IMG/VR virus record: IMGVR_UViG_3300046454_000614
Span: 1 to 55,450 of that record
Source of the DNA: a virus
Strand: one strand, 5' to 3'
Length of the DNA stretch: 55,450 nt
Every line of letters starts with the position of its first letter. Positions within the stretch are counted from its first letter, which is position 1. The position numbers and the translations under genes are program-made. The notes under the pieces are model-generated. The model ran no database searches and was not told the origin of the DNA. It saw nothing but the letters and a program-made list of their open reading frames with translations. This document shows positions 1 to 55,450 of this stretch, one piece after another.

Positions 1-3000
1 GTGGTTCGGGTTGCCGAAGTTCGAGGTCACGGCTTTGTCGCTTCCACCATAAGGGTAGAGGTTACCGGCAGCGGTCGCGTGCGTGTCGATGGTCGTCCAG
101 AGAGGGCTCGAAGGGTCGACGTGGTTATTGTAGAACGAGCGGACCTTGTGGTTTCCACCGAGCAGCTTGCTGACGTTTTCGAACGACGGATTGCGGTAGA
201 TGTCGACGACGTCGGCGAGGTCCTGGAAAGGCTTAGACCATTTCAGGTAGTCACCAGGGATGCGCTTTAGATTGTGGTCATGGAGAGGAGAGCGCGGTGC
301 GTAGAGCTCGTTGTGAGAGCGCATGAGCATACCGGCCTGGAGTGTGTCGAGCTCGGACATCTTGTCCCCGACTTTCATTCCGGCCAAGGCTTCGAGCTGC
401 CTGTTCTCCAGGTTCAGCGAAGTCGTAGTCCGAGGAGCTTCTTCTGTGCTCTCGGGCTTAGTGATTTTGGCTTTCAGAAATTCGAGGTCGGCCTGCGTGA
501 CGGTCGGGTCCTTCTTAATTGTGTCGAGGGCTCGGCGGGTCAGCGTGACGTTGTTGTTCCACTCCATCTGTGGAGAAAGACGCGCATTAATCGCGGAGAC
601 GATGTCACCGTGAACACCGTATTCTTTTCCCCACCGGTGAGACATGTCGTGCGCGAAGTCATACCACTGCTTCCAGAGGGCTCGGTCTTCGGGCGTAGCA
701 CGGTCGTAGAGAAACTGCAGGTTTTGCTGAACTCGATTGTTAATTTCATCAATTGCCTTGTTGGTGTCGCTTCCGTCGATGTCTCGGAACCCGGGCTGGG
801 TCCGGAACTGGTCGACGACTTTCTTGCGGTAGTTCTCGGTGTCTGGAGCTGCTTTAAGGGCCTCTAGGTCCAGGTGCTGGGACTCCTGGACGGTGCGGAC
901 ACGTCCCTTGGAGTTGTCTGTGCCCTCGGGTAGAGCGGCTGCGACCGGCCCGCGAACTTCACCCTGCGGCAGCTCTTGAGTTTTATTGAAGCTGGCCTTC
1001 GCCTGGGGGACGCGCTGCGCAGCGGGAGGCATGTTCTCCATCGGCTCACCGTTGCCGCTGGTCTTAACTTCCTGCTGGCCTTTGATGTCCCAGTAGGCTT
1101 TTTGGTTGAACATTTCTGCAGCGTGCTTCGCGATGTTCTCGTTCGGCGCGATATAGCTGACGTCCAGATAAGTCTTGCCGGACTCTTTGTCGTTCCAGGT
1201 GCCGATGACGTGGTCGGGCTGCGCCAGGAGGTCGGCGTTCTTTTGCGCGAAGCCTTTGATTGCCTCGGGAGTGAGCTCGCCTTTTTCGACGAGCTGCGTG
1301 CGGTCAGGATACAGAGAAGTTGCGAAGCCCTTTGTCGGGGCCTTGCCGCTGGTGACATCGAAGCTGGCTCCGCCGTTTTTCTCGGTCAGTGCCGCGATGC
1401 GCGAGGCGTAGCGGGAAAGCTCCTTGTCCTCGGGCATGTCGCGAGGGACATCCGGGCTCTGTGAAGGAGTGACATCGGTCGGTGTGAACTTCGCAGCGAC
1501 CTTCGCGCTCTTGTTGGCGTAGCCCTCGTAACCGGCGTCCTTGATTTTTTTCTCGTAGAGAGTGACGGCAGCTCGGTTGTCCATCGGAGCGAAGCCAGCC
1601 TTCTCCAACTCGTCGGAGCTGGGATAGAGGTCCTTCGGGTCCTTCTCGTAATCGTAGAGGTCCTTTGCAGAAATCTTGGCCTTGTATTTATTCTCCCCGA
1701 GCCCCGGCTCTTTCTCGTAGCCCTTCAGGCCGAAGTAGGTTCGCTTTTGGTAGAGCTCCGGGTAGTCCCGCATACGTGCGCGCTCTGCGCCGTTCAGGCC
1801 GGTGCCGTGCATTTCGGGGTCGAGTGTCTTCAGGCCTTCCTCGTTGCTGTAGTGCGTGAGGTCAGGGCTCTGGGAAACGCCGAGCTTCTTCAGGTCGAGC
1901 TTTCCACCTTCCCACGGCATCGGCTTAACACCGTTCTGCCGAAGGATTCGGTTGACCTCGGACTCTTTCAGAACTCGGTTGACCTTCATGTTGCCGCCAA
2001 TCATCCAATCGCCGGTCATGTTGGAATTGGTTTTGTAGCGGTAGTAGCCGTCTTCGGGCATGTGGTCGAGGTCGGCGTCACCGGCAACGAATTTTCCGTT
2101 GGGTCGGGTGCCGTTCTTCGTGGCCTCGGGCTGGTAGTCTTTGTTCGCGCCCAGTTCGACTTCGGCCCAGACTTCGTTGGCTCGGCGCGCTGCGACCTTG
2201 CCGCTCGCGTCTTTCACACCGATGTGTGAAGCGTAGGGGAGGTCTCCAGCGTGCCAGCCTGGACGGTAGGCGAGGTCGCCGAGTTTGCTCTTCACCTGCA
2301 TCCTGCCGGTCTCAGGATTTTTGTAGGCCTGGGTGTCTTCGGCCTTCTGCCACTCGCCCATCGGAATTTCTTTTTTCGAGTCGACGAACAGAGGATAGAG
2401 CTTGCCGTCGACAACTCGGAAGAGCTTGTAGCCCTTGACGGTTTTCTCCGGGTTGTAGTCCGGGTCCGGACTGTGGCTGACGACTTCGTGCGTGACGTTG
2501 TCAGGATTCGAGAGCTGGCGTTCGACAGAAGGCGCAGCGGCTTCGACTTTCGGGGCCTCGGCCTTGGGCAGCTCGAACTTGTAGCCTTTGCTCTCAAGAG
2601 AAGGTCCGTAGGTCGTGGTGTGCTTCGTGAAGCCCGGGGCCTCGTCGAGCATGGTGATTTGAGGGACCTTGCCTTTTCCGATTGCAGAAAAGTCCTGGTC
2701 TCCGTCGTAGGTCGCTTTGTATTTTTTCCCGTCCGGCCCAGTGACCTCGATTGGTTTCTTCAGGTCGGGGCTGAGGTTCTTAACCTGCTTCGAGTAGTCG
2801 GGCTTGGAGAATTCGGTCTCGTGCGGAGCGAGTGTCTCCATGCGGTCCATACGGTAGCTGCGGACGATGCCTTGAGCATCAGAGCCGCGCATACCGGCGC
2901 GCAGAGGGTTAGCCTTCTCCCAAGTGACGTTTTTACCAACCAGGAACGCATTGATGGCGTTTTTCTTTTCGTTGCCGATGCCGGTGTCCCCTGAGAGACC

Positions 3001-5919
3001 CTGCTTGTGGTTGTCCAAATACTTTGCGACATCGTCTTTGAATTCTTTGACGTTGCCGTCCCACAGGTCGAGGCTGAGGTCGCCGTGACGACCGGCCCAC
3101 ACCTGGGCCTTGTCATTGAATGCGCCGAGGCTGTAGTTGCGGACCAGGATGTTCCCGGCCTTGTCGACGTGAAAGTTGATAGGCAGAAATTGTTTGTGCT
3201 GCGCCGAGACGTTGCCGGTGTCGCGAGACACAGAACCTTTCCAGTCCGGGCCTTCGCCAATTTGCTGATACCAGCCCTGGCGCGCTTCGCCGTTCGCGAT
3301 GGCGCTCTCCAGGTCATGTGCCTTGGCCTTGGTGTCGTCATTAATCGTGCGGAGCTTGTCGAAGTCCGCACCGAGCGTGGTGCCGCTGCGTTCCGAGAGA
3401 CCCGAGGGGGTCTTGCGCCATTGCAGTTTCGGGTCCTGCGTGAGCGGGGCCTCAGATTGAGGTAGAGGATACGCAGCGTTCACCTCGGCTCGACGGCTTG
3501 CGACGATTTTTCGGATGTCCTTTTTCGGACGTGCCGTGGCTTGTCCAGAAGCAGACTGGGACATGAAGTCGTTGCCCAGTTCGCCATTCGGCAGAACGTG
3601 GACAGGCGCGCCAGGGTGATTGCCTAGCGTCTCGGGAGTAATCTTCACACCCTGCGGCTCGGGCTCGTCGATACCAGGACGGTGCTCCTTCATCGAACGA
3701 AGCAGAGAGTAGGTCGACTTGCGGAGCTCGGGGCTCGTGATTGTGTCTTCGAAGTTCGGGAGGATGGTCCTGCCGTTCTGTCCTTCGTTGAATTTCACTC
3801 CGAGGCCTTCGAGCAAGTTCTTGCTGCCCTGGACAACTCGGGACGACAGAGAAGGGTCGATGATGTCGGTGACGAGGTTCTTGCCCTTCATCGCTTTCAT
3901 ACCGGCCTCCGCCATGAGCTCAGAATAAATCCAGTGGTTCGGGTCGCTGTGGATTGCCTGAGAACCTTTGTCCATGCGGTCAATGTATTGGGTGACAGCA
4001 CGGTTGAAGTCGTCAGCGTTGGTGAAGCCCTTCTCGCCTACGATTTGTTCGACGTAGTCGCGCTTCGCTTGGTCGAGCGTTTTTCCAGTGCGCTGAAGAG
4101 AAGAATCAATTTGCGCCTTAAGCTCCGGGCGATTCGCGACCACAGAATCGAAGAGAGGATGGGTGAGCTCATGCAAAAGGGTTGTGTCGGCTCCTCGGCC
4201 AGAGTCGGCATTCAGATAAATTGTTCTAGCGGTCGGGTCCCAGAAACCAGCCGATTGCGCCGAGGCATCCGACTTGGTCGCTTGTTCAGCAAACTGCCCG
4301 CTCTCTCCATCGAGGAAGCGGACCTTGACGTCACCGAACATTTTCTGCGCAGCGGCAGCGTTCATCATCGTCGAGTCGTCAACTTTCTTGAGGGTCTCGG
4401 GCGATATGCCTTCGCTGACGTGCTGGTGATAGAGCTCAGCAGCAGCGTCCGACATCTTCTGCATGACACGGGCTCTGTTCTGCGCCGGTAAGGTCAGAGC
4501 ACGAGCGGCTCCGCCGAACCCGCCCATCTGTCCAACGCTCTGTCCAAACTCTTCGGGGGTGTCGGCATTGGCAGAACCGAGAGCGGCTCCGATAGCTGCG
4601 CCGTGAAGGGTGCCAGCGGCGACATCGCCAACTGCGCGAACGGCAGGAGCTGCGGCTTTGACTAGGCGAGAGGACGCAGCGTAGCGCATCCACTCCGGGG
4701 CGTCAGAATCTTTCGCCAGGGCAGCGAGACGACCAAAAGGATTGTTGCGGTCAGCCTCGGCCAAGGCCACAGAAGCCTCGCCAGCACCCTGCAGAGCTTT
4801 ACCGGCGCGCTTCGCACCTTCGAGACCGGCCATAACCATTTCAGGTGCTCCGCCGTGAATGACAGCGGTGACCGCAGAGATAGGTCCGACAGAAGCACCG
4901 AGCTTCTTCGCGGCCTCTCCAGCCTGGGGTCCGAGAGCTGCCTCGGTGATTTTTTGAGCGAGTGTCTCGGGCAACTCTCCGGTCTTCTCCAGAACGTGGC
5001 CGGTTGTCTTCATGACATTGCCAGCAACTTGCGCAGCCTTCTCGGCAGCGCTCGCCGTCTTTATACCGGCCTCAACTTTACGAAGGGCCTGAGCAGCGGG
5101 AGCTCCACCTAAGCTGAGATAGTTGAGCGGGTCCGCTACCATGCTGACTGCGCCGGTCAAGTTGGGGAGCGGCTCGGCTCCGCCGGACACGAGCTGCTGA
5201 AGAGCGGCAGGAGCGGCAGGAGTTTTTGCGAGCTCGTCTTTGTCTTGCTGAGCTCTCTTCCAAGTTTGATACTCGGCCTCTTCCTGCTCCGGGGTCGGAT
5301 TAATTATTCCGGCCTTCTTCAAAAGATTTCGGACCATGCCCCCGGGCTTATTAATCTCGTGATGAACCTGGGCACTCAGAAGAGCGCTAGGATTTAGTCC
5401 ACCGGCTGCACCGCTGGCGAGGTCTTCGATACTGGGCACGTCGTGCGTGGCCATGTTCAGATAATTCCGGCCAGTCTGCGCTACGCCTTCGAGAGCCGTT
5501 GCGCGGAGCCTGCGCGCTCCCTCTGTCTCTTCGAAGCCTAGAGGGTTTTGCTCTGCGCCAGCTTCAATGTTGCCGTAGGACTGGCCGAGCTCCTTAGCTC
5601 CGCCAATAGCCATATTGCCGAGGGACTTGACTCCCTCCCAAGCACCCTTCGCTACATCGCCGATACCCTGGTTCTTTTGCTGAGCGTAGAGCTGGCGATA
5701 GTGAGTGTCGCCAGGGTTGAGCTGGTCGAAGATGTCCTGTGTCGGGTTAATCTTGTCGAAGATGTCTCCGGTCGAGGGAGTCGCAGCGACCTGTTGCTGC
5801 TCTTGCGGTGCTTGCGGAGCACCAGCGGCAGACGAGTCGTTGAACTTTAGACCCTTGCTAGGAGTAGGCTTTGTGCCCTGGAGAGTTCCAGGATTTAGCT
5901 GGTCGAAGATGTCAGACAT
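1..5919 (-). CDS. Giant polyvalent-type virion protein (3' end outside window)
   Basis: Frame stays open from ATG at 5919 to the left edge (1973 codons, no stop), so the protein is longer still. The N-terminus has three copies of a DIFD[QK][LI]NP motif (residues 3-10, 52-59, 62-69), then Ala/Gly-rich helical stretches. A zincin-type motif HELTH lies at residues 583-587. Around 1160-1235 is a segment with RPGWHAGDLPYASHIG, a signature I associate with large polyvalent phage proteins. Residues about 1356-1467 look like an ADP-ribosyltransferase domain: HYS at 1356, a TYFG core, and GYEGY at the end (E1465). The last visible part has KVRSFYNN and TIDTH motifs of a further domain. Being last in the leftward structural series and huge, it is probably an internal or ejected virion protein. 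Domain names are inferred from motifs; the enzymatic activities are not shown. Confidence 0.85.
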   Translation of the reverse strand, partial: MSDIFDQLNPGTLQGTKPTPSKGLKFNDSSAAGAPQAPQEQQQVAATPSTGDIFDKINPTQDIFDQLNPGDTHYRQLYAQQKNQGIGDVAKGAWEGVKSLGNMAIGGAKELGQSYGNIEAGAEQNPLGFEETEGARRLRATALEGVAQTGRNYLNMATHDVPSIEDLASGAAGGLNPSALLSAQVHHEINKPGGMVRNLLKKAGIINPTPEQEEAEYQTWKRAQQDKDELAKTPAAPAALQQLVSGGAEPLPNLTGAVSMVADPLNYLSLGGAPAAQALRKVEAGIKTASAAEKAAQVAGNVMKTTGHVLEKTGELPETLAQKITEAALGPQAGEAAKKLGASVGPISAVTAVIHGGAPEMVMAGLEGAKRAGKALQGAGEASVALAEADRNNPFGRLAALAKDSDAPEWMRYAASSRLVKAAAPAVRAVGDVAAGTLHGAAIGAALGSANADTPEEFGQSVGQMGGFGGAARALTLPAQNRARVMQKMSDAAAELYHQHVSEGISPETLKKVDDSTMMNAAAAQKMFGDVKVRFLDGESGQFAEQATKSDASAQSAGFWDPTARTIYLNADSGRGADTTLLHELTHPLFDSVVANRPELKAQIDSSLQRTGKTLDQAKRDYVEQIVGEKGFTNADDFNRAVTQYIDRMDKGSQAIHSDPNHWIYSELMAEAGMKAMKGKNLVTDIIDPSLSSRVVQGSKNLLEGLGVKFNEGQNGRTILPNFEDTITSPELRKSTYSLLRSMKEHRPGIDEPEPQGVKITPETLGNHPGAPVHVLPNGELGNDFMSQSASGQATARPKKDIRKIVASRRAEVNAAYPLPQSEAPLTQDPKLQWRKTPSGLSERSGTTLGADFDKLRTINDDTKAKAHDLESAIANGEARQGWYQQIGEGPDWKGSVSRDTGNVSAQHKQFLPINFHVDKAGNILVRNYSLGAFNDKAQVWAGRHGDLSLDLWDGNVKEFKDDVAKYLDNHKQGLSGDTGIGNEKKNAINAFLVGKNVTWEKANPLRAGMRGSDAQGIVRSYRMDRMETLAPHETEFSKPDYSKQVKNLSPDLKKPIEVTGPDGKKYKATYDGDQDFSAIGKGKVPQITMLDEAPGFTKHTTTYGPSLESKGYKFELPKAEAPKVEAAAPSVERQLSNPDNVTHEVVSHSPDPDYNPEKTVKGYKLFRVVDGKLYPLFVDSKKEIPMGEWQKAEDTQAYKNPETGRMQVKSKLGDLAYRPGWHAGDLPYASHIGVKDASGKVAARRANEVWAEVELGANKDYQPEATKNGTRPNGKFVAGDADLDHMPEDGYYRYKTNSNMTGDWMIGGNMKVNRVLKESEVNRILRQNGVKPMPWEGGKLDLKKLGVSQSPDLTHYSNEEGLKTLDPEMHGTGLNGAERARMRDYPELYQKRTYFGLKGYEKEPGLGENKYKAKISAKDLYDYEKDPKDLYPSSDELEKAGFAPMDNRAAVTLYEKKIKDAGYEGYANKSAKVAAKFTPTDVTPSQSPDVPRDMPEDKELSRYASRIAALTEKNGGASFDVTSGKAPTKGFATSLYPDRTQLVEKGELTPEAIKGFAQKNADLLAQPDHVIGTWNDKESGKTYLDVSYIAPNENIAKHAAEMFNQKAYWDIKGQQEVKTSGNGEPMENMPPAAQRVPQAKASFNKTQELPQGEVRGPVAAALPEGTDNSKGRVRTVQESQHLDLEALKAAPDTENYRKKVVDQFRTQPGFRDIDGSDTNKAIDEINNRVQQNLQFLYDRATPEDRALWKQWYDFAHDMSHRWGKEYGVHGDIVSAINARLSPQMEWNNNVTLTRRALDTIKKDPTVTQADLEFLKAKITKPESTEEAPRTTTSLNLENRQLEALAGMKVGDKMSELDTLQAGMLMRSHNELYAPRSPLHDHNLKRIPGDYLKWSKPFQDLADVVDIYRNPSFENVSKLLGGNHKVRSFYNNHVDPSSPLWTTIDTHATAAGNLYPYGGSDKAVTSNFGNPNH

Positions 5920-5925
5920 AAAGTG

Positions 5926-7671
5926 CTAGATGGCATAACCAGCACTTTTGGCTAACTGTCTCGCTTTAGCATTGTCTCCCTTGGCTTGGTCAATGAACTT
6001 CTGAGCCGTGGCGGCATCCAGAGTTTTACTTTGACCAGAGCCAGCGGAGCCTTCGACGGTGCCGTTGCCGACACGAGGCGAAGTTCCAGTTGCTTCTCCT
6101 GGGAGTTCCGGAACTTGGGTCATGAGCCGTAAAGCTCTTTTCTTTCCAAGTGCCAGTTCGCCGAGCGAGCGAGGTGCCTGAGTGCTCTGTATTGCTGCGC
6201 TGTGAGCTGCTTGCGCATTAAGCCGCGCTGATTCGAGAAGGGCTTCTCGATGCTCGGGCAAAAGAGTCTGCCCGGACAGCGCGTGATAAAGTGGTTGCTT
6301 GATTGCGTCGATGATGTTGTGGGTGTCACCGACTAACTCCTGGGTCGCTTCGTTGAATTTCGCGTTAGGAGCAAAAGTTTGTGCGTAGAGCTGCGCCAGG
6401 GTCCGGTCGTTTACGCCGGGAGCCTTCGAGGTCTTCGCGAGCTCGGCCTGATGCAGCATGTTGCCGTAGGCCTTGATGACATTCTGGGCAGACTTCATGT
6501 TCTCGTCGCCAGAGATTGCCTTGTTGAGAGAGTCGACCTTCCCGGCCATTTCCAGACCGGCAGGTGTAGCCATGCCGCCCCCGCCTTCGTCGCCCTCTCC
6601 AGCGAAAGGATTCGCTTTGTATTTGATGGTAGGCAGGCCGGTGCTCGGGTCGACGGTCATTTCGTCCGCATACATTCCTTGAGGAGTGGAAATTCCCGAG
6701 CGTGCCCACTGCTGCATACGGTAAGCGCGGACTGCCTCGGTCGGAGAAACTGTGGTCCCTCCGGGGGCTCCCTTTTGGTAACCAGCGATGACTTTTTTCT
6801 GTTCGCTCCGGGAGAGCTCATCCCACGGGGTTGAAGCATCATGAGAAGCGGACTGCGCGGCTGCGGCAGCTGCCGAAAAAGGTTTGCCGTGAATTCCGAA
6901 CTGCATTGCATCGGTGCTCGGGCCAGCGTCACCACCAGCAGAAGCACTGGAGGCAGTCGTTGCAGAAGGGATAGCGTTGAGCCGAGAAGCGGAGCCGAGG
7001 CTCGCACTGTCCGGCTGAGGAACACCAGAGCTCGGAACATCGGGCAGAGAGTTGGCTGCTTTCTGGTCGCCCTTCAGAGCGGGGATTTGCCGGTTCGGTT
7101 TCGCGAACGTGGTCTTCGGGTTGCTGGCCTTGACATCACCAGGGTGACCGGTGCCAGCTTTGAAGCCGTAAATATTGTAATCGAAACCGTTGTCTCCCTC
7201 GGTGCTCGGGGAAGTCGCGGTCTCGGTCGCATCAGATTTCGGCAGAGTGGTCGTCGACTGCGCCGAGGCCTGCTGCGGATTTTGGAAAGAGGTTGGCTCT
7301 CCAGCGGCAGCGGTCGCGCCAGCCTGGGGCGGGGGCGGAGCCTGTTCCTGGCCTACGTCATTGCCCGAGGGAACACTCTCGTCGTTTCCGAATGCGCCCT
7401 GCGGGTCGTAAGTCATCAGATGGAACTGACGCTTCGCGTTATTCAGATTGAACTGGCCGGTCTCCTGAGCAAGGCCGGATTGAGCGTGAGTGTCCTGAAA
7501 CTGTTTGTCGGCTAGCTCCTGGTTGTGCTGGCGGAACTCGTTCTCTTTTTGGATTTGGGCCTGCTGCGCGATATACTCAGGCGACTTGGACTTCAGCCAA
7601 TTCTGGACAAGAGTTTGCACCCCCGTCCACTGAGGAGGGGTCGGCGTTCCGAAACCTGTAGCGCTTGCCAT
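5926..7671 (-). CDS. Structural-region protein, 581 aa, unknown function
   Basis: The ATG at 7671 follows an AGGAGAAAAGTT-type ribosome-binding site. The N-terminal 100 residues are Gln-rich and helical (QAQIQKENEFRQHNQELADK). A long low-complexity Ala/Ser/Pro/Gly segment fills roughly residues 100-280. The C-terminal 250 residues are more regular and helical, with a conserved-looking stretch near GDTHNIIDAIKQPLYHALSG. It lies 6 nt upstream of the giant polyvalent gene and in the same leftward unit. Composition and position fit an internal virion or ejection protein, but I do not recognise the family. Confidence 0.8.
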   Translation of the reverse strand: MASATGFGTPTPPQWTGVQTLVQNWLKSKSPEYIAQQAQIQKENEFRQHNQELADKQFQDTHAQSGLAQETGQFNLNNAKRQFHLMTYDPQGAFGNDESVPSGNDVGQEQAPPPPQAGATAAAGEPTSFQNPQQASAQSTTTLPKSDATETATSPSTEGDNGFDYNIYGFKAGTGHPGDVKASNPKTTFAKPNRQIPALKGDQKAANSLPDVPSSGVPQPDSASLGSASRLNAIPSATTASSASAGGDAGPSTDAMQFGIHGKPFSAAAAAAQSASHDASTPWDELSRSEQKKVIAGYQKGAPGGTTVSPTEAVRAYRMQQWARSGISTPQGMYADEMTVDPSTGLPTIKYKANPFAGEGDEGGGGMATPAGLEMAGKVDSLNKAISGDENMKSAQNVIKAYGNMLHQAELAKTSKAPGVNDRTLAQLYAQTFAPNAKFNEATQELVGDTHNIIDAIKQPLYHALSGQTLLPEHREALLESARLNAQAAHSAAIQSTQAPRSLGELALGKKRALRLMTQVPELPGEATGTSPRVGNGTVEGSAGSGQSKTLDAATAQKFIDQAKGDNAKARQLAKSAGYAI

Positions 7672-7688
7672 AAAACTTTTCTCCTATT

Positions 7689-8024
7689 TTACAGACCACC
7701 ACCGAGAGCCGCGCCAGCTGCTTTACCAGCCAGAGCACCAGCGGCAGCGTTAGTCCCTTGCTGGGCAGCTCCGCTGGTATTGGAGCCGCCTGGACCCCCG
7801 GCTCCGCCATCTGTGGCAGGGGGTGCGAGCGGAGCCTGATTGGCGGGAGCGACAGCGGGCTGCTGCATCAGTCCGTGCAAATAGTTCAAGAACCCGCCCG
7901 AGCCATCGGTCACCATCTTGCCTTGGGGATTGAGCTGAAGCTTAGGTTGAATGCTGCCTCCGCCGGTCGAGCCAGACATCGGGGCGTCCTTGTTTCCTTG
8001 TCCGAATCCTAGTGAGATTGCCAT
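7689..8024 (-). CDS. Small Gly/Ala-rich protein of the structural region
   Basis: 111 aa. The N-terminus MAISLGFGQGNKD is followed by a short ordered stretch (GGFLNYLHGLMQQP) and then a Pro/Ala/Gly-rich tail ending GAALGGGL. The start codon is preceded by the A/T-rich AAATTT leader common in this arm and no strong Shine-Dalgarno. It sits between two other Ala/Gly-rich proteins, and the three may work together inside the particle. No family is recognised. Confidence 0.7.
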   Translation of the reverse strand: MAISLGFGQGNKDAPMSGSTGGGSIQPKLQLNPQGKMVTDGSGGFLNYLHGLMQQPAVAPANQAPLAPPATDGGAGGPGGSNTSGAAQQGTNAAAGALAGKAAGAALGGGL

Positions 8025-8031
8025 AAATTTT

Positions 8032-8709
8032 TTACAGATTGCCGATTAAACTCGTGAGCCCGGACTCTTGCGCGAGCCCCGGTTTATTGTAGACAGCGGT
8101 GCTCGGTGTCGCAACCTGTCCGGTCGAAAGTCCTGAAACTAATCCGGCCTGCGTTTGCAGCGGGCTCATGTATGCGCCTGGGACAGCTCCCAAATAACTT
8201 AGCGGGACGCCGGTTGCGGTCGCGAGCGCTTGCGGAGCCTGCGATTGCAGCTGACGTTCGGCCATGTAATTCTGGCCGATGACCTGAGCGTTCTGGCCTT
8301 GCGCCTGACCGGCAGCGGCAGCGCGGTTCGCTTCCTGGGCCTGCTGGTTCGCCGTGGAGAAGCTCATTCCGGAGCGCGCAAACTGGGAACGGATGCGGGC
8401 GTCCTGGTCTGCAGAAGCGGAGAGGGCGCGATTGTAGTTCGCGTCGAGCTGGGCCTTGAGCTGAGGGGAGCCGCTGAGGTAGCTTCCGCCAGCGGTCTTG
8501 CCAGCTTCAGCGGCAGCGGTTGCCCAGCCTGGGTCGGCTGCAGCGGTCTTGAGCCCGCCAGCGTAAGCCTGGGTGCCAGCGTTGATTGCGCCCTTGTTCT
8601 GGTCGAGCTGGCTGTAGATGTTCGAGCGCTGTTGCTGGCCCTGACCCGTCATGGTGTCCAGGACCTGCGGCTGGTCGGTATATTTCTGTGTCGAATTGCA
8701 AAAAGGCAT
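8032..8709 (-). CDS. Gln/Ala-rich helical virion protein candidate, 225 aa
   Basis: Reads MPFCNSTQKY..., with many Gln and Ala residues and predicted helices (QARIRSQFARSGMSFSTANQ region, QQAQEANRAAAAGQAQGQN). The start at 8709 has a good GGGGAG ribosome-binding site 4 nt away and is the first gene after a promoter of the late type (8729-8757). Proteins of this composition close to tail genes of podoviruses are often internal or tail-assembly proteins. That role is inferred only from composition and position. Confidence 0.75.
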   Translation of the reverse strand: MPFCNSTQKYTDQPQVLDTMTGQGQQQRSNIYSQLDQNKGAINAGTQAYAGGLKTAAADPGWATAAAEAGKTAGGSYLSGSPQLKAQLDANYNRALSASADQDARIRSQFARSGMSFSTANQQAQEANRAAAAGQAQGQNAQVIGQNYMAERQLQSQAPQALATATGVPLSYLGAVPGAYMSPLQTQAGLVSGLSTGQVATPSTAVYNKPGLAQESGLTSLIGNL

Positions 8710-8728
8710 AAGGCTCCCCTATTGATTT

Positions 8729-8757
8729 AAGATACCACGTTTAAGCCCTTTTGGCAA
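8729..8757 (-). promoter_or_regulatory. Late-type promoter, TTGCCA-N17-TATCTT
   Basis: On the minus strand, TTGCCA (8752-8757) is followed by exactly 17 nt and TATCTT (8729-8734). The predicted start of transcription is about 13 nt before the ATG at 8709, leaving room for the GGGGAG ribosome-binding site. It lies in the 50-nt gap between two genes and would drive the genes leading to the giant virion protein. It shares the TTTGCCAA core with the promoters at 19186 and 26262. Confidence 0.7.
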
Positions 8758-8759
8758 AG

Positions 8760-9194
8760 CTAAGAAGTGGCGTCAAAGTAATAACTGCGGTATTTCGCCT
8801 GCATCGCGAGGCAAAAGTCCATTCCGCCCACGAGGAGCGCGACCTGGATAAAAACGTCCTGATACTGGCTCTTAATCACTTGGCTTGATAGCCGGTCCAG
8901 GGCGTTGTCCCGTTTCTTGAAGTCCTCGGACGAGACCCAAGCCAGGGACGAGCTGAAAATGACCGGCAGAAAAACTGCGCGGTGCTCCTGGTAAAACTTG
9001 TTCTGGCTGACCTCGATGAGCAGGTCCATGTTGGCGCTCACCAGCTGCGAGGCAGTCACATCCTGGTCCCGGTCGAAGAGGTCATCTTGGACCTGGACCC
9101 ACACGTAAAATGCCCGCATAAAGCGGTGGGCATCTTCGTTGCCGTTCGAGATTTCCTTCAGTGCTTCGAGAACAGTCACAGTATAAGGTAGCAC
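8760..9194 (-). CDS. Conserved-looking helical protein, 144 aa, GTG start
   Basis: The frame opens with GTG at 9194, 10 nt after the stop of the fibre gene upstream, and ends at 8760. The sequence is almost entirely helical: HRFMRAFYVWVQVQDDLFDR, then two more amphipathic segments. The acidic DDLFDRDQD patch superficially resembles a DDxxD motif, but the rest does not fit prenyl synthases. No clear Shine-Dalgarno precedes the GTG, so expression may depend on translational coupling. Function unknown; possibly a tail or particle assembly protein. Confidence 0.65.
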   Translation of the reverse strand: MLPYTVTVLEALKEISNGNEDAHRFMRAFYVWVQVQDDLFDRDQDVTASQLVSANMDLLIEVSQNKFYQEHRAVFLPVIFSSSLAWVSSEDFKKRDNALDRLSSQVIKSQYQDVFIQVALLVGGMDFCLAMQAKYRSYYFDATS

Positions 9195-9204
9195 ACAAAA
9201 AGGC

Positions 9205-9930
9205 TTACGACATCTTCTGAACCGCTACTGAGTAAATCTCCATCGGGAAGCCCGAGAGATTGCAGTGAATGTTCACCGTGTCGAAAGCGCCGGTTGCTTC
9301 GCTGGCTGCAATGGCAACTGAGTGCGTCTGCAAGGGCTCACCATTGCTCGGAAAAGTAATCGCGCCGGTTTGGGACATAGCAAAAAGCAAGTCCGCAGTA
9401 GTTTGGTCAACGCCGGTCGAGCCGCCGTGAGCCGGAGGGTCCTGAGCCCAATGCGTCACCGTGTAGTTCGGAGTCCCTTTCAGGATGTCCACCAAAATAA
9501 TCCAGTGTCTTTGCGTGCCGACACCCTGGACAGGGATGCCAGCATTCCAACCTCCGCCCAAAGAAACCGAGCTAACGGTGGTCCCGACTTTCGTAAGAGC
9601 GAAGTTGCCGCCGTTCCAATCGAAGACCGGCTGAACCCCGCCTGTTCCAGCAGCATAAAAACCTCCTATTGTTAAGGCAGACGAAGCTCCTACGAAGTTA
9701 TTGGTGCTCACCATTCCATAGGTTGAGCCGATGCCAGAGCACATGCCGATTGTAGGCCCAGAAGGAGTCGGAGTGCTCGCTACTCCAGCAGGATTGATTG
9801 CCAACATGCAGCCGATGCGGATTTTAGTCCAGAAATTCCCGATGGAAAGAGTGCGCGCCCATTCCTCGGTGCCGAGCTGAAGTGCGATGTCTGCGCCCGA
9901 TGCAAAAGTTCTTGAGACGAATAGTGACAT
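9205..9930 (-). CDS. Tail fibre/appendage-type protein, 241 aa
   Basis: I use the ATG at 9930 (MSLFVSRTFASG). An in-frame GTG at 9951 would overlap the preceding gene by 17 nt, whereas this start leaves it clear and has GGTGGAGG upstream, though 14 nt away. The protein is rich in Gly, Thr and Ser with alternating hydrophobic residues, as in beta-rich receptor-binding or fibre proteins. It follows the 712-aa fibre and ends in VNIHCNLSGFPMEIYSVAVQ. Likely an adhesin or surface subunit; no named family. Confidence 0.75.
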   Translation of the reverse strand: MSLFVSRTFASGADIALQLGTEEWARTLSIGNFWTKIRIGCMLAINPAGVASTPTPSGPTIGMCSGIGSTYGMVSTNNFVGASSALTIGGFYAAGTGGVQPVFDWNGGNFALTKVGTTVSSVSLGGGWNAGIPVQGVGTQRHWIILVDILKGTPNYTVTHWAQDPPAHGGSTGVDQTTADLLFAMSQTGAITFPSNGEPLQTHSVAIAASEATGAFDTVNIHCNLSGFPMEIYSVAVQKMS

Positions 9931-9934
9931 AAAA

Positions 9935-12073
9935 TTAAACAGAGCCTCCACCTAGTGCCACGCGCAGCGTCTGCACTCGGTTGAAGAGATTAGATAGGTC
10001 AGTGGACGACATGTTGAAATGGAAGCACGCGAACGAGAGAGTGTCCGAGCAGAAAGAGTTATTCGCCCCGTTACCGTTTTGTGCAAACACCGACATGGGG
10101 TTAGTAGCTACCGCTGTGCCGGTGAAGCTCGTTGTGTCTGTCGCATTAATCTGCGCGAAAGCGGAGCCCGTCTTCGCAAACCAGACTCGGTGGTCCGTCG
10201 AGGATGTCCGGTTGTTCGCGTAGAAGCCTATGCCTGGAGATAGGGTGCCGCCGATTAAGTTCGCGTTCGCACCATCGAAGCTGTAGAAGAAGGTGTCGCT
10301 GAACTTACAGGATAGAGTCAGACGGGAGGTTGCGCCTGCTCCGTCCCAACTACCCATAACTGCACCGTTGGACCCAGTCGCGGGCATCATGACAGCTAGG
10401 CCTATGTTGTTTGTTCCTGCGACGATGGGCTTAATCCCCGTGTTCAACCACTTATTCGAACCGTTGCCAGTGAGACCATTGACGGTCAGGTCTCCGCCCA
10501 CGAAGTTAGTATTAGTCCAAGGGTCGTTGAATGCACCGACTAGCGCGCTAATCAGTGGAGTGATTGCCGCAGTTAAGCTGTCGGGGACAAAGCAGTTGCA
10601 GGACAGAATTTTATTGTCGATGGCATCGGTAGCCAGTCCGGCCATAAAAGTTTTCAGAGCAGTCACGGTGCCGCCACTCGGAGCTGCCCCGCCGTTTGCG
10701 ACCACGCGCAGAGCCCAGTCGTCGACGCAATCGTTTCCAGACAGGGTCACATAACCACCGTGAAGGTCCTTCCGCATTTGATGGACGCGAGTGAATAAGT
10801 TTGCCGACTGCCCCGAAGACAACCCGCCATGCACAGCGGCAAAGGACATTCTCCTATTACTAAAACCTGCCGGGGTTCCGTTGGCGTTCGAACCAAAGCA
10901 GTAAACCGAACGGGTTGAGCTCCTGGTCTGGTCTGAGACACCGGAACCTGTCACCAAAGTGGAGTGCGGGAAATTTGACGAACCCTTATAGACCGCATGA
11001 GCATTGGACGCAGTGCGGTTGGATGACACAAACCCAGTAGCCGCCGGATAGGCGACAGCGATACGCCCCGTCCCGGCTCCGTAAATGTCACTGTAAATAT
11101 TTCCATCGCTCCAAGGAGCGTAAAGGTGGAACGAATTGACGTTGAAAGCGCTTCCCTCACAACCCAGGTCGATGATACCGCTAGTGCTTGCGGAATAGTT
11201 ATAGACCGTCAGAGCTCCGTCATTGTCACTGGCGAAGGTCGGATTGGGTAGAATGCCGGTGTCTAAATATTTAGAAGAGCCGTTGCCTTTGAGACCATTG
11301 AGGGATAGGTCGCCCAAGACAAAACTATGGTTTGTCCAAGGGCTGATACCCGTGCCCTTGATGAGAGGAGTGATTGAAGCAATGAGGCTGTCTGGCACAA
11401 AGCAGCAGACACCCTTCATCGAAGTGTAGATGCTGTCGGTGACCAGACCGTTCATGAACGTAGTCAGAGCGGTCTGAGTTGCCCCACTAGGCGTTGCTCC
11501 ACCGGCTGCAACTACCCGAGTCACCCAGTCGCTGGTGATGTCCGTGACCACACAAGCAGTCGATGTAGCTGACGCGCTGGCGGCGTCCGTTGCAATCAGG
11601 GTGTAGCTGCCGTAATCGCCTGTGCTAATACCGGTGAGAGTGAGAGTCGTAGTGGTCGCACCGGAGACAACGCCACCGTTGCTCAAGTTTACTCCATTCT
11701 TCTGCCACTGGAAAGTGACCGGCGCAGCGCCATTGATTTCAGTCGCGGTGATTATGATGTTGTCACCAGCCATCGCACCTACTGAAGCGGTGGGCTGGAC
11801 AGAGAAGGACGGAGGTGTCCCTACGCCCCCTGATGCCCAGCCGAAGACGGGCAGGATAGTAGAGTTGAGTGTGCTGGTCTCGTAATTCTCGAACGCTACC
11901 AGAGCGGCGTAGGTGTAGACTACACCAGGACCGGCCCAGCCTCTTTCAGGCCCGCCATAGTCCAATCTCTGCGATTCGAAGTCCTCGAAGGCCCCGATGC
12001 TCGGGGAAGGAAATTCACCGAGAGAGAAGCGACGTTGACGCCTAAGAAAATGAATTCTTCCAAAAGTGCTCAT
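9935..12073 (-). CDS. Tail fibre/adhesin: Ig-like domain plus two tandem modules
   Basis: 712 aa. Residues about 86-177 form an Ig-like beta domain (PPSFSVQPTASV, VTFQWQKNG, GDYGSYTLIATD). It is followed by two homologous modules of about 260 residues (182-442 and 452-712). Each begins with DW, RVV, GGA, PSG and a TAL-TFM-GL block, has a CCFVPDSL or CNCFVPDSL motif, and ends in an LF-RV helix followed by a GG[YS]V tail. A third copy forms most of the protein at 22915-23742. The gene overlaps the preceding one by ATGA. Such modules usually bind host surface glycans or build fibre shafts; the exact ligand is not readable. Confidence 0.8.
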   Translation of the reverse strand: MSTFGRIHFLRRQRRFSLGEFPSPSIGAFEDFESQRLDYGGPERGWAGPGVVYTYAALVAFENYETSTLNSTILPVFGWASGGVGTPPSFSVQPTASVGAMAGDNIIITATEINGAAPVTFQWQKNGVNLSNGGVVSGATTTTLTLTGISTGDYGSYTLIATDAASASATSTACVVTDITSDWVTRVVAAGGATPSGATQTALTTFMNGLVTDSIYTSMKGVCCFVPDSLIASITPLIKGTGISPWTNHSFVLGDLSLNGLKGNGSSKYLDTGILPNPTFASDNDGALTVYNYSASTSGIIDLGCEGSAFNVNSFHLYAPWSDGNIYSDIYGAGTGRIAVAYPAATGFVSSNRTASNAHAVYKGSSNFPHSTLVTGSGVSDQTRSSTRSVYCFGSNANGTPAGFSNRRMSFAAVHGGLSSGQSANLFTRVHQMRKDLHGGYVTLSGNDCVDDWALRVVANGGAAPSGGTVTALKTFMAGLATDAIDNKILSCNCFVPDSLTAAITPLISALVGAFNDPWTNTNFVGGDLTVNGLTGNGSNKWLNTGIKPIVAGTNNIGLAVMMPATGSNGAVMGSWDGAGATSRLTLSCKFSDTFFYSFDGANANLIGGTLSPGIGFYANNRTSSTDHRVWFAKTGSAFAQINATDTTSFTGTAVATNPMSVFAQNGNGANNSFCSDTLSFACFHFNMSSTDLSNLFNRVQTLRVALGGGSV
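9938..10720 (-). repeat. Fibre module copy B
   Basis: Residues 452-712 of the 712-aa fibre. It aligns with copy A (10748-11530) and with the standalone copy at 22918-23697: same DW-RVV-GG-PSG opening, FVPDSL motif and LF-RV-LR-GG ending. Divergence between copies is high enough that the repeat is visible in protein, not as exact DNA repeats. Confidence 0.75.
10748..11530 (-). repeat. Fibre module copy A
   Basis: Residues 182-442 of the 712-aa fibre, directly after the Ig-like domain. It shares the module signature with copy B and the copy near the portal gene. The central part carries an insertion (SNFPHSTLVTGSGVSDQTRS) relative to the other two. Confidence 0.75.
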
Positions 12074-12423
12074 GCGATGTTGTTCACGAAACCGTCGAGG
12101 TTGATGACAGCGGTAGTGTCAGCGTAGGCTTTGACGATGAGAGAGTTTTGCAGAAGCATACCGTCGAAGAGCTCGATGCGGCCAGCCTGGGCCGGTATGG
12201 TCATTTTGATTTCGTTGTCGGGCTCGGTCGTCCCTCCCCACAGAACAGTCAGGACCACGGGAGCTGTGGAGTGGTTGTAAGCATAGAGCCAAATTTCATC
12301 CAGGGCAGATGTCCCGGACACAGCGGTATGAATTGTCTGCGCGGTGCCGTTGGTGATTGCAGTCACCTTAATCTGCTTCCCGTTGGTGCTCCCACTCAAG
12401 AGTTGTTTTGTGAACGTTGCCAT
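12070..12423 (-). CDS. Small beta-rich structural protein, 117 aa
   Basis: MATFTKQLLSGSTNGK... with alternating hydrophobic strands (EIWLYAYNHSTAPVVLTVLW, GRIELFDGMLLQNSLIVKAY). The size and pattern match small virion or fibre-associated beta-sandwich proteins found near phage tail fibres. The start has an AGAGGG ribosome-binding site and the stop overlaps the 712-aa fibre start by ATGA, suggesting coupled synthesis with it. Exact role unknown. Confidence 0.75.
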   Translation of the reverse strand: MATFTKQLLSGSTNGKQIKVTAITNGTAQTIHTAVSGTSALDEIWLYAYNHSTAPVVLTVLWGGTTEPDNEIKMTIPAQAGRIELFDGMLLQNSLIVKAYADTTAVINLDGFVNNIA

Positions 12424-12435
12424 AAATTAGCCCTC

Positions 12436-13323
12436 TTAAGAGAATACCTGAACCTGGAGCACATTGGTAGCGCTAAGGCTGGAAATAGTGGGAGCTGCCC
12501 AGACGGTGTCGTAGTTCGTTCCAGAGTTCTTGGTCAGCACCTCATTGGTCGCACCACCGGCAGGGACCTCGTGCGTGTCTCTCCAGACCTCGTCGTAGTT
12601 CGTCCCAGAATTTTTGCTGAGAACCTGGGCAGTCGAGCCGCCGGTAGGAACCTCGTGGACATCCTGCCAAGCCTCGTCGTAATTTGTTCCAGAATTTTTC
12701 CTCAGTGCCTGACCGGTCGAGCCGCCGGTAGGAACCTCGTGGACATCCCTCCAGCCCTCGTCGTAGTTCGTCCCGGAGTTCTTGCTGAGCACCTGAGCGG
12801 TGGAACCACCGGCAGGAACCTCGTGGACATCCCTCCAGCCCTCATCATAGTTCGTCCCAGAATTTTTGCTGAGCACCTGAGCGGTAGAACCGCCGGTGGG
12901 AACCTCGTGGACATCCTGCCAGCTGTCATCGAAATTAGTGGAAGAGTTCTTCCGCAATGCCTGACCGGTCGTGCCCCCAGTAGGTAGACCCGAGGCGGCT
13001 GCTTGCCAGCTTGCATCGTAGTCCGTTCCAGAATTTTTGGTCAAGACCTCGCCGGATGCTCCACCAATAGGTAGCTCGTGTAAGGTCTTCCAGCTGGCAT
13101 CGCCATCTGTGGAAGAATTTTTCTCCAGCGCTTGGCCGGTCGTTCCGCCGGGAGGGAGACCCGAGCCGCCGGTAGTAGACAGAGAGCGGAGGAACCGTTC
13201 AATCTGCCGAACGGTCTGCTCGGCTTGACGGGTCCATAGAGACACATTCTGCTGATACTCCGGAAGGCTAAGAGAGCCTAGCTTCGGAGTGGGCGGCAGA
13301 ATAATATTTCCGAGCTCGCTCAT
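12436..13323 (-). CDS. Repeat-containing fibre/neck protein, 295 aa
   Basis: An N-terminal helix (about residues 20-48, QQNVSLWTRQAEQTVRQI) is followed by eight copies of a roughly 28-residue unit, consensus LPxGGTTGQALxKNSGTNYDxxW, and a short C-terminal tail. This repeat is widespread in phage tail and fibre proteins, where it forms elongated beta structures. The start codon overlaps the stop of the nozzle gene (TAATG), so the two are probably made together. The helix may anchor the shaft to the particle. Confidence 0.8.
   Translation of the reverse strand: MSELGNIILPPTPKLGSLSLPEYQQNVSLWTRQAEQTVRQIERFLRSLSTTGGSGLPPGGTTGQALEKNSSTDGDASWKTLHELPIGGASGEVLTKNSGTDYDASWQAAASGLPTGGTTGQALRKNSSTNFDDSWQDVHEVPTGGSTAQVLSKNSGTNYDEGWRDVHEVPAGGSTAQVLSKNSGTNYDEGWRDVHEVPTGGSTGQALRKNSGTNYDEAWQDVHEVPTGGSTAQVLSKNSGTNYDEVWRDTHEVPAGGATNEVLTKNSGTNYDTVWAAPTISSLSATNVLQVQVFS
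12499..13158 (-). repeat. Eight tandem ~28-codon GG(T/S)TGQxLxKNS repeats
   Basis: Eight units in tandem, residues about 56-275 of the 295-aa protein. Units 4 and 5 differ at a single residue, pointing to recent unit duplication, while the outer units have drifted. A single diverged unit also occurs in the protein at 23742-24854 (PTGGTAGQVVKKNSGTNFD). Confidence 0.9.
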
Positions 13324-15929
13324 TAGTAGGTCCCTCCGGGTCGGCAGTGAATTTCAAAACTGGAAACGGCCCACTCTACGTCGGCGTCCTGAGAGAACAT
13401 GCGGAGCCTGAGATAGCGACCGGCCCCGCCAGGGTTAATCCTGACGACGTCGCTGGTATTGCCCGACACACTCACAGGGAATGGGTCAGTGAATAAGATG
13501 CTGTCTTCCGGAGTGCCTAGACCGGCGCGCTGCCCCACTTGGAGATAGAGCGTGCGAGTCTGATTCGTCGCGGCAGAAATAGTTAGGCCGATGACGACCA
13601 CATCGACATACTTCCAGATGTCTGGCTCGCCCAGGTCAAAGTCCTGTGTCTCGGACAGACACTTGTAGCCTCTGCCGTTTCGGTTAAAGGTATTGCCGAA
13701 TCCCCAAATGACAATTTCTCCGTCGCCGAAGCCGAGCAGAAGGACTCGGTCGGTGCTCGAACCGGCGAAGCTGAGCCAGTTGAGTGTCGGGTCCATCGTG
13801 TCCCAGGTCAGAGACTCGGGCAGCGAATTCCACGGCGGGTCGACCGAGAAGTCGACATCGGAAGCCGCGCTGATGCCCCTGACCGAGCTGTCGTAGTAGT
13901 CGAAGCTGCAGGTGTCCTCGACGTAATTCCAAATGAGAGTCTTTTGTCCACCGTTGATGGGATAGGAAATCCAGACCTCGTGCCGGATTTCTTTATGCAC
14001 CATAACGATTTCGTTCAGGCGAGTGCGGTCAATTTCTTTCAGCACCTGCCGAGTGACTTGAGTAGCGATAGGCTGAGGAGAAGGCCCGCCGGTATAAAGG
14101 TAGAGCTCTTTGTGGCCGAGGAAAACAATTCGACCGTCGCCGAGATTCAGGACGGCAGTGCGCGAGAGCGCGCCCTCATCGCTGATTTCGGGATGGATGA
14201 AGAACGTCCCGGACCCCAGGCCGACATACTGGATTGACTGAATCGAGCGCTCTTTGAAAATGTAGGCGTAGTCGCCCATCGCGATGATTTTGAAAATCTT
14301 TCCGTTCATCTTCGAGCCGACTACCCGGGTCTCCCCGGCTTCGTTCGCATCGACCGTGAAGAGCTGCTGACCGGCAGCGATAGTCAGACCAGTGGTCGTG
14401 TGTCCGGTCAGGTCTTGCAGACGAGCGGTGATGACGTTAGGTCCGGTCGCGACCGCAGTGACCTGATAGTAGTTGTAGAACTGGTTAACAGTTCCCGAAC
14501 CGCGATTGTCCTGAACAAAAATAAACTGACCCACGACGATGCCAGCAGCAACTGGGTCCGTGGTAACCGGAATGGCTACAGTCGCGCCAGTGGCCGGTTG
14601 AACGTAGCCAGGGGTGTCGAGGACGAACACTGCAGAAGCAGCGGTCTGCGCGACCGGAATCCAGTTCGTGTAGTCGTCCTTGTCTGACCATTTGAGACGG
14701 TCGTCTTTCCACAGAAGGGCATGACCGAAGAAGGCTTCGACTCCGTCCCATTGCGAGTCTGCTGACGGCAGTCCCGGAATCGGCTGGCAAACATTAGGAA
14801 GGGGAGCGGTCCAATACTGCGCTGGGTTGTCGTGTTGCGCCAGGAGGATGGTGTCGAAAAAGTCTGTGGCTGTCCAGGGATAGCCTGTGGTCGGCGTAGC
14901 CCCGCTGAACAAATTCGTTGGAGTGAGGAAGAACACCCCACTAGTAAAAGAGCGGTCGAGAGATTCTACCAGACCACCGTGCGCTCCGATGAGAGGAGTC
15001 GGCACAGAGCCGATGAGGTTGCCCTGATACAAAAGAGAGTAGGCCCCGGCGTTGAACGGGAAGTCGAGGCCAGTGCCCGCATTGTAAATCGTGGTCAGCT
15101 CCGTTCCGCTCAAGACCCGATTGAAAACGGACATCGAGTCTGCCGCAACGGTCTCGGAGTTTGCAGCGTCAAAAACAGTTACCGTCTGGGGACCGGCAGC
15201 ACCGAGGACTACAGAGAAAGTCGAAGCGGTGCCGTTGTTGATTTTGAGCGTTACCGTCGCCCCATCGTAAGTCAGGGAAATGAAATACCAAGTGGCGAGA
15301 GGCATGAAGCCAGCACTAGAAAAAGTGTTGGTCACGAACCCAGCCGTAGGAGTGGACTTGAAAAAAGTTCCTCTGATGAAACCACTGACCGACTCCAGCT
15401 TTGCACCAGGGAAAGAAAAGAGAGTCGAGGTGTGAGATACCGAGCCAACGTAGAACCACCCAGCGATGGTGAAAGGCGCGCTGGCTAAATGCACGAGAGC
15501 TGGTGCCTCGGTGTGCAGAAACGGATACGAGGTGTAGCTGGCCGGGACGAAGCCGGAAAATTTCTGCGCACCTTTGCCGATTTTCCCGCCCACCTGATTG
15601 ATGTGAACAATAGGAGGAACAACGTCGTCGTTGTTCCCGGGGGACTCTGCTAGGTCATAGGAATTAATGGACGCATCTATGCGTGTGCCGCTGGCCTCTT
15701 CCATGCGCCAGTGGGCCAGTAGGCCGGTCACCAGGGAGCCTACCTGGGCCTGGGTGTAACCAGGAGCGTTCTTGGTCACTCCGTCTTCATAGCGGACATT
15801 CTGCGCGTCCGTAGCGGTGCGCTGCATGTCGCCTTGGCGATACATGTCTGCGGACTCGTGAGGAAAGCGTGTGACTAGTCCACGCGACGGAGCCCGGACT
15901 CGGACGCTGATTGGGTCTGCGCGTCTCAT
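13323..15929 (-). CDS. Nozzle/tail-tubular-B-like protein with inserted LamG-like domain
   Basis: 868 aa. The start (PISVRVRAPSRGLVTRFP, then TDAQNVRYEDG) and the second half (GDYAYIFKERSIQSIQYVG, DEGALSRTAVLNLGDGRIVF, HKELYLYTGG) match the beta-propeller-type tail hub of short-tailed phages, related to P22 gp10 and T7 gp12. Residues about 68-290 interrupt this with a concanavalin/LamG-like domain (LLAHWRMEEASGT, FTIAGWFYVG, TWYFISLTYDGATVTLKING-type strand). The ATG overlaps the stop of the collar gene (TAATG). It should form the tail nozzle; the inserted lectin-like domain could give the tail surface a glycan-binding face, which is inference. Confidence 0.85.
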   Translation of the reverse strand: MRRADPISVRVRAPSRGLVTRFPHESADMYRQGDMQRTATDAQNVRYEDGVTKNAPGYTQAQVGSLVTGLLAHWRMEEASGTRIDASINSYDLAESPGNNDDVVPPIVHINQVGGKIGKGAQKFSGFVPASYTSYPFLHTEAPALVHLASAPFTIAGWFYVGSVSHTSTLFSFPGAKLESVSGFIRGTFFKSTPTAGFVTNTFSSAGFMPLATWYFISLTYDGATVTLKINNGTASTFSVVLGAAGPQTVTVFDAANSETVAADSMSVFNRVLSGTELTTIYNAGTGLDFPFNAGAYSLLYQGNLIGSVPTPLIGAHGGLVESLDRSFTSGVFFLTPTNLFSGATPTTGYPWTATDFFDTILLAQHDNPAQYWTAPLPNVCQPIPGLPSADSQWDGVEAFFGHALLWKDDRLKWSDKDDYTNWIPVAQTAASAVFVLDTPGYVQPATGATVAIPVTTDPVAAGIVVGQFIFVQDNRGSGTVNQFYNYYQVTAVATGPNVITARLQDLTGHTTTGLTIAAGQQLFTVDANEAGETRVVGSKMNGKIFKIIAMGDYAYIFKERSIQSIQYVGLGSGTFFIHPEISDEGALSRTAVLNLGDGRIVFLGHKELYLYTGGPSPQPIATQVTRQVLKEIDRTRLNEIVMVHKEIRHEVWISYPINGGQKTLIWNYVEDTCSFDYYDSSVRGISAASDVDFSVDPPWNSLPESLTWDTMDPTLNWLSFAGSSTDRVLLLGFGDGEIVIWGFGNTFNRNGRGYKCLSETQDFDLGEPDIWKYVDVVVIGLTISAATNQTRTLYLQVGQRAGLGTPEDSILFTDPFPVSVSGNTSDVVRINPGGAGRYLRLRMFSQDADVEWAVSSFEIHCRPGGTY

Positions 15930-16633
15930 TAGAGTCTGATGATAAAGTTAGAACCGAAGGACGGCTGCAAGTTCGTGTGCGAAGCAGCGTCGGCCTTCAG
16001 CTTGACGTTGGTGACGCCGGTCCCCGAGCCGTCGCCAAAGTTGTGTGCGTTCACGATTAGTTTTTCGAGAGACACACGACCACCGGTCTGTGCATCACCG
16101 TCGTCTTCCTCGATATTAATGTCCAAGCTGCCCTGCTGACTCGGAGACAGAGTGACAGAATCTACACCGGCTGAATCGCCGAGGGCAGCGATAGCTGGGG
16201 TTCGGCCCGCTCCACCGTCGAGGCCAACGGCAACACGACCGCGCCGGTCCGGGACATTGAAGTGACTCGCGCCCCCGGAATTTCCGTAGGTCGTCGCGAT
16301 GACTGCGAAGAGCGCGGCATACGTCGGGTCAGTCCCGTCGTAGTTGGCTCCATCGCACAGAACATAGTTGGTGGGAGCTGCAGAGCCTGCAAACTCCAGG
16401 ACAGCCCCTGTAGGAACCTGGAACAGTGTGCCTACACCGGCAGTGAGCTTGGCGGGCGTGACGGTTGCGTCGACGAGAGCCGCGCCGGTCACCACGTTGT
16501 TCTTGAAGGTGCCGTCGTCATTCAGAAAAACGCTGAAGATGACATTGAGAGCCGTCTTGACAGCGCGAATCGCCGAGGCCCCGAGTTTTACTGGGTCTGT
16601 GTCGGCTGGAATTGAGTCGGGAAAAAGAGCCAT
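15929..16633 (-). CDS. Tail collar domain protein, 234 aa
   Basis: Residues about 75-145 contain the phage tail collar signature: VPTGAVLEFAGSAAPTNYVL, CDGANYD, YAALFAVIATTYG and FNVPDRRGRVAVGLD. The ATG at 16633 is chosen because it has AGGATG upstream and lies just past the preceding stop; the longer frame would overlap that gene. The N-terminal 60 residues are helical and may attach the protein to the tail. Collar-domain proteins sit on tail fibres or appendages. Confidence 0.88.
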   Translation of the reverse strand: MALFPDSIPADTDPVKLGASAIRAVKTALNVIFSVFLNDDGTFKNNVVTGAALVDATVTPAKLTAGVGTLFQVPTGAVLEFAGSAAPTNYVLCDGANYDGTDPTYAALFAVIATTYGNSGGASHFNVPDRRGRVAVGLDGGAGRTPAIAALGDSAGVDSVTLSPSQQGSLDINIEEDDGDAQTGGRVSLEKLIVNAHNFGDGSGTGVTNVKLKADAASHTNLQPSFGSNFIIRL

Positions 16634-16637
16634 AATT

Positions 16638-17300
16638 TTACATCCTATTTTCTCTGCCGGTTGTGTCTTTGTAAGCGTCCTGGCGCATAGCAACTCCGAA
16701 CTGCTCTCCGAAGAGCTGCTCGGTTTGACCAGCGGCTGGGTCGTTGATTCGGTTGAAAGCTTTTGTCTTCGCCTTGAGCTCGACCATTTCAGGATACTGA
16801 ATCATGAACTGGTTCGTGTCGTTGTCGTTGACGAGGTCCGGGAAAAATCTGTAGTAGCGGACATTGAAAACCAAGTCCTGCGTGCCAGGGATGACGATGC
16901 CGAGGGTCTTGACCTGCGTGCCGTAAGTGGTGAGGTCGCTCTCCTCGGTGAGGAACACCGACATAAGAGGGAACATCGTGATGTCGAAGTTCCAGGCGGA
17001 GCGCACCTGCTCGGACTCGGTGACGACATTGACCGGCTTGGCGACAGCTCCACCAGGGACGGCAGGGTCTTGAATCGCCAGGGTGACTGCGGGCCGGACG
17101 TTCTGGAGCTCCTTGTAGTCAGCTGGGAGCGCGACAGAAGTCTGACCGGCGAGAAGTGTGACCGTGGCCCGGGTCCGCATGAAGGACCACGAGCGGCGAT
17201 TTTGGATTTCGCGGAGAGCGGCGTTAACGAATCCGTCGTAGGACAAATCGTTGCGGAGAACACCTTGCTTTACCGCTGCCTGCATGTCAGCGAAGTTCAT
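16638..17300 (-). CDS. Head-tail adaptor (SU10/P22 gp4-like), 220 aa
   Basis: The opening MNFADMQAAVKQGVLRND, the NAALREIQNRRSWSFMR helix, the LPADYKELQNV segment and the C-terminal RYYRFFPDLVNDNDTNQF with KAFNRI helix are typical of adaptor (tail-tubular-A/gp4-like) proteins that join portal to nozzle. The length fits the family. The gene follows a strong terminator and precedes the collar and nozzle genes, in the expected order. Confidence 0.82.
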   Translation of the reverse strand: MNFADMQAAVKQGVLRNDLSYDGFVNAALREIQNRRSWSFMRTRATVTLLAGQTSVALPADYKELQNVRPAVTLAIQDPAVPGGAVAKPVNVVTESEQVRSAWNFDITMFPLMSVFLTEESDLTTYGTQVKTLGIVIPGTQDLVFNVRYYRFFPDLVNDNDTNQFMIQYPEMVELKAKTKAFNRINDPAAGQTEQLFGEQFGVAMRQDAYKDTTGRENRM

Positions 17301-17315
17301 ACAATACTATAACGC

Positions 17316-17353
17316 AAAAAACCGAGAAGCGCTACTTGCATAGCACCTCTCGG
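17316..17353 (-). terminator. Intrinsic terminator downstream of the capsid unit
   Basis: Read leftward, 17353-17341 pairs with 17334-17322 over 13 bp (two G-T wobbles), with the 6-nt loop TGCAAG, followed by six T. It lies between the 54-aa gene and the adaptor gene, so it limits the tail genes relative to the capsid group, or is read through. Confidence 0.85.
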
Positions 17354-17386
17354 CGATGAAAACTGTCTTCAGAGGCGCGTGGCCAC

Positions 17387-17551
17387 TTAATGGAGGTCCG
17401 AGGGACCCCGCTTCACGGAATTCTCTTTCTCGATTGCTTCGACGGCTTTCTTGTCAGGGATACCGTCCAGGACTTTCGAGGCATAGGTTTCGTGGTCGAG
17501 GCCAGATTTTACATCTGCCTTCGCGAACGTGGGCTTAACATTGTCGGCCAT
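17387..17551 (-). CDS. Small protein, 54 aa, after the capsid gene
   Basis: ATG at 17551, with AGGAGAG upstream at good spacing, to TAA at 17387-17389. The protein starts MADNVKPTFAKADVKSGLDH and continues with a charged helix (DKKAVEAIEKENSV), ending PSDLH. It is the last gene before the terminator at 17316. The clean ribosome-binding site and position in the capsid unit support a real gene. Function unknown. Confidence 0.7.
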   Translation of the reverse strand: MADNVKPTFAKADVKSGLDHETYASKVLDGIPDKKAVEAIEKENSVKRGPSDLH

Positions 17552-17563
17552 AATTTTTCTCTC

Positions 17564-17863
17564 CTACTTTGCTGGGACTTCCACCACACCATAACCGGCG
17601 GGTAGCTGTCTCAAATTTTCTGCTAACTTTTCGTCTTCGGTGACAATCTCAGAAGACGGACTAAAGGTCCGGTCCTGGCGATGTCTCAGAGGGAACGTAA
17701 ACGCGCTCCCGTCCTTGAAAACAAGCTCCTGTCCTACACAGTGCAGCTTCGCAAACTTCCATCGAGGCTTTTGCTCGACGGCTGGTGGGCTAACCAGCTC
17801 TTCTCTTTCTGGAGAGGCTGGGGTCGCCAGCTTCTCCGCCCTTACAATTCTCTTAGCCTCCAT
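17564..17863 (-). CDS. Small protein, 99 aa, between capsid and terminator
   Basis: MEAKRIVRAEKL..., charged N-terminus, a central segment with an isolated LHCVGQELVFKDGSAFTFPL beta stretch and an acidic helix near EIVTEDEKLAENLRQL. The start is 5 nt after the capsid stop, so it is likely translated by coupling. Could be a head-completion or decoration protein; no family is recognised. Confidence 0.7.
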   Translation of the reverse strand: MEAKRIVRAEKLATPASPEREELVSPPAVEQKPRWKFAKLHCVGQELVFKDGSAFTFPLRHRQDRTFSPSSEIVTEDEKLAENLRQLPAGYGVVEVPAK

Positions 17864-17868
17864 TGGGC

Positions 17869-19128
17869 TTAGGTGATTTTCTGCAGCGACTGCGCGTAGC
17901 CGAAGGCGTTCGCGAAGCGGAGCTTCAGACCGAGCTTAGCCCGGAACTGCTCCTTGTAGCTGTCCTGGCCCGGGGTCTGGATGTTGGGTTCCAGGAACAA
18001 GGGCTCCATAGTTTTCTGCATGACGTGCGCCAAGTCCACAACGAACATCCAGTCGACGAAGGTCGGGATTTCTTTGAGGAGCGGGTGGAACGCGAGGTCG
18101 AGCTCACCGAAGGGAGTGTTGACCACGGTGATGTTCATACCGAACACAGTTTCCTGGTTCATGATACGGAACCCGTTGGCCGCGCTGTTGGCGAAAGTGC
18201 TGAACACGCTGTAAGCGGTCGGGCCGCAGAGAGCGAGCTTCGCGTCCGAGCCGACAGTCATGAACGAGTTCAACCAAGCATTGACGTTCGCGAGCGAGGT
18301 GCCCGAGCCGCCGTTACCGTTGAGTGCGTTGACCGTGAGGCCAGCAGCGTCGACTGCATTCTTGATGCCGCCGGTGAAATATTCGTAGCCGCCGGAAGCG
18401 CCGGTTGCGCGCCGTTTCAGGCCGAGCAAGAAGCTGCCTTCGATGTCCTTCGAAATACGTTCGAGGGCCTGGATGCGCCGAGCCTTCAGAGGACCGGCTT
18501 GGTCGGAGCGGAGCTTGTTCGCTTTGAAAGCGTTCGAGAGCTCGATGACCGAGTTGAAAGTCTGCACGTAGTTCGTGAGAACCGTGGGCTCTTCGTAGGA
18601 ACCGCGAGAAGGAACCACGCCCTCTTCTTTACCAGCAGTAACGATGCTCCAGGTGTCGTCGATGTTGATGACGGTCGCACCGGTAGGCGCGGCGTCAATC
18701 GACCGAGCCACGGTGACCGTGTTGGTCGTCGGGGTCGCGGTCACTTCGATATACTCGCCGGTCCGCGCATTGCGCAGAATGTGACCCTGAATGAGGTAGG
18801 GCCAAGCATCGACCGAGGAGCCGCTGGCGGCTGAGAAAACGATTGTGCCAGAAACGCCCTGAGAGACAGGGGGAACGGCGTTTGCGCCGGACGTATGGTC
18901 GGCGAAGATTTCCCGCTTCACTGGGTCGCGTTCGAACCAGTTGAATTCGGTGTTTTCGGCGGGCTCGGCTTTCAACCGGGACATCAGCCCGAACAGCGTT
19001 GAACCGGCATTCATGCCTTTGCTGTTACGGACCAAGATGCTCTCCTGGTATTCACCGACGAGGTCGCCCTTATTGTCCAACGAATTGCTTACGTTGGTTT
19101 GAGAAAGTAATCCTGCTACTGCGCTCAT
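17869..19128 (-). CDS. Major capsid protein (SU10-like HK97 fold)
   Basis: 419 aa. The opening (MSAVAGLLSQTNVSNSLDN, YQESILVRNSKGMN), the internal EPTVLTNYVQTFNSVIELSN and the C-terminal PFGELDLAFHPLLKEIPTF, DWMFVVDLAHVMQKTM pattern fit the SU10 major-capsid / DUF5309 group of HK97-fold proteins. It has an AAGGGG ribosome-binding site, its own promoter at 19186-19214, and is enclosed by terminators at 19260 and 17316, consistent with very high expression. Confidence 0.88.
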   Translation of the reverse strand: MSAVAGLLSQTNVSNSLDNKGDLVGEYQESILVRNSKGMNAGSTLFGLMSRLKAEPAENTEFNWFERDPVKREIFADHTSGANAVPPVSQGVSGTIVFSAASGSSVDAWPYLIQGHILRNARTGEYIEVTATPTTNTVTVARSIDAAPTGATVINIDDTWSIVTAGKEEGVVPSRGSYEEPTVLTNYVQTFNSVIELSNAFKANKLRSDQAGPLKARRIQALERISKDIEGSFLLGLKRRATGASGGYEYFTGGIKNAVDAAGLTVNALNGNGGSGTSLANVNAWLNSFMTVGSDAKLALCGPTAYSVFSTFANSAANGFRIMNQETVFGMNITVVNTPFGELDLAFHPLLKEIPTFVDWMFVVDLAHVMQKTMEPLFLEPNIQTPGQDSYKEQFRAKLGLKLRFANAFGYAQSLQKIT

Positions 19129-19185
19129 GAGTTATGTCCCCTTGTTAGGTTGTTTCGATTGGACGAAGGTCGTCCTTACACTGGA

Positions 19186-19214
19186 AGAATAGCCTGATTA
19201 AAACGCATTGGCAA
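19186..19214 (-). promoter_or_regulatory. Late-type promoter of the capsid unit, TTGCCA-N17-TATTCT
   Basis: Minus-strand TTGCCA (19209-19214), 17-nt spacer, TATTCT (19186-19191), about 58 nt upstream of the capsid ATG and just after the terminator at 19260-19296. The flanks match the other late-type boxes (ATTTGCCAA). The leader is longer than at other promoters of this phage. Confidence 0.72.
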
Positions 19215-19259
19215 ATGGTTGGGATTTTATGTCTGCAGAAAATGGTTTTGAATCTGGGC

Positions 19260-19296
19260 AAAAAGAAGCCCCGCAGGCGAAGGTTAACCTGCGGGG
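19260..19296 (-). terminator. Intrinsic terminator between scaffold and capsid genes
   Basis: Leftward reading gives a perfect 9-bp GC-rich stem, CCCCGCAGG (19296-19288) with CCTGCGGGG (19277-19269), a 10-nt loop, and a tract CTTCTTTTT. It ends the portal-scaffold transcript just before the capsid promoter. Confidence 0.88.
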
Positions 19297-19334
19297 TTGT
19301 GATGATGACCGGAGCGGGAGCTCCGTCTTTGCGA

Positions 19335-20453
19335 CTAGTCTTGCAAATCTTTTGCCACGCTTTTGTGGAAGTCGGGCGTAGAGCCAGCCGCGATAGCAGC
19401 CGGTGAATTTCCAGAAGGAGCTTGAACCCGGGGCTTAGCTGGCGCGGCGGGCGCGGCGGCAGCGGCAGGTGCGGGAACGACTGCGGCGGGCGCGGCGGCA
19501 GCGGCAGCTGCTACATCGCGGGCGGCTTTCTCTCTCCAGGTGTCGGTAGCAGTGGGAAACCACCGCTTGTATTCGGTCTGCAGCATGGAGTCGACTTGAG
19601 CGGCGACTTCCTTGCCGAACTGGTCCTGAGACATCGCGGCGACTTGCTGCGGGAACTGCGCTTCGAGGCCTTGCGCGATTTCTCGAACGAGGCTCATGTG
19701 CGGCTTGAGGTCCGGGAAGGCTGAGCTGAATTGCGTCTCAGCAGCAACGCGAGCGATGTCCTGGTGGTTGGTTAGGAGCGGGGTCAGCGTGGTCTGCAGA
19801 TTCTGAATCATCGGCTCCAGGTCTTCATACATCGACTTGCGAGCGAGGAGCGCCGTGCGGGCAGAAACTGTTGCGAGCTTCTGGCCGAAGAGTTCGACAG
19901 CACCCTTGCCGCCGGACAGAATGGTTTCCATTTCGTCTTCGGTGACGGGGAAGCTGATGGCTTCTTTCTTGATGAAGCTGTTGACCCAGGCTTCCTCGCG
20001 CTGTGCGACGTCGGCCTTCGAGGCAGCAATCTCCTCGGGAGTCGGTTGACGCTGAGCAGCAGGAGCTGCGGGCGCGGCTGCGGGTTTCGGTGCGGGCGCG
20101 GGAGCCGCCGGTTTCGCAACCAGGGCTTCGAGCTCTTTGACGGTGTATTCCTTGTCGCCGATTTTGACTTTCTCGGGCGCGGCAGGAACAGCAGGTTTTG
20201 CAGGAGCCGCCGGGGTAGCCGGTGCGGCAGCAGCTGCGGGCTTCGATGCAGGAACGGTCTCGGTGGGCTCTGCAGGTTTCGCCGGTTCCGCTGGCTTCGA
20301 AGGTTTCGGGTCCAGAGAAGTTTCCAGTCCTAGCGCGCTGGCCGGGACGGTTAACTTAGCGGGAGGGTCGGGAATTCCAACGGGGAGATTCGGTGTAGCA
20401 GCAGGTGATGGTATAACCGCTGCGGGCGTTTCGAGTGTAGCTGCGTCTGCCAT
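19335..20453 (-). CDS. Putative scaffolding protein, 372 aa
   Basis: A Pro/Ala-rich N-terminal third (about 1-130) leads to a charged helical core (about 135-310, VAQREEAWVNSFIKKEAISF, EDLEPMIQNLQTTLTPLLTN, VREIAQGLEAQFPQQVAAMS) and another Ala/Pro stretch. The location directly between portal and major capsid genes, length and helical, low-complexity make-up fit a scaffold. Ribosome-binding site AAGGA. No sequence signature proves it; a minor head protein is the alternative. Confidence 0.7.
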   Translation of the reverse strand: MADAATLETPAAVIPSPAATPNLPVGIPDPPAKLTVPASALGLETSLDPKPSKPAEPAKPAEPTETVPASKPAAAAAPATPAAPAKPAVPAAPEKVKIGDKEYTVKELEALVAKPAAPAPAPKPAAAPAAPAAQRQPTPEEIAASKADVAQREEAWVNSFIKKEAISFPVTEDEMETILSGGKGAVELFGQKLATVSARTALLARKSMYEDLEPMIQNLQTTLTPLLTNHQDIARVAAETQFSSAFPDLKPHMSLVREIAQGLEAQFPQQVAAMSQDQFGKEVAAQVDSMLQTEYKRWFPTATDTWREKAARDVAAAAAAAPAAVVPAPAAAAAPAAPAKPRVQAPSGNSPAAIAAGSTPDFHKSVAKDLQD

Positions 20454-20455
20454 AA

Positions 20456-20725
20456 TTATTTTTCCTTCAGTTTGTTGATAAGTTCGGACATTGCGGGTGC
20501 GACTGTCGTTCGGGCGAGGAATTCTCTGCTCCTGCGAGCTTCTGCAATTTCTCCCTGGACTCTTGCGAGCCCCTCGGGCGTAACGTTCTCAAGCGAACGA
20601 ACCAATTCGGCGATTCGCTGGTCGAAGTGTGCCAGGAGAAATGAGTTGATTGATGAGTCACGAAAAACGCACCAGCGTGATTCGACCTCATTCTTAATGC
20701 CTTCAAGATGAAACCTCGTTTCCAC
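20456..20725 (-). CDS. Small coiled helical protein, 89 aa, GTG start
   Basis: Starts with GTG at 20725 (METRFHLEGIKN...), mostly helical with LVRSLENVTPEGLARVQGEI and an Arg/Lys-rich end ELINKLKEK. It lies between portal and scaffold. Only about 10 nt separate the start from the -10 box of the promoter at 20735, so its mRNA would be nearly leaderless. A same-length frame at 20467-20736 is out of phase and lacks the coiled pattern. Many podovirus-like genomes have a small helical protein here; role unknown. Confidence 0.65.
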   Translation of the reverse strand: METRFHLEGIKNEVESRWCVFRDSSINSFLLAHFDQRIAELVRSLENVTPEGLARVQGEIAEARRSREFLARTTVAPAMSELINKLKEK

Positions 20726-20734
20726 TTACACACC

Positions 20735-20764
20735 AATATAGCCCGATACCTCTTTAATTGTCAA
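20735..20764 (-). promoter_or_regulatory. Promoter TTGACA-N18-TATATT after the portal gene
   Basis: Minus-strand TTGACA (20759-20764) lies immediately beyond the portal stop; the spacer is 18 nt and TATATT is at 20735-20740. It would drive the 89-aa gene and the scaffold up to the terminator at 19260. The extended -35, GTTTGACAATT, resembles those at 29407 and 32723. Confidence 0.75.
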
Positions 20765-20769
20765 ACAGC

Positions 20770-22908
20770 TCAAGTGTTAGACGGCTTCGGCTGCGGAGCC
20801 GCAACGCGAGGAAGCGTTAACGGCGGGAGCTCGGGAGCGGCGATACCTTGCGGGGTCGGTCCAGGTGCTTGAGCCGCCGGTTGAACCGGGAGAGCCGGTG
20901 CGCCAGCCATTGCGGGACTGCCTGCAGGACCAGCAGGTGTTCCGCCGGGAGGCCCGCCAGGAGCCCCACCCTGTGCAGCTGCGAGCTGGTCTGGAGTGTA
21001 GACGAAATTTTCGACAGAGACACCGGACGCTTTCGCGGCAGCGAAGATAAGCAGGCGTGGGTCGAGGTTGCCAGGAGCCGGTTGAAACACCTGCGGAAAC
21101 GCTGTCGCCGCTTCGAGCAGACGAGTAATAGCCGCGACCTTGCGACCGTCAGGCCCAGGTAGCGCTCCGTCGTGCGCGATGAAATCAAACTCACCTTCGA
21201 TTGTGTCTCGGGAAATATTAATGGCGTAGGCATTCGCTAAAGCTGGAGGAAGATTTTCGACGTTGGTCGATTTGAATTTAACCATCTGGGCATCGTTCAT
21301 GAACTGTTGAAAGTTCGAAACGAACTGCTTGGTCTGAGGCACGAGGCCCTGGACAGAGAGGAGACGAGCGAGCGCAGTCATGCGTCCGGCACTCATTTGC
21401 TGGGTGCCTGCATATTCGGTCGCGCTCTGGTCACCAGAAGGTGTAACCCCCTGCATGTTGGAATTTGCAGCGGTGACGGACTCGGACCATTTTACGAAGT
21501 CCATCGCTTCCTCTAAAAAGTTTTCGGTAAGGTCCTTGATGGGGACCTGCGTGAACACGTCACTGATTTTCTTCCCGGCGGCTTCGGGGCGCAGAGAAAT
21601 AAGCAGCCCTTCCTTGTCGGGGTTCATGAAGTCGGAGACGTCCACACATGCGGGGTCATAGACAAAGATGTTGCCCACGGTCCGGCTCAGTGCTTCCTGG
21701 TGTCGGTTTTTCAACCAGTCAACGTAGTCTTGAATGCCTTTCAGCATAAAAACCCACCCAGGAGAAAACTGGAAGTGCGCGTTAGGCCGACCTTCCGCAA
21801 CAGAATATGGATACATCCCGTGCGCGTAGGTTGACTCGGTCATGGATAAGAGGACATCACCACCAGAAATAAGAATCTGGAAAATTACAGGCTCGTCACC
21901 CACGTCATCAGCGTAAATCTCGTTGTCGCGAGGCACGAGTCGCACCCACAGCTCCCAACATTCAACGTTCCCAGTGTCGTTCTTGTCGGCTTGAGACGCG
22001 CCTGTAGGCTGTAGTGCGCGGGTGCGCTCATACGCAGTGCGCGAGAGGCGAATCTCTGCAGGGTTAGGTAGAACGCCAGGAAGAGAGGGAACAGCGGCGT
22101 CAGCTTGCGCGACACCTTTCTTGGCCTTCTCGACGAGTTCGGTGACTGCGGATGGTAGAACATATTGTGGATGGTCTGGAGAAAGTTTTGCGCGCCTGCG
22201 GAGCTCGGTCACGGGAATGACTGTGCGGTGACCGGCGAAGCGCATTTCCTGCATACGCCAGAGAGGAAGAGCGGGGTCGCAAATCCAGTCGTAGGGAGAG
22301 ACGAGCTCCATGTTGTTATAACCGCCGACTTCGACATTCGTCCGTCGAGTGCGCGGGTAGGTCTTCGGTTTCGACTCGCCGGTCTCGGGGTCGGTCTCGG
22401 TTTCGTCGGGGATGGGCACATCTTCCTGCACCATCTGCGGACGGAAAATCGGTCTCCAAGAATTGTAGAAGATGCCACGGTTAACCGCGAGAGCGTCCTT
22501 AGTCCAGAGGTAGCCCATCTGATACGAGCCCCCAGGCTGCTGCTCAGAATTCCAGCGAAGGAGCTGGTTCACAAACTCGGCAGGAATTTCGTCTTCCGGT
22601 CGTCGGCCTTCCACTGCATTGGGCGTAGCCTGACCGAAGAGCACTTGCGAGACGTAAGTTGTCATCGTCTCGATTTGCGTCGAGGTCATCGGCAAAATGT
22701 AACGCTTCGGACTGCCGCGCTCCAGGGCGTCCATGTCCTTCTTCGTGAGAGGGGCGTAGACGTTCAGGATGTCGTAAGCGACGTCGAATTCATTCGACCA
22801 ATACGCGAGTGCGTCTCGGCCCAGGCGCAAGTAATCCTTCGCGAGCTTGACCATCTTCGCTCGGAAATCCTTGTCCTTCTCAATCCGCCTTGCGAGTAAT
22901 AAGTCCAT
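20770..22908 (-). CDS. Portal protein, 712 aa
   Basis: Length and sequence fit the large podovirus-type portals: N-terminal RRIEKDKDFRAKMVKLAKDY, a PMTSTQIETMTTYVSQVLFG block, GGYNNMELVSPYDWICDPAL, and a long clip/stem region with FSPGWVFMLKGIQDYVDWL. The C-terminal 70 residues are Pro/Ala/Gly-rich and disordered. It forms the dodecameric DNA channel at the capsid vertex. Neighbours (terminase upstream, scaffold and capsid downstream) support the call. Confidence 0.88.
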   Translation of the reverse strand: MDLLLARRIEKDKDFRAKMVKLAKDYLRLGRDALAYWSNEFDVAYDILNVYAPLTKKDMDALERGSPKRYILPMTSTQIETMTTYVSQVLFGQATPNAVEGRRPEDEIPAEFVNQLLRWNSEQQPGGSYQMGYLWTKDALAVNRGIFYNSWRPIFRPQMVQEDVPIPDETETDPETGESKPKTYPRTRRTNVEVGGYNNMELVSPYDWICDPALPLWRMQEMRFAGHRTVIPVTELRRRAKLSPDHPQYVLPSAVTELVEKAKKGVAQADAAVPSLPGVLPNPAEIRLSRTAYERTRALQPTGASQADKNDTGNVECWELWVRLVPRDNEIYADDVGDEPVIFQILISGGDVLLSMTESTYAHGMYPYSVAEGRPNAHFQFSPGWVFMLKGIQDYVDWLKNRHQEALSRTVGNIFVYDPACVDVSDFMNPDKEGLLISLRPEAAGKKISDVFTQVPIKDLTENFLEEAMDFVKWSESVTAANSNMQGVTPSGDQSATEYAGTQQMSAGRMTALARLLSVQGLVPQTKQFVSNFQQFMNDAQMVKFKSTNVENLPPALANAYAINISRDTIEGEFDFIAHDGALPGPDGRKVAAITRLLEAATAFPQVFQPAPGNLDPRLLIFAAAKASGVSVENFVYTPDQLAAAQGGAPGGPPGGTPAGPAGSPAMAGAPALPVQPAAQAPGPTPQGIAAPELPPLTLPRVAAPQPKPSNT

Positions 22909-22914
22909 AAATCG

Positions 22915-23742
22915 TTAAACAAACCCACCACCCAAAGAAGTTCTCAGAGCCTGCACCGCTGCGTAGAGCGTGCCGCTGTCCGTAGCGTTCATGCCGGTAG
23001 TGACGGCTGCGAACGAATAGATGCGCCCCAGTGCCTCGCCGAATGTCCCGTCTGTGTTCATTCCGATACCCATTGAAAAGTTGAGGTTCGAAATGTCCCC
23101 GGTCTCGGCTGTAGCGATGCTACCGATAGATGCGTGAGCGCTGCCGCTGTTGGCAAAATACATGTTGAGGCTGGTGCTACCCGTGCGCTGGCAGGAGTAG
23201 AAGCCGTTAGCTCCTGCGCCAGCTACGGTGAGGAGCACTTTCCCGATTTGAGTTTTTTTATTCCCAGAAGCGGTGCCGAAGTAGAGCCCGTCACCGGTCG
23301 CAACGTGGAGGGCTCCGAAGTCTATAGCGTGCTGAGGGTCAGCGGCGATGTCGTAGCCATAGAGCACTACGCCCGCACTGTTAAACGACAGGCCAGAAAG
23401 CGACGGCTGAATAATGCCAACAAGTGTCGGGTCTCCGACAATGTTGAGTGCCCAGCCGTTCAATCCGCTTCGACCGTCGTAGTTGTCATGAGCTAGATTG
23501 TCCCAAGGGTCGACACCACTTGGACCGACGATGAGAGGAGTCCGGGCGGCAATCACACTGTCCGGAGCAAAGAAATTGCACGCAACGATTTGGCTCCTGA
23601 TGTCCCTGATTGCCAGATTGAATGACGCCAGTGCTGTGAGCGTGTTACCGCTCGGCATGGGTCCACCGTTCACCACAACTCGACGAGCCCATTGGTCGCC
23701 GAGAGCCATGAACGGAAGGTCGTTGACAGATTGCGTAATCAT
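22915..23742 (-). CDS. Standalone copy of the fibre module, 275 aa
   Basis: After a 15-residue leader (MITQSVNDLPFMALG) the protein is one module of the type repeated in the 712-aa fibre: QWARRVVVNGG, PSGNTLTALASF, CNFFAPDSVIAARTPLI, ending in LYAAVQALRTSLGGGFV. It starts in a TAATG overlap with the preceding gene. Placed between a decoration-like protein and the portal, it could be a head fibre or a virion surface protein, which is inferred from the module only. Confidence 0.75.
   Translation of the reverse strand: MITQSVNDLPFMALGDQWARRVVVNGGPMPSGNTLTALASFNLAIRDIRSQIVACNFFAPDSVIAARTPLIVGPSGVDPWDNLAHDNYDGRSGLNGWALNIVGDPTLVGIIQPSLSGLSFNSAGVVLYGYDIAADPQHAIDFGALHVATGDGLYFGTASGNKKTQIGKVLLTVAGAGANGFYSCQRTGSTSLNMYFANSGSAHASIGSIATAETGDISNLNFSMGIGMNTDGTFGEALGRIYSFAAVTTGMNATDSGTLYAAVQALRTSLGGGFV
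22918..23697 (-). repeat. Fibre module copy C
   Basis: Residues 16-275 of the 275-aa protein, homologous to copies A and B in the fibre gene more than 10 kb away. It differs in the central region and has FFAPDSV in place of CFVPDSL. Confidence 0.72.
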
Positions 23743-24854
23743 TACGGTTGAGCCGCGAAGACCGCGACGATGTCGGTTTCAGCGGTGCCGTAACAAGTGA
23801 GCGAGAGCACCGCGATTTTTCCACTCGCGAGCGTGACGCCTGCAGAGTAGTCAGCCCCGAGCCATTTCCAACTCGCGTTGAAAGAGAGTGCTCGGCTAGA
23901 GCCGTTCGAGTCAATCCGGATGCTCTTGAAGAGACCGTTCGCTCGGTTGGCAGTAGAGAAGGTCGGCGCGCCGGTTAGGACCACCCTGTCAAACTCTTTG
24001 CCCGGGGTGAGGTCGATGGCGATTGCGCCGGTCGTGGTCGTCTCGGTTCCGCTTCCGAGGAGGTTGACGAAGCTCGCGTCGAAGTTGGTGCCGGAATTTT
24101 TCTTAACGACCTGACCAGCCGTGCCGCCGGTCGGCAGGGTGCCGCTGTTCAAACGAAGGATTTCCTCGATGCGGTCAAACTCTGCATCCGCCTGAAGGCC
24201 GAAGAAAACTCCGGTGATTGCGACCGTGGTGTTGACGTTGATGTTGACCTGGGAGAAATCACCCTGGTCGGCTTCGAGATAAATGGTGTGGGAGCCGCTG
24301 ACATACGCGCCCTTGATGGGGTCGGTGTCGAGGACGTTCGGGTGCAAGAAGACGCGCCGGACTCTATTCCAACCGGCATTGAGCTGGACCGCTTCAGACA
24401 GAATGTCAGCAGCGAGGGTGCCGCCAGCGTAGACATTGCTTTTCGCGATGCGAACACCGAAGGTCCCAGCGATAGACGAGTAGGCGAAAAAGTTGAGCTC
24501 GACGATTTGATTCGACAGAGCCTTCGGCGAAGCGTTCACAACCTGAGTGACCTGAGCGAAGCCGGTGCGTGCAACGCCAGGGGCGCGCAGCGGGCCGGAC
24601 TCCAGGTCGATAAGCAGAAGAGAATCACCGATGACTTCCGCAGGGGGCTCGGTCACTTTGCTCGCGGCCACTGCGGCGGCAACGCCGATGTTGCGGATGC
24701 GAATATATTTGTTCGTCCCGACATCGGTCTCGTCCACGTTGAGTGCCCAGGAGCCGACAAGGTCTGTCGAGGTTGCGACTGTGCCCGCACCGTTACCGAC
24801 TTTGACGTCGAGGGTGCCGGTGCGAAAGTCGCCGGTTGCGAGTAAGTTTCTCAT
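23742..24854 (-). CDS. Virion surface/fibre protein with one GG-repeat unit, 370 aa
   Basis: The N-terminal half is beta-rich (TGTLDVKVGNGAGT, GSWALNVDETDVGTNKYIRI, TIYLEADQGDFSQVNINVNT). Near residues 236-265 a single unit of the tail repeat appears (LPTGGTAGQVVKKNSGTNFD). The C-terminus (GPAFDRVV-like block KEFDRVVLTGAPTFSTANRA, LSLTCYGTAETDIVAVFA) resembles fibre head domains. It starts 9 nt after the preceding stop and ends in a TAATG overlap with the module protein. Confidence 0.75.
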   Translation of the reverse strand: MRNLLATGDFRTGTLDVKVGNGAGTVATSTDLVGSWALNVDETDVGTNKYIRIRNIGVAAAVAASKVTEPPAEVIGDSLLLIDLESGPLRAPGVARTGFAQVTQVVNASPKALSNQIVELNFFAYSSIAGTFGVRIAKSNVYAGGTLAADILSEAVQLNAGWNRVRRVFLHPNVLDTDPIKGAYVSGSHTIYLEADQGDFSQVNINVNTTVAITGVFFGLQADAEFDRIEEILRLNSGTLPTGGTAGQVVKKNSGTNFDASFVNLLGSGTETTTTGAIAIDLTPGKEFDRVVLTGAPTFSTANRANGLFKSIRIDSNGSSRALSFNASWKWLGADYSAGVTLASGKIAVLSLTCYGTAETDIVAVFAAQP

Positions 24855-24863
24855 AAAAGTCCT

Positions 24864-25502
24864 TTAGTCTCTGGAGAAGCCCCAGACGAATTGTAGTGCG
24901 CCGACAGCGTAAGTTGGGGTTGAGCCGGTCGAGGCGATGACGGCAGCGTAGAGGTTGTTGCCGCCAGAAGATTTCAAAGAGGTTCGAAGGTTCGACTTCA
25001 CAGCGACAGCTTCGCTGGCAACCGTGACGTAGTCGCCGGTCGCGATAGATACGCGAGCGATGACCTTGAGGTCGTCCGTCGAGAATACGAAGGCGGAATT
25101 GTCCGTGATGGTCGCAGCGGCTGGGCTCGATTCGAAAATCAAAACGTCGAGAGCGACTTTTTGGTTGGACTTGTCGAGCAGCACGAGGGACTCCAGAAGA
25201 CCGCTACCGTTCGGGGTAAGCGCGCCTGTGAGGGTCTGGGCCGGTCCGACAGAGTCGCCGACAGAATACGGAGTCGTGGTGATGACCGGCACGACTTTGA
25301 TGACGGTCTCGGTCCGAGTAAACTTGGAGAGGATGCCCTTGAGCAGAGCAACCACTGACCAGGACGAAGTGGTGTTCGTCGCAGCGGCATCGGCCAACGC
25401 ACCTTGCGTCACGTCTGCGCCGTCGAGAACGGTTTCCGCCATTGTCCCGATGGTGATGTCACTCGGGTTTGTAACCTCTACTTTTAAAATTACGTCCTGC
25501 AT
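24864..25502 (-). CDS. Phage structural (decoration-like) protein, 212 aa
   Basis: Residues 75-212 follow a pattern common to virion structural proteins of many tailed phages: YSVGDSVGPAQTLTGAL, GLLESLVLLDKSNQKVALDV, LIFESSPAAATITDNSAFVF, then repeating beta strands and a final LQFVWGFSRD. The order of genes (terminase, small proteins, this, portal) fits a head decoration or minor structural protein. Exact place in the particle is not readable. Confidence 0.75.
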   Translation of the reverse strand: MQDVILKVEVTNPSDITIGTMAETVLDGADVTQGALADAAATNTTSSWSVVALLKGILSKFTRTETVIKVVPVITTTPYSVGDSVGPAQTLTGALTPNGSGLLESLVLLDKSNQKVALDVLIFESSPAAATITDNSAFVFSTDDLKVIARVSIATGDYVTVASEAVAVKSNLRTSLKSSGGNNLYAAVIASTGSTPTYAVGALQFVWGFSRD

Positions 25503-25505
25503 AAA

Positions 25506-25856
25506 TTATTGTCCTGGTTGACCAGCGTTCTGAGCCTTGCCCGCATTGATGGCAGAAATTACTTTCACGACTGGCCCGGGCGAGCCGTCCGGCTTGTTGA
25601 GGTGCATCAGAATCGAGCCGTCTTCCTGAGTCACTGCCGTGTATTGCGGCAAAACATTCTGCGGTCCGGGCGGCAACAGTCCAGGCTGACCCGGATTGCT
25701 TACGGGGGTAGCCTGCTGAATTGCAGCTGCGAGATTCGGAGCGATAGTGCCTCGGCCTTTGATTGCGCCGATTGCGTCAGACACTTGACCACCACCAGGA
25801 ACGGCGGCGGGCATCGTGCCGGGACCGGTCCCGGAGCCGAGATAATTAAGGGCCAT
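25506..25856 (-). CDS. Small Pro/Gly-rich protein, 116 aa
   Basis: MALNYLGSGTGPGT..., largely disordered, with a short regular end (ILMHLNKPDGSPGPVVKVIS). It lies 3-4 nt from both neighbours in the structural unit and starts with the usual AATTTATGGC leader. Function unknown. Confidence 0.65.
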   Translation of the reverse strand: MALNYLGSGTGPGTMPAAVPGGGQVSDAIGAIKGRGTIAPNLAAAIQQATPVSNPGQPGLLPPGPQNVLPQYTAVTQEDGSILMHLNKPDGSPGPVVKVISAINAGKAQNAGQPGQ

Positions 25857-25859
25857 AAA

Positions 25860-26243
25860 TTAGCTCTCCAAGTCTTTCGCACTTGCGCCAGGGGCTGGTT
25901 TGTTTTCTTTCGTGGGGCGCTTATACCCCAAAATCTTTTCCTCGTCCGCGCCTTCGTCGGGGGCCTCTTCGCCTTCCGCAGCGGGCTCGTCGGACTCTTG
26001 CGCCGGGGTCTCGCTGTTCTCTTCCTCGGCGGAGCCCTCGGGAGCGACGGGGCCGGTAGCTTCGAGACGAATGCTCGGGCCGGAATTCTCGTTGTTGGAC
26101 TTCGAAACGACTTTGAAGTCTCCAGAGATTCGGCAGGTGTGACCTACGTCGTAATCCATGAAGGGTTCGGCTTGGTCGCCGTCGAGCATGAGCGACGGTT
26201 TGATTTCGGGCATCGAAGGTGTGGCTGGCAATTCATCGGGCAT
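25860..26243 (-). CDS. Acidic protein, 127 aa, structural region
   Basis: The ATG at 26243 (MPDELPATPSMP) has an AAGGAGAA ribosome-binding site; the longer frame starting at 26348 would run into the HNH gene and is not favoured. A beta segment (DVGHTCRISGDFKVVSKSN) is followed by a strongly acidic stretch (EGSAEEENSETPAQESDEPA) and a basic end. Such a layout occurs in small head-associated proteins. First gene after the promoter at 26262-26290. Confidence 0.72.
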   Translation of the reverse strand: MPDELPATPSMPEIKPSLMLDGDQAEPFMDYDVGHTCRISGDFKVVSKSNNENSGPSIRLEATGPVAPEGSAEEENSETPAQESDEPAAEGEEAPDEGADEEKILGYKRPTKENKPAPGASAKDLES

Positions 26244-26259
26244 AAAAATTCTCCTTAAC

Positions 26260-26685
26260 TCAATATAGGACGGTTTCCGGTTTTTGGCAAGGTCCAGAAA
26301 CTGATTTAACCCAGTCTGCGATTCTCTGGAGCTCGGAAAAAGAGGCATTCTGCTTTATTACGTTGGCGCGATGAGACAAGACCACAACGTTCCCTTTCAC
26401 ATACCCGAGCTCTGACCTAATACGGTCCAGAGACGGAGAGTTGGGGCAAGGCCCTTTCTTTCCACTCTGGAAAAGTGGAATTCCCAGAGCGGGGCAGAGC
26501 TCGGGTATGGTGATGTCAGAGACCTCTAAATCAAAAGGGACTCCGGACTTCTTCGCTCTACCCATTGCAGACCAGAGCATTCTTTGCTGCACCGAAGGGT
26601 TATGCTTCCGAATACTGCGCCTAACCTTCGCCCTATACTCAGGGTCCTCCGCATACCTCTTTCGTCTGCGCTCGTTACGGTCCAT
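26260..26685 (-). CDS. HNH-type endonuclease next to terminase, 141 aa
   Basis: The Arg/Lys-rich start (RRRKRYAEDPEYRAKVRRSI) resembles DNA-binding leader segments. It is followed by CPALGIPLFQSGKKG, then SPSLDRIRSELGYVKGNVVV, LSHRANVIKQNASFSELQRI and ADWV. The SLDRI-GYVKGNV-RAN pattern is a phage HNH subgroup. It lies 2 nt from the terminase stop. HNH proteins beside terminase can assist packaging, but many are selfish nucleases; the sequence does not decide. Confidence 0.75.
   Translation of the reverse strand: MDRNERRRKRYAEDPEYRAKVRRSIRKHNPSVQQRMLWSAMGRAKKSGVPFDLEVSDITIPELCPALGIPLFQSGKKGPCPNSPSLDRIRSELGYVKGNVVVLSHRANVIKQNASFSELQRIADWVKSVSGPCQKPETVLY
26262..26290 (-). promoter_or_regulatory. 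Late-type promoter, TTGCCA-N17-TATATT
   Basis: Minus-strand TTGCCA (26285-26290), 17 nt, TATATT (26262-26267), located within the end of the HNH gene and about 19 nt upstream of the 127-aa gene start. It would start a transcript covering the decoration, fibre-module and portal genes. Third member of the TTTGCCAA group. Confidence 0.72.
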
Positions 26686-26687
26686 TT

Positions 26688-28229
26688 TTAATAATACCTC
26701 TTCGGTCGGTTTGGGGTCGGCTTCACGTCAAGCGGTCCAGTTAAACCCTTTTTTCCCTCGACCTCGGCGCGGATAAGTTTCAAGCAGTTGAACTTGCCGT
26801 AGCGCGAGGCGTCCGCGATATGGTCGAAGTTGCCGCCGGACGGTCCCTTGAGAGGCTCGTCCCCACCGAAGCCTGCCTCGCCCTCGACAGGATACCGGTA
26901 GCCGCCCAGGCTCGCGACGTAAAGCATCGGGCAGCACTCCTTGTCGATTTGATAAATGTGGTTGCCCCACGAGTCTTTCTTTTCGAGGAGCCGGTTGTAG
27001 ACGGCGATTGACTCCGAGAGACCCATCCGCATGAAGCCAGGATAAATTTCGTAGGTGCTCAGCACTTTGATGTTGGAGCCGAGAGAAGTCTTGGCGTTGC
27101 CCGCTGGGTCGCAATAATCCTTCACACCGTTGCAGACGGAGCGGTCATTCCAGAAAGGGAAAACTGTGTTCGTGATTTCGAGGACGGCTTTGCACTGCCG
27201 GTCGGTGTCGGACTGCATCGAGAATTGTTCCGCGAGGTCCCACCAATACTCGTCATTGCCCACGGTCCAGTAGGCGGAGAAGACACACGAGTTGGTCGCA
27301 CCGAAGTCCCACGAGCGAATCAGATACGCGCCCTTGGGCCACGGCAAATCTTTTTTCGAGTGCGGCTCCTCGAAGGCGTAGAACACAGGTGTGCCGTTGA
27401 AGGCCTCGGCATACTCTCCGAGCACCATCCGCTTATACATCGCAGCGTTCTTGCGGTATTGCCGCTCTAAGTCCTGGACGTAGTTGGGCGGGAGGTTGTG
27501 CGCGTTTTCTTTTGTCGGGATGTGCCAGAAGCGAACAGCGACGTCGTCCTTGGTCTCCTCTTCATACGACGCAATCCAGTGGCGCGGCGAAGGAGGATTT
27601 GTGTCGAGGATAACGCAGGTGTCTTTGATGAAGCCTCGCGGGTCGCACGTCTCCGGGTCCGCGCCCTTCCATCGCAAGCAAGCGACTCCGAGGTCGAGGT
27701 CGCCGCGAGAGAGCTGGTCGGCCTCGACGAAAATAAGCATCGAGCACTCGTAACCCCTGAACCGTGTTGCGGAGTAGCGCTCCTCGGGGACACCGGCGAA
27801 TTGAATCCAGCTGCAGAACTTATTGCCGACAGCTTCGAACCATTGGAGGATTGCACTCTTAGGCGCGGCTGGGTTCATCGCCTTCCATGCGTTGAAGAGC
27901 TCGACGGCTTTCTTCGATGGGATGCGGTAAGTTTTTCCACCGTCAATTTTCTTGAAGAGCGAGACACCTGTGTCCATGTATGCGGTGCCGAGTTTTGGGA
28001 AGACTTGCTTTTCAAAAGTTTCGAGAGTCGTGTCTTCGTTCGAATCCTGAGTCTTCCGGAGAATGTAAATTTTGCCGCCAGCATTCCAGAAGCCGTGGCC
28101 GACTGCTTCCATCGCAATCGCTGTGGTTTTTCCAGTTCCACGACCACCGATGAGAGCGCGCACACGGCACTTGGTCGCGTGAAATTCTTTAATTGAGTTA
28201 CCTGGAAAATACCACTCAGCTGTCTGCAT
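26688..28229 (-). CDS. terL: Terminase large subunit
   Basis: 513 aa. ATPase: Walker A GGRGTGKTT (28-36), Walker B MLIFVEAD (164-171), coupling segment ILDTNPP (about 207-213). Nuclease: SWDFGATNS with D308, YCDPAGN with D374, and NFDHIADASRYG with D469/D473, the RNase H-fold acidic residues. The length is typical. It packages DNA into the prohead through the portal encoded 3.8 kb downstream. The gene begins just after the terminator at 28235. Confidence 0.95.
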   Translation of the reverse strand: MQTAEWYFPGNSIKEFHATKCRVRALIGGRGTGKTTAIAMEAVGHGFWNAGGKIYILRKTQDSNEDTTLETFEKQVFPKLGTAYMDTGVSLFKKIDGGKTYRIPSKKAVELFNAWKAMNPAAPKSAILQWFEAVGNKFCSWIQFAGVPEERYSATRFRGYECSMLIFVEADQLSRGDLDLGVACLRWKGADPETCDPRGFIKDTCVILDTNPPSPRHWIASYEEETKDDVAVRFWHIPTKENAHNLPPNYVQDLERQYRKNAAMYKRMVLGEYAEAFNGTPVFYAFEEPHSKKDLPWPKGAYLIRSWDFGATNSCVFSAYWTVGNDEYWWDLAEQFSMQSDTDRQCKAVLEITNTVFPFWNDRSVCNGVKDYCDPAGNAKTSLGSNIKVLSTYEIYPGFMRMGLSESIAVYNRLLEKKDSWGNHIYQIDKECCPMLYVASLGGYRYPVEGEAGFGGDEPLKGPSGGNFDHIADASRYGKFNCLKLIRAEVEGKKGLTGPLDVKPTPNRPKRYY

Positions 28230-28234
28230 AAAGT

Positions 28235-28269
28235 AAAAAGGGGTCTCCCAGTGCTAACCGAGAGACCCC
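28235..28269 (-). terminator. Intrinsic terminator upstream of terminase
   Basis: Leftward GGGGTCTC (28269-28262) pairs with GAGACCCC (28247-28240), 14-nt loop, then five T. It separates the small-gene cluster and tRNA from terL, so terL must depend on read-through or a promoter I do not see. Confidence 0.82.
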
Positions 28270-28288
28270 GTCCCCTTGATTTCCCCAA

Positions 28289-28474
28289 TTACCTCCCGGC
28301 CTTGTGTGCGGTGTGAATGAAGTCCTTTGTGTTCTTGTCGCCCTCGGAGTGCATGACGGCAAGAGCGGAGCCGATTGCTTTGCCTTTAGTGGCGTGGCGG
28401 CTCATGATTTTTCCCGTGGCGCGATTTTTCTTCGCCCACTGGCCGGACGGGAGTTTCACAATGTCATATGGCAT
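28289..28474 (-). CDS. Small basic protein, 61 aa
   Basis: MPYDIVKLPSGQWAKKN..., with KIMSRHATKGKAIGSALAVM and a C-terminal FIHTAHKAGR. Highly basic, predicted small alpha/beta protein. Similar small basic proteins occur beside phage terminases. No Shine-Dalgarno is visible; the start follows CCAATTTTATG. Function unknown. Confidence 0.6.
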   Translation of the reverse strand: MPYDIVKLPSGQWAKKNRATGKIMSRHATKGKAIGSALAVMHSEGDKNTKDFIHTAHKAGR

Positions 28475-28572
28475 AAAATTGGTGGAGCTTATCGTGCCCC
28501 AGTCGGAGAGTTACCATTCCAGCCACTCACACGCTGCCCGTTGCCCTAATGGTCTCGGCTTCGGGAGATTGG

Positions 28573-28646
28573 GTGCAGGAGCTGGATTTGAACCAGCGAC
28601 CTTCTGGTTATGAGCCAGACGAGCTACCTAGCTGCTCCATCCTGCA
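28573..28646 (-). tRNA. tRNA with CAU anticodon (Met or Ile2)
   Basis: Cloverleaf reads cleanly on the minus strand: acceptor TGCAGGA/TCCTGCA (7 bp), D stem GAGC/GCTC, anticodon stem TCTGG/CCAGA with loop CTCATAA, five-nt variable loop, T arm GCTGG-TTCAAAT-CCAGC. CCA is not encoded and the discriminator would be C. The T1-A72 pair argues against an initiator. A CAU anticodon can be Met, or Ile2 if C34 is modified to lysidine. Confidence 0.93.
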
Positions 28647-28654
28647 GAAAATTG

Positions 28655-28831
28655 TTACGGGGTCATCAGGTCGCCGCGAGGATTGTCGCTGGTCGAGCCG
28701 CTTGAGCCCTTGCGGTCTTCCTGGTTCACCGGCTGGGAGCGCGAATCACTCGGAGAGAATTCGGCCACTCGCGGAGCCTGCTTGGCTTCGGTGCCGGGGC
28801 GTTGTTCATCGGTTTGTCGCATGTCGCTCAT
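28655..28831 (-). CDS. Small hydrophilic protein, 58 aa
   Basis: ATG at 28831 has AAGGA upstream at 7 nt; the longer frame (to 28972) overlaps a better gene. The protein (MSDMRQTDEQRPGTEAKQAP...) is disordered, rich in Ser, Arg, Gln and Pro, and has no recognisable domain. It follows the 53-aa gene by one nucleotide and precedes the tRNA. Confidence 0.55.
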   Translation of the reverse strand: MSDMRQTDEQRPGTEAKQAPRVAEFSPSDSRSQPVNQEDRKGSSGSTSDNPRGDLMTP

Positions 28832-28832
28832 A

Positions 28833-28994
28833 CTAATTCCTTGGGGTTCGGGACCCGTTCTTGGCGGAGCAATACTCAGCAAGGCGTTTGGCCCGCTGGT
28901 CTCGCTCGTTCTTCTGTTTCCGCCCAGCGAGAGCTTTTCCTTCAGGAGAAGCTGCCCAGGCGTTAATAGCACGTATGCCTTCGAGTCCGTTCAT
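28833..28994 (-). CDS. Small basic protein, 53 aa
   Basis: ATG at 28994 to TAG at 28833. MNGLEGIRAINAWAASPEGK continues as a basic helix (GRKQKNERDQRAKRLAEYCS). Composition is that of a nucleic-acid-binding helix. It fits exactly between its neighbours and hands over to the next gene with TAGTATG. Function unknown. Confidence 0.55.
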   Translation of the reverse strand: MNGLEGIRAINAWAASPEGKALAGRKQKNERDQRAKRLAEYCSAKNGSRTPRN

Positions 28995-29028
28995 ATACTA
29001 CAAAGCTACCACAGTTTTGCCGATTTGG

Positions 29029-29160
29029 CTACCGGACTTTCTTTGAGGCGTAGTTGACGACGACGCAAGCGGCGATGACGTAGATGGTGGTCTTCACGAG
29101 GAAGAGGACCGCGCTACCGGCGAGATACAGTTCGATTGGCATGGTGAATACTTTGGTCAT
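29029..29160 (-). CDS. Single-pass membrane protein, 43 aa
   Basis: ATG at 29160 overlaps the upstream stop by ATGA. One hydrophobic helix (about residues 10-36, LAGSAVLFLVKTTIYVIAAC) is followed by NYASKKVR. The Lys inside the helix and basic tail suggest an inner-membrane protein with cytoplasmic C-terminus. A holin-like role is possible but not supported by any family match. Confidence 0.6.
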   Translation of the reverse strand: MTKVFTMPIELYLAGSAVLFLVKTTIYVIAACVVVNYASKKVR

Positions 29161-29375
29161 GCGCGGTGTGCTTCGATAACAGCGTTGAATGCCCGCGCAC
29201 AGGCAAACTGTTTCCTGGTTCCGAAAGGTCTCCACAAAACTGTGGTCCCTCCGCCCTGGACTGGGATTGTGACTTCGGTGTGAGTCGAGGACATACGGAC
29301 GATGTTCGACGCGCCTTGAGCCCGGAGGGCCTTGGCCTGCTTTGCGCTGGTCGCAATAAGAATCTCTTCCTTCAT
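29157..29375 (-). CDS. Small alpha/beta protein, 72 aa
   Basis: ATG at 29375 (MKEEILIATSAKQAKALRAQ); a GTG one codon earlier is also in frame. Strand-helix-strand pattern with TEVTIPVQGGGTTVLWRPFG and an ARAFNAVIEAHRA helix. The promoter at 29383 places its -10 box within about 8-13 nt of the start, so the mRNA would be leaderless or nearly so. Function unknown. Confidence 0.65.
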   Translation of the reverse strand: MKEEILIATSAKQAKALRAQGASNIVRMSSTHTEVTIPVQGGGTTVLWRPFGTRKQFACARAFNAVIEAHRA

Positions 29376-29382
29376 CACTATT

Positions 29383-29412
29383 AATATGAGCCGAGGTCGG
29401 CTAAATTGTCAA
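29383..29412 (-). promoter_or_regulatory. Leftward promoter TTGACA-N18-CATATT
   Basis: Minus-strand ATTTGACAATTTA places TTGACA at 29407-29412; CATATT is at 29383-29388 after 18 nt. It is half of a divergent promoter pair with 29465-29491. Transcription would begin at or near the 29375 start codon. Confidence 0.65.
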
Positions 29413-29464
29413 ATGACCCCAGGAACCAGGGGTTTCCCCGGGGCTCGGATTAGTAAGATATTTG

Positions 29465-29491
29465 TTGACACCTAACCGGTGAGGGTATACC
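29465..29491 (+). promoter_or_regulatory. Rightward promoter candidate TTGACA-N15-TATACC
   Basis: TTGACA at 29465-29470 and TATACC at 29486-29491; the 15-nt spacer is short. The ATG of the downstream gene follows 8 nt after the -10 box, again implying a nearly leaderless mRNA. Between this and the leftward promoter lies a GC-rich segment (CCCC/GGGG runs, 29415-29440) that could be an operator; no clear palindrome. Confidence 0.5.
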
Positions 29492-29499
29492 GTGTAGCC

Positions 29500-30555
29500 A
29501 TGAACGAACGACAGAGCAGAATGGAAGAGCTGAAGGCGAAAATCGCCGAACTGCAGAAGGCCCTCGAAGCCTCCTTTAACGCTGCCCAGAACGACGAGCT
29601 GGTGAAGGCCGACGACGAATTTTACCAGCTGTCCCTCGAAGAGGAACGCGCCTTCCGCGCCCCGCACAACCCCTCGAATTTCCACCCGGAAGACTACGAA
29701 GTGGTCGAATACCTGGACAACCAGCCGCCCCGTCTCGCGAGCTTCTGCGCCCCGCTGAGCTCCTTCTCAGACCACCAGCGCTCGGTTGAGGCTCACCAGC
29801 GCATGATGGACGCCTGGAGGAAGGAAATGGACTTCTTCTTCCCGAACCGTCGCGAGCACAAGCCCTCCATCCACCAATGCACCCACTGCGGCAATACCCG
29901 GGTCCGCTACATCGTGGCCTGCCTACACAAGCCCTCGGGCCAGCACGTCGTGTTCGGCTCGGACTGTGTCGAACGCCTCGGGTTCGCCAACCAGTCGTCT
30001 TTCAAAGCCGCCCAGATTCGCTCCCGCGCCGAGGCTGGCAACGCCCGCATGGCTGCTTTTGTAGCGCGCCAGAAGTTCCTCGCGGCGAACCCGCACGTCG
30101 CTGCCGCGATTAATGACCTCACCTCCAATGTCGAGCTCCACAAGCGGAACAATTTCGCCCACGACATCCTGGCGAAGTTCAATAAATACGGGAACATGAG
30201 CGAGCCCCAGCAGTATCACTTCGTGAAGTCCCTGGAGCGCGACCACGAGTTTGCCGCCCGCCGTGCCGCCGAAGACGCTGTGCCGAAGGGTGAATTCCCC
30301 AGCGGTCGCATCCAGTTCACCGGCGAGGTCATCAGCGTCAAACAGCAGGAAAGCGATTTCGGCATCCAGATGAAGTGCCTCCTGAAAATCATTTCCGAGG
30401 TCGGAACCGGCTGCAAAGTCTGGATGACCCTCCCCTCCGGAGCTGGCGATGTCGCCCGTGGTGACCGTATCGTGGTGAAGGCCGGACTGGAAGTCTCGAA
30501 GGACGACAAACACTTCGGTTTCGGAAAGCGCCCTCACTTCGTGTCCAGGTGGTGA
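29500..30555 (+). CDS. Zinc-binding conserved phage protein, 351 aa
   Basis: I take the ATG at 29500 (MNERQSRMEELKAKIAELQK); a GTG at 29479 is possible but lies in the promoter. Residues 5-45 form a coiled coil. A four-cysteine site is visible: CTHCGN (C127, C130), C141 and C156 (FGSDCVERLG). The last 80 residues (SGRIQFTGEVISVKQQES, KVWMTLPSGAGDVARGDRI, VVKAGL) look like an OB-type or small beta-barrel. Such a combination suggests nucleic-acid binding. It is the only plus-strand gene in this part and its 3' end is overlapped by a convergent gene. Confidence 0.8.
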   Translation: MNERQSRMEELKAKIAELQKALEASFNAAQNDELVKADDEFYQLSLEEERAFRAPHNPSNFHPEDYEVVEYLDNQPPRLASFCAPLSSFSDHQRSVEAHQRMMDAWRKEMDFFFPNRREHKPSIHQCTHCGNTRVRYIVACLHKPSGQHVVFGSDCVERLGFANQSSFKAAQIRSRAEAGNARMAAFVARQKFLAANPHVAAAINDLTSNVELHKRNNFAHDILAKFNKYGNMSEPQQYHFVKSLERDHEFAARRAAEDAVPKGEFPSGRIQFTGEVISVKQQESDFGIQMKCLLKIISEVGTGCKVWMTLPSGAGDVARGDRIVVKAGLEVSKDDKHFGFGKRPHFVSRW

Positions 30556-30949
30556 AGAAGAGCGAGGCCACGGCTGCACGACAATAGGCACAGTTCGGGT
30601 CAAAGGCTTTATGGTCTCGGATGTGGCGCAGCCTGCGGCCTTCCTCTCGGACAGCATCACCGTGAGCTCGCGCCTTAGCGCGCTGGCCCTCTTTAATCAG
30701 GCGGAGCGCGAGAACAACCCAGGTCGTGTTCGCAATCACCAGGGCGACTCCCCCGGCGAAGCTGGCCCACTGCCCGAGCTGCGGGTAGTAGAATAAATTC
30801 CAGAAGCCCCATGCAGAGAAGAAAGCCGAGACTCGCCAATCGACTCCCTGGACGCTTCGGTCGCGCAGAAGGCGTTTGACGTTGAGCCAGCAGACAACTC
30901 CGCCGGACAGTTCGAAGGCACCGTTAACGAGGTCGGGTATGTTAATCAT
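30389..30949 (-). CDS. Three-helix PQ-loop/SemiSWEET-like membrane protein, 186 aa
   Basis: ATG at 30949 (MINIPDLVNGAFELSGG). Three hydrophobic helices (about 5-24, 38-58, 61-85) carry a pattern like SemiSWEET/PQ-loop proteins: LNVKRLLRDRSVQGVDWRVS between helices one and two, WGFWNLFYYP, then VALVIANTTWVVLALRLI. A basic helical tail with CAYCRAA follows, and the frame runs on into the 3' end of the convergent gene for 167 nt. The membrane part looks real; the last 50 residues, which are Arg-rich and antisense to another gene, may be poorly conserved. Transport of small sugars is only an analogy. Confidence 0.7.
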   Translation of the reverse strand: MINIPDLVNGAFELSGGVVCWLNVKRLLRDRSVQGVDWRVSAFFSAWGFWNLFYYPQLGQWASFAGGVALVIANTTWVVLALRLIKEGQRAKARAHGDAVREEGRRLRHIRDHKAFDPNCAYCRAAVASLFFTTWTRSEGAFRNRSVCRPSRLPVRPSPRYGHHGRHRQLRRGGSSRLCSRFRPRK

Positions 30950-31118
30950 TCCAATGTTCATTGAGGATTTTTACTAGTTTGCGGACGTCCTTGTCGACAT
31001 CGTCGTGGTTGACGTCGTCGTAGTCGACTTGAATTGCGAGGCAGCAGTTGTCCGGGGCGACGATGCCCAGGTCTTTGGTCCAAGTGCCGATACCTTCTAC
31101 TTTGAATTTTCTACTCAT
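30942..31118 (-). CDS. Small protein, 58 aa
   Basis: ATG at 31118 to TAA at 30942. MSRKFKVEGIGTWTKDLGIV, then an acidic segment (VDYDDVNHDDVDKDVRKL) and a helical end. It overlaps the gene before and after by 8 nt each, the usual coupling in this cluster. Strongly acidic middle part; function unknown. Confidence 0.65.
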   Translation of the reverse strand: MSRKFKVEGIGTWTKDLGIVAPDNCCLAIQVDYDDVNHDDVDKDVRKLVKILNEHWND

Positions 31119-31227
31119 GGTTTTTGTGTTGCTCCCGAATAATCAAACAGATGATGACGACAAAACAGATTGCGTCGACCAGGAGGTTAAACGGAAAGGT
31201 GTCGCTGAGTTTGGACCAGAAGTTCAT
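31111..31227 (-). CDS. Single-pass membrane protein, 38 aa
   Basis: ATG at 31227 with AAGGA ribosome-binding site, overlapping the upstream stop by ATGA. One helix (LLVDAICFVVIICLIIREQH) follows a short amphipathic N-terminus. Small single-helix proteins of this kind are frequent in phages, some with lysis or host take-over roles; nothing specific can be said. Confidence 0.6.
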   Translation of the reverse strand: MNFWSKLSDTFPFNLLVDAICFVVIICLIIREQHKNHE

Positions 31228-31532
31228 TTCTTCCTTAGTGGCGCGCCGTGTTGCTCCATGCACCGGACAGCAAGACCGGCGATTTTGCGGACCTCGTGCA
31301 GGGACTCCGGGAAGTCGTCGATAGCATCGCCGTGGTGGGTCCACTTCTGCATCGCCTGCGCAGCATACTGGTTGAGCATCAAAATGAATTCGCCGAGTGT
31401 GTGCGTCTGGTAATACTGACGCTCGGGCAGGACAAAAGAGTCCACATAGTCTCGCTCTGAATCGACGGCTTTATACGCCTCGGCGCGAGTGGTTTTGTTG
31501 GTAGCCACGTCTCTTGGGATTGCAGTTTTCAT
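31224..31532 (-). CDS. Conserved phage protein, 102 aa
   Basis: MKTAIPRDVATNKTTRAEAY, then DSERDYVDSFVLPERQYYQT, HTLGEFILMLNQYAAQAMQK and a C-terminal VRKIAGLAVRCMEQHGAP. The RKIAGLAVRCMEQHG end is a pattern I know from small conserved proteins of many large phages; helical throughout. Start and stop both overlap neighbours by ATGA. Function unknown. Confidence 0.75.
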   Translation of the reverse strand: MKTAIPRDVATNKTTRAEAYKAVDSERDYVDSFVLPERQYYQTHTLGEFILMLNQYAAQAMQKWTHHGDAIDDFPESLHEVRKIAGLAVRCMEQHGAPLRKK

Positions 31533-31867
31533 TCGTCGGAGAGTTTTACCGAGATTTGGTTGCTGACGTGGGGAGTGATTTCCAAAGGCCCGCAGCCGTA
31601 GCCGGTGACTTCGATTCGGTCTCCGCAAAGGTTGACGCAAATCTTGCGACCGTTGTCGAGCTCGAAGTAGACTCGGTCGTCCTGAATATATTTTCGCTCG
31701 TCATTGAGCGGAGCCCAGAGCGAGACCTTCGAGGGGGTCTGACTGTCGAGATACTCCTTCAGTCGCTGCTCGGCCTGGAAGCGGAGCCCGTTAATGTGCT
31801 GGATGTGTTTCTGAGCCCAGGCCGGGAGCTTCAAAACCATTTCGGTGCTGACTTGTTTTTGCTTCAT
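31529..31867 (-). CDS. Protein of 112 aa, helix plus beta domain
   Basis: MKQKQVSTEMVLKLPAWAQK begins a helical half (HIQHINGLRFQAEQRLKEYL). It is followed by a beta half (DRVYFELDNGRKICVNLCGD, RIEVTGYGCGPLEITPHVSN). The start overlaps the upstream stop by ATGA. Similar two-part proteins occur in phage accessory clusters. Function unknown. Confidence 0.7.
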   Translation of the reverse strand: MKQKQVSTEMVLKLPAWAQKHIQHINGLRFQAEQRLKEYLDSQTPSKVSLWAPLNDERKYIQDDRVYFELDNGRKICVNLCGDRIEVTGYGCGPLEITPHVSNQISVKLSDE

Positions 31868-32418
31868 TGAAAGGGGGTGACTCGGTTTGCTGCGGCCCAG
31901 GCGGAGTGTGCCTCGGCCACGGCGTGAAAATCTTTTCCAGCAGGACCGCGAAGGTCGCGCAGAAAATGCTCCAGGGCTCGGACGGTGTAGCCGCCCTTTT
32001 CGCACGGCTGCTGAAGCTTGTCGATGTAGTGACGCACCAGGGGCGCGGAGAACTTGGGGAACTTCTGGTTGAGAAATTTCACGAACAGCGGGACGGTGAT
32101 GATTTCACCAACCTCGAAGCGGTCGTCGCTCGTGCCGACAAAGTCCGGGTCGCTCTTGTCGACCTTCACGACGATGAGTCTGGTCCCGGGACGCCCGAGC
32201 TCGACGCTGTCGTCCGGCTGGGTGTCGGCGACCTGCTCGATTGCGTCGGTGTAGAGGGTCAGAGAACTGGAAGGAATGTCGAGGGTCCCGTAGGGCGACA
32301 TCTTGTCACCGTCGAGGGTGAACATCAGAAACTTGATTCTCTTCCCGGCGGGCTCCGCAGGTGGAACCGGCGCGGGCTTCGCTACGGGGTTCGGACATCG
32401 GTCTTCGGCGCGAATCAC
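31864..32418 (-). CDS. Protein of 184 aa, GTG start
   Basis: The GTG at 32418 is favoured: GGAGG ends 6 nt upstream and the codon overlaps the previous stop as GTGA, while longer in-frame starts would sit inside the upstream gene. After a Pro/Ala linker comes KRIKFLMFTLDGDKMSPYGT, a beta-rich segment (SVELGRPGTRLIVVKVDKSD) and a helical end (LVRHYIDKLQQPCEKGGYTV, AVAEAHSAWAAANRVTPF). No family is recognised. Confidence 0.68.
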   Translation of the reverse strand: MIRAEDRCPNPVAKPAPVPPAEPAGKRIKFLMFTLDGDKMSPYGTLDIPSSSLTLYTDAIEQVADTQPDDSVELGRPGTRLIVVKVDKSDPDFVGTSDDRFEVGEIITVPLFVKFLNQKFPKFSAPLVRHYIDKLQQPCEKGGYTVRALEHFLRDLRGPAGKDFHAVAEAHSAWAAANRVTPFQ

Positions 32419-32678
32419 TTCGCACCTCCGTCTGCTAAAACGCGAGGAGCCCACTTTCGTGGTGCGCCACGTTTGATTGGCGGGAGCCCGAGGGCCTGAC
32501 GGGCGACATCGCGCTCCTCGCGTTTTACTTTCAGCCTTCTCTGCGTGTATTCGTAGAAGCTGCAACCGTGGGTCTTCTGCGCCCACTTTTCCCGGGATGC
32601 GTAGTGGCTCTTGAGCCGTTTCTCCTCGCGCTCCAAGACTGCGCGGGCCTCTGCTTCTGACATTATACTTTCGTTCAT
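32415..32678 (-). CDS. Basic helical protein, 87 aa
   Basis: MNESIMSEAEARAVLEREEK..., with KRLKSHYASREKWAQKTHGC and RRLKVKREERDVARQALGLP, strongly charged helices ending in a basic tail. First gene after the consensus promoter at 32700, with AAGG upstream and a leader of about 15 nt. The second ATG (codon 6) is an alternative start. Possibly nucleic-acid binding; no family. Confidence 0.68.
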   Translation of the reverse strand: MNESIMSEAEARAVLEREEKRLKSHYASREKWAQKTHGCSFYEYTQRRLKVKREERDVARQALGLPPIKRGAPRKWAPRVLADGGAK

Positions 32679-32699
32679 TTAGTTCTGAACCTTCACAAC

Positions 32700-32728
32700 A
32701 ATATATGCAGAGCTTTTCAATTTGTCAA
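32700..32728 (-). promoter_or_regulatory. Consensus promoter TTGACA-N17-TATATT
   Basis: Minus-strand TTGACA (32723-32728), 17-nt spacer, TATATT (32700-32705). It matches the sigma-70 consensus at 11 of 12 positions and would drive the leftward series from 32678 to about 30389. Confidence 0.82.
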
Positions 32729-33480
32729 ATCTGAGGGCTGAAGCATCGGGGCGGCTCGGCCTTAGTCGTCTCCTATCCTCCCTTAAGGTATTATTAATTT
32801 TTTTTTTTCTAGAGAAAAACTTTTAAAAAATAAAAGATAGTTAGGTAGGAGGTTTGGGATTCGAGTCAGCCCGAGCTGATGCGGAGCCCGCTTCTGTAAA
32901 CCGCGCTTCCGGCAAATCCGGTTGTGTTAAGCCGTCTGGCCACTTTTCTGCACATCGCCGGAAACATCACCGGTCGACACCCGCCAGGGGAGGTCCGGCC
33001 AAAAAAATCAAATGGGGGGAGGGGGGAGTATCGAGCCTGTGTGTTCCCCACCCCGGCCCCGTTGACACCCCTGGATGGGACCCAAAAGGCCTAAGTTGAG
33101 ATAAGCACCTCGAAGGCAACACGTTGGGCTCCGCCCGGGGGATGGTCACCCTCCATCAGCTCCCATGCCATCGTCAGCACCTCGCGCTACGCTCTAACTC
33201 ATTGGCTCTTATAGTCTTAGGGGCAGAGCGAAGCCCAATTGAATATAACCAACATTGTGCGAAGTGGGGCGACTATGTGCTTCGGTATCAAGGGCTTAGG
33301 CGGAGCGCGGGTTGGCACGGGACCTGGAGGCGGGGTAGGCCGGGGGTCGTTCGGTCGACTGTGGCAGTGCTAACCGGCCTCGTTAATCCACTACTGGTGG
33401 TGTATCGGGCTCCGCTCAGCCCCTACAGCTAGACAGATGCTCGCTCTCGGGCTCCGCAATAGAATGACTGTCCTAGCTAC
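32729..33480 (+). other. Long non-coding stretch with A/T tract and GGGCTCCGC repeats
   Basis: About 750 nt without a convincing gene on either strand. The left end has a run of twelve T followed by an A-rich stretch (32795-32840). GGGCTCCGC occurs directly at 33126-33134, 33407-33415 and 33449-33457, and inverted (GCGGAGCCC) at 32881-32889. There is a purine run GGGGGGAGGGGGGAG near 33015. Short hairpins such as GGGC/GCCC around 33220-33238 are visible. An origin, packaging site or unrecognised RNA are options; none is proven. Confidence 0.6.
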
Positions 33481-33828
33481 CTATGACAGTGCGTAGCATC
33501 CTATACGAGCTCGCCGGTAGCGTAGCAGGGCGAGGTCCCGGCTGGTCCGCACATTGGTCAGGGTGTGCTCCGCTCGGCAGCGTGAAATCCAGTCTTCCTC
33601 GGCTTTTCTACCATTAGTGGGGTCTACTCGGTCGAGCACCACAAGACAGATACGAGCGGAGCGCGCCCAGACTTCTTTACGCCAGTCGTCGTAAGCCTTT
33701 GATATGCTAGTCCTTCTATTGTTATGGCTCGTCAGTCTTCGGCCTGCGTTGGTCGTCCTGCCGACATAGCGCCACTTCCCGGGCTCGTCGGAAGCGTGCA
33801 GCGCGTAGATTATGACCTTCGGGCTCAT
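33481..33828 (-). CDS. GIY-YIG endonuclease, 115 aa
   Basis: The family core is present: IIYAL (6-10), WRYVGRT (19-25), RR at 30-31 and H35, followed by a helical segment with EVWARS and a late E in RKAEEDWISRC. It is a single-domain protein with no DNA-binding extension. The start overlaps the terminase-small-like gene by ATGA and the stop borders the long non-coding stretch. Probably a selfish or homing-type nuclease acting on nearby DNA, by analogy with other phages. Confidence 0.82.
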   Translation of the reverse strand: MSPKVIIYALHASDEPGKWRYVGRTTNAGRRLTSHNNRRTSISKAYDDWRKEVWARSARICLVVLDRVDPTNGRKAEEDWISRCRAEHTLTNVRTSRDLALLRYRRARIGCYALS

Positions 33829-34532
33829 GGCTCACCAGGAAGGCCTGCTGGCGGCTCTGGCGTGCCCGGAGACGAGCTTTCGGGCTCTGGACGCAGGTCG
33901 ATGACCGGTCCGTTCCCTTGGGGCAAGATTCGCTCTCCTCGCGGAGCCCCGATTGCGGTCGGCAGGATGATGGTGATTGCCTGCTGCGGGCTGTTCGTGG
34001 CGCTCACCTCGGCCCGACGCTCCTGACCATCCGCTGCAGCGTCACCGAGGGCTCGGTAGGCCAAGTCTGCCAGGGTGCGCGCATACGTGCCGATGTTCAC
34101 GAGGTCTGCTGGCCCTGGTGCTGCCTCGACCCAGACCGGCCCGACCTTCGGGACACTGATGTGCTTGCCGACTCTGTAGGTCCCTTCCTTGATGCCTTGC
34201 AGGATTCTGTCGAGCTCCTCGCCCATGCGCACGGCTCTCTGGTATTGCTGCTCTCGGTTCTGCTTGATGAGGGCGAGGCGGGCTCTAATCTCTGGCGGCA
34301 GAAGCTGGTTGTTGGCTTCGAGCTGGCTCACCGGACCTGAGTTGCTGTCGGTGGTGACCAAGGCCCTGGACTGCGCCAGGATTTTCTCGCGCATCACTAG
34401 CCACTTCTCGTCGATGCTGCGCCTCTTGACCGACTCAGGTGGGATGCCGAAGACCGCTGCGACCTCGTCGAGTGTTGAGCCGCCGACGTAAGCGGTGAAA
34501 GCCGCTGCCCAATTGTGCTGTGCGATTGCCAT
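33825..34532 (-). CDS. Probable terminase small subunit, 235 aa
   Basis: The N-terminal 55 residues form a helix-turn-helix unit (AAFTAYVGGSTLDEVAAVFG, PPESVKRRSIDEKWLVMREK) as in phage small terminases. The central part (ALIKQNREQQYQRAVRMGEE, LDRILQGIKEGTYRVG) is helical and fits the oligomerisation core. The C-terminus is Pro/Gly/Ser-rich. It lies 5.6 kb upstream of terL in the same direction, which is unusually far. A different DNA-binding regulator is the alternative. Confidence 0.6.
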   Translation of the reverse strand: MAIAQHNWAAAFTAYVGGSTLDEVAAVFGIPPESVKRRSIDEKWLVMREKILAQSRALVTTDSNSGPVSQLEANNQLLPPEIRARLALIKQNREQQYQRAVRMGEELDRILQGIKEGTYRVGKHISVPKVGPVWVEAAPGPADLVNIGTYARTLADLAYRALGDAAADGQERRAEVSATNSPQQAITIILPTAIGAPRGERILPQGNGPVIDLRPEPESSSPGTPEPPAGLPGEP

Positions 34533-34538
34533 AGATTA

Positions 34539-34567
34539 AATATACCTCACGCTGGTCTCTTTGTCGC
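34539..34567 (-). promoter_or_regulatory. Weak promoter candidate GCGACA-N17-TATATT
   Basis: Minus-strand TATATT at 34539-34544 with GCGACA at 34562-34567 (4 of 6 matches to the -35 consensus). It lies within the end of the preceding gene. The -10 box ends 7 nt from the ATG at 34532, so the transcript would be leaderless; alternatively the GAGG next to it serves as ribosome-binding site for a longer mRNA. Confidence 0.35.
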
Positions 34568-34765
34568 TGCTTCAAATTCCTCGCGGCTCACATCCTTGCC
34601 GTTCAGCGAGTAGCTGTGGACCGTGGCAGGGCGCTCCGCTTCTGGAACTGAATCCCAGCACTTGCCAGGGCAATAGTATTTGCCAGCGTTGCCTCGCATG
34701 TGACAGTGAATCCTCACCTTGCCACAGCAACGGCACTTCACCCAGGTGTATTGGCGGGCTCTCAC
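34547..34765 (-). CDS. Zinc-ribbon-like protein, 72 aa, GTG start
   Basis: The GTG at 34765 overlaps the upstream stop as GTGA. Cysteines are spaced as in a small zinc ribbon: KCRCCGKVRIHCHMRG, then YYCPGKCWDS. The rest is a charged helix (DVSREEFEAATKRPA). Probably a nucleic-acid or protein-interaction module; function unknown. Confidence 0.65.
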   Translation of the reverse strand: MRARQYTWVKCRCCGKVRIHCHMRGNAGKYYCPGKCWDSVPEAERPATVHSYSLNGKDVSREEFEAATKRPA

Positions 34766-35043
34766 TTGAGCATGTGCAGAGAGTCGAGGTCGTCGTGGTA
34801 ATACACACCGCAACGGACCAACTCGTCGACTTGGGCCTGAGTGATGCCAGCCTTCTCAAGCTGCTCCGGGTCTACGCTCAACCAGATTTCATCGTGCTCC
34901 GCTGCGCTCACTATGTCAGCCGTTCCCGGCACGAGCTGATTGATAAGGTTGAAGGCCAGCAGGTCCTGCCGTGCCTCGGGTTTCACATAGGGACGACCAA
35001 GCCAGCGCTCGGTTGCTTCTTCGAACATTGCTTTGATAGTCAT
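34762..35043 (-). CDS. Helical protein, 93 aa
   Basis: MTIKAMFEEATERWLGRPYV..., acidic and helical, ending in TQAQVDELVRCGVYYHDDLD. Start lies 6 nt after the upstream stop. A Leu/Val-rich middle (LLAFNLINQLVPGTADIV) suggests a compact fold. Function unknown. Confidence 0.65.
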   Translation of the reverse strand: MTIKAMFEEATERWLGRPYVKPEARQDLLAFNLINQLVPGTADIVSAAEHDEIWLSVDPEQLEKAGITQAQVDELVRCGVYYHDDLDSLHMLK

Positions 35044-35049
35044 ATCGGC

Positions 35050-35322
35050 TCATTCAATCGCGTAGAGCATCCCCTCGAACAGTTTGATTTTGCTCCACCG
35101 CTTGCCGCGCACCAGCAGCGCAATCCATTTGCTCGGCACAACGGTGCAGAACTTCTTAATCTCTTCGACACGTCTCTTCGGTATGTCGTAGTGGTCGACA
35201 TGAAACCAGCAGCGTTTAATCTGCAGCAGCCTCGCCATTTGGTGCAGGTTGTCGACGCTGTAGGGAATGCACACGAGGTGCCTGCTCTCGTCGCAGAAGA
35301 ACTTCAGTGGCTGTTGACTCAT
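35050..35322 (-). CDS. Alpha/beta protein, 90 aa
   Basis: ATG at 35322 overlaps the upstream stop by ATGA. MSQQPLKFFCDESRHLVCIP, then HQMARLLQIKRCWFHVDHYD and RRVEEIKKFCTVVPSKWIAL. The His/Cys content (WFHVDHYD) could bind metal, but no known motif is complete. Function unknown. Confidence 0.65.
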   Translation of the reverse strand: MSQQPLKFFCDESRHLVCIPYSVDNLHQMARLLQIKRCWFHVDHYDIPKRRVEEIKKFCTVVPSKWIALLVRGKRWSKIKLFEGMLYAIE

Positions 35323-35513
35323 GATAGATTGTGGACCCTGCCTTCGACGCACGCGAAGAGAATGCCAGGGCGAAACACCCAGCGCTCGCTCTGCGCTCGC
35401 TCTGCGATTTCCTTGAGCTCTTTCATGTTACCGAAACTCGCGTTAATCACGAGGCTGATGACGATGGGCTGGCCCTTATGGTCCGCTTCCAGTAAGTAGA
35501 TGTCGGCTCTCAT
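35319..35513 (-). CDS. Small protein, 64 aa
   Basis: ATG at 35513 overlaps the zincin stop by ATGA and its own stop overlaps the next gene by ATGA. MRADIYLLEADHKGQPIVIS leads to a helix (NMKELKEIAERAQSERW) and a beta end (VFRPGILFACVEG). Small alpha/beta fold; function unknown. Confidence 0.62.
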   Translation of the reverse strand: MRADIYLLEADHKGQPIVISLVINASFGNMKELKEIAERAQSERWVFRPGILFACVEGRVHNLS

Positions 35514-35797
35514 GGTGTCAGTCTTCGAAAATTCTTTTCCCAAAGTTCTTTGGCAATCACCGTCGCGACCTCGCCCACCACTTCCTCGCGCAGGAAGCAA
35601 AACTCCCGGTGCAGAAGCTCGTGGATGAGTGTGTCCATGTAGTGCAGAGAGCTCAACCTCGGGTCAATCTCGATGGCTCCTGTGTTGAACGAGTCGCAGT
35701 GGCCCCACACCGTGTCCTTCCCTTTGTAAGGGTCACGACTGAGATTGCGCTCGACGACCGGGGGAAACTTCTTGCTCTTGTTCGGTGCTACTCTCAT
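35510..35797 (-). CDS. Small HExxH zincin-type metallopeptidase, 95 aa
   Basis: ATG at 35797 is chosen for its GAGGTGGG upstream and ATGA overlap; the longer frame is a shadow of the preceding gene. Motif LIHELLHREF places HELLH at residues 59-63, with E72, E73 and E76 shortly after as possible third zinc ligand (EEVVGEVATV). Upstream, HCDSFNTGAIEIDPRLSS is a beta strand-loop as in minimal zincins. The family of tiny zincins occurs in phages and mobile elements; substrate unknown. Confidence 0.75.
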   Translation of the reverse strand: MRVAPNKSKKFPPVVERNLSRDPYKGKDTVWGHCDSFNTGAIEIDPRLSSLHYMDTLIHELLHREFCFLREEVVGEVATVIAKELWEKNFRRLTP

Positions 35798-36114
35798 GCG
35801 CCCACCTCTCTGCGCTTCGCCTTGATTTCTGCAAACCTTTTGCTCAGCTCCTCGTTGTGCATTTCTTTCAGTGTCTCGTGCAGATAGCCGAACGGTGTGC
35901 GCTCGTCGTTGTATTGGACATTCTCGTCGGCCTCGGTGCGCAACGCCTTGCAGTCGAGGCAGGTCTTGAAGCGTGCTGGCTGGCAGTCCCAGATGCCGGA
36001 CACTCGACTGTATTGCTCGCCCTTCTCGATGGCTCTCTGGCACTCGCAGCACCTGTGTTGCTTGCGGGCAACGGGCTTCGCTTCGGTAATACACTGTGGT
36101 AGTTCGCAGCACAT
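35794..36114 (-). CDS. Zinc-finger-like protein, 106 aa
   Basis: Two CxxC pairs: HRCCECQRAIEKGEQYSRVS and FKTCLDCKALRTEA, the spacing of a treble-clef or ribbon-type zinc site. It ends in a basic helix (MHNEELSKRFAEIKAKRREV). The stop overlaps the zincin gene start by ATGA. Similar proteins occur in many phages without assigned roles. Confidence 0.7.
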   Translation of the reverse strand: MCCELPQCITEAKPVARKQHRCCECQRAIEKGEQYSRVSGIWDCQPARFKTCLDCKALRTEADENVQYNDERTPFGYLHETLKEMHNEELSKRFAEIKAKRREVGA

Positions 36115-36115
36115 A

Positions 36116-36334
36116 TTAAATTCTTGGTGCGATTGGGTTCAGGATTGGTTCGCTATTGCCGAGCACCATCGCAACGCGCCTCACTTCATCGGGCTCCTTG
36201 CGCCACCGGTAGCAGTGGCAGATGACACAGAGACCGGCGCTGACCTTCATGATGCTCTCGCAGTTGTCGCACACCTTGCAGCCCTCTGGGTTGGCAATAA
36301 TCTTTTGGGCTTGGGCTAATCGTTCTTTACTCAT
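36116..36334 (-). CDS. CxxC zinc-finger protein, 72 aa
   Basis: ATG at 36334 overlaps the upstream stop. The core CKVCDNCESIM and GLCVICHCYRW supply four to five Cys and one His for a zinc site. The C-terminal part (EVRRVAMVLGNSEPIL) is helical. Function unknown, likely nucleic-acid or protein binding. Confidence 0.68.
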   Translation of the reverse strand: MSKERLAQAQKIIANPEGCKVCDNCESIMKVSAGLCVICHCYRWRKEPDEVRRVAMVLGNSEPILNPIAPRI

Positions 36335-36534
36335 GATGGGTTCTGTAATTTCCTCTCGTGGCACTCATCCCAGGCGCGCTTTCGAAATTGGCAGTGCAGC
36401 TCGCTGTCGGTGAACATCGCGATGTGAGGAACGTCCCCGCTCTTGATGCCCACCTTGCCAAGCAGCCATTGCCAAGTCTTGGGCGGGCATTGCCCTTTCA
36501 CTGCATAGCTTCGGCCTGTTGTGCTTAAGTTCAT
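36331..36534 (-). CDS. Small protein, 67 aa
   Basis: MNLSTTGRSYAVKGQCPPKT, then WQWLLGKVGIKSGDVPHIAM and HCQFRKRAWDECHERKLQ. ATGA overlaps at both ends. Several Trp and basic residues suggest a compact, possibly nucleic-acid-binding fold. No family. Confidence 0.6.
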   Translation of the reverse strand: MNLSTTGRSYAVKGQCPPKTWQWLLGKVGIKSGDVPHIAMFTDSELHCQFRKRAWDECHERKLQNPS

Positions 36535-36740
36535 CGTTCAAACCTTTTCAGAATGTTGCCCAGCTCCATCGCGTCCACCAGTGTGGCTCCGATTTGCTGG
36601 AGTGTCTTCAGCTCGTGCTCGACTAAGCCCAGGCTGGCCTTGCGCACGAGGTTGGTGCTGCTCTTGAGGTCCTGCTGCTTGCGGTAGAGCTCATCGCACT
36701 TCCAGTTAATCCACTGAATCTGTTCTTGAATTTTGTTCAT
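36531..36740 (-). CDS. Coiled-coil protein, 69 aa
   Basis: MNKIQEQIQWINWKCDELYR continues as two long helices (LKTLQQIGATLVDAMELGNI). It is connected to both neighbours by ATGA overlaps. Probably an oligomeric helical protein; function unknown. Confidence 0.65.
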   Translation of the reverse strand: MNKIQEQIQWINWKCDELYRKQQDLKSSTNLVRKASLGLVEHELKTLQQIGATLVDAMELGNILKRFER

Positions 36741-36997
36741 GGCTCTTCGGGGTTCGCTGCTTTGAACGGAGGGAGTTTGCTCGGGACACCGATGGCAATC
36801 GCTTCCCAGCGTAGAATCTCTTCGTCGACCGGCGCTGACTTCATTTCGCCCAGCTCCCAGCTCGCCTTGTTGGCCCAGCGTTTGAGGTCGAGATAATAAA
36901 CCGTGCCCAAGCTGCCTTCGGCTGGGAACACGATGATGTCTTTCTTGAAAGGGTCCTCGGTCCCTCTGAAGTAGCGCGGATAAGTTTTCGGGGGCAT
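36737..36997 (-). CDS. Small protein, 86 aa
   Basis: MPPKTYPRYFRGTEDPFKKD, then beta-rich IIVFPAEGSLGTVYYLDLKR and a helical end. Starts 4 nt after the RNA ligase stop and ends in an ATGA overlap. Function unknown. Confidence 0.63.
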   Translation of the reverse strand: MPPKTYPRYFRGTEDPFKKDIIVFPAEGSLGTVYYLDLKRWANKASWELGEMKSAPVDEEILRWEAIAIGVPSKLPPFKAANPEEP

Positions 36998-37001
36998 AAG
37001 G

Positions 37002-37826
37002 TTAGCGGTCTCGGTTTAAGTTCCGGTATTTGCAAAAAGCGTTTGAGAATTCAATGTGTGCTGCGCGGATGTCGTCGACCGCAGAAATGATAGAGGCCCA
37101 GGCGAGTCGTTCCTTCTTCTGGGCTCGTGCGCAGGCCTTGTAAGGATGATTGGGACGTTCGAGGCGCAGGAGCTTCTCTTTGAAAGCAGGCGCGACGATT
37201 TTAGCAGTCATCGGGGCCTTCGCTAACCTGTGGTCGAGCGGTGTCGAGCTCTCGGATTCGGGGTGAACCTTCGAGTAGTTCTTCACCACCACACCCTCGA
37301 CCTTTACACCACCGAGCTGAGACTCGCGGGAGTGATACTCGCCGAAGCTGTCGAAGTTCGTAGTCACCGGAAGGTAGCCCTGGTAAAAGACCTGGACCGC
37401 TTCGATGCCGAGCTCTGCTGCCCACATTTCACGCGCACCGCGACCGGCGTAGGAGCCATCCGGCAGTCGGACATCGAACAGCACGAGGTTGTTCTTCGGC
37501 ACGCGAGAGTAGGCCAGGATGTTGTGCTTCGGCTTCGCGAGATACTCGCATTGAAAGATAAGGCCTTCGAGGCTGACGGTGTGACTGCTTCTGTAGAGCA
37601 CCATCTGCACCGCGCCCACGGCGTTGCTGAAGGCCAGCTTAAACATGCCCGGGTCGTTGGGGTCAATCGGCTGGCCCTTGCTGCGGCACTCAATCTTGCC
37701 GTTGACGACACCGAAGCTGAATTGCGAGCCGTCGATTTTCTCCTCGACCTGGACGAGGTCTTCGAAGATGCAGCTGTTGTGGCGCTGACCTAGCGCGTAG
37801 ATTTTCGGAATGCTTGGGAGGTTCAT
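37002..37826 (-). CDS. RNA ligase (Rnl2-like nucleotidyltransferase), 274 aa
   Basis: Motif I EEKIDGSQF places the AMP-accepting lysine at K30. Further motifs: ECRSKG (45-51), motif III FQCEY (91-95), motif IV EGVVVK (177-182) and motif V around TAKIVAPAFKEK (207-218). The order and spacing fit the PF09414-type RNA ligases; the length is slightly short, without a large C-terminal domain. It could reseal tRNA or other RNA cut by host defence, as known for phage RNA ligases, though here no kinase is nearby. Confidence 0.85.
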   Translation of the reverse strand: MNLPSIPKIYALGQRHNSCIFEDLVQVEEKIDGSQFSFGVVNGKIECRSKGQPIDPNDPGMFKLAFSNAVGAVQMVLYRSSHTVSLEGLIFQCEYLAKPKHNILAYSRVPKNNLVLFDVRLPDGSYAGRGAREMWAAELGIEAVQVFYQGYLPVTTNFDSFGEYHSRESQLGGVKVEGVVVKNYSKVHPESESSTPLDHRLAKAPMTAKIVAPAFKEKLLRLERPNHPYKACARAQKKERLAWASIISAVDDIRAAHIEFSNAFCKYRNLNRDR

Positions 37827-37829
37827 GAT

Positions 37830-38027
37830 TTATTCTGGTTTGATGTTCTCGCTCTTGAGCCTTCGGCTCATCACAACTTTATACGCTGCGGCCTCGGTGG
37901 TCCCGTGACCGCTGATTTCTTGCGCCTCGCAGTTTCGGTGCGGGCAGTAGACCGTGATACCGTCGTTCGGGTCCAGCTGCGAGCCTCTCTGACTCGCCAT
38001 CGGTTGTTTGCAGACTGGGCAGTTCAT
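37830..38027 (-). CDS. Zinc-ribbon-like protein, 65 aa
   Basis: MNCPVCKQPMASQRGSQLDP followed by VYCPHRNCEAQEISGHG gives a CPxC...CPHxxC ribbon. C-terminal helix TEAAAYKVVMSRRLKSENI resembles the Asn-Trp-Ala helix of restriction-alleviation type ribbons. It lies 3 nt upstream of the RNA ligase gene. Function unknown. Confidence 0.68.
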   Translation of the reverse strand: MNCPVCKQPMASQRGSQLDPNDGITVYCPHRNCEAQEISGHGTTEAAAYKVVMSRRLKSENIKPE

Positions 38028-38326
38028 TTATTGACAAGCCCGTGGTTAACGTCGAGAGCGAACTGCACGATACTGAACGAGTCAGCGTATTCCTTGGACG
38101 CTTTCGCGCTGGGCATAGCAGCCTCGGCCAGCTCCCGCGAAGAGTAGATGCCGAAGATTGAGAAGCCTTCGTAGTCGTAGCCAATCTCAATTACGAAAAC
38201 CTGGGGACCAGAGCGCTCCAGGCGCACGGCTTCGGCCTCGGCTGCAACAGCTGCATCGCGCAGGGCCTTAGCCTCGGCGAGTTTCTCGTCTTTGAGTTGG
38301 CGGAGGGTTTTTTCAGAGTTGTCCAT
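38024..38326 (-). CDS. Helical/beta protein, 100 aa
   Basis: MDNSEKTLRQLKDEKLAEAK begins a coiled coil (LRDAAVAAEAEAVRLERSG); then a beta half (VFVIEIGYDYEGFSIFGIYS). The stop overlaps the next start by ATGA. Function unknown. Confidence 0.63.
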   Translation of the reverse strand: MDNSEKTLRQLKDEKLAEAKALRDAAVAAEAEAVRLERSGPQVFVIEIGYDYEGFSIFGIYSSRELAEAAMPSAKASKEYADSFSIVQFALDVNHGLVNK

Positions 38327-38331
38327 AGTTT

Positions 38332-38463
38332 TTATAGTTTTGAGAGTGCGTTCAGTTCGTGGGCGATGCCGACCAGCTCCAAGGCTATAATGAGCACCAG
38401 GAACAGCGCGACTTGTGCGTCGATTGCGTCGACCTCTCTAAGCATTTCACGAATTTTGTTCAC
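38332..38463 (-). CDS. Small single-pass membrane protein, 43 aa, GTG start
   Basis: GTG at 38463 is the first start after an in-frame stop; an ATG six codons later is possible. An amphipathic N-terminus (NKIREMLREVDAIDAQ) is followed by one hydrophobic helix (VALFLVLIIALELVGIA). It fills the gap between the nucleotidyltransferase and the 100-aa gene. Function unknown. Confidence 0.5.
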   Translation of the reverse strand: MNKIREMLREVDAIDAQVALFLVLIIALELVGIAHELNALSKL

Positions 38464-38517
38464 GCCCTACAATCGCACCGCACAAGCCACGACGCAAGTT
38501 TTATTTCGTCCGCAGTT

Positions 38518-39324
38518 CTACTGAGGGCTACCCAGGGGTTCCCTGGTGCTCTCCGCCGGGAGGTGCGCAACGTGGCCCGGGTCAATCGCAGGGTCGACCT
38601 CGCGCAGCAGTCCGCAGATGATGCTGGAGAATACCCGAGGGGCACTGTCTGCAGCGAGCTGTGCAGAAGACTCGCCGTCGATGTTCGGCATGAGCTTCGC
38701 GAAGTCCACACCCTCGACAAGTCTGGTGATGACATCGGCCAGAGAGTCGAGAGGGATGCGGTAACCCTTCTGGTAATACTTCAGCACGCGCAGCATCGAA
38801 CCACCAGCGTCTTCGTTGCGAACTGGGTTGCGGTAGATGAGCCGCTTCCCAGCAACGTCGCAGTAGAAACGCTCGTCGCACACTGAGTGCCAGTCGGTGC
38901 CGGTCCAGCTGAACGCAGCGCAGCAGCAGGTGAAGTCGAAGCTGTCGGCCACGCTCCGGTCCGAGCCGAAGCTCCAGCGGTGGATGATTTGAATGGTTGG
39001 CTTGAAGGCCAGCAACGTGTAGGCGTTGTCGGTCGTCCAGATTCGGTTCAGCTTTTTGCCGTCTTCAGCGGTGAACTCGTCGCTGCTACTGTCGGGCAAG
39101 TCGAAGAGCTCGGCGTTGAGCGTCATCGCCAGGAGCAAAGCCGTCTGCTTGTCCGGGCAGAAGACGTCGATGTCGTTGATTGGGTCCCCGGCGACGATGG
39201 AGCGGAGGAAGCCCCCGCCGACAAAGATTTTGTTAGCCCACTCCGGGCGCTTCATTATTGTCAGAAGCTGCTTCGGGGTTCGGAGGAGTGCAAACTGCAG
39301 GTCGTGATACGTTAGACTGTTCAT
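38518..39324 (-). CDS. Nucleotidyltransferase-fold protein, 268 aa
   Basis: The GG-x(8-12)-DxD core of the Pol-beta-type superfamily is visible: KIFVGGGFLRS (32-42) and NDIDVFCPD (50-58). Middle part has LAFKPTIQIIHRWSFGSDRS and a FDFTCCCAAFSW strand. The C-terminal helices (MLRVLKYYQKGYRIPLDSLA) resemble tRNA nucleotidyltransferase-type proteins found in phages. The N-terminus overlaps the upstream gene by 92 nt; an internal ATG at 39255 would avoid that but would remove a conserved-looking segment. It may act on RNA ends together with the RNA ligase. Confidence 0.75.
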   Translation of the reverse strand: MNSLTYHDLQFALLRTPKQLLTIMKRPEWANKIFVGGGFLRSIVAGDPINDIDVFCPDKQTALLLAMTLNAELFDLPDSSSDEFTAEDGKKLNRIWTTDNAYTLLAFKPTIQIIHRWSFGSDRSVADSFDFTCCCAAFSWTGTDWHSVCDERFYCDVAGKRLIYRNPVRNEDAGGSMLRVLKYYQKGYRIPLDSLADVITRLVEGVDFAKLMPNIDGESSAQLAADSAPRVFSSIICGLLREVDPAIDPGHVAHLPAESTREPLGSPQ

Positions 39325-39490
39325 GCTTTTTTGTTTCTTGGTTAAGTGCTTTCTCTAAATCTTCGATGATTACTTCGAGCATCGCGCCAAGGTGCCGGAA
39401 GCTGTGCAGCTGCCTCATGGTGATGACGCGCTCCGCTCGGTGAACCCGACCGTCTCTAACTTCCTGGTAGGTTAGGCGTAATGTTCTCAT
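39233..39490 (-). CDS. Small helical protein, 85 aa
   Basis: ATG at 39490 overlaps the upstream stop by ATGA. MRTLRLTYQEVRDGRVHRAE, then a helix (LGAMLEVIIEDLEKALNQET) and a tail that overlaps the nucleotidyltransferase start. The tail (NVSRPAVCTPPNPEAAS) looks disordered. Function unknown. Confidence 0.6.
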   Translation of the reverse strand: MRTLRLTYQEVRDGRVHRAERVITMRQLHSFRHLGAMLEVIIEDLEKALNQETKKHEQSNVSRPAVCTPPNPEAASDNNEAPGVG

Positions 39491-39888
39491 ACCAGTCCCT
39501 CCTCTTTGAGGTAGCTCTCGAAGTCTGCCGTGGCGACTCCGCACCAGCTTGCCTCGCGATACATGGTCTTGTAAAAGTCCTGAATCATTTCCCACTCGTC
39601 GGTGTCCGGCTGCGGGTCCCGAGGGACACAGATGAGACGGTGAAAGGTCCAGTGCTCTCCGCTCACGATGCTGTTGCTCAGTGTCGCGAAGCGAATGTCG
39701 AGCTCGCCATTGTCTTGGCTGAGGTCGCGCACCCAAAGCGCGCTGCGCTTGCCCTGCATGAGCACAGCATCGCGCATCGTCTTCTGGACATCGTCGGGCA
39801 CGAACTTGGTCGTCTCATCGTTGTTGGCCTCGATGATGTGGGTCGCATTGCCCTGCTCGCTGCGGGAGCTTAGGCTTCGGAGAGACAT
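39487..39888 (-). CDS. Alpha/beta protein, 133 aa
   Basis: MSLRSLSSRSEQGNATHIIE, DDVQKTMRDAVLMQGKRSAL, GELDIRFATLSNSIVSGEHW and a C-terminal EASWCGVATADFESYLKEEG. Start lies within the last codons of the upstream gene (19 nt overlap). No known family. Confidence 0.65.
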   Translation of the reverse strand: MSLRSLSSRSEQGNATHIIEANNDETTKFVPDDVQKTMRDAVLMQGKRSALWVRDLSQDNGELDIRFATLSNSIVSGEHWTFHRLICVPRDPQPDTDEWEMIQDFYKTMYREASWCGVATADFESYLKEEGLV

Positions 39889-40178
39889 GAGGGGCCTGTG
39901 ACGTAAACCGAGTTGCGGGTGCGGAAGCCCTCGGGCGAAACCTCCAGGACCTTCGATGTCTGGAAGATGCCGTCAGCCTTTTGTCCGTTGCGCCGGTCGC
40001 GGAACACCAGGACGCTCTCGCCCACCTTGATAGGTCCGGCCAGCTCGCCCTCGATTTCGTATTCAACCGGCAGAGATAAGCCGTCCCCGTGGTCGCCGAT
40101 GCCAGCGACGTGGTCAGCAGCCTCTCGCGCCAGGGCTCCGCCCGGACTCGCAGAGATTTTCTTGATTTTTATTCGCAT
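39870..40178 (-). CDS. Beta-rich protein, 102 aa
   Basis: ATG at 40178 (MRIKIKKISASPGGALAREA). Alternating strands (LPVEYEIEGELAGPIKVGES, VLVFRDRRNGQKADGIFQTS) indicate a small beta barrel. It overlaps the preceding gene by 10 nt. A longer frame upstream is a shadow of that gene. Function unknown. Confidence 0.65.
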   Translation of the reverse strand: MRIKIKKISASPGGALAREAADHVAGIGDHGDGLSLPVEYEIEGELAGPIKVGESVLVFRDRRNGQKADGIFQTSKVLEVSPEGFRTRNSVYVTGPSCLSEA

Positions 40179-40426
40179 GATTCGATTAGCTTTCCTGTTC
40201 CTTGGCACACATAGCAAGGCACGGTCAGACTGCCCTGCGGCAGCTCTCCGTAGCCTTCGCACTCGGTGCATTGAAAAGTTTTGGGCTCCGCTGGTTTCGC
40301 AGGCGCGGACTTGGACCGCTTTTTACCGAAGATTCTGTCGTAGCCCGCTCGATATACTTTCGTCGAGACGTTGGACTCCGGTCGAGAACCTTTACCTGCT
40401 CTTGTTGTGATGTCGGTGTATGCCAT
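40169..40426 (-). CDS. DnaJ-like zinc-finger protein, 85 aa
   Basis: Two CxxCxGxG units, CTECEGYG (C53, C56) and CYVCQGTG (C71, C74), form one DnaJ-type zinc site. The N-terminal half is basic (RIFGKKRSKSAPAKPAEPK). Such small proteins bind zinc and often protein partners; no J-domain is present. Confidence 0.75.
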   Translation of the reverse strand: MAYTDITTRAGKGSRPESNVSTKVYRAGYDRIFGKKRSKSAPAKPAEPKTFQCTECEGYGELPQGSLTVPCYVCQGTGKLIESCE

Positions 40427-40439
40427 TAGTTTTAGTATT

Positions 40440-40679
40440 TCATTTTAGTATGGTGTCCCATTGAACTACCTTGCCTACGTTCCAGTGTCCGCGAAGCATT
40501 GTCTTCAGCTGTTCCGGGGTGTTGACCCAACGTCCGAGGTCCTTGCCCGAAAGGGGCGCGTTCCACAGGACGAGAAAGCCGTCCTTGTAGCGGAATATTT
40601 TGAGGAGCTCATTTTCTTGGGTGCCGTCGACCGGAAGGTCTGCAGCTTGGTCAATCCACCACGGGTCTGGTTGTTGCAC
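40440..40679 (-). CDS. Small protein, 79 aa, GTG start
   Basis: GTG at 40679 begins MQQPDPWWIDQAADLPVDGT; a compact alpha/beta fold with Trp-rich segments (VLWNAPLSGKDLGRWVNTPE, GHWNVGKVVQWDTILK). It follows a consensus promoter whose -10 box ends 5 nt before the start codon, so the mRNA is probably leaderless. Function unknown. Confidence 0.65.
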   Translation of the reverse strand: MQQPDPWWIDQAADLPVDGTQENELLKIFRYKDGFLVLWNAPLSGKDLGRWVNTPEQLKTMLRGHWNVGKVVQWDTILK

Positions 40680-40684
40680 AATTA

Positions 40685-40713
40685 AATATACGGAGACTTT
40701 TGTTTACTGTCAA
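40685..40713 (-). promoter_or_regulatory. Consensus promoter TTGACA-N17-TATATT
   Basis: Minus-strand TTGACA (40708-40713), 17 nt, TATATT (40685-40690). It occupies the only gap of this stretch, partly overlapping the upstream stop codon. Transcription should start at about 40678, essentially at the GTG of the 79-aa gene. Confidence 0.8.
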
Positions 40714-40907
40714 CTGCGAGCGAAATCTGCTGCTGTCGTTTCGTGCTGCTCTTTACCTCTCGGCGTCCAGTAAAAGTGGAAGCCGTCGAATTCCATGTAG
40801 CCCTGCCGCCGGTTCCAACCCATGAGCCCGAGGTAGTCGTAAAACTCCTCCAGGCTCATGCTGTCGGCAGCGTGGATGCTCCTGGCGCAACCGGCTCGTC
40901 GTTTCAT
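40710..40907 (-). CDS. Small protein, 65 aa
   Basis: MKRRAGCARSIHAADSMSLE, then EEFYDYLGLMGWNRRQGYME and a Phe/His/Tyr-rich strand (FDGFHFYWTPRGKEQH). ATG overlaps the upstream stop by ATGA. An alternative start is the ATG at codon 17. Function unknown. Confidence 0.6.
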   Translation of the reverse strand: MKRRAGCARSIHAADSMSLEEFYDYLGLMGWNRRQGYMEFDGFHFYWTPRGKEQHETTAADFARS

Positions 40908-41146
40908 GCGAAGAGCGCTTCGGCGTAACGGTTGCGGATGTTCTGGTCAGTGGTCGACCACCACTTGGTGATGAACCGCTTCGCTTTCCCGCCCACCAGG
41001 AAAACGGTGTTACGGAACTTAGCGGAGTGAACCACGACGCCGTGCATCGGGTCACCCTGCCAGGAGCATTCCCGGTTGTGGTTGTCTTCGACCTTCACGC
41101 GACAGGCGCGTTCGTTCATTGCGATGATACCTTGGAGTGAGTGCAT
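40904..41146 (-). CDS. Small protein, 80 aa
   Basis: MHSLQGIIAMNERACRVKVE, beta strands (HGVVVHSAKFRNTVFLVGGK) and a helix (TDQNIRNRYAEALFA). GGAACA lies 7 nt before the ATG. The octamer-plus TTTTATGTG is repeated 27 nt apart on the plus strand around its leader (41146 and 41173). Function unknown. Confidence 0.62.
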   Translation of the reverse strand: MHSLQGIIAMNERACRVKVEDNHNRECSWQGDPMHGVVVHSAKFRNTVFLVGGKAKRFITKWWSTTDQNIRNRYAEALFA

Positions 41147-41183
41147 TTTATGTGTTCCTTTCGATAACTGTGTTTTATGTGCT

Positions 41184-41450
41184 CTAGCCCACGTAGGCCA
41201 CTAGCTCGTAGCGTCCGCTGTCGAGACGGGTGATGACGACGTGGAAATATTTCTTGGTCGGGCGGTTCTTGAAAAGGGCAATCGCGAAGTGGGCTCGGCG
41301 CTGCTCCCCGTAGTTCATGGAACGCTCAAGGCCTTCGAGAGCCGAGGCGTTCTCGTCCGAGAGAATCGGGAGGACAGCCTTCGAGATTACCGCTTCAGCA
41401 AATGCGCCCTGGACCGCTGCACCGAGAGTTTCAAAATACGGACTGTTCAT
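41184..41450 (-). CDS. Protein of 88 aa
   Basis: MNSPYFETLGAAVQGAFAEA, a helical N-terminal half, then NYGEQRRAHFAIALFKNRPT and a beta end (KYFHVVITRLDSGRYELVAY). Its leader carries GAAGGT 7 nt before the ATG and, 26 nt before it, a 20-bp element shared with the gene at 43273. Function unknown. Confidence 0.65.
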   Translation of the reverse strand: MNSPYFETLGAAVQGAFAEAVISKAVLPILSDENASALEGLERSMNYGEQRRAHFAIALFKNRPTKKYFHVVITRLDSGRYELVAYVG

Positions 41451-41980
41451 ACCGATACCTTCTCACAAGCCACAACACTTGTCAAATTTTTATTTACGCA
41501 TACCGGAAGATTAATAGCACCAGGGCGTTGCAGCTTCGGGGTGACCTCGAAGGCATACCGCACACGGCGATTTAAATTGGTGCGCGCATCGCAGAGCCTG
41601 CCGTCGACAACTGCCATCGCGTGGCCCGAGACCGTAATAAGATACCGCTTGCCGTGGTCGCAGGCCCGCAGGAAGGTTTTGACGGTCATTCCGGCGCGCC
41701 TTCCGTTCCAGACCCCGCTCTCGTTGTAGAGCCACTTCGCCTCGACGACCGTGCCATAGGGCTTGACCAGATTGTGACCGGCGATTTTCCAGGTCGAGAA
41801 GCCCTTCTTCCGCTTTCTGCCCATGCGCTTCAGCAGGGCCTGGGCCTCGTCCCAGAGAATGTTCAGCGCGTAAGCGGTCGCTGTGACCGTGCAGCAGTTG
41901 CAATCGTCCAGGTCGGTGATTTTCTTCTGTCCGCTGCTGAGGCAGACGTGCAGCTGAGGGTCTGGGAAAAATACGCTCAT
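41447..41980 (-). CDS. Putative papain-like cysteine peptidase, 177 aa
   Basis: A cysteine-helix motif DCNCCTVTATAYALNI (26-41), typical of a nucleophile helix (C29 or C30), is followed far downstream by LITVSGHAMAVVDGRLCDA with H120 and an acidic residue D126 or D131. This Cys...His...Asp order and the GHAMAV strand match papain-fold peptidases and bacteriocin-type C39-like domains. The middle contains a basic segment (KRMGRKRKKGFSTWKIAG). It could cut a host or phage protein; there is no signal peptide. Fold assignment is by pattern only. Confidence 0.6.
   Translation of the reverse strand: MSVFFPDPQLHVCLSSGQKKITDLDDCNCCTVTATAYALNILWDEAQALLKRMGRKRKKGFSTWKIAGHNLVKPYGTVVEAKWLYNESGVWNGRRAGMTVKTFLRACDHGKRYLITVSGHAMAVVDGRLCDARTNLNRRVRYAFEVTPKLQRPGAINLPVCVNKNLTSVVACEKVSV
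41476..41495 (-). promoter_or_regulatory. 20-bp leader element, copy 1
   Basis: The minus strand carries AAATAAAAATTTGACAAGTG, identical over all 20 positions to 43229-43248 on the plus strand. It contains TTGACA, but no -10 box at 16-18 nt. The distance to the start codon (25-26 nt) and the GAAGGT ribosome-binding site are the same at both places. This copy lies inside the end of the peptidase gene. Confidence 0.75.
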
Positions 41981-42339
41981 ATTCTGTTGTATTTCGAACG
42001 GTCCAGGGACTTGTGGTTGTCGTCGGCCCGATTGAACCAGACGGTCTTTACGAAGGCCTCTCCGCCCTTCGGCGCGCCCAGGACCATGACGAGGTCGAGC
42101 TCGTCGCTATAGGGGAAGCGAGCCACACCCCAAACGGGTTTGCCGTCTTCCATTGTAACCTCGACGATGTCGCCGACTTCAAATTCGGCTGAGCTGAATT
42201 GCTCGGCGCGTCCGTAGCGGTCGATGTCTGCTTCTTTCTGTGCATGGTATCCCCAGCGCAGGCTGAGCTTGCTGGCCCAGAGCTGAGCCGCCCCGGCGGG
42301 TAGCCCGAGCAGCTTGTGGTAACGTCCGTTTTTAATCAT
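41977..42339 (-). CDS. Protein of 120 aa, first of the leftward series
   Basis: MIKNGRYHKLLGLPAGAAQL, then a beta region (EFEVGDIVEVTMEDGKPVWG, VARFPYSDELDLVMVLGAPK). The stop overlaps the peptidase start by ATGA. It is the first leftward gene after the structured non-coding region; GAGGC precedes the ATG. Function unknown. Confidence 0.65.
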   Translation of the reverse strand: MIKNGRYHKLLGLPAGAAQLWASKLSLRWGYHAQKEADIDRYGRAEQFSSAEFEVGDIVEVTMEDGKPVWGVARFPYSDELDLVMVLGAPKGGEAFVKTVWFNRADDNHKSLDRSKYNRI

Positions 42340-42695
42340 GCCTCAGCTTACACCCTGGCGCGCCGGATGCAAGCCGGAAAATCTACTAACCGTGGCCCCG
42401 GGGCTTCCCCTGGTAGAGGGTCCGTATTCGCTCTGTAAAATAAAGTTCGACAACCAGCTTGCCCGGGCTTATTGTGCTCACAGTTCTTTGAGAGTTTGGA
42501 AGTCGGTTGAGGGCAAATCCTCTGCGGGCCAAGCCCGCTAGCGTTCCGGACCCGTCAGTCCGGAAAGGGTGATGAGCTCAATGTAAGTTCGCTGCAACAG
42601 CTGCTGTGGTTTGATTCTCGGGTGACTCCGGGATGAGGGCGTGAGCAGGGTGCAGCGGGGAAAAGCAGGGGATAAGCCCTCAGCCGATTTTTTAT

Positions 42696-42765
42696 GAGAG
42701 GTAGCAGAGCGGTGTGCGCCGTCTGACTTAAGCAGTTCGGAACCGGTTCGAGCCCGGAGCCTCTC
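42696..42765 (+). ncRNA. tRNA-like element, degenerate
   Basis: 70 nt closed by GAGAGGT/GCCTCTC (7 bp with one wobble), with CCGG-TTCGAGC-CCGG where a T arm should be. A possible D stem and a CTG-ACTTAAG-CAG anticodon-like hairpin can be drawn, but pairing is imperfect and position 33 would be C, not the invariant T. So it is either a decayed tRNA gene or a different RNA; I do not assign an amino acid. Confidence 0.35.
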
Positions 42766-42901
42766 CACAATTTTCCGCCTCAATCGAGGAACCGGTGCCT
42801 TGCCTTCAGTGGTGACGCAACGAGACAGAAACGGGAGCCGAAAGCTCACGAAATTTCTTGGCCGGTTTGCAGGTCGGTAACTGCGGGCGGATTTACTTTA
42901 T

Positions 42902-43043
42902 GCGCCAGGAGCAGCTGCGAGGAAGGCCGGACAAGGCCAACGGGTAGTGGCAGGGCTCACTGCAGGGACAAAGGCGAAAGTGGACCCTTGTCCGGGGAAG
43001 CGAGTAGTTCTTCTGCAGGGCGGGTTCGAACCCTGTGTGGCGC
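42902..43043 (+). ncRNA. Structured RNA candidate with tRNA-like 3' end, 142 nt
   Basis: GCGCCAG at 42902-42908 can pair with the 3' TGGCGC at 43038-43043. Just before that lies a T-arm-like hairpin GCGGG-TTCGAAC-CCTGT, and the end reads GCGCACC. The 10-bp inverted repeat CCGGACAAGG (42927-42936) and CCTTGTCCGG (42986-42995) sits inside. The span is too long for a tRNA. Deleting this inner hairpin would leave about 73 nt, near tRNA length. Intron-containing tRNA, tRNA-like structure or chance are all possible. Confidence 0.4.
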
Positions 43044-43054
43044 ACCTTAACTTT

Positions 43055-43228
43055 ATGGCAAATCACATTAAATTCTGCAGCTGCGGACAGTGCCGCCGGG
43101 GCCTCCGCACTGCTTCTGGCAGCGCAATGGTCCGGACCGTCGTCCGCAAGAATCGCCGCAAGGTCAAGCAGGCCTTGCGCCGGGGCGACGAAGCCGAGAG
43201 GGTCGTGTCGGTGCCCTACACTGACTGA
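43055..43228 (+). CDS. Small Cys-rich basic protein, 57 aa
   Basis: ATG at 43055 (MANHIKFCSCGQCRRGLRTA), then a basic helix VRTVVRKNRRKVKQALRRGD and VSVPYTD. CSCGQC plus Arg clusters and this ending match a small protein family seen in several phages. The ATG follows the tRNA-like 3' end by 11 nt and has no Shine-Dalgarno, so its mRNA could be made by processing of that RNA. In-frame upstream codons lie in the structured RNA and are not favoured. Confidence 0.72.
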   Translation: MANHIKFCSCGQCRRGLRTASGSAMVRTVVRKNRRKVKQALRRGDEAERVVSVPYTD

Positions 43229-43248
43229 AAATAAAAATTTGACAAGTG
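43229..43248 (+). promoter_or_regulatory. 20-bp leader element, copy 2
   Basis: AAATAAAAATTTGACAAGTG, identical to 41476-41495 (opposite strand). It starts right after the 57-aa gene and is followed by GGAAGG and the ATG at 43273. The spacing to the start codon is conserved between the copies. It contains a TTGACA but no standard -10 box. Confidence 0.75.
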
Positions 43249-43272
43249 AATCGCGGTGTGGAAGGTTCAAGC

Positions 43273-43479
43273 ATGATTGGAAACAGTTTTTACAGGCGAA
43301 TAGACAAGTTCGCGTATCACCGGCTCTGGCTGATGAACTCGGAAGGCAGCACCTTTACCTGGGAATGGAACGGGGGCTTCTGGGAGCGCGCTACGCCTGA
43401 CTTCGACCTGTTCAACGAGAAGGTCTCCAGGCCTCTGACGGTCGAGCGCTTGAAAATCGAAATCAAACACCGCTTATGA
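43273..43479 (+). CDS. Small protein, 68 aa
   Basis: ATG at 43273 has GGAAGG 7 nt upstream; an upstream in-frame GTG at 43246 lies in the regulatory element. MIGNSFYRRIDKFAYHRLWL, NSEGSTFTWEWNGGFWERAT and a helical end. Aromatic-rich compact fold. Its stop overlaps the next start by ATGA. Function unknown. Confidence 0.68.
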   Translation: MIGNSFYRRIDKFAYHRLWLMNSEGSTFTWEWNGGFWERATPDFDLFNEKVSRPLTVERLKIEIKHRL

Positions 43480-43640
43480 GAATTGTGCGAGTCAGAATCA
43501 GTGGCTGGGCTATTCAAAAGGGTGACAAGTGGCTGTCCAAGCCCCTCCCGTCGTTCTTTACCTGGAGCGCGGACCGCGAGCTGGCCCACGTTTTCAAGCG
43601 GCTCTCCGAGGTCGAGGCCTGGGTGCTCGCAAACTCTTAA
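43476..43640 (+). CDS. Small protein, 54 aa
   Basis: ATG overlaps the previous stop as ATGA. MRIVRVRISGWAIQKGDKWL, then SFFTWSADRELAHVFKRLSE, VEAWVLANS. A beta strand followed by a helix, as in small regulators or inhibitors. Another frame over the same DNA (43483-43755) is Arg/Ser-rich and looks like a shadow. Function unknown. Confidence 0.65.
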   Translation: MRIVRVRISGWAIQKGDKWLSKPLPSFFTWSADRELAHVFKRLSEVEAWVLANS

Positions 43641-43654
43641 AGAAAGATTAACAC

Positions 43655-43771
43655 ATGATTGCAACGATGGACGGATTCGAATGTTTGAACAGTATGCCCT
43701 GGCTCGTGCCGGTCGGCCTGTTCGTAATTGTGCTGGTCGTAAAAGTCCTGCTTGACTTCTTGTTCGACTAG
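43655..43771 (+). CDS. Single-pass membrane protein, 38 aa
   Basis: ATG at 43655 (MIATMDGFECLNSMPW), then one helix (LVPVGLFVIVLVVKVLLDFL) and FD. AAAGAAAG precedes the start. A very small membrane protein like those at 29029, 31111 and 38332. Function unknown. Confidence 0.6.
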   Translation: MIATMDGFECLNSMPWLVPVGLFVIVLVVKVLLDFLFD

Positions 43772-43787
43772 TGCGAAAGGTATCAGC

Positions 43788-44123
43788 ATGAAAGTAAAAA
43801 TTGGCGAAATCTTCCGAAGGTCCTGGGGCTACGACCAGACCAACGTCGACTACTTCCAGGTGGTCGCTCTCAAGGCGAAGACGGTTGTCGTTCGCGAAAT
43901 CAATCACCGTGAAGTCCCGGGCTCGAACCAGGGCGGCATGAGCTGCAACGTCGTCCCGGTGAAGGACAGCTTCGACGAGAGCAAGCTGCCTCGTCAGGTC
44001 AAGGTCGCTGTCGGCCACGAGGGCTCGCCGGTGCTCGTCGTCGGACCGAAGAAATGGGCGCAGCTCGTGCCCGCAAACACCGATGGAACCTACCCCCATT
44101 CCTATTGCTCCTGGTATGCTTAA
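43788..44123 (+). CDS. Beta-rich protein, 111 aa
   Basis: ATG at 43788 with AAGG 8 nt upstream. MKVKIGEIFRRSWGYDQTNV, DYFQVVALKAKTVVVREINH, SFDESKLPRQVKVAVGHEG, and a final Trp/Tyr-rich tail (SYCSWYA). Repeating beta strands suggest an SH3- or OB-like barrel. I have seen similar small proteins in other phages without function. It overlaps the phosphoribosyltransferase start by 8 nt. Confidence 0.7.
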   Translation: MKVKIGEIFRRSWGYDQTNVDYFQVVALKAKTVVVREINHREVPGSNQGGMSCNVVPVKDSFDESKLPRQVKVAVGHEGSPVLVVGPKKWAQLVPANTDGTYPHSYCSWYA

Positions 44124-44685
44124 CACCAACGACGTGGACCCGTTCCAGAATATCGCGTCAGACTATCTGACCTCCTGCTTCATCGACTTGAACGCGAAGG
44201 TCGAGTTTGCGGTCGAGAAATTAAAGCCCGACGCAGGCCGGTTCGATGCAATCGTAGTCCGGGGAGTTTCTGGCCTGCTGGTCGGACCGATGGTCGCCTC
44301 GCGCCTGGGCAAGCCCTGGTGCATTGTCCGCAAGCCGGGGGACGGCACGCACTCGGACCACAAGGTGGTCGAGGGCTGGTATAATTTCAAGAGCTACATC
44401 ATCGTCGACGACTTAATCGCGACCGGCGGGACCATTAAGCTCATCCAGAAAACGCTTCACGAGCACGGGAAAGCCTACCGTGAAGAGTGGCAGCTCGGTG
44501 TTCCCGAGTGTGTCGGCTACTACCTCTTCAACCACGACGAGCTGGTGTGGCGCGGCGACGGTAAAAATTATTCCTTCCATGACAAATATTTCCTCTTTCA
44601 AGAAATTCCTGCACGACCAAGTGTGTCCGAACAAATCTTTGCGGCAGTTAGTTCGAGACCGCTCCTTGCTGAGACTAATCCTTGA
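44116..44685 (+). CDS. Phosphoribosyltransferase, 189 aa
   Basis: The PRPP-binding motif VDDLIATGGT (97-106) is complete, preceded by FKSYII. The pyrophosphate-loop region is near GRFDAIVVRGVSGLLVGPMV and the flexible loop in PGDGTHSDHKV. This is the type I PRTase fold, closest in layout to adenine/orotate-type enzymes. It would transfer a ribose-5-phosphate to a base for nucleotide salvage, or act as a regulator. Start ATG at 44116 follows from the 8-nt overlap. Confidence 0.88.
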   Translation: MLNTNDVDPFQNIASDYLTSCFIDLNAKVEFAVEKLKPDAGRFDAIVVRGVSGLLVGPMVASRLGKPWCIVRKPGDGTHSDHKVVEGWYNFKSYIIVDDLIATGGTIKLIQKTLHEHGKAYREEWQLGVPECVGYYLFNHDELVWRGDGKNYSFHDKYFLFQEIPARPSVSEQIFAAVSSRPLLAETNP

Positions 44686-44716
44686 ACTGGCAGTGCTCGC
44701 TATCTTATTTTTATGA
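44579..44716 (+). CDS. Possible overlapping small membrane protein, 45 aa
   Basis: A second frame inside the end of the phosphoribosyltransferase starts at 44579 (MTNISSFKKFLHDQV) and ends with a hydrophobic helix (LRLILELAVLAILFL). The stop overlaps the next ATG as ATGA, which is the coupling style of this phage. No Shine-Dalgarno is visible at the start. It could be chance, since 107 nt are within another gene. Confidence 0.35.
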   Translation: MTNISSFKKFLHDQVCPNKSLRQLVRDRSLLRLILELAVLAILFL

Positions 44717-45030
44717 ACCATCAAGCACCAAAACTCCTCCCGACTCTCGTGGCCCTCTGGCCCGGAGACGAAAACAACAAAGTGGTAGTTCGAATCACCG
44801 CGACCAATCGAATCTACTGTGTCTACAAAGGTCTCACCGCATTCCCCTACATCGCCGGGAGCTCGGAGCTGAAATATGACGTTTCAGACTTCGTGCTGCC
44901 AGAGGGGGCTACGGCTCAACTGAAAAAACTGCTCATGAAGCAAATCCAGGTGCGCATGAGTCCCGGCTACCGGCGAGACCTGGAAGACGAGCAGAACAAA
45001 GAACTGTGGCAATTCACTGACGAAGTATGA
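44713..45030 (+). CDS. Protein of 105 aa
   Basis: MNHQAPKLLPTLVALWPGDE, then beta-rich NKVVVRITATNRIYCVYKGL and DVSDFVLPEGATAQLKKLLM, ending in a helix. The stop overlaps the next start (ATGA). Function unknown. Confidence 0.68.
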   Translation: MNHQAPKLLPTLVALWPGDENNKVVVRITATNRIYCVYKGLTAFPYIAGSSELKYDVSDFVLPEGATAQLKKLLMKQIQVRMSPGYRRDLEDEQNKELWQFTDEV

Positions 45031-45236
45031 CTCATATCCAATATCTAAACCAGAGCGCTGTGCGCAAACTGGTCAAAGAAAACGGCAAGCGAAGTTCGAG
45101 CGAATTCCTCCTGGCCCTGGACGACCTCGTCCGGAGCCGAGTAGTCGCCGCTGCCAAAATCCATAACGGCGGGCGGGTTACACTCGACGCATCTGTCCTG
45201 GGACACGTCTCGGGAGCAAGGCTGCACAATGCCTAA
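45027..45236 (+). CDS. Histone-fold-like small DNA-binding protein, 69 aa
   Basis: The helix-loop-long helix-loop-helix order of a single histone fold is visible. Helix 1 is SAVRKLVKENG (10-20), the loop is KRSS, the long helix 2 is SEFLLALDDLVRSRVVAAAK (25-44), loop 2 is NGGRVTL (47-53) and helix 3 is DASVLGHV. The RVTLDASVL end resembles the R-x-T-x-x-x-D motif of archaeal and bacterial histones. A singlet histone in a phage could compact or regulate DNA. Fold assignment is by pattern; a short HTH or anti-toxin-type fold is the alternative. Confidence 0.6.
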   Translation: MTHIQYLNQSAVRKLVKENGKRSSSEFLLALDDLVRSRVVAAAKIHNGGRVTLDASVLGHVSGARLHNA

Positions 45237-45555
45237 GCTAGTCAGAGCTCTATCGTTCCGGGCTGCGCTTGACCAAAAGCTGGTCACGATTGCCCGGGCC
45301 TTTGGCTCTGCTGCTGAGGGGGCGCGGCAGTGTGGGGTAACTTATCGGTGCTTCGCTAGGTGGAAGACCGGTTTCCCCGCTGCCGCGCTGCTTCAGAAAA
45401 TCGACGACGTCTACGCGATGGCTGTCGAGCTTCTGAACGACCCGGAGCTGATGAGGAAACGCCGAGCGACCTCGAAGAAAATCGTCAGCCTCGCCATAAA
45501 GCTGAGGCTGAGCCGGAAAACAGTTCAGCTGCTCCAGGAGCAGGGACTCTATTGA
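45229..45555 (+). CDS. HTH-like protein, 108 aa
   Basis: MPKLVRALSFRAALDQKLVT, with IARAFGSAAEGARQCGVTYR and CFARWKTG forming a helix-turn-helix-like unit. A basic helical C-terminus follows (RRATSKKIVSLAIKLRLSRK). It overlaps the histone-like gene by 8 nt. Probably a DNA-binding regulator. Confidence 0.65.
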   Translation: MPKLVRALSFRAALDQKLVTIARAFGSAAEGARQCGVTYRCFARWKTGFPAAALLQKIDDVYAMAVELLNDPELMRKRRATSKKIVSLAIKLRLSRKTVQLLQEQGLY

Positions 45556-45556
45556 A

Positions 45557-45585
45557 TTGACGCTTGTTGTGAACCGAGCTATATT
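45557..45585 (+). promoter_or_regulatory. Promoter TTGACG-N17-TATATT
   Basis: TTGACG at 45557-45562, 17 nt, TATATT at 45580-45585. Only five nucleotides separate the -10 box from the ATG at 45591. The transcript would begin at the start codon itself, making it leaderless. Confidence 0.75.
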
Positions 45586-45590
45586 GCTAC

Positions 45591-45821
45591 ATGGCAAAGG
45601 CAAAGCTATCGAGACAGCAGAAGTGGCAGGCAGCGCGCAGAGCTCAAGGGCTCTGCATTCGCTGCGGTGCCGAACCCCTAATAAATAAAAATCATGGAAA
45701 AAGGTGTGCAGAGAAGCAACGCGAGCATATGCGCAAAGTTACCGGAGCGAAAATTCGCTACAAGAGTGCCGGGAGCTACGCGAAACTGGCAACCAGTGAC
45801 CAGAAACGAGTTCGCCATTGA
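45591..45821 (+). CDS. Basic Cys-containing protein, 76 aa
   Basis: MAKAKLSRQQKWQAARRAQG, then LCIRCGAEPLINKNHGKRCA and a basic helix (EKQREHMRKVTGAKIRYKSA). The CIRCGAEP-x-KRC pattern is the leader seen before HNH or other nuclease domains in phages; here it is a separate protein. It is probably leaderless (see promoter). It overlaps the HNH-AP2 gene by 26 nt. Confidence 0.68.
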   Translation: MAKAKLSRQQKWQAARRAQGLCIRCGAEPLINKNHGKRCAEKQREHMRKVTGAKIRYKSAGSYAKLATSDQKRVRH

Positions 45822-46281
45822 GGGAGACCTCGTCTGGATTAAGCTCACTCAGGGACAAGAAACCTGTGTCGACCTGGACGATTGGCCGAAGGTTGCACCA
45901 CACCGCTGGCATGCGGACAAGAACACCAGCGGGGGATTCTATGCGAGGTGCAGGAAGACAGGCATCCTACTTCACATCGCCTTGTCGGTCTACTTAGAAG
46001 TGGACCACAAAGATGGAAACGGGCTCAACAACAGGGGTAGCAATCTCCGTGACGCAACCCACCAGCAGAACTGCAGAAACCGGAGAAGCGCGGGCCTCTA
46101 CAAAGGGGTGTCCCGGGACGGTAAACTTTGGAGAGCCAGAATCTGTGACGGGACAATGAAAAATGCCTGCACCTATCTCGGAGCCTTCGAGACCGCTGTC
46201 GAAGCAGCAAAAGCATACGATGAAAAAGCTAAAGAATTATTTGGCGAGTTTGCTCGCCTCAACTTTCCGGAAGGGGAATGA
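45796..46281 (+). CDS. HNH-AP2 homing-type endonuclease 1, 161 aa, GTG start
   Basis: The GTG at 45796 (VTRNEFAIEGDLVWIKLTQG) is chosen because the second copy at 48890 begins MKNEFRVDGDVVWLVLTQG. The HNH core is VDHKDGNGLNNRGSNLRDAT, followed by QQNCRNRR. A C-terminal AP2-like DNA-binding domain reads YKGVSRDGKLWRARICDG, then TYLGAFETAVEAAKAYDEKA and GEFARLNFPE. This is a standard mobile endonuclease architecture. The stop overlaps the next gene by ATGA. Confidence 0.88.
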   Translation: MTRNEFAIEGDLVWIKLTQGQETCVDLDDWPKVAPHRWHADKNTSGGFYARCRKTGILLHIALSVYLEVDHKDGNGLNNRGSNLRDATHQQNCRNRRSAGLYKGVSRDGKLWRARICDGTMKNACTYLGAFETAVEAAKAYDEKAKELFGEFARLNFPEGE

Positions 46282-46454
46282 CTTTCAACCTCATCGAGCT
46301 GCGAAGTCTGTTGTGGTTTTCCGCAACCCGAGGGCACAAGCAGACAGCTCGGGCTCTTCTGGACGCAATCCAAAAAGAGCGAGCACGGTTAAATTCACAA
46401 CCAACGGCTACAACGAAATCATCGAACCATGAGCGCATTTTGGAAAGACCCTGA
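46278..46454 (+). CDS. Small basic protein, 58 aa
   Basis: ATG overlaps the HNH stop as ATGA. MTFNLIELRSLLWFSATRGH, then QTARALLDAIQKERARLNSQ and a hydrophilic end ERILERP. A helical pair followed by a disordered tail; a frame shift over the same DNA (46163-46432) looks like a shadow. Function unknown. Confidence 0.55.
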   Translation: MTFNLIELRSLLWFSATRGHKQTARALLDAIQKERARLNSQPTATTKSSNHERILERP

Positions 46455-46623
46455 AATCTCGCTCGGACAGAGGAAGCGTGGCAGGCCTAAAGGTCCGGCA
46501 AAGGTCCGGCTCCAGACCTGGGTCCTGCCTGAGACGCTCGACGCGCTCCGCAAGAGAGCTTTTGCAAAGGACACCAACCTGGGAGCGTTCCTGGATTGGC
46601 TGCTTGGCCGGAAGAAACAATAG
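46429..46623 (+). CDS. AT-hook plus ribbon-helix-helix-like protein, 64 aa
   Basis: Residues 15-22 read RKRGRPKG, an AT-hook with the RGRP core. They are followed by VRLQTWVLPETLDALRKRAF and AKDTNLGAFLDWLL, the strand-helix-helix layout of small ribbon-helix-helix DNA-binding proteins. It overlaps the preceding gene by 26 nt. It could bind the A/T-rich hairpin that follows 14 nt downstream. Likely a repressor or structural DNA-binding protein. Confidence 0.7.
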   Translation: MSAFWKDPEISLGQRKRGRPKGPAKVRLQTWVLPETLDALRKRAFAKDTNLGAFLDWLLGRKKQ

Positions 46624-46631
46624 ACTATAAT
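46604..46631 (+). promoter_or_regulatory. Promoter candidate TTGGCC-N16-TATAAT
   Basis: A perfect TATAAT at 46626-46631, with TTGGCC at 46604-46609 (4 of 6 matches) and a 16-nt spacer. It lies at the end of the AT-hook gene and would drive the rightward genes from 46694. The surrounding A/T richness makes the -10 box less specific. Confidence 0.45.
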
Positions 46632-46636
46632 AATTA

Positions 46637-46671
46637 TTTATTTTTTTAACTGAAAGAATTAAAAAAATAAA
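46637..46671 (+). repeat. Perfect 13-bp A/T inverted repeat
   Basis: TTTATTTTTTTAA (46637-46649) and TTAAAAAAATAAA (46659-46671), separated by CTGAAAGAA. It contains A and T only and lies in the 70-nt gap before 46694. It could be a binding site for the AT-hook protein, a bidirectional terminator remnant, or a DNA-unwinding element. Confidence 0.7.
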
Positions 46672-46693
46672 AGAGAAGAGAGACAACAATACA

Positions 46694-46942
46694 ATGAAGA
46701 CAATACAGAAACTGCAGAAGGCCGCGAGACGCATACCCCGCTTGAAGCGGAAGTTCGAACAAATCATCGCCAAGGGTCGGCGCGGAGGGCATGTGCTCAC
46801 CGATGACGCCATCGGTCACTACAACGTCCGAATCCTCGCCTGCGAGAACGCGCTCCGCTTGCTCGCCCTGGAGCTGTTCAACCGGAAGGTAGGACAGCCG
46901 CCGTTCCGCGATGCAACCACGTTCCGCCTACGCTACCCATGA
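46694..46942 (+). CDS. Small basic helical protein, 82 aa
   Basis: MKTIQKLQKAARRIPRLKRK, then FEQIIAKGRRGGHVLTDDAI and helices ILACENALRLLALELFNRKV. Very basic first half, probably nucleic-acid binding. It follows the A/T-rich gap and its stop overlaps the HD gene start by ATGA. Confidence 0.65.
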   Translation: MKTIQKLQKAARRIPRLKRKFEQIIAKGRRGGHVLTDDAIGHYNVRILACENALRLLALELFNRKVGQPPFRDATTFRLRYP

Positions 46943-47505
46943 GCAAAGCAATCGACTACGAACGCCGCTACATCCGGACCCACAGCGACGGCAAGTTCTT
47001 CGCCCTGGAGCCCGAACACGGCGACATTCGAATCGACGACATCGCCCACGGCTTAGCGAACAACTGCCGGTGGGGCGGGCAGTGCAAGTATTGGTATCCG
47101 GTCGCGGCCCACGCAATCTGGGTCTCGCTCGTGGTGCCGAAGCCGTTCAAGCTCTGCGCCCTCATGCACGACAGCAGCGAGGGCCTGGGACTGGCCGACA
47201 TCGCCTCTCCGTTCAAGGCCTTTCTGCCGGACTACAAGAAAATCGAAGACAGCGCAATGGGCGGCATCGCTCGCAAGTTCGGCTTCGAGTGGCCGGTTCC
47301 TCCCGAGGTGAAAAAGGCCGACATGCTCGCTCTCTATCACGAGCGGCTGGTGTTATTCGATTCGCACCCCAGTGTCGACAGCGCGACAATTCCGATGCAG
47401 GCCCTTCCGGATGGCTGGAAGCTGCCCACCTGGAGTTACAAGAATTGGACCCCAGCGAAAGCTAAGCAGCATTTCCTGGACTACTTCAAAGAATACACTC
47501 GCTGA
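46939..47505 (+). CDS. HD-domain phosphohydrolase-like protein, 188 aa
   Basis: The metal-binding HD pattern is visible: AHGLANNCRWGGQC with H37, PVAAHAIWVS with H58, ALMHDSSEGLGLADI with H77-D78, and a later KKADMLALYHERL with D134. This is the layout of YfbR/HD-type 5'-nucleotidases or phosphohydrolases. It may act in nucleotide metabolism together with the phosphoribosyltransferase. It starts at an ATGA overlap and ends one base into the helicase ATG. Confidence 0.78.
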   Translation: MSKAIDYERRYIRTHSDGKFFALEPEHGDIRIDDIAHGLANNCRWGGQCKYWYPVAAHAIWVSLVVPKPFKLCALMHDSSEGLGLADIASPFKAFLPDYKKIEDSAMGGIARKFGFEWPVPPEVKKADMLALYHERLVLFDSHPSVDSATIPMQALPDGWKLPTWSYKNWTPAKAKQHFLDYFKEYTR

Positions 47506-48893
47506 TGGACCTGACCGGGACACTACCCTGGCAACCTCCACACATTGCAGCGCTCCTCGCAGCGTTGCAAAAGTATGGGAGTGTGCTCGATGCCTCCGAC
47601 ACGGGGACAGGCAAGACCTTCTGCATTCTCATCATCTGCAGAATCCTCGGCATCACCCCGCTCGTTGTCGGCCCGAAGGCTGCGCGAGCGGGCTGGGAAG
47701 ACGCTGGGAAAATCCTCGGGGTCGAATTCGAATACATTAACTACGAGAAGTGCCGCCCCCGGCTCGTCAAGCAGACCGAGGAAGAATTCACAGCGAACAA
47801 CTTCATGGAAAAGCGCGAGAGCGAATACACCATCGAAGTCCCGTGGGGCAAGGGCTCTTTCGTGAAGTGGCGCAACAGCTACGAAATGATTATCTTCGAT
47901 GAGGCGCACCGGCTCGGCGGAGCAACCTCTCTCAACTCGAAGCTCGGTATCGCTGCGAAGCGTCAGGCGAAGTATGTCGTCGCGCTCTCCGCCACTGCCG
48001 CCGACGACCCGAGGCAGATGAAGGCCCTCGGCTACATCCTGGGCATTCACGGCTTGAGCACAATCAAGTGCGAGACCAAGCTGAACTGGATGAACTGGCT
48101 GCTGCGCCACGGGGTGAAGCCCGGGCACTTCGGCGGCTGGGACTTCACCAGTGATGAAGAGAAGCAGAAAAAATCCTTCACGAAAATTCACAACGAAATT
48201 TTTCCCCGGCACGGCTCGCGAATGCGCAAGTCTGAAATCCCTGGATTCCCTCTGACCGAGGTCCTGGTGAAGATGCTCGACGACGAGACCGGCAAGGCCG
48301 CGAAGTTGAGCGAGGAGCTGCACGAGCTGAACGAAGAGGGCGGCAACCAGATGGCTGCAACGCAGCACTGTCGCCAGGGCCTGGAGAAACTGATGATTCC
48401 CCACTTCGCGGGCTTCGCAGAGGACTCCGTCGCGCAGGGCTCGAAGGTTGTTTTCTTTCTTAACTTCACAGACCCACTTTTTGAACTTTATGAAAAACTC
48501 CAAAAGCAGTTTGGTCACACCAGGGTTGGCTTCATATCAGGCAGACAAGTTGGTGACAAGGGTGAGCAAGAGCGCAGAGCGTTCGTTGAAAGCTTTCAGA
48601 GAAACCGGCTCGACGCTCTCTGTGTCAATATCTTTGCTGGGGGAGAATCGGTCAACCTCCACGACGAAATTGACCAAGTAAGCCGGGACACTTTTTCCTC
48701 GCCGTGTGAGAGTGGTAGAGCTTACAAGCAGCAACTCGGGCGAGTCAACCGAGCGAAGGGCGGATTCTCAAATCAATTTTTATGCTTCTTCGCTGGGACT
48801 AGACAAGAGACCGTTGCCGACAGGATGAGGCTAAAGGGGCTGAACATAGATTTGTTCAATGACGCCGCGTGGGACCGCAACTTAATAGTATGA
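47505..48893 (+). CDS. SF2 (SNF2/DEAD-like) helicase, 462 aa
   Basis: Motif I DTGTGKT (32-38), motif II DEAH (132-135, IIFDEAHRLGG), motif III LSATA (161-165). The C-terminal RecA domain is seen in KVVFFLNFTDPLFELYEKLQ, GFISGRQVGDKGEQ, NIFAGGESVNLHD and QQLGRVNRAKGG (motif VI). Confidence 0.88.
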   Translation: MDLTGTLPWQPPHIAALLAALQKYGSVLDASDTGTGKTFCILIICRILGITPLVVGPKAARAGWEDAGKILGVEFEYINYEKCRPRLVKQTEEEFTANNFMEKRESEYTIEVPWGKGSFVKWRNSYEMIIFDEAHRLGGATSLNSKLGIAAKRQAKYVVALSATAADDPRQMKALGYILGIHGLSTIKCETKLNWMNWLLRHGVKPGHFGGWDFTSDEEKQKKSFTKIHNEIFPRHGSRMRKSEIPGFPLTEVLVKMLDDETGKAAKLSEELHELNEEGGNQMAATQHCRQGLEKLMIPHFAGFAEDSVAQGSKVVFFLNFTDPLFELYEKLQKQFGHTRVGFISGRQVGDKGEQERRAFVESFQRNRLDALCVNIFAGGESVNLHDEIDQVSRDTFSSPCESGRAYKQQLGRVNRAKGGFSNQFLCFFAGTRQETVADRMRLKGLNIDLFNDAAWDRNLIV

Positions 48894-49381
48894 AGAACGA
48901 GTTTCGTGTCGACGGGGACGTTGTTTGGCTAGTTCTCACTCAGGGAAAAGAAACCTGCATTGACCTGAAGAACCTAGAGAAAGTTGCTGGCCATAGGTGG
49001 TGTGCTTACAAAAGTGGAAAAGCTTTTTACGCAAAGACTACTATGCGGAGAAACGGGAAGCGCGCCGAATTAAAGCTTCATCAGCTTTTGTCGGGCAAGG
49101 GGTCAGACCACAAAGACCGAAATGGCCTGAACAATTTGGAAGAGAATCTTAGGCCAGCAACCCCTACTCAGAACCAGCAAAACCGCTCTCTTAGAGAGGA
49201 CAACACTTCTGGATTTAAAGGAGTGAGCCCTTCTCGCAATAAGTGGCACGTCACCATATGCGTCAACGGTGTCCGGTGCTTTCTCGGACGTTTCTCTTCC
49301 AAAGAAGACGCTGCCCGAGCCTACGACCAAGCAGCGTCAGAACATTTTGGAGAGTTTGCGGTCTTGAATTTGACAAAGTAG
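48890..49381 (+). CDS. HNH-AP2 homing-type endonuclease 2, 163 aa
   Basis: ATG at 48890 overlaps the helicase stop as ATGA. Colinear with the copy at 45796: MKNEFRVDGDVVWLVLTQGK, SDHKDRNGLNNLEENLRPAT (HNH) and NTSGFKGVSPSRNKWHVTIC, FLGRFSSKEDAARAYDQAAS, GEFAVLNLTK (AP2). The first catalytic His region reads SDHKD versus VDHKD in copy 1. Its last codons overlap the -35 box of the promoter for the next gene. Confidence 0.88.
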   Translation: MKNEFRVDGDVVWLVLTQGKETCIDLKNLEKVAGHRWCAYKSGKAFYAKTTMRRNGKRAELKLHQLLSGKGSDHKDRNGLNNLEENLRPATPTQNQQNRSLREDNTSGFKGVSPSRNKWHVTICVNGVRCFLGRFSSKEDAARAYDQAASEHFGEFAVLNLTK

Positions 49382-49398
49382 AAACCCCCGCTTATCTT
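49370..49398 (+). promoter_or_regulatory. Promoter TTGACA-N17-TATCTT
   Basis: TTGACA (49370-49375) inside ATTTGACAAAG, 17-nt spacer, TATCTT (49393-49398). It starts within the last codons of the HNH gene and would drive the recombination and replication genes from 49411. The leader is only about 6 nt. Confidence 0.78.
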
Positions 49399-49410
49399 TG
49401 AACTGTTAGC

Positions 49411-50694
49411 ATGAGTGAATTAAAAACAATAAACACAACAGTCGACGTCACGAAGCCCGCTGGAAAAATCCACCATAAATTCGGACCTTCCCGCCTCAAC
49501 TACCTCGACGAGTGCGCAGCCTTTACCTCGAAGCCCGGGACTACCGAAGCCGCTGAAGAGGGGACCTTCATGCACGACCTGATGGAGAAATTCGTCAAGC
49601 TCGTCGTCGCGAAGAAATACAAAACCACTCTCGAACAGGTCGCCCTCGCTGCGAAAGAGCACGAGCTCGACGACCTCCAGGTCTCGCTGCTGCGCTTCGC
49701 CTGCAAACGTGTTGACGTCTACCTCGCGAAAAACCCCGAGAGCATCTACGTCGAATTGAACGTCCGGGTTCGCAACTACGACGGCTCGGAATTCAACCAC
49801 GGCACTCTCGACCTTCTGCTCATCTTCAAGGGCGGCATCGGTGTCCTCATCGACTACAAATTCGGTGGACAGCCGGTTCGCTTCGCTGCGGACAACCTCC
49901 AGGGCTTCAACTACGTCGTCGGCGCGTTTCAGAATATCGAGAAGCTGACGAAAATCTGCTGCGAGTTTATCCAGCCGAAGCTCAACGTCATTACCAATTT
50001 CATTTTTACGAGGGACAAAGTCACCGCGCTCTTCGACCGCATCGCTGCAGTCGTCCAGCAGTCAATCTTTGTCCAGTCCCACCAGGAGGAAGCGCAGAAG
50101 TTCACGAAGGTCGGAACTTACTGCAAATACTGCGAGCTGGCGGGCGAGTGCTCGGCACTGAACAACTCCCGAGCACTTGCCGTCAGCAAGCACGAGGGCC
50201 TGCCGTTGCCGAAACATTTTTCTGGACTGAAGCTCAAGTCCCCCGAAGACTTCGCCCTGGCGCGCTACTACGTCGACATCATTGAACAGGGCTTCGAGAG
50301 CTTGAAGCAGCGCGCCTACGAGGTCGCCGACGAGAACGGCGGAGAAATTCGCTGCACCCTCCCGAACGGCAAAGAGGTGCTCTACGAAGTCGCCGAGCGC
50401 TCCGCTGACCGTGTCCTGGGAGAGGCCGCGCTGGTCGCTGACGCCCTCAAGGAAGTCTTGACCGAGGCCGAGGTGCTCGGAGCTGCGAAGCTCAACATCG
50501 GAGCTCTTGAGACCGTCTCAAAGAACGCGATGGTTGAGAACGCGAAACTGCGCGGCGAGAAAATCACCAAGAAAGCCGCCTGGGAGTCGATTACCTCGAT
50601 TCTCGAAGCCAATGGACTTTTGAGCAGGCCGGACACTAAAGTCCGCTACCTGCGACTCAAAAAACAACAAGAACAACTGGAAGACAAAAAGTAA
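49411..50694 (+). CDS. Cas4/RecB-like PD-(D/E)XK nuclease, 427 aa
   Basis: The PD-(D/E)XK core is HGTLDLLLIFKGGIGVLIDY with D134, D148 and K150 (IDYKFG). The four cysteines of an iron-sulphur cluster fit C35 together with C238, C241 and C247 (YCKYCELAGEC), as in Cas4/AddB-type proteins. An N-terminal GPSRLNYLDECAAF motif begins the domain. It belongs to the phage DUF2800-type exonucleases. The C-terminal 150 residues are helical. It probably resects DNA ends for recombination. Confidence 0.85.
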   Translation: MSELKTINTTVDVTKPAGKIHHKFGPSRLNYLDECAAFTSKPGTTEAAEEGTFMHDLMEKFVKLVVAKKYKTTLEQVALAAKEHELDDLQVSLLRFACKRVDVYLAKNPESIYVELNVRVRNYDGSEFNHGTLDLLLIFKGGIGVLIDYKFGGQPVRFAADNLQGFNYVVGAFQNIEKLTKICCEFIQPKLNVITNFIFTRDKVTALFDRIAAVVQQSIFVQSHQEEAQKFTKVGTYCKYCELAGECSALNNSRALAVSKHEGLPLPKHFSGLKLKSPEDFALARYYVDIIEQGFESLKQRAYEVADENGGEIRCTLPNGKEVLYEVAERSADRVLGEAALVADALKEVLTEAEVLGAAKLNIGALETVSKNAMVENAKLRGEKITKKAAWESITSILEANGLLSRPDTKVRYLRLKKQQEQLEDKK

Positions 50695-50695
50695 T

Positions 50696-51727
50696 ATGGT
50701 TAAAGCATCACTCCGAAACGCCAACGCTGGCAGCGCGACTAAATCGCCAGCTAAGTCTCAACCCGTGGTCGACGTATCTGCTACGGTCGTCACCAGCGCT
50801 CCCGCGACCAGTCACACGGTCGAGGAAGCCAATGTCGACAACGTCTTGGCTGACATCGAAACCGCAGCCAAGCTGAACGCCGGGGAAGAGGTTCCCGAAA
50901 CCGCTCCCGCGACTACCGCTGTGGCGACTCGGCCCACCAACACCGCTGTCGGTCGCCCCGTGCAGCACGAGGAAGGCTTCGAAGGCGACTGGGGCAAGGA
51001 AGACCTCAAGTTCCCGCAGCTGAAGCTCGTCCAGGGCTCTGGCCCGCTCTCGCAGCGGTTCAACAACGGGACCATCATCTTTGACGACGAAAAGCTGTTG
51101 CCAGCTCCGAACGTCGAAGAGGGCGCGGACAACCCGCTCATCACCTTCGTGCCGCTCATCATCACGAAGCAGTATCGCGAGAAGCTCTCGCAGGAAGACA
51201 TCGACGACGGAGCCCTGCCCCGCATTGCGAGCGGCATCGCTGAAGTCGAAGAGCTCGGCGGCACGACCCGCTACGTCAACAACGAACGACCGGACAATTA
51301 CTGGGAGCCCAGCTCTCGGTGTATTTTCCTCATCGAGCGTCCGAACCACGACGCAGCTGCGGAACACCCGGGCTTCAACGAAGTCTTCGACGGCAAGGAA
51401 TTTGCCGTGGCAGTCTACTACGCCGCTGGCGCAGCCTTCACGGCTTGCCCGAAGGTGATTTACAACACCTATCGGAAATCTCTGTTCATGCCGATTCTCG
51501 GCGCGGACAAGACCCCGCTCGTGGTCGACGGTCGCATCCAGAAGCGTCCGTGCATCTACAAGAACTACTGGAGCCTGGGCTTCGCAAAGGTCAAGGCCGG
51601 TAAGTTCAACCCCTGGCGTCCGTATGTCCGGCTGCAAAAAGTCGAGACCGGCCCCGAGGTTCGCGAGTATTGTGCAAACCTGCTCCAAGTGGCTCCGCAG
51701 GCTCCGCACGATGACGACGCAGTCTAG
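50696..51727 (+). CDS. Conserved replication-associated protein, 343 aa
   Basis: The first 100 residues are low-complexity (Ala, Thr, Val, Pro). The ordered part starts near DLKFPQLKLVQGSGPLSQRF, continues with PLITFVPLIITKQYREKL, and ends in KRPCIYKNYWSLGFAKVKAG. Proteins of this layout sit between the nuclease and primase genes of many phages and are often considered ssDNA-binding or recombination partners. It starts one nucleotide after the nuclease stop. A role in binding the DNA ends is inferred. Confidence 0.7.
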   Translation: MVKASLRNANAGSATKSPAKSQPVVDVSATVVTSAPATSHTVEEANVDNVLADIETAAKLNAGEEVPETAPATTAVATRPTNTAVGRPVQHEEGFEGDWGKEDLKFPQLKLVQGSGPLSQRFNNGTIIFDDEKLLPAPNVEEGADNPLITFVPLIITKQYREKLSQEDIDDGALPRIASGIAEVEELGGTTRYVNNERPDNYWEPSSRCIFLIERPNHDAAAEHPGFNEVFDGKEFAVAVYYAAGAAFTACPKVIYNTYRKSLFMPILGADKTPLVVDGRIQKRPCIYKNYWSLGFAKVKAGKFNPWRPYVRLQKVETGPEVREYCANLLQVAPQAPHDDDAV

Positions 51728-51772
51728 TTTCCCATAAGGCAACCAGAACGTCCTGGCTGTAGACGTGACTTC

Positions 51773-51808
51773 GGTCGTTCAGAGTAACGACCCTCGTTTT
51801 AATTTTTT
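51773..51808 (+). terminator. Terminator candidate before the primase gene
   Basis: GGTCGTT (51773-51779) and AACGACC (51786-51792) form a 7-bp stem with the 6-nt loop CAGAGT, followed by CTCG and TTTTAATTTTTT. The T-run begins 4 nt after the stem, which weakens it. It lies in the only gap of the replication genes (51728-51820). Confidence 0.6.
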
Positions 51809-51820
51809 CATGAAAGCCTT

Positions 51821-53983
51821 ATGGAATTCCGAGAAGACTCAGACAAATTTCTGCCGCTCTTTGTTGCCAAGAACTTGGTCGACCCAGAGCTGGTTATAGC
51901 TAAGCCCTGGAACTGGCTTGTTAATGACACCTTCGACGGTGTGGACAAAAAGATTCGCCGCAAAATCATGCTCCAGGCCGAGTGCGATTGGCTAGCGTAT
52001 AGCGGCTTCCGCGCACAAGTCCCCACTTCCCGTATCTCGAAGGACAACCCCGGGGTCGCGATGCGCGCAATCGTCATCGACTACGACTCCCGCACCAGTC
52101 CCGAAGATGCGGAGCGTCTCATTAACGAAAATCTTCCGCCTGAGCTCCGCCCGAACCTCCTGGAGGTTTCCTTGAGCGACAAGTTGCGCTTGGTCTGGTG
52201 CATGGAGCGAGAGATTATGTTCATTTCTCCCGCCCACCAGCAAGAAATCATCGCTACCTTCAAGAGGAAGCTGAAGCTCGACACACTCCTGGCCGGTTAC
52301 GACGAGAACAGCGATAAGCCATCCGAAATGTGGACCGCTGGCAAAGAGTGGTTTTACCTCGACAAGAAAGAACCCCTGTCGGCGGCAATCATCGCCGGAA
52401 TTCAAATGCAAGCTGGTAAAAAGACCTCGCTCTACAATCACTCGGACGTTCCCCTGGCAGACATCGCGGCAGAGCTCGAAGCACGCTTCCCCGGTCGCTG
52501 GGCAGGCGACTTCAAACTCGACGCTGTCGGTGTGCGCTTCTGGGATGCAGAGGCAGACAACGTCACCGGCTGTCAGGTTAAGCCGGACGGCATGTTGTGC
52601 TTCACCGGCACGGTGCCCTTCGTGAAATGGGACCAGATTTTCGGCAAGGTCTGGTGCGACGAAAAACGAATTCTGAAACTCGGCAACGGTGCTAAGGGCA
52701 TGTATACCGATGGCAAAACTTATTTCGAAGTCGTCAACGGTATGCAGGTCGATTCGAACAAGGACGCAATCATCACCCGATTGAAGTCTGCCGGTCTCTC
52801 GGACAAAGTCGAGAAGGGCCAGACGCAGAGCGAAATCGGCGAGCTCTTGAACTACATTCAGACCGTCAACCGTGTCCTGGGCGCGGCCCCGATGATTAAT
52901 TATCCCCCGGGCATTGTGGAGATTGAGAACGAGCGCATCTTGAACCTGTCGGCGCTTAAGCCCACTCAGCCGGTCAAGCCCCCTCGCTCTTTCAAAGAGG
53001 ACGCGCCGTTCCTGCACTGGTTTTTCGTCGAGCACAAATGTGTCGGAGAGGGCACGGACCACTTGCTCTTTTGGACATTGCGCAGCTCGCAAAATTACCG
53101 CTACTTCCGGCGAGAGCTCGGCCAAGCCATCTTCATCTGCGGGCCGGTCAATTCCGGAAAGACACTTTTGAACATGCGAATCCTGGCTCCGCTCCTGGGC
53201 GGGAAAACATCGGACCCGATGAAATATCTCATGGGCGAAACGGGTTTCACCGACGATTTATTCTCTGCCGGTCTCCTGGCAGTGAACGACAGCGACTATC
53301 CGAAGAACGAGGCACTCCGCCTCAAGGTTCTCCAGGGCTATAAGGACTGGGTTGTAAATCCGAAGCACGTTTACCATCCCAAGTTCCAGAAAAAGCTCTC
53401 CATCGAAAGCGTCAGCCGCATCTGCGCTACTCTGAACGACAGCGCCGACGCTGCCGGTGCCCTGCCCGAGGTGAATATCTCGACACAGGACAAATTCATG
53501 TTCTTCCGGATGAAGGCAGTCCCGCCTGGGACCTTTCCGTCGAAGACCGAGCTCGAAGCGACAATCGCCCGCGAGCTGCCTTACTTCATCTGGTGGTTAG
53601 AAAACGAGTGGCAGTGCCCGCCAGAAATTCTTTTGCCGGACGGAGAACGCACCGGCTGCACGAGTTACTACGACCCTTTCATTTTGAAGATGTCGCAGAC
53701 CCAGACCTACAGCTCGAACCTCCTCGAAATCCTGAACCTGTTTATCTCGGTCCACGAAGACTTCCAGGAAGGTGCCTGTGGTTTCTTCGAGGGCTCTCCT
53801 ACCGACATTTTGTCTGCTCTCCAGCGGTGCAACGAGACCGCGACAATCTCGAAAGAGTGGAAGCAGCAAATGATGGCTCGTAACTTACTCGGCCTCTCTA
53901 AAATCAAGGGCTCCGGGGTTTCCCTGGCGCGAGACGAGAGCGGTCGTTATTTCAGAATCGTTCCAGCTACACATGAGAGTTAA
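51821..53983 (+). CDS. Primase-helicase (D5/SF3-like), 720 aa
   Basis: The C-terminal ATPase has Walker A GPVNSGKT (441-448), followed by a Walker B-like AVNDSDY segment and helical sensors (QGYKDWVVNPKHVYHPKFQK). The N-terminal half resembles an archaeo-eukaryotic primase domain: RAIVIDYDSRTSPEDAERLI and LSDKLRLVWCMEREI. The order primase then SF3 helicase is usual in phage replication. It acts upstream of the DNA polymerase encoded next but one. Confidence 0.82.
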   Translation: MEFREDSDKFLPLFVAKNLVDPELVIAKPWNWLVNDTFDGVDKKIRRKIMLQAECDWLAYSGFRAQVPTSRISKDNPGVAMRAIVIDYDSRTSPEDAERLINENLPPELRPNLLEVSLSDKLRLVWCMEREIMFISPAHQQEIIATFKRKLKLDTLLAGYDENSDKPSEMWTAGKEWFYLDKKEPLSAAIIAGIQMQAGKKTSLYNHSDVPLADIAAELEARFPGRWAGDFKLDAVGVRFWDAEADNVTGCQVKPDGMLCFTGTVPFVKWDQIFGKVWCDEKRILKLGNGAKGMYTDGKTYFEVVNGMQVDSNKDAIITRLKSAGLSDKVEKGQTQSEIGELLNYIQTVNRVLGAAPMINYPPGIVEIENERILNLSALKPTQPVKPPRSFKEDAPFLHWFFVEHKCVGEGTDHLLFWTLRSSQNYRYFRRELGQAIFICGPVNSGKTLLNMRILAPLLGGKTSDPMKYLMGETGFTDDLFSAGLLAVNDSDYPKNEALRLKVLQGYKDWVVNPKHVYHPKFQKKLSIESVSRICATLNDSADAAGALPEVNISTQDKFMFFRMKAVPPGTFPSKTELEATIARELPYFIWWLENEWQCPPEILLPDGERTGCTSYYDPFILKMSQTQTYSSNLLEILNLFISVHEDFQEGACGFFEGSPTDILSALQRCNETATISKEWKQQMMARNLLGLSKIKGSGVSLARDESGRYFRIVPATHES

Positions 53984-54767
53984 AATCCTCCTCGCAGTCC
54001 CGGACGAGAAATCTTATGGCCCATGCACACTGGTGCTGGACACAATCCGGACAGGCTACCCGAACGCCTTTGTCACCGTTTACATTAACCCCCTCGGGGG
54101 TCTTCACACGGACCTCGACGACGACCTCGTGCATCGGGCCACTTCAAAGGAGTGCCGAGTCACGCACCTGCGCAACAACACCAGCCACGCCCGCTGGATT
54201 TATGACCAAGTCATGGTGCATTCGGCAGACCTGGGAGACCAGGAACCGCTCATCATTCTCGACGGCGACATCCTGTTCCACTCCTCGTGTGAGGGCTGGC
54301 AATTTGACAACTCATTTCTTGCGGGGTATTATACCCCGACGATGTTCAGCGACTTTACCCAATGCAACGCCTTTGCGCGCCTGCACACGTCTCATCTTTG
54401 GTTCACTCAGCCTCGCACGATGGTCCGAGGCATCCCTAAAGTCTTCCCCGCAGCGGCTGCGGCACGGTCAGACCTGTGCCCGCTCGACCTCTTCAGTCCG
54501 AGCGTAAATTTCGTCAATGGTGTCCCCTACTTCTGGGACAGCTGCTGCGGCCTCTATCAAATGTTCGGCGGCAAAGAATTTGGCCCCGAGCACCTAGCCT
54601 GCTACGAGCACCTGACGAGCTCCTCGGCCTACGAGCTGAAGAAGCACTTCGCGCCGAACCCGAGCGCGACCGAGTGGCTGCACACCGAGGGTTACAAACA
54701 CCCCGAGCTGCTGAAGGGCAAGCTCTGGGAAGCAACAAATCAATACTACAAAGAAAGAGCACTGTGA
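53973..54767 (+). CDS. GT-A-type glycosyltransferase-like protein, 264 aa
   Basis: A Rossmann-type start (VKILLAVPDEKSYGPCTLVL) leads to the nucleotide-sugar motif LIILDGDILF with DGD at 97-99. Acceptor-side features follow: GYYTPTMFSDFTQCNAFARL, FVNGVPYFWDSCCGLYQMFG and a CEHLT-like end. The gene overlaps the primase by 11 nt and the polymerase by GTGA. It might glucosylate phage DNA or modify a host surface; the sequence does not show the acceptor. Confidence 0.72.
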   Translation: MRVKILLAVPDEKSYGPCTLVLDTIRTGYPNAFVTVYINPLGGLHTDLDDDLVHRATSKECRVTHLRNNTSHARWIYDQVMVHSADLGDQEPLIILDGDILFHSSCEGWQFDNSFLAGYYTPTMFSDFTQCNAFARLHTSHLWFTQPRTMVRGIPKVFPAAAAARSDLCPLDLFSPSVNFVNGVPYFWDSCCGLYQMFGGKEFGPEHLACYEHLTSSSAYELKKHFAPNPSATEWLHTEGYKHPELLKGKLWEATNQYYKERAL

Positions 54768-55450
54768 AAGACTGTATAATCGACTTCGAAACTTACTACG
54801 ACGGTGAGGTCTCCGTCACGGCTCAGGGCAACCGCAACTATACCCGAGACGCTGACGCTTACATTGTCGCCGCGACGATTGACGACGATGTCCACTGCGG
54901 GACCATTGCCGAAATGGGTCCTGCCCTGGAGCAGATGGCGGAAGACCCGCAGCTGCAGTTGTGGGCAGCGAATTCGAACTTCGACCAGGGCTTCTTCGAG
55001 AAGCACACCGGCGCGAAAGCGGTCCACCCCTGGCAGTGCATTCTCGACCTCGGCTCGTTCAATCAGTGCCCTCGGGACTTGGCAGGACTGGCGAAGACCG
55101 TTCTGAAGGTCGACATGGACAAGAGCACACGCGACCAGATGAAGGGCGTTCACTACGAGGAGCTCAATGAGGCCACGAAGGAGAAGGTCCAGCTCTACTG
55201 TATGGACGACGTCATCCACGCCCGGGACATTCTCAAACAGCTCCCGCGCATGACCGCAGGCGAGCAGGCAATTTCTCAATACACCAGGATGACGAACCGG
55301 CGCGGCATCTGCGTCAATGTCGACCTCGTCGAGGAAGACAAAACCCGCCTTGCAGAAATGAATTTCTGCGCGCTGAAGGCTATCCCCTGGCACAACGATG
55401 CGGCTCCGCTCAGCTACCGGCAGCTGCAGCAGTGGTGCGCTTCGCAAGGT
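54764..55450 (+). CDS. Family A DNA polymerase, N-terminal 3'-5' exonuclease (partial)
   Basis: GTG at 54764 overlaps the preceding stop as GTGA. Exonuclease motif I DFETYYD (7-13) supplies D7 and E9; motif II is LWAANSNFDQGFFEK; motif III YCMDDVIHARDIL. The frame is open to the end of the window (229 codons), so the polymerase domain lies outside. Replicative polymerase by context with the primase-helicase. Confidence 0.88.
   Translation, partial: MKDCIIDFETYYDGEVSVTAQGNRNYTRDADAYIVAATIDDDVHCGTIAEMGPALEQMAEDPQLQLWAANSNFDQGFFEKHTGAKAVHPWQCILDLGSFNQCPRDLAGLAKTVLKVDMDKSTRDQMKGVHYEELNEATKEKVQLYCMDDVIHARDILKQLPRMTAGEQAISQYTRMTNRRGICVNVDLVEEDKTRLAEMNFCALKAIPWHNDAAPLSYRQLQQWCASQG

Follow-up and report, generated by a model that had tools for sequence, protein, structure and literature searches.

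In phages, giant multi-domain proteins that are described as polyvalent proteins have been predicted to be injected and self-processed (Iyer et al. 2017, PMC5512222). The way in which giant proteins are chosen for entry into the head has been worked out for few phages (T4, P1). In P1, a reporter is directed to the capsid when it carries no more than the first 30 residues of DarB, and the signal is reported as a single region that is longer than 9 but shorter than 30 residues (PMC9024508).

Here, we analysed a giant gene of a tailed phage on the contig IMGVR_UViG_3300046454_000614 (55,450 nucleotides, below called the window). Its product resembles the polyvalent proteins of PMC5512222 in being a giant multi-domain phage protein that is encoded in the late operon and that combines a probable zincin, an ART-family-like domain and uncharacterised domains. 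In contrast to this protein, with its candidate glycosylase fold, no glycosylase-fold domain is mentioned among the polyvalent proteins in that work ('glycosylase' has 0 occurrences). Proteins of the polyvalent kind are already known; what looks new here is the repetition of the tag, the payload swap that can be seen between strains and the domain with likeness to a glycosylase.

A giant gene closes the late operon

The gene spans positions 1..5919 on the minus strand. Its ATG lies at 5919 and no stop codon is reached, with the C terminus beyond the contig end; the window encodes residues 1–1973 of about 2147. The original prediction, which did not name the strand, had described an unbroken frame of at least 1973 codons that carries a zinc-peptidase motif, an RPGWHxGDLP-type segment, ART-like motifs and three N-terminal DIFD-type motifs. 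All of these are present: HELTH at residues 583–587, RPGWHAGDLP from residue 1219, HYS with its H at 1356, GYEGY at 1463–1467 and DIFD at residues 3, 52 and 62. It had also suggested extending the contig leftward to find the stop. The near-identical sister contig IMGVR_UViG_3300046463_000715 continues the frame (L002:2-4801) and adds 174 residues, followed by a stop codon, and the full protein thus has about 2,147 (~2,150) amino acids. At the two ends of this 65.9 kb sister contig (L002/L003), 877 bases overlap with an identity of 96.8% instead of 100%, and the contig is therefore probably a circular or permuted genome that was built from two strains.

For all domains that can be aligned between the window and the sister strain, a codon comparison gave dN/dS values from 0 to 0.18, and the protein is thus constrained. 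Furthermore, the self-repetition of its first 120 residues beats all but 1 of 3000 shuffles. Based on these two results, the frame is a gene and not a chance open frame. A PDB sequence search with the whole protein found nothing significant, an NCBIfam search gave no match and single-sequence queries of viral contigs matched the sister phage alone.

The giant gene closes the late operon, where the terminase, portal, head and tail genes are located upstream on the same strand. These encode the terminase large subunit (26688-28229), the portal (20770-22908), the major head protein (17869-19128), another virion protein (16638-17300), a tail collar/fibre protein (15929-16693), an 868-aa virion protein that is kin to Bruynoghevirus particle proteins (13323-15929) and a protein with Hoc-like head-decoration matches (9935-12073). 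Directly upstream of the giant gene, also on the minus strand, a 581-aa protein with a low-complexity leader and no family match is encoded (5926..7671); it is a neighbour, and joint action with the giant protein is not shown. Two further proteins (12436-13323 and 23742-24854) match phrog_22680, the first of them with seven stretches, and the DNA near 12499-12930 self-aligns 84 bases out of register; these are repeat-rich late proteins. The late operon also encodes a 144-aa protein (8760-9194) that matches phrog_21390 (E 1e-15), a family without known function, and a tRNA-Met gene (28570-28646) lies immediately upstream of the terminase gene.

A probable zincin

The region of residues 490-720 (3760..4452, minus strand) contains HELTH (4159..4173). 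When nine divergent giants are aligned, only H96, E97, H100, E180 and A183 are invariant, that is, HExxH and a downstream E..A. Column E180 corresponds to E667 within WIYSELMAE (3919..3921), which is the predicted third zinc ligand. A strand, TIYLN, precedes HELTH and WIYSELMAE follows, an arrangement that is also reported for the metallopeptidases of polyvalent proteins (PMC5512222). With Pfam, nothing in this region scored above the cut-off, and DUF6782 was found below threshold (E 0.092). The ligand set and its context support the zincin that had been proposed around HELTH, and a zincin metallopeptidase is thus probable.

A C-terminal domain with likeness to HhH-GPD enzymes

The further C-terminal domain of the original prediction corresponds to Pfam DUF7178 (PF23802), although neither the family nor its possible glycosylase-like fold had been recognised. 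It covers residues 1683-1973 (1..873, minus strand), with the remainder in the sister contig, and scores 49.8 bits in the window and 76.4 in the sister contig at a cut-off of 27. The domain is found nearly only in viruses, with at least 588 loci in IMG/VR compared to 20 among 84,980 species genomes; a plasmid search with it returned none. The ORFs that contain its relatives range from about 420 to 3500 residues in length, and HExxH is present in the same frame in 32 of 80.

The structure model of DUF7178 (pLDDT 91, pTM 0.87) is nearly all helix. Its top PDB match is the 8-oxoguanine glycosylase Pa-AGOG (Foldseek probability 0.87, E 0.093), whereas the other listed matches have probabilities of at most 0.13; the whole-chain TM-scores to AGOG are low (0.25/0.35). 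LLGGNHK-VRSFYNN...TIDTH of DUF7178 lines up with LPGVGRK-TANVVLN...AVDTH of endonuclease III. Here, K1925 (145..147, alignment column K243) and D1945 of IDTH (85..87, column D263), both on the minus strand, take the positions of the HhH-GPD catalytic Lys and Asp. Both residues are invariant in 70 sequences, and hhalign gives the same K/D register. Bifunctional HhH-GPD enzymes use the Lys and the Asp at these positions for catalysis.

With AGOG and endonuclease III, the domain has in common LSxQ, Lys and DTH in this order, and its model consists of helices and is matched best by AGOG. It differs from HhH-GPD enzymes in that a long insertion separates LSxQ from the hairpin and in that no profile match is significant; furthermore, the [4Fe-4S] cysteine pattern of Nth was not seen in it, and PDB sequence searches with it gave no significant match. 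DUF7178 could well be an unrelated all-helical fold, whose KVR..F.NN..DTH likeness to endonuclease III is due to convergence or chance, and we rate this at somewhat below an even chance. It would agree with the non-significant hhalign comparison to Nth/MutY (probability 0.2, P 0.26), the Foldseek E-value and the size of DUF7178, which is about twice that of Nth; however, the sole high-probability PDB match is an HhH-GPD enzyme, the three landmarks share their order, and solo versions of DUF7178 of about 200 aa are known. The structure model and the alignment are suggestive, not proof, and we consider it slightly favoured that DUF7178 is a divergent HhH-GPD glycosylase-like enzyme. If true, base-excision activity would be new to the list of polyvalent proteins in PMC5512222, and base excision might act as a weapon or a shield at DNA entry.

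Among the relatives, the closest DUF7178 giant (L013:2548-10272) carries a histidine phosphatase domain in the middle of the protein (PF00300, E 3e-30), which is an unusual payload. In Rhodobacteraceae phage LS06 and Roseobacter phage CRP-738 (gp40; L009 and L010), a SAM-methyltransferase-like sequence, read by eye and annotated as such in LS06, precedes DUF7178 in the same protein.

The ART-like domain and an apparent cassette exchange

The ART-like domain (residues 1354-1490; 1450..1860, minus strand) includes H1356 and GYEGY and has 33 viral relatives. In an hhalign comparison with eight Pfam-confirmed ART-PolyVal domains, it reached a probability of 55% (P 1.2e-4), compared to 0.1-0.2% in two control profile comparisons. 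The match spans the second half, where AGYxGY is aligned against GYDG. H1356 is invariant among the relatives, and the model (pLDDT 86, pTM 0.78) places it on strand 1. The HYD2 clade of ARTs uses H, Y and D; at the acid position of GYDG, the strand-5 D is replaced by E in the window and by K, L or A in the relatives.

Similar to ART-PolyVal (PF18760), the domain carries an H on its first strand, and AGYxGY stands where GYDG would be expected; the profile similarity is moderate. It differs in that it is below Pfam detection, lacks the conserved catalytic D and has no ART fold match. That the domain is an active ADP-ribosyltransferase, as originally proposed, seems unlikely to us. The profile probability relative to the controls and the invariant H speak for such an activity, whereas no ART was found among the listed PDB fold matches, Pfam gave no ART match and the acid is replaced. 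A PDB sequence search with the profile of the domain found nothing significant. Of the prediction, the motifs stand and are accompanied by a distant profile likeness; a fold match, a Pfam match and a conserved acid were not found, and as the listed PDB matches include no ART fold for residues 1350–1470, this part is close to refuted. We thus tentatively regard the domain as a distant ART relative whose activity is doubtful.

RPGWHAGDLP lies in the preceding domain, which matches phrog_30118 (residues 1157-1336; 1912..2451, minus strand; E 1.8e-54), a family with 102 viral relatives and no known function. A PDB search with the phrog_30118 profile gave no significant match. That phrog_30118 is itself ART-like was rejected, as the profile comparison gives no support, and a combined alignment of both domains was dropped, as it paired the two families incorrectly. 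Behind the ART-like domain follows a small conserved phage domain with no assigned function (residues 1513-1625; 1045..1383, minus strand; weak matches to phrog_3170 and phrog_17808).

When comparing the window to the sister contig, we find 96.7% identity over one flank, and the small domain is 100% identical. In the sister contig, phrog_30118 is absent: instead of residues 1132-1350, which comprise this domain and linkers, it has about 28 unrelated residues. Furthermore, dS is 0.67 in the ART-like domain, whereas it is 0.10-0.23 in the other domains. The missing phrog_30118 and the divergent ART-like allele in an otherwise near-identical contig thus point to a cassette exchange in which the backbone was kept and the payload changed, which the original prediction had missed. 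Both sequences are metagenome assemblies and a chimera is possible, yet both keep the frame and a low dN/dS. The comparison of sister strains would capture payload exchange behind a constant backbone.

A repeated N-terminal motif as candidate tag

DIFD[QK][LI]NP is found in three copies within the first 70 residues: DIFDQLNP at residues 3-10 (5890..5913), DIFDKINP at 52-59 (5743..5766) and DIFDQLNP at 62-69 (5713..5736), all on the minus strand. A scan for every possible coding of DIFDQLNP in the 2.9 million viral contigs of IMG/VR detected the exact motif in six stretches. Two belong to the strains of this phage and three are lone copies in unrelated frames. The remaining stretch (L212/L215) is from another phage, where a 1286-aa protein has three N-terminal copies, the third being DIFEELNP. 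This protein contains a DUF3990/ART-type domain and its body is otherwise unrelated to the giant protein. Among these contigs, repeated DIFDQLNP thus occurs only in the strains of this phage and at the N terminus of the 1286-aa protein, and the triplet is both N-terminal and portable between proteins, as expected of a capsid-targeting sequence (T4 IPIII, P1 DarB).

N-terminal self-repeats were also surveyed in giants that were collected via three domain families, with ORF starts set to the first ATG and a threshold of p<=0.005 in 200 shuffles per sequence. They were detected in 17 of 72 non-redundant giant ORFs, whereas 0 were found among 144 internal windows (Fisher 1.9e-9) and 7 among 180 N termini that belong to other ORFs (Fisher 7e-6); several of the 17 are units of about 25 residues, which may be small domains and not tags. 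Examples are LTPDEIASA/LTPEEIASA (L013), GIQLDMSKSVPLG/GIQLDMSKSVPVG (L033) and NPFDAFD/NPFDAFD (L053).

The suggestion that the DIFD motifs serve as a packaging or docking tag is strengthened by these statistics and by the same triplet on an unrelated protein. By analogy to P1, a capsid-targeting tag similar to that of DarB is the best reading of the triplet. In both cases, a short N-terminal signal would be located on a giant injected protein, and in DarB it is sufficient for capsid entry (PMC9024508); DarB has a single signal region, whereas here three 8-residue copies are spread over 70 residues. It is improbable that the repeats arose by neutral duplication within a disordered leader and do not act as a tag: unstructured leaders duplicate easily and the families differ in their motif letters, but the same eight letters recur in three copies (the third altered) on an unrelated giant, and repeats are enriched at the N termini of giants, not in internal windows and less so in other ORFs.

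More generally, lineage-specific motifs of 8-15 residues, repeated two to three times for avidity, might form a zip code of giant injected phage proteins, behind which payloads are freely exchanged, with one constant payload of glycosylase fold; this generalisation is conceivable, and we would put it at somewhat less than an even chance. A repeated lineage-specific tag that is readable from sequence would make the question of head selection directly testable and would help to recognise injected proteins in phages that lack annotation.

A probable virion-packaged polyvalent protein

The giant protein combines in a single chain several domains that differ in their chemistry (the zincin set, phrog_30118, the ART-like domain and DUF7178) and is encoded among packaging and virion genes. 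Its DUF7178 and ART relatives lie in ORFs of 1500-4400 aa, most giant ones with HExxH, and their adjoining genes encode portal/coat, internal virion or lysozyme proteins. The predicted polyvalent, virion-type protein is supported by the domain make-up, by the place of the gene in the late operon and by relatives that adjoin portal, coat or internal-virion genes. We consider it fairly probable that the protein is packaged into the virion and injected, with a capsid tag, a zincin and a swappable payload that includes the HhH-GPD-like DUF7178.

For packaging, injection, autoprocessing and each enzymatic activity, we infer the following course. With P1 DarB as precedent, the three DIFDQLNP-type copies would act as a multivalent capsid-targeting tag that binds a protein of the head interior during assembly, and the giant protein would leave the virion together with the DNA. 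The zincin would then cleave the chain into separate domains, as proposed for polyvalent proteins. The payload downstream would consist of a middle cassette that is open to exchange, with phrog_30118 either present or absent and a divergent ART-like domain, and of the constant C-terminal DUF7178. The latter is predicted to be a divergent HhH-GPD base-excision-type enzyme that, via K1925 and D1945, performs glycosylase/AP-lyase chemistry on DNA in the new host.

A mainly structural ejection (ejectosome or core) protein that aids the DNA across the envelope and does not modify host targets, with enzyme-like domains as scaffolding or decayed remnants, would suit a gene that closes the structural module, as genes of podovirus internal proteins do. 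It would also suit the non-conserved ART acid and a cyanophage A4 pre-ejectosome chain as the listed PDB match with the highest TM-score to the ART-like model (TMq 0.33, probability 0.10), but it is not likely, as the zinc ligands and the Lys and Asp of DUF7178 are strictly conserved and the payload differs as a unit between near-identical strains, which is odd for a channel part.

Lastly, the ART-like domain also occurs in the 4012-aa 'lysin' of Microcystis phage Mel-JY33 (L011:3627-15665), together with an N-terminal FDPxxALRER repeat, and this protein looks like a polyvalent protein.
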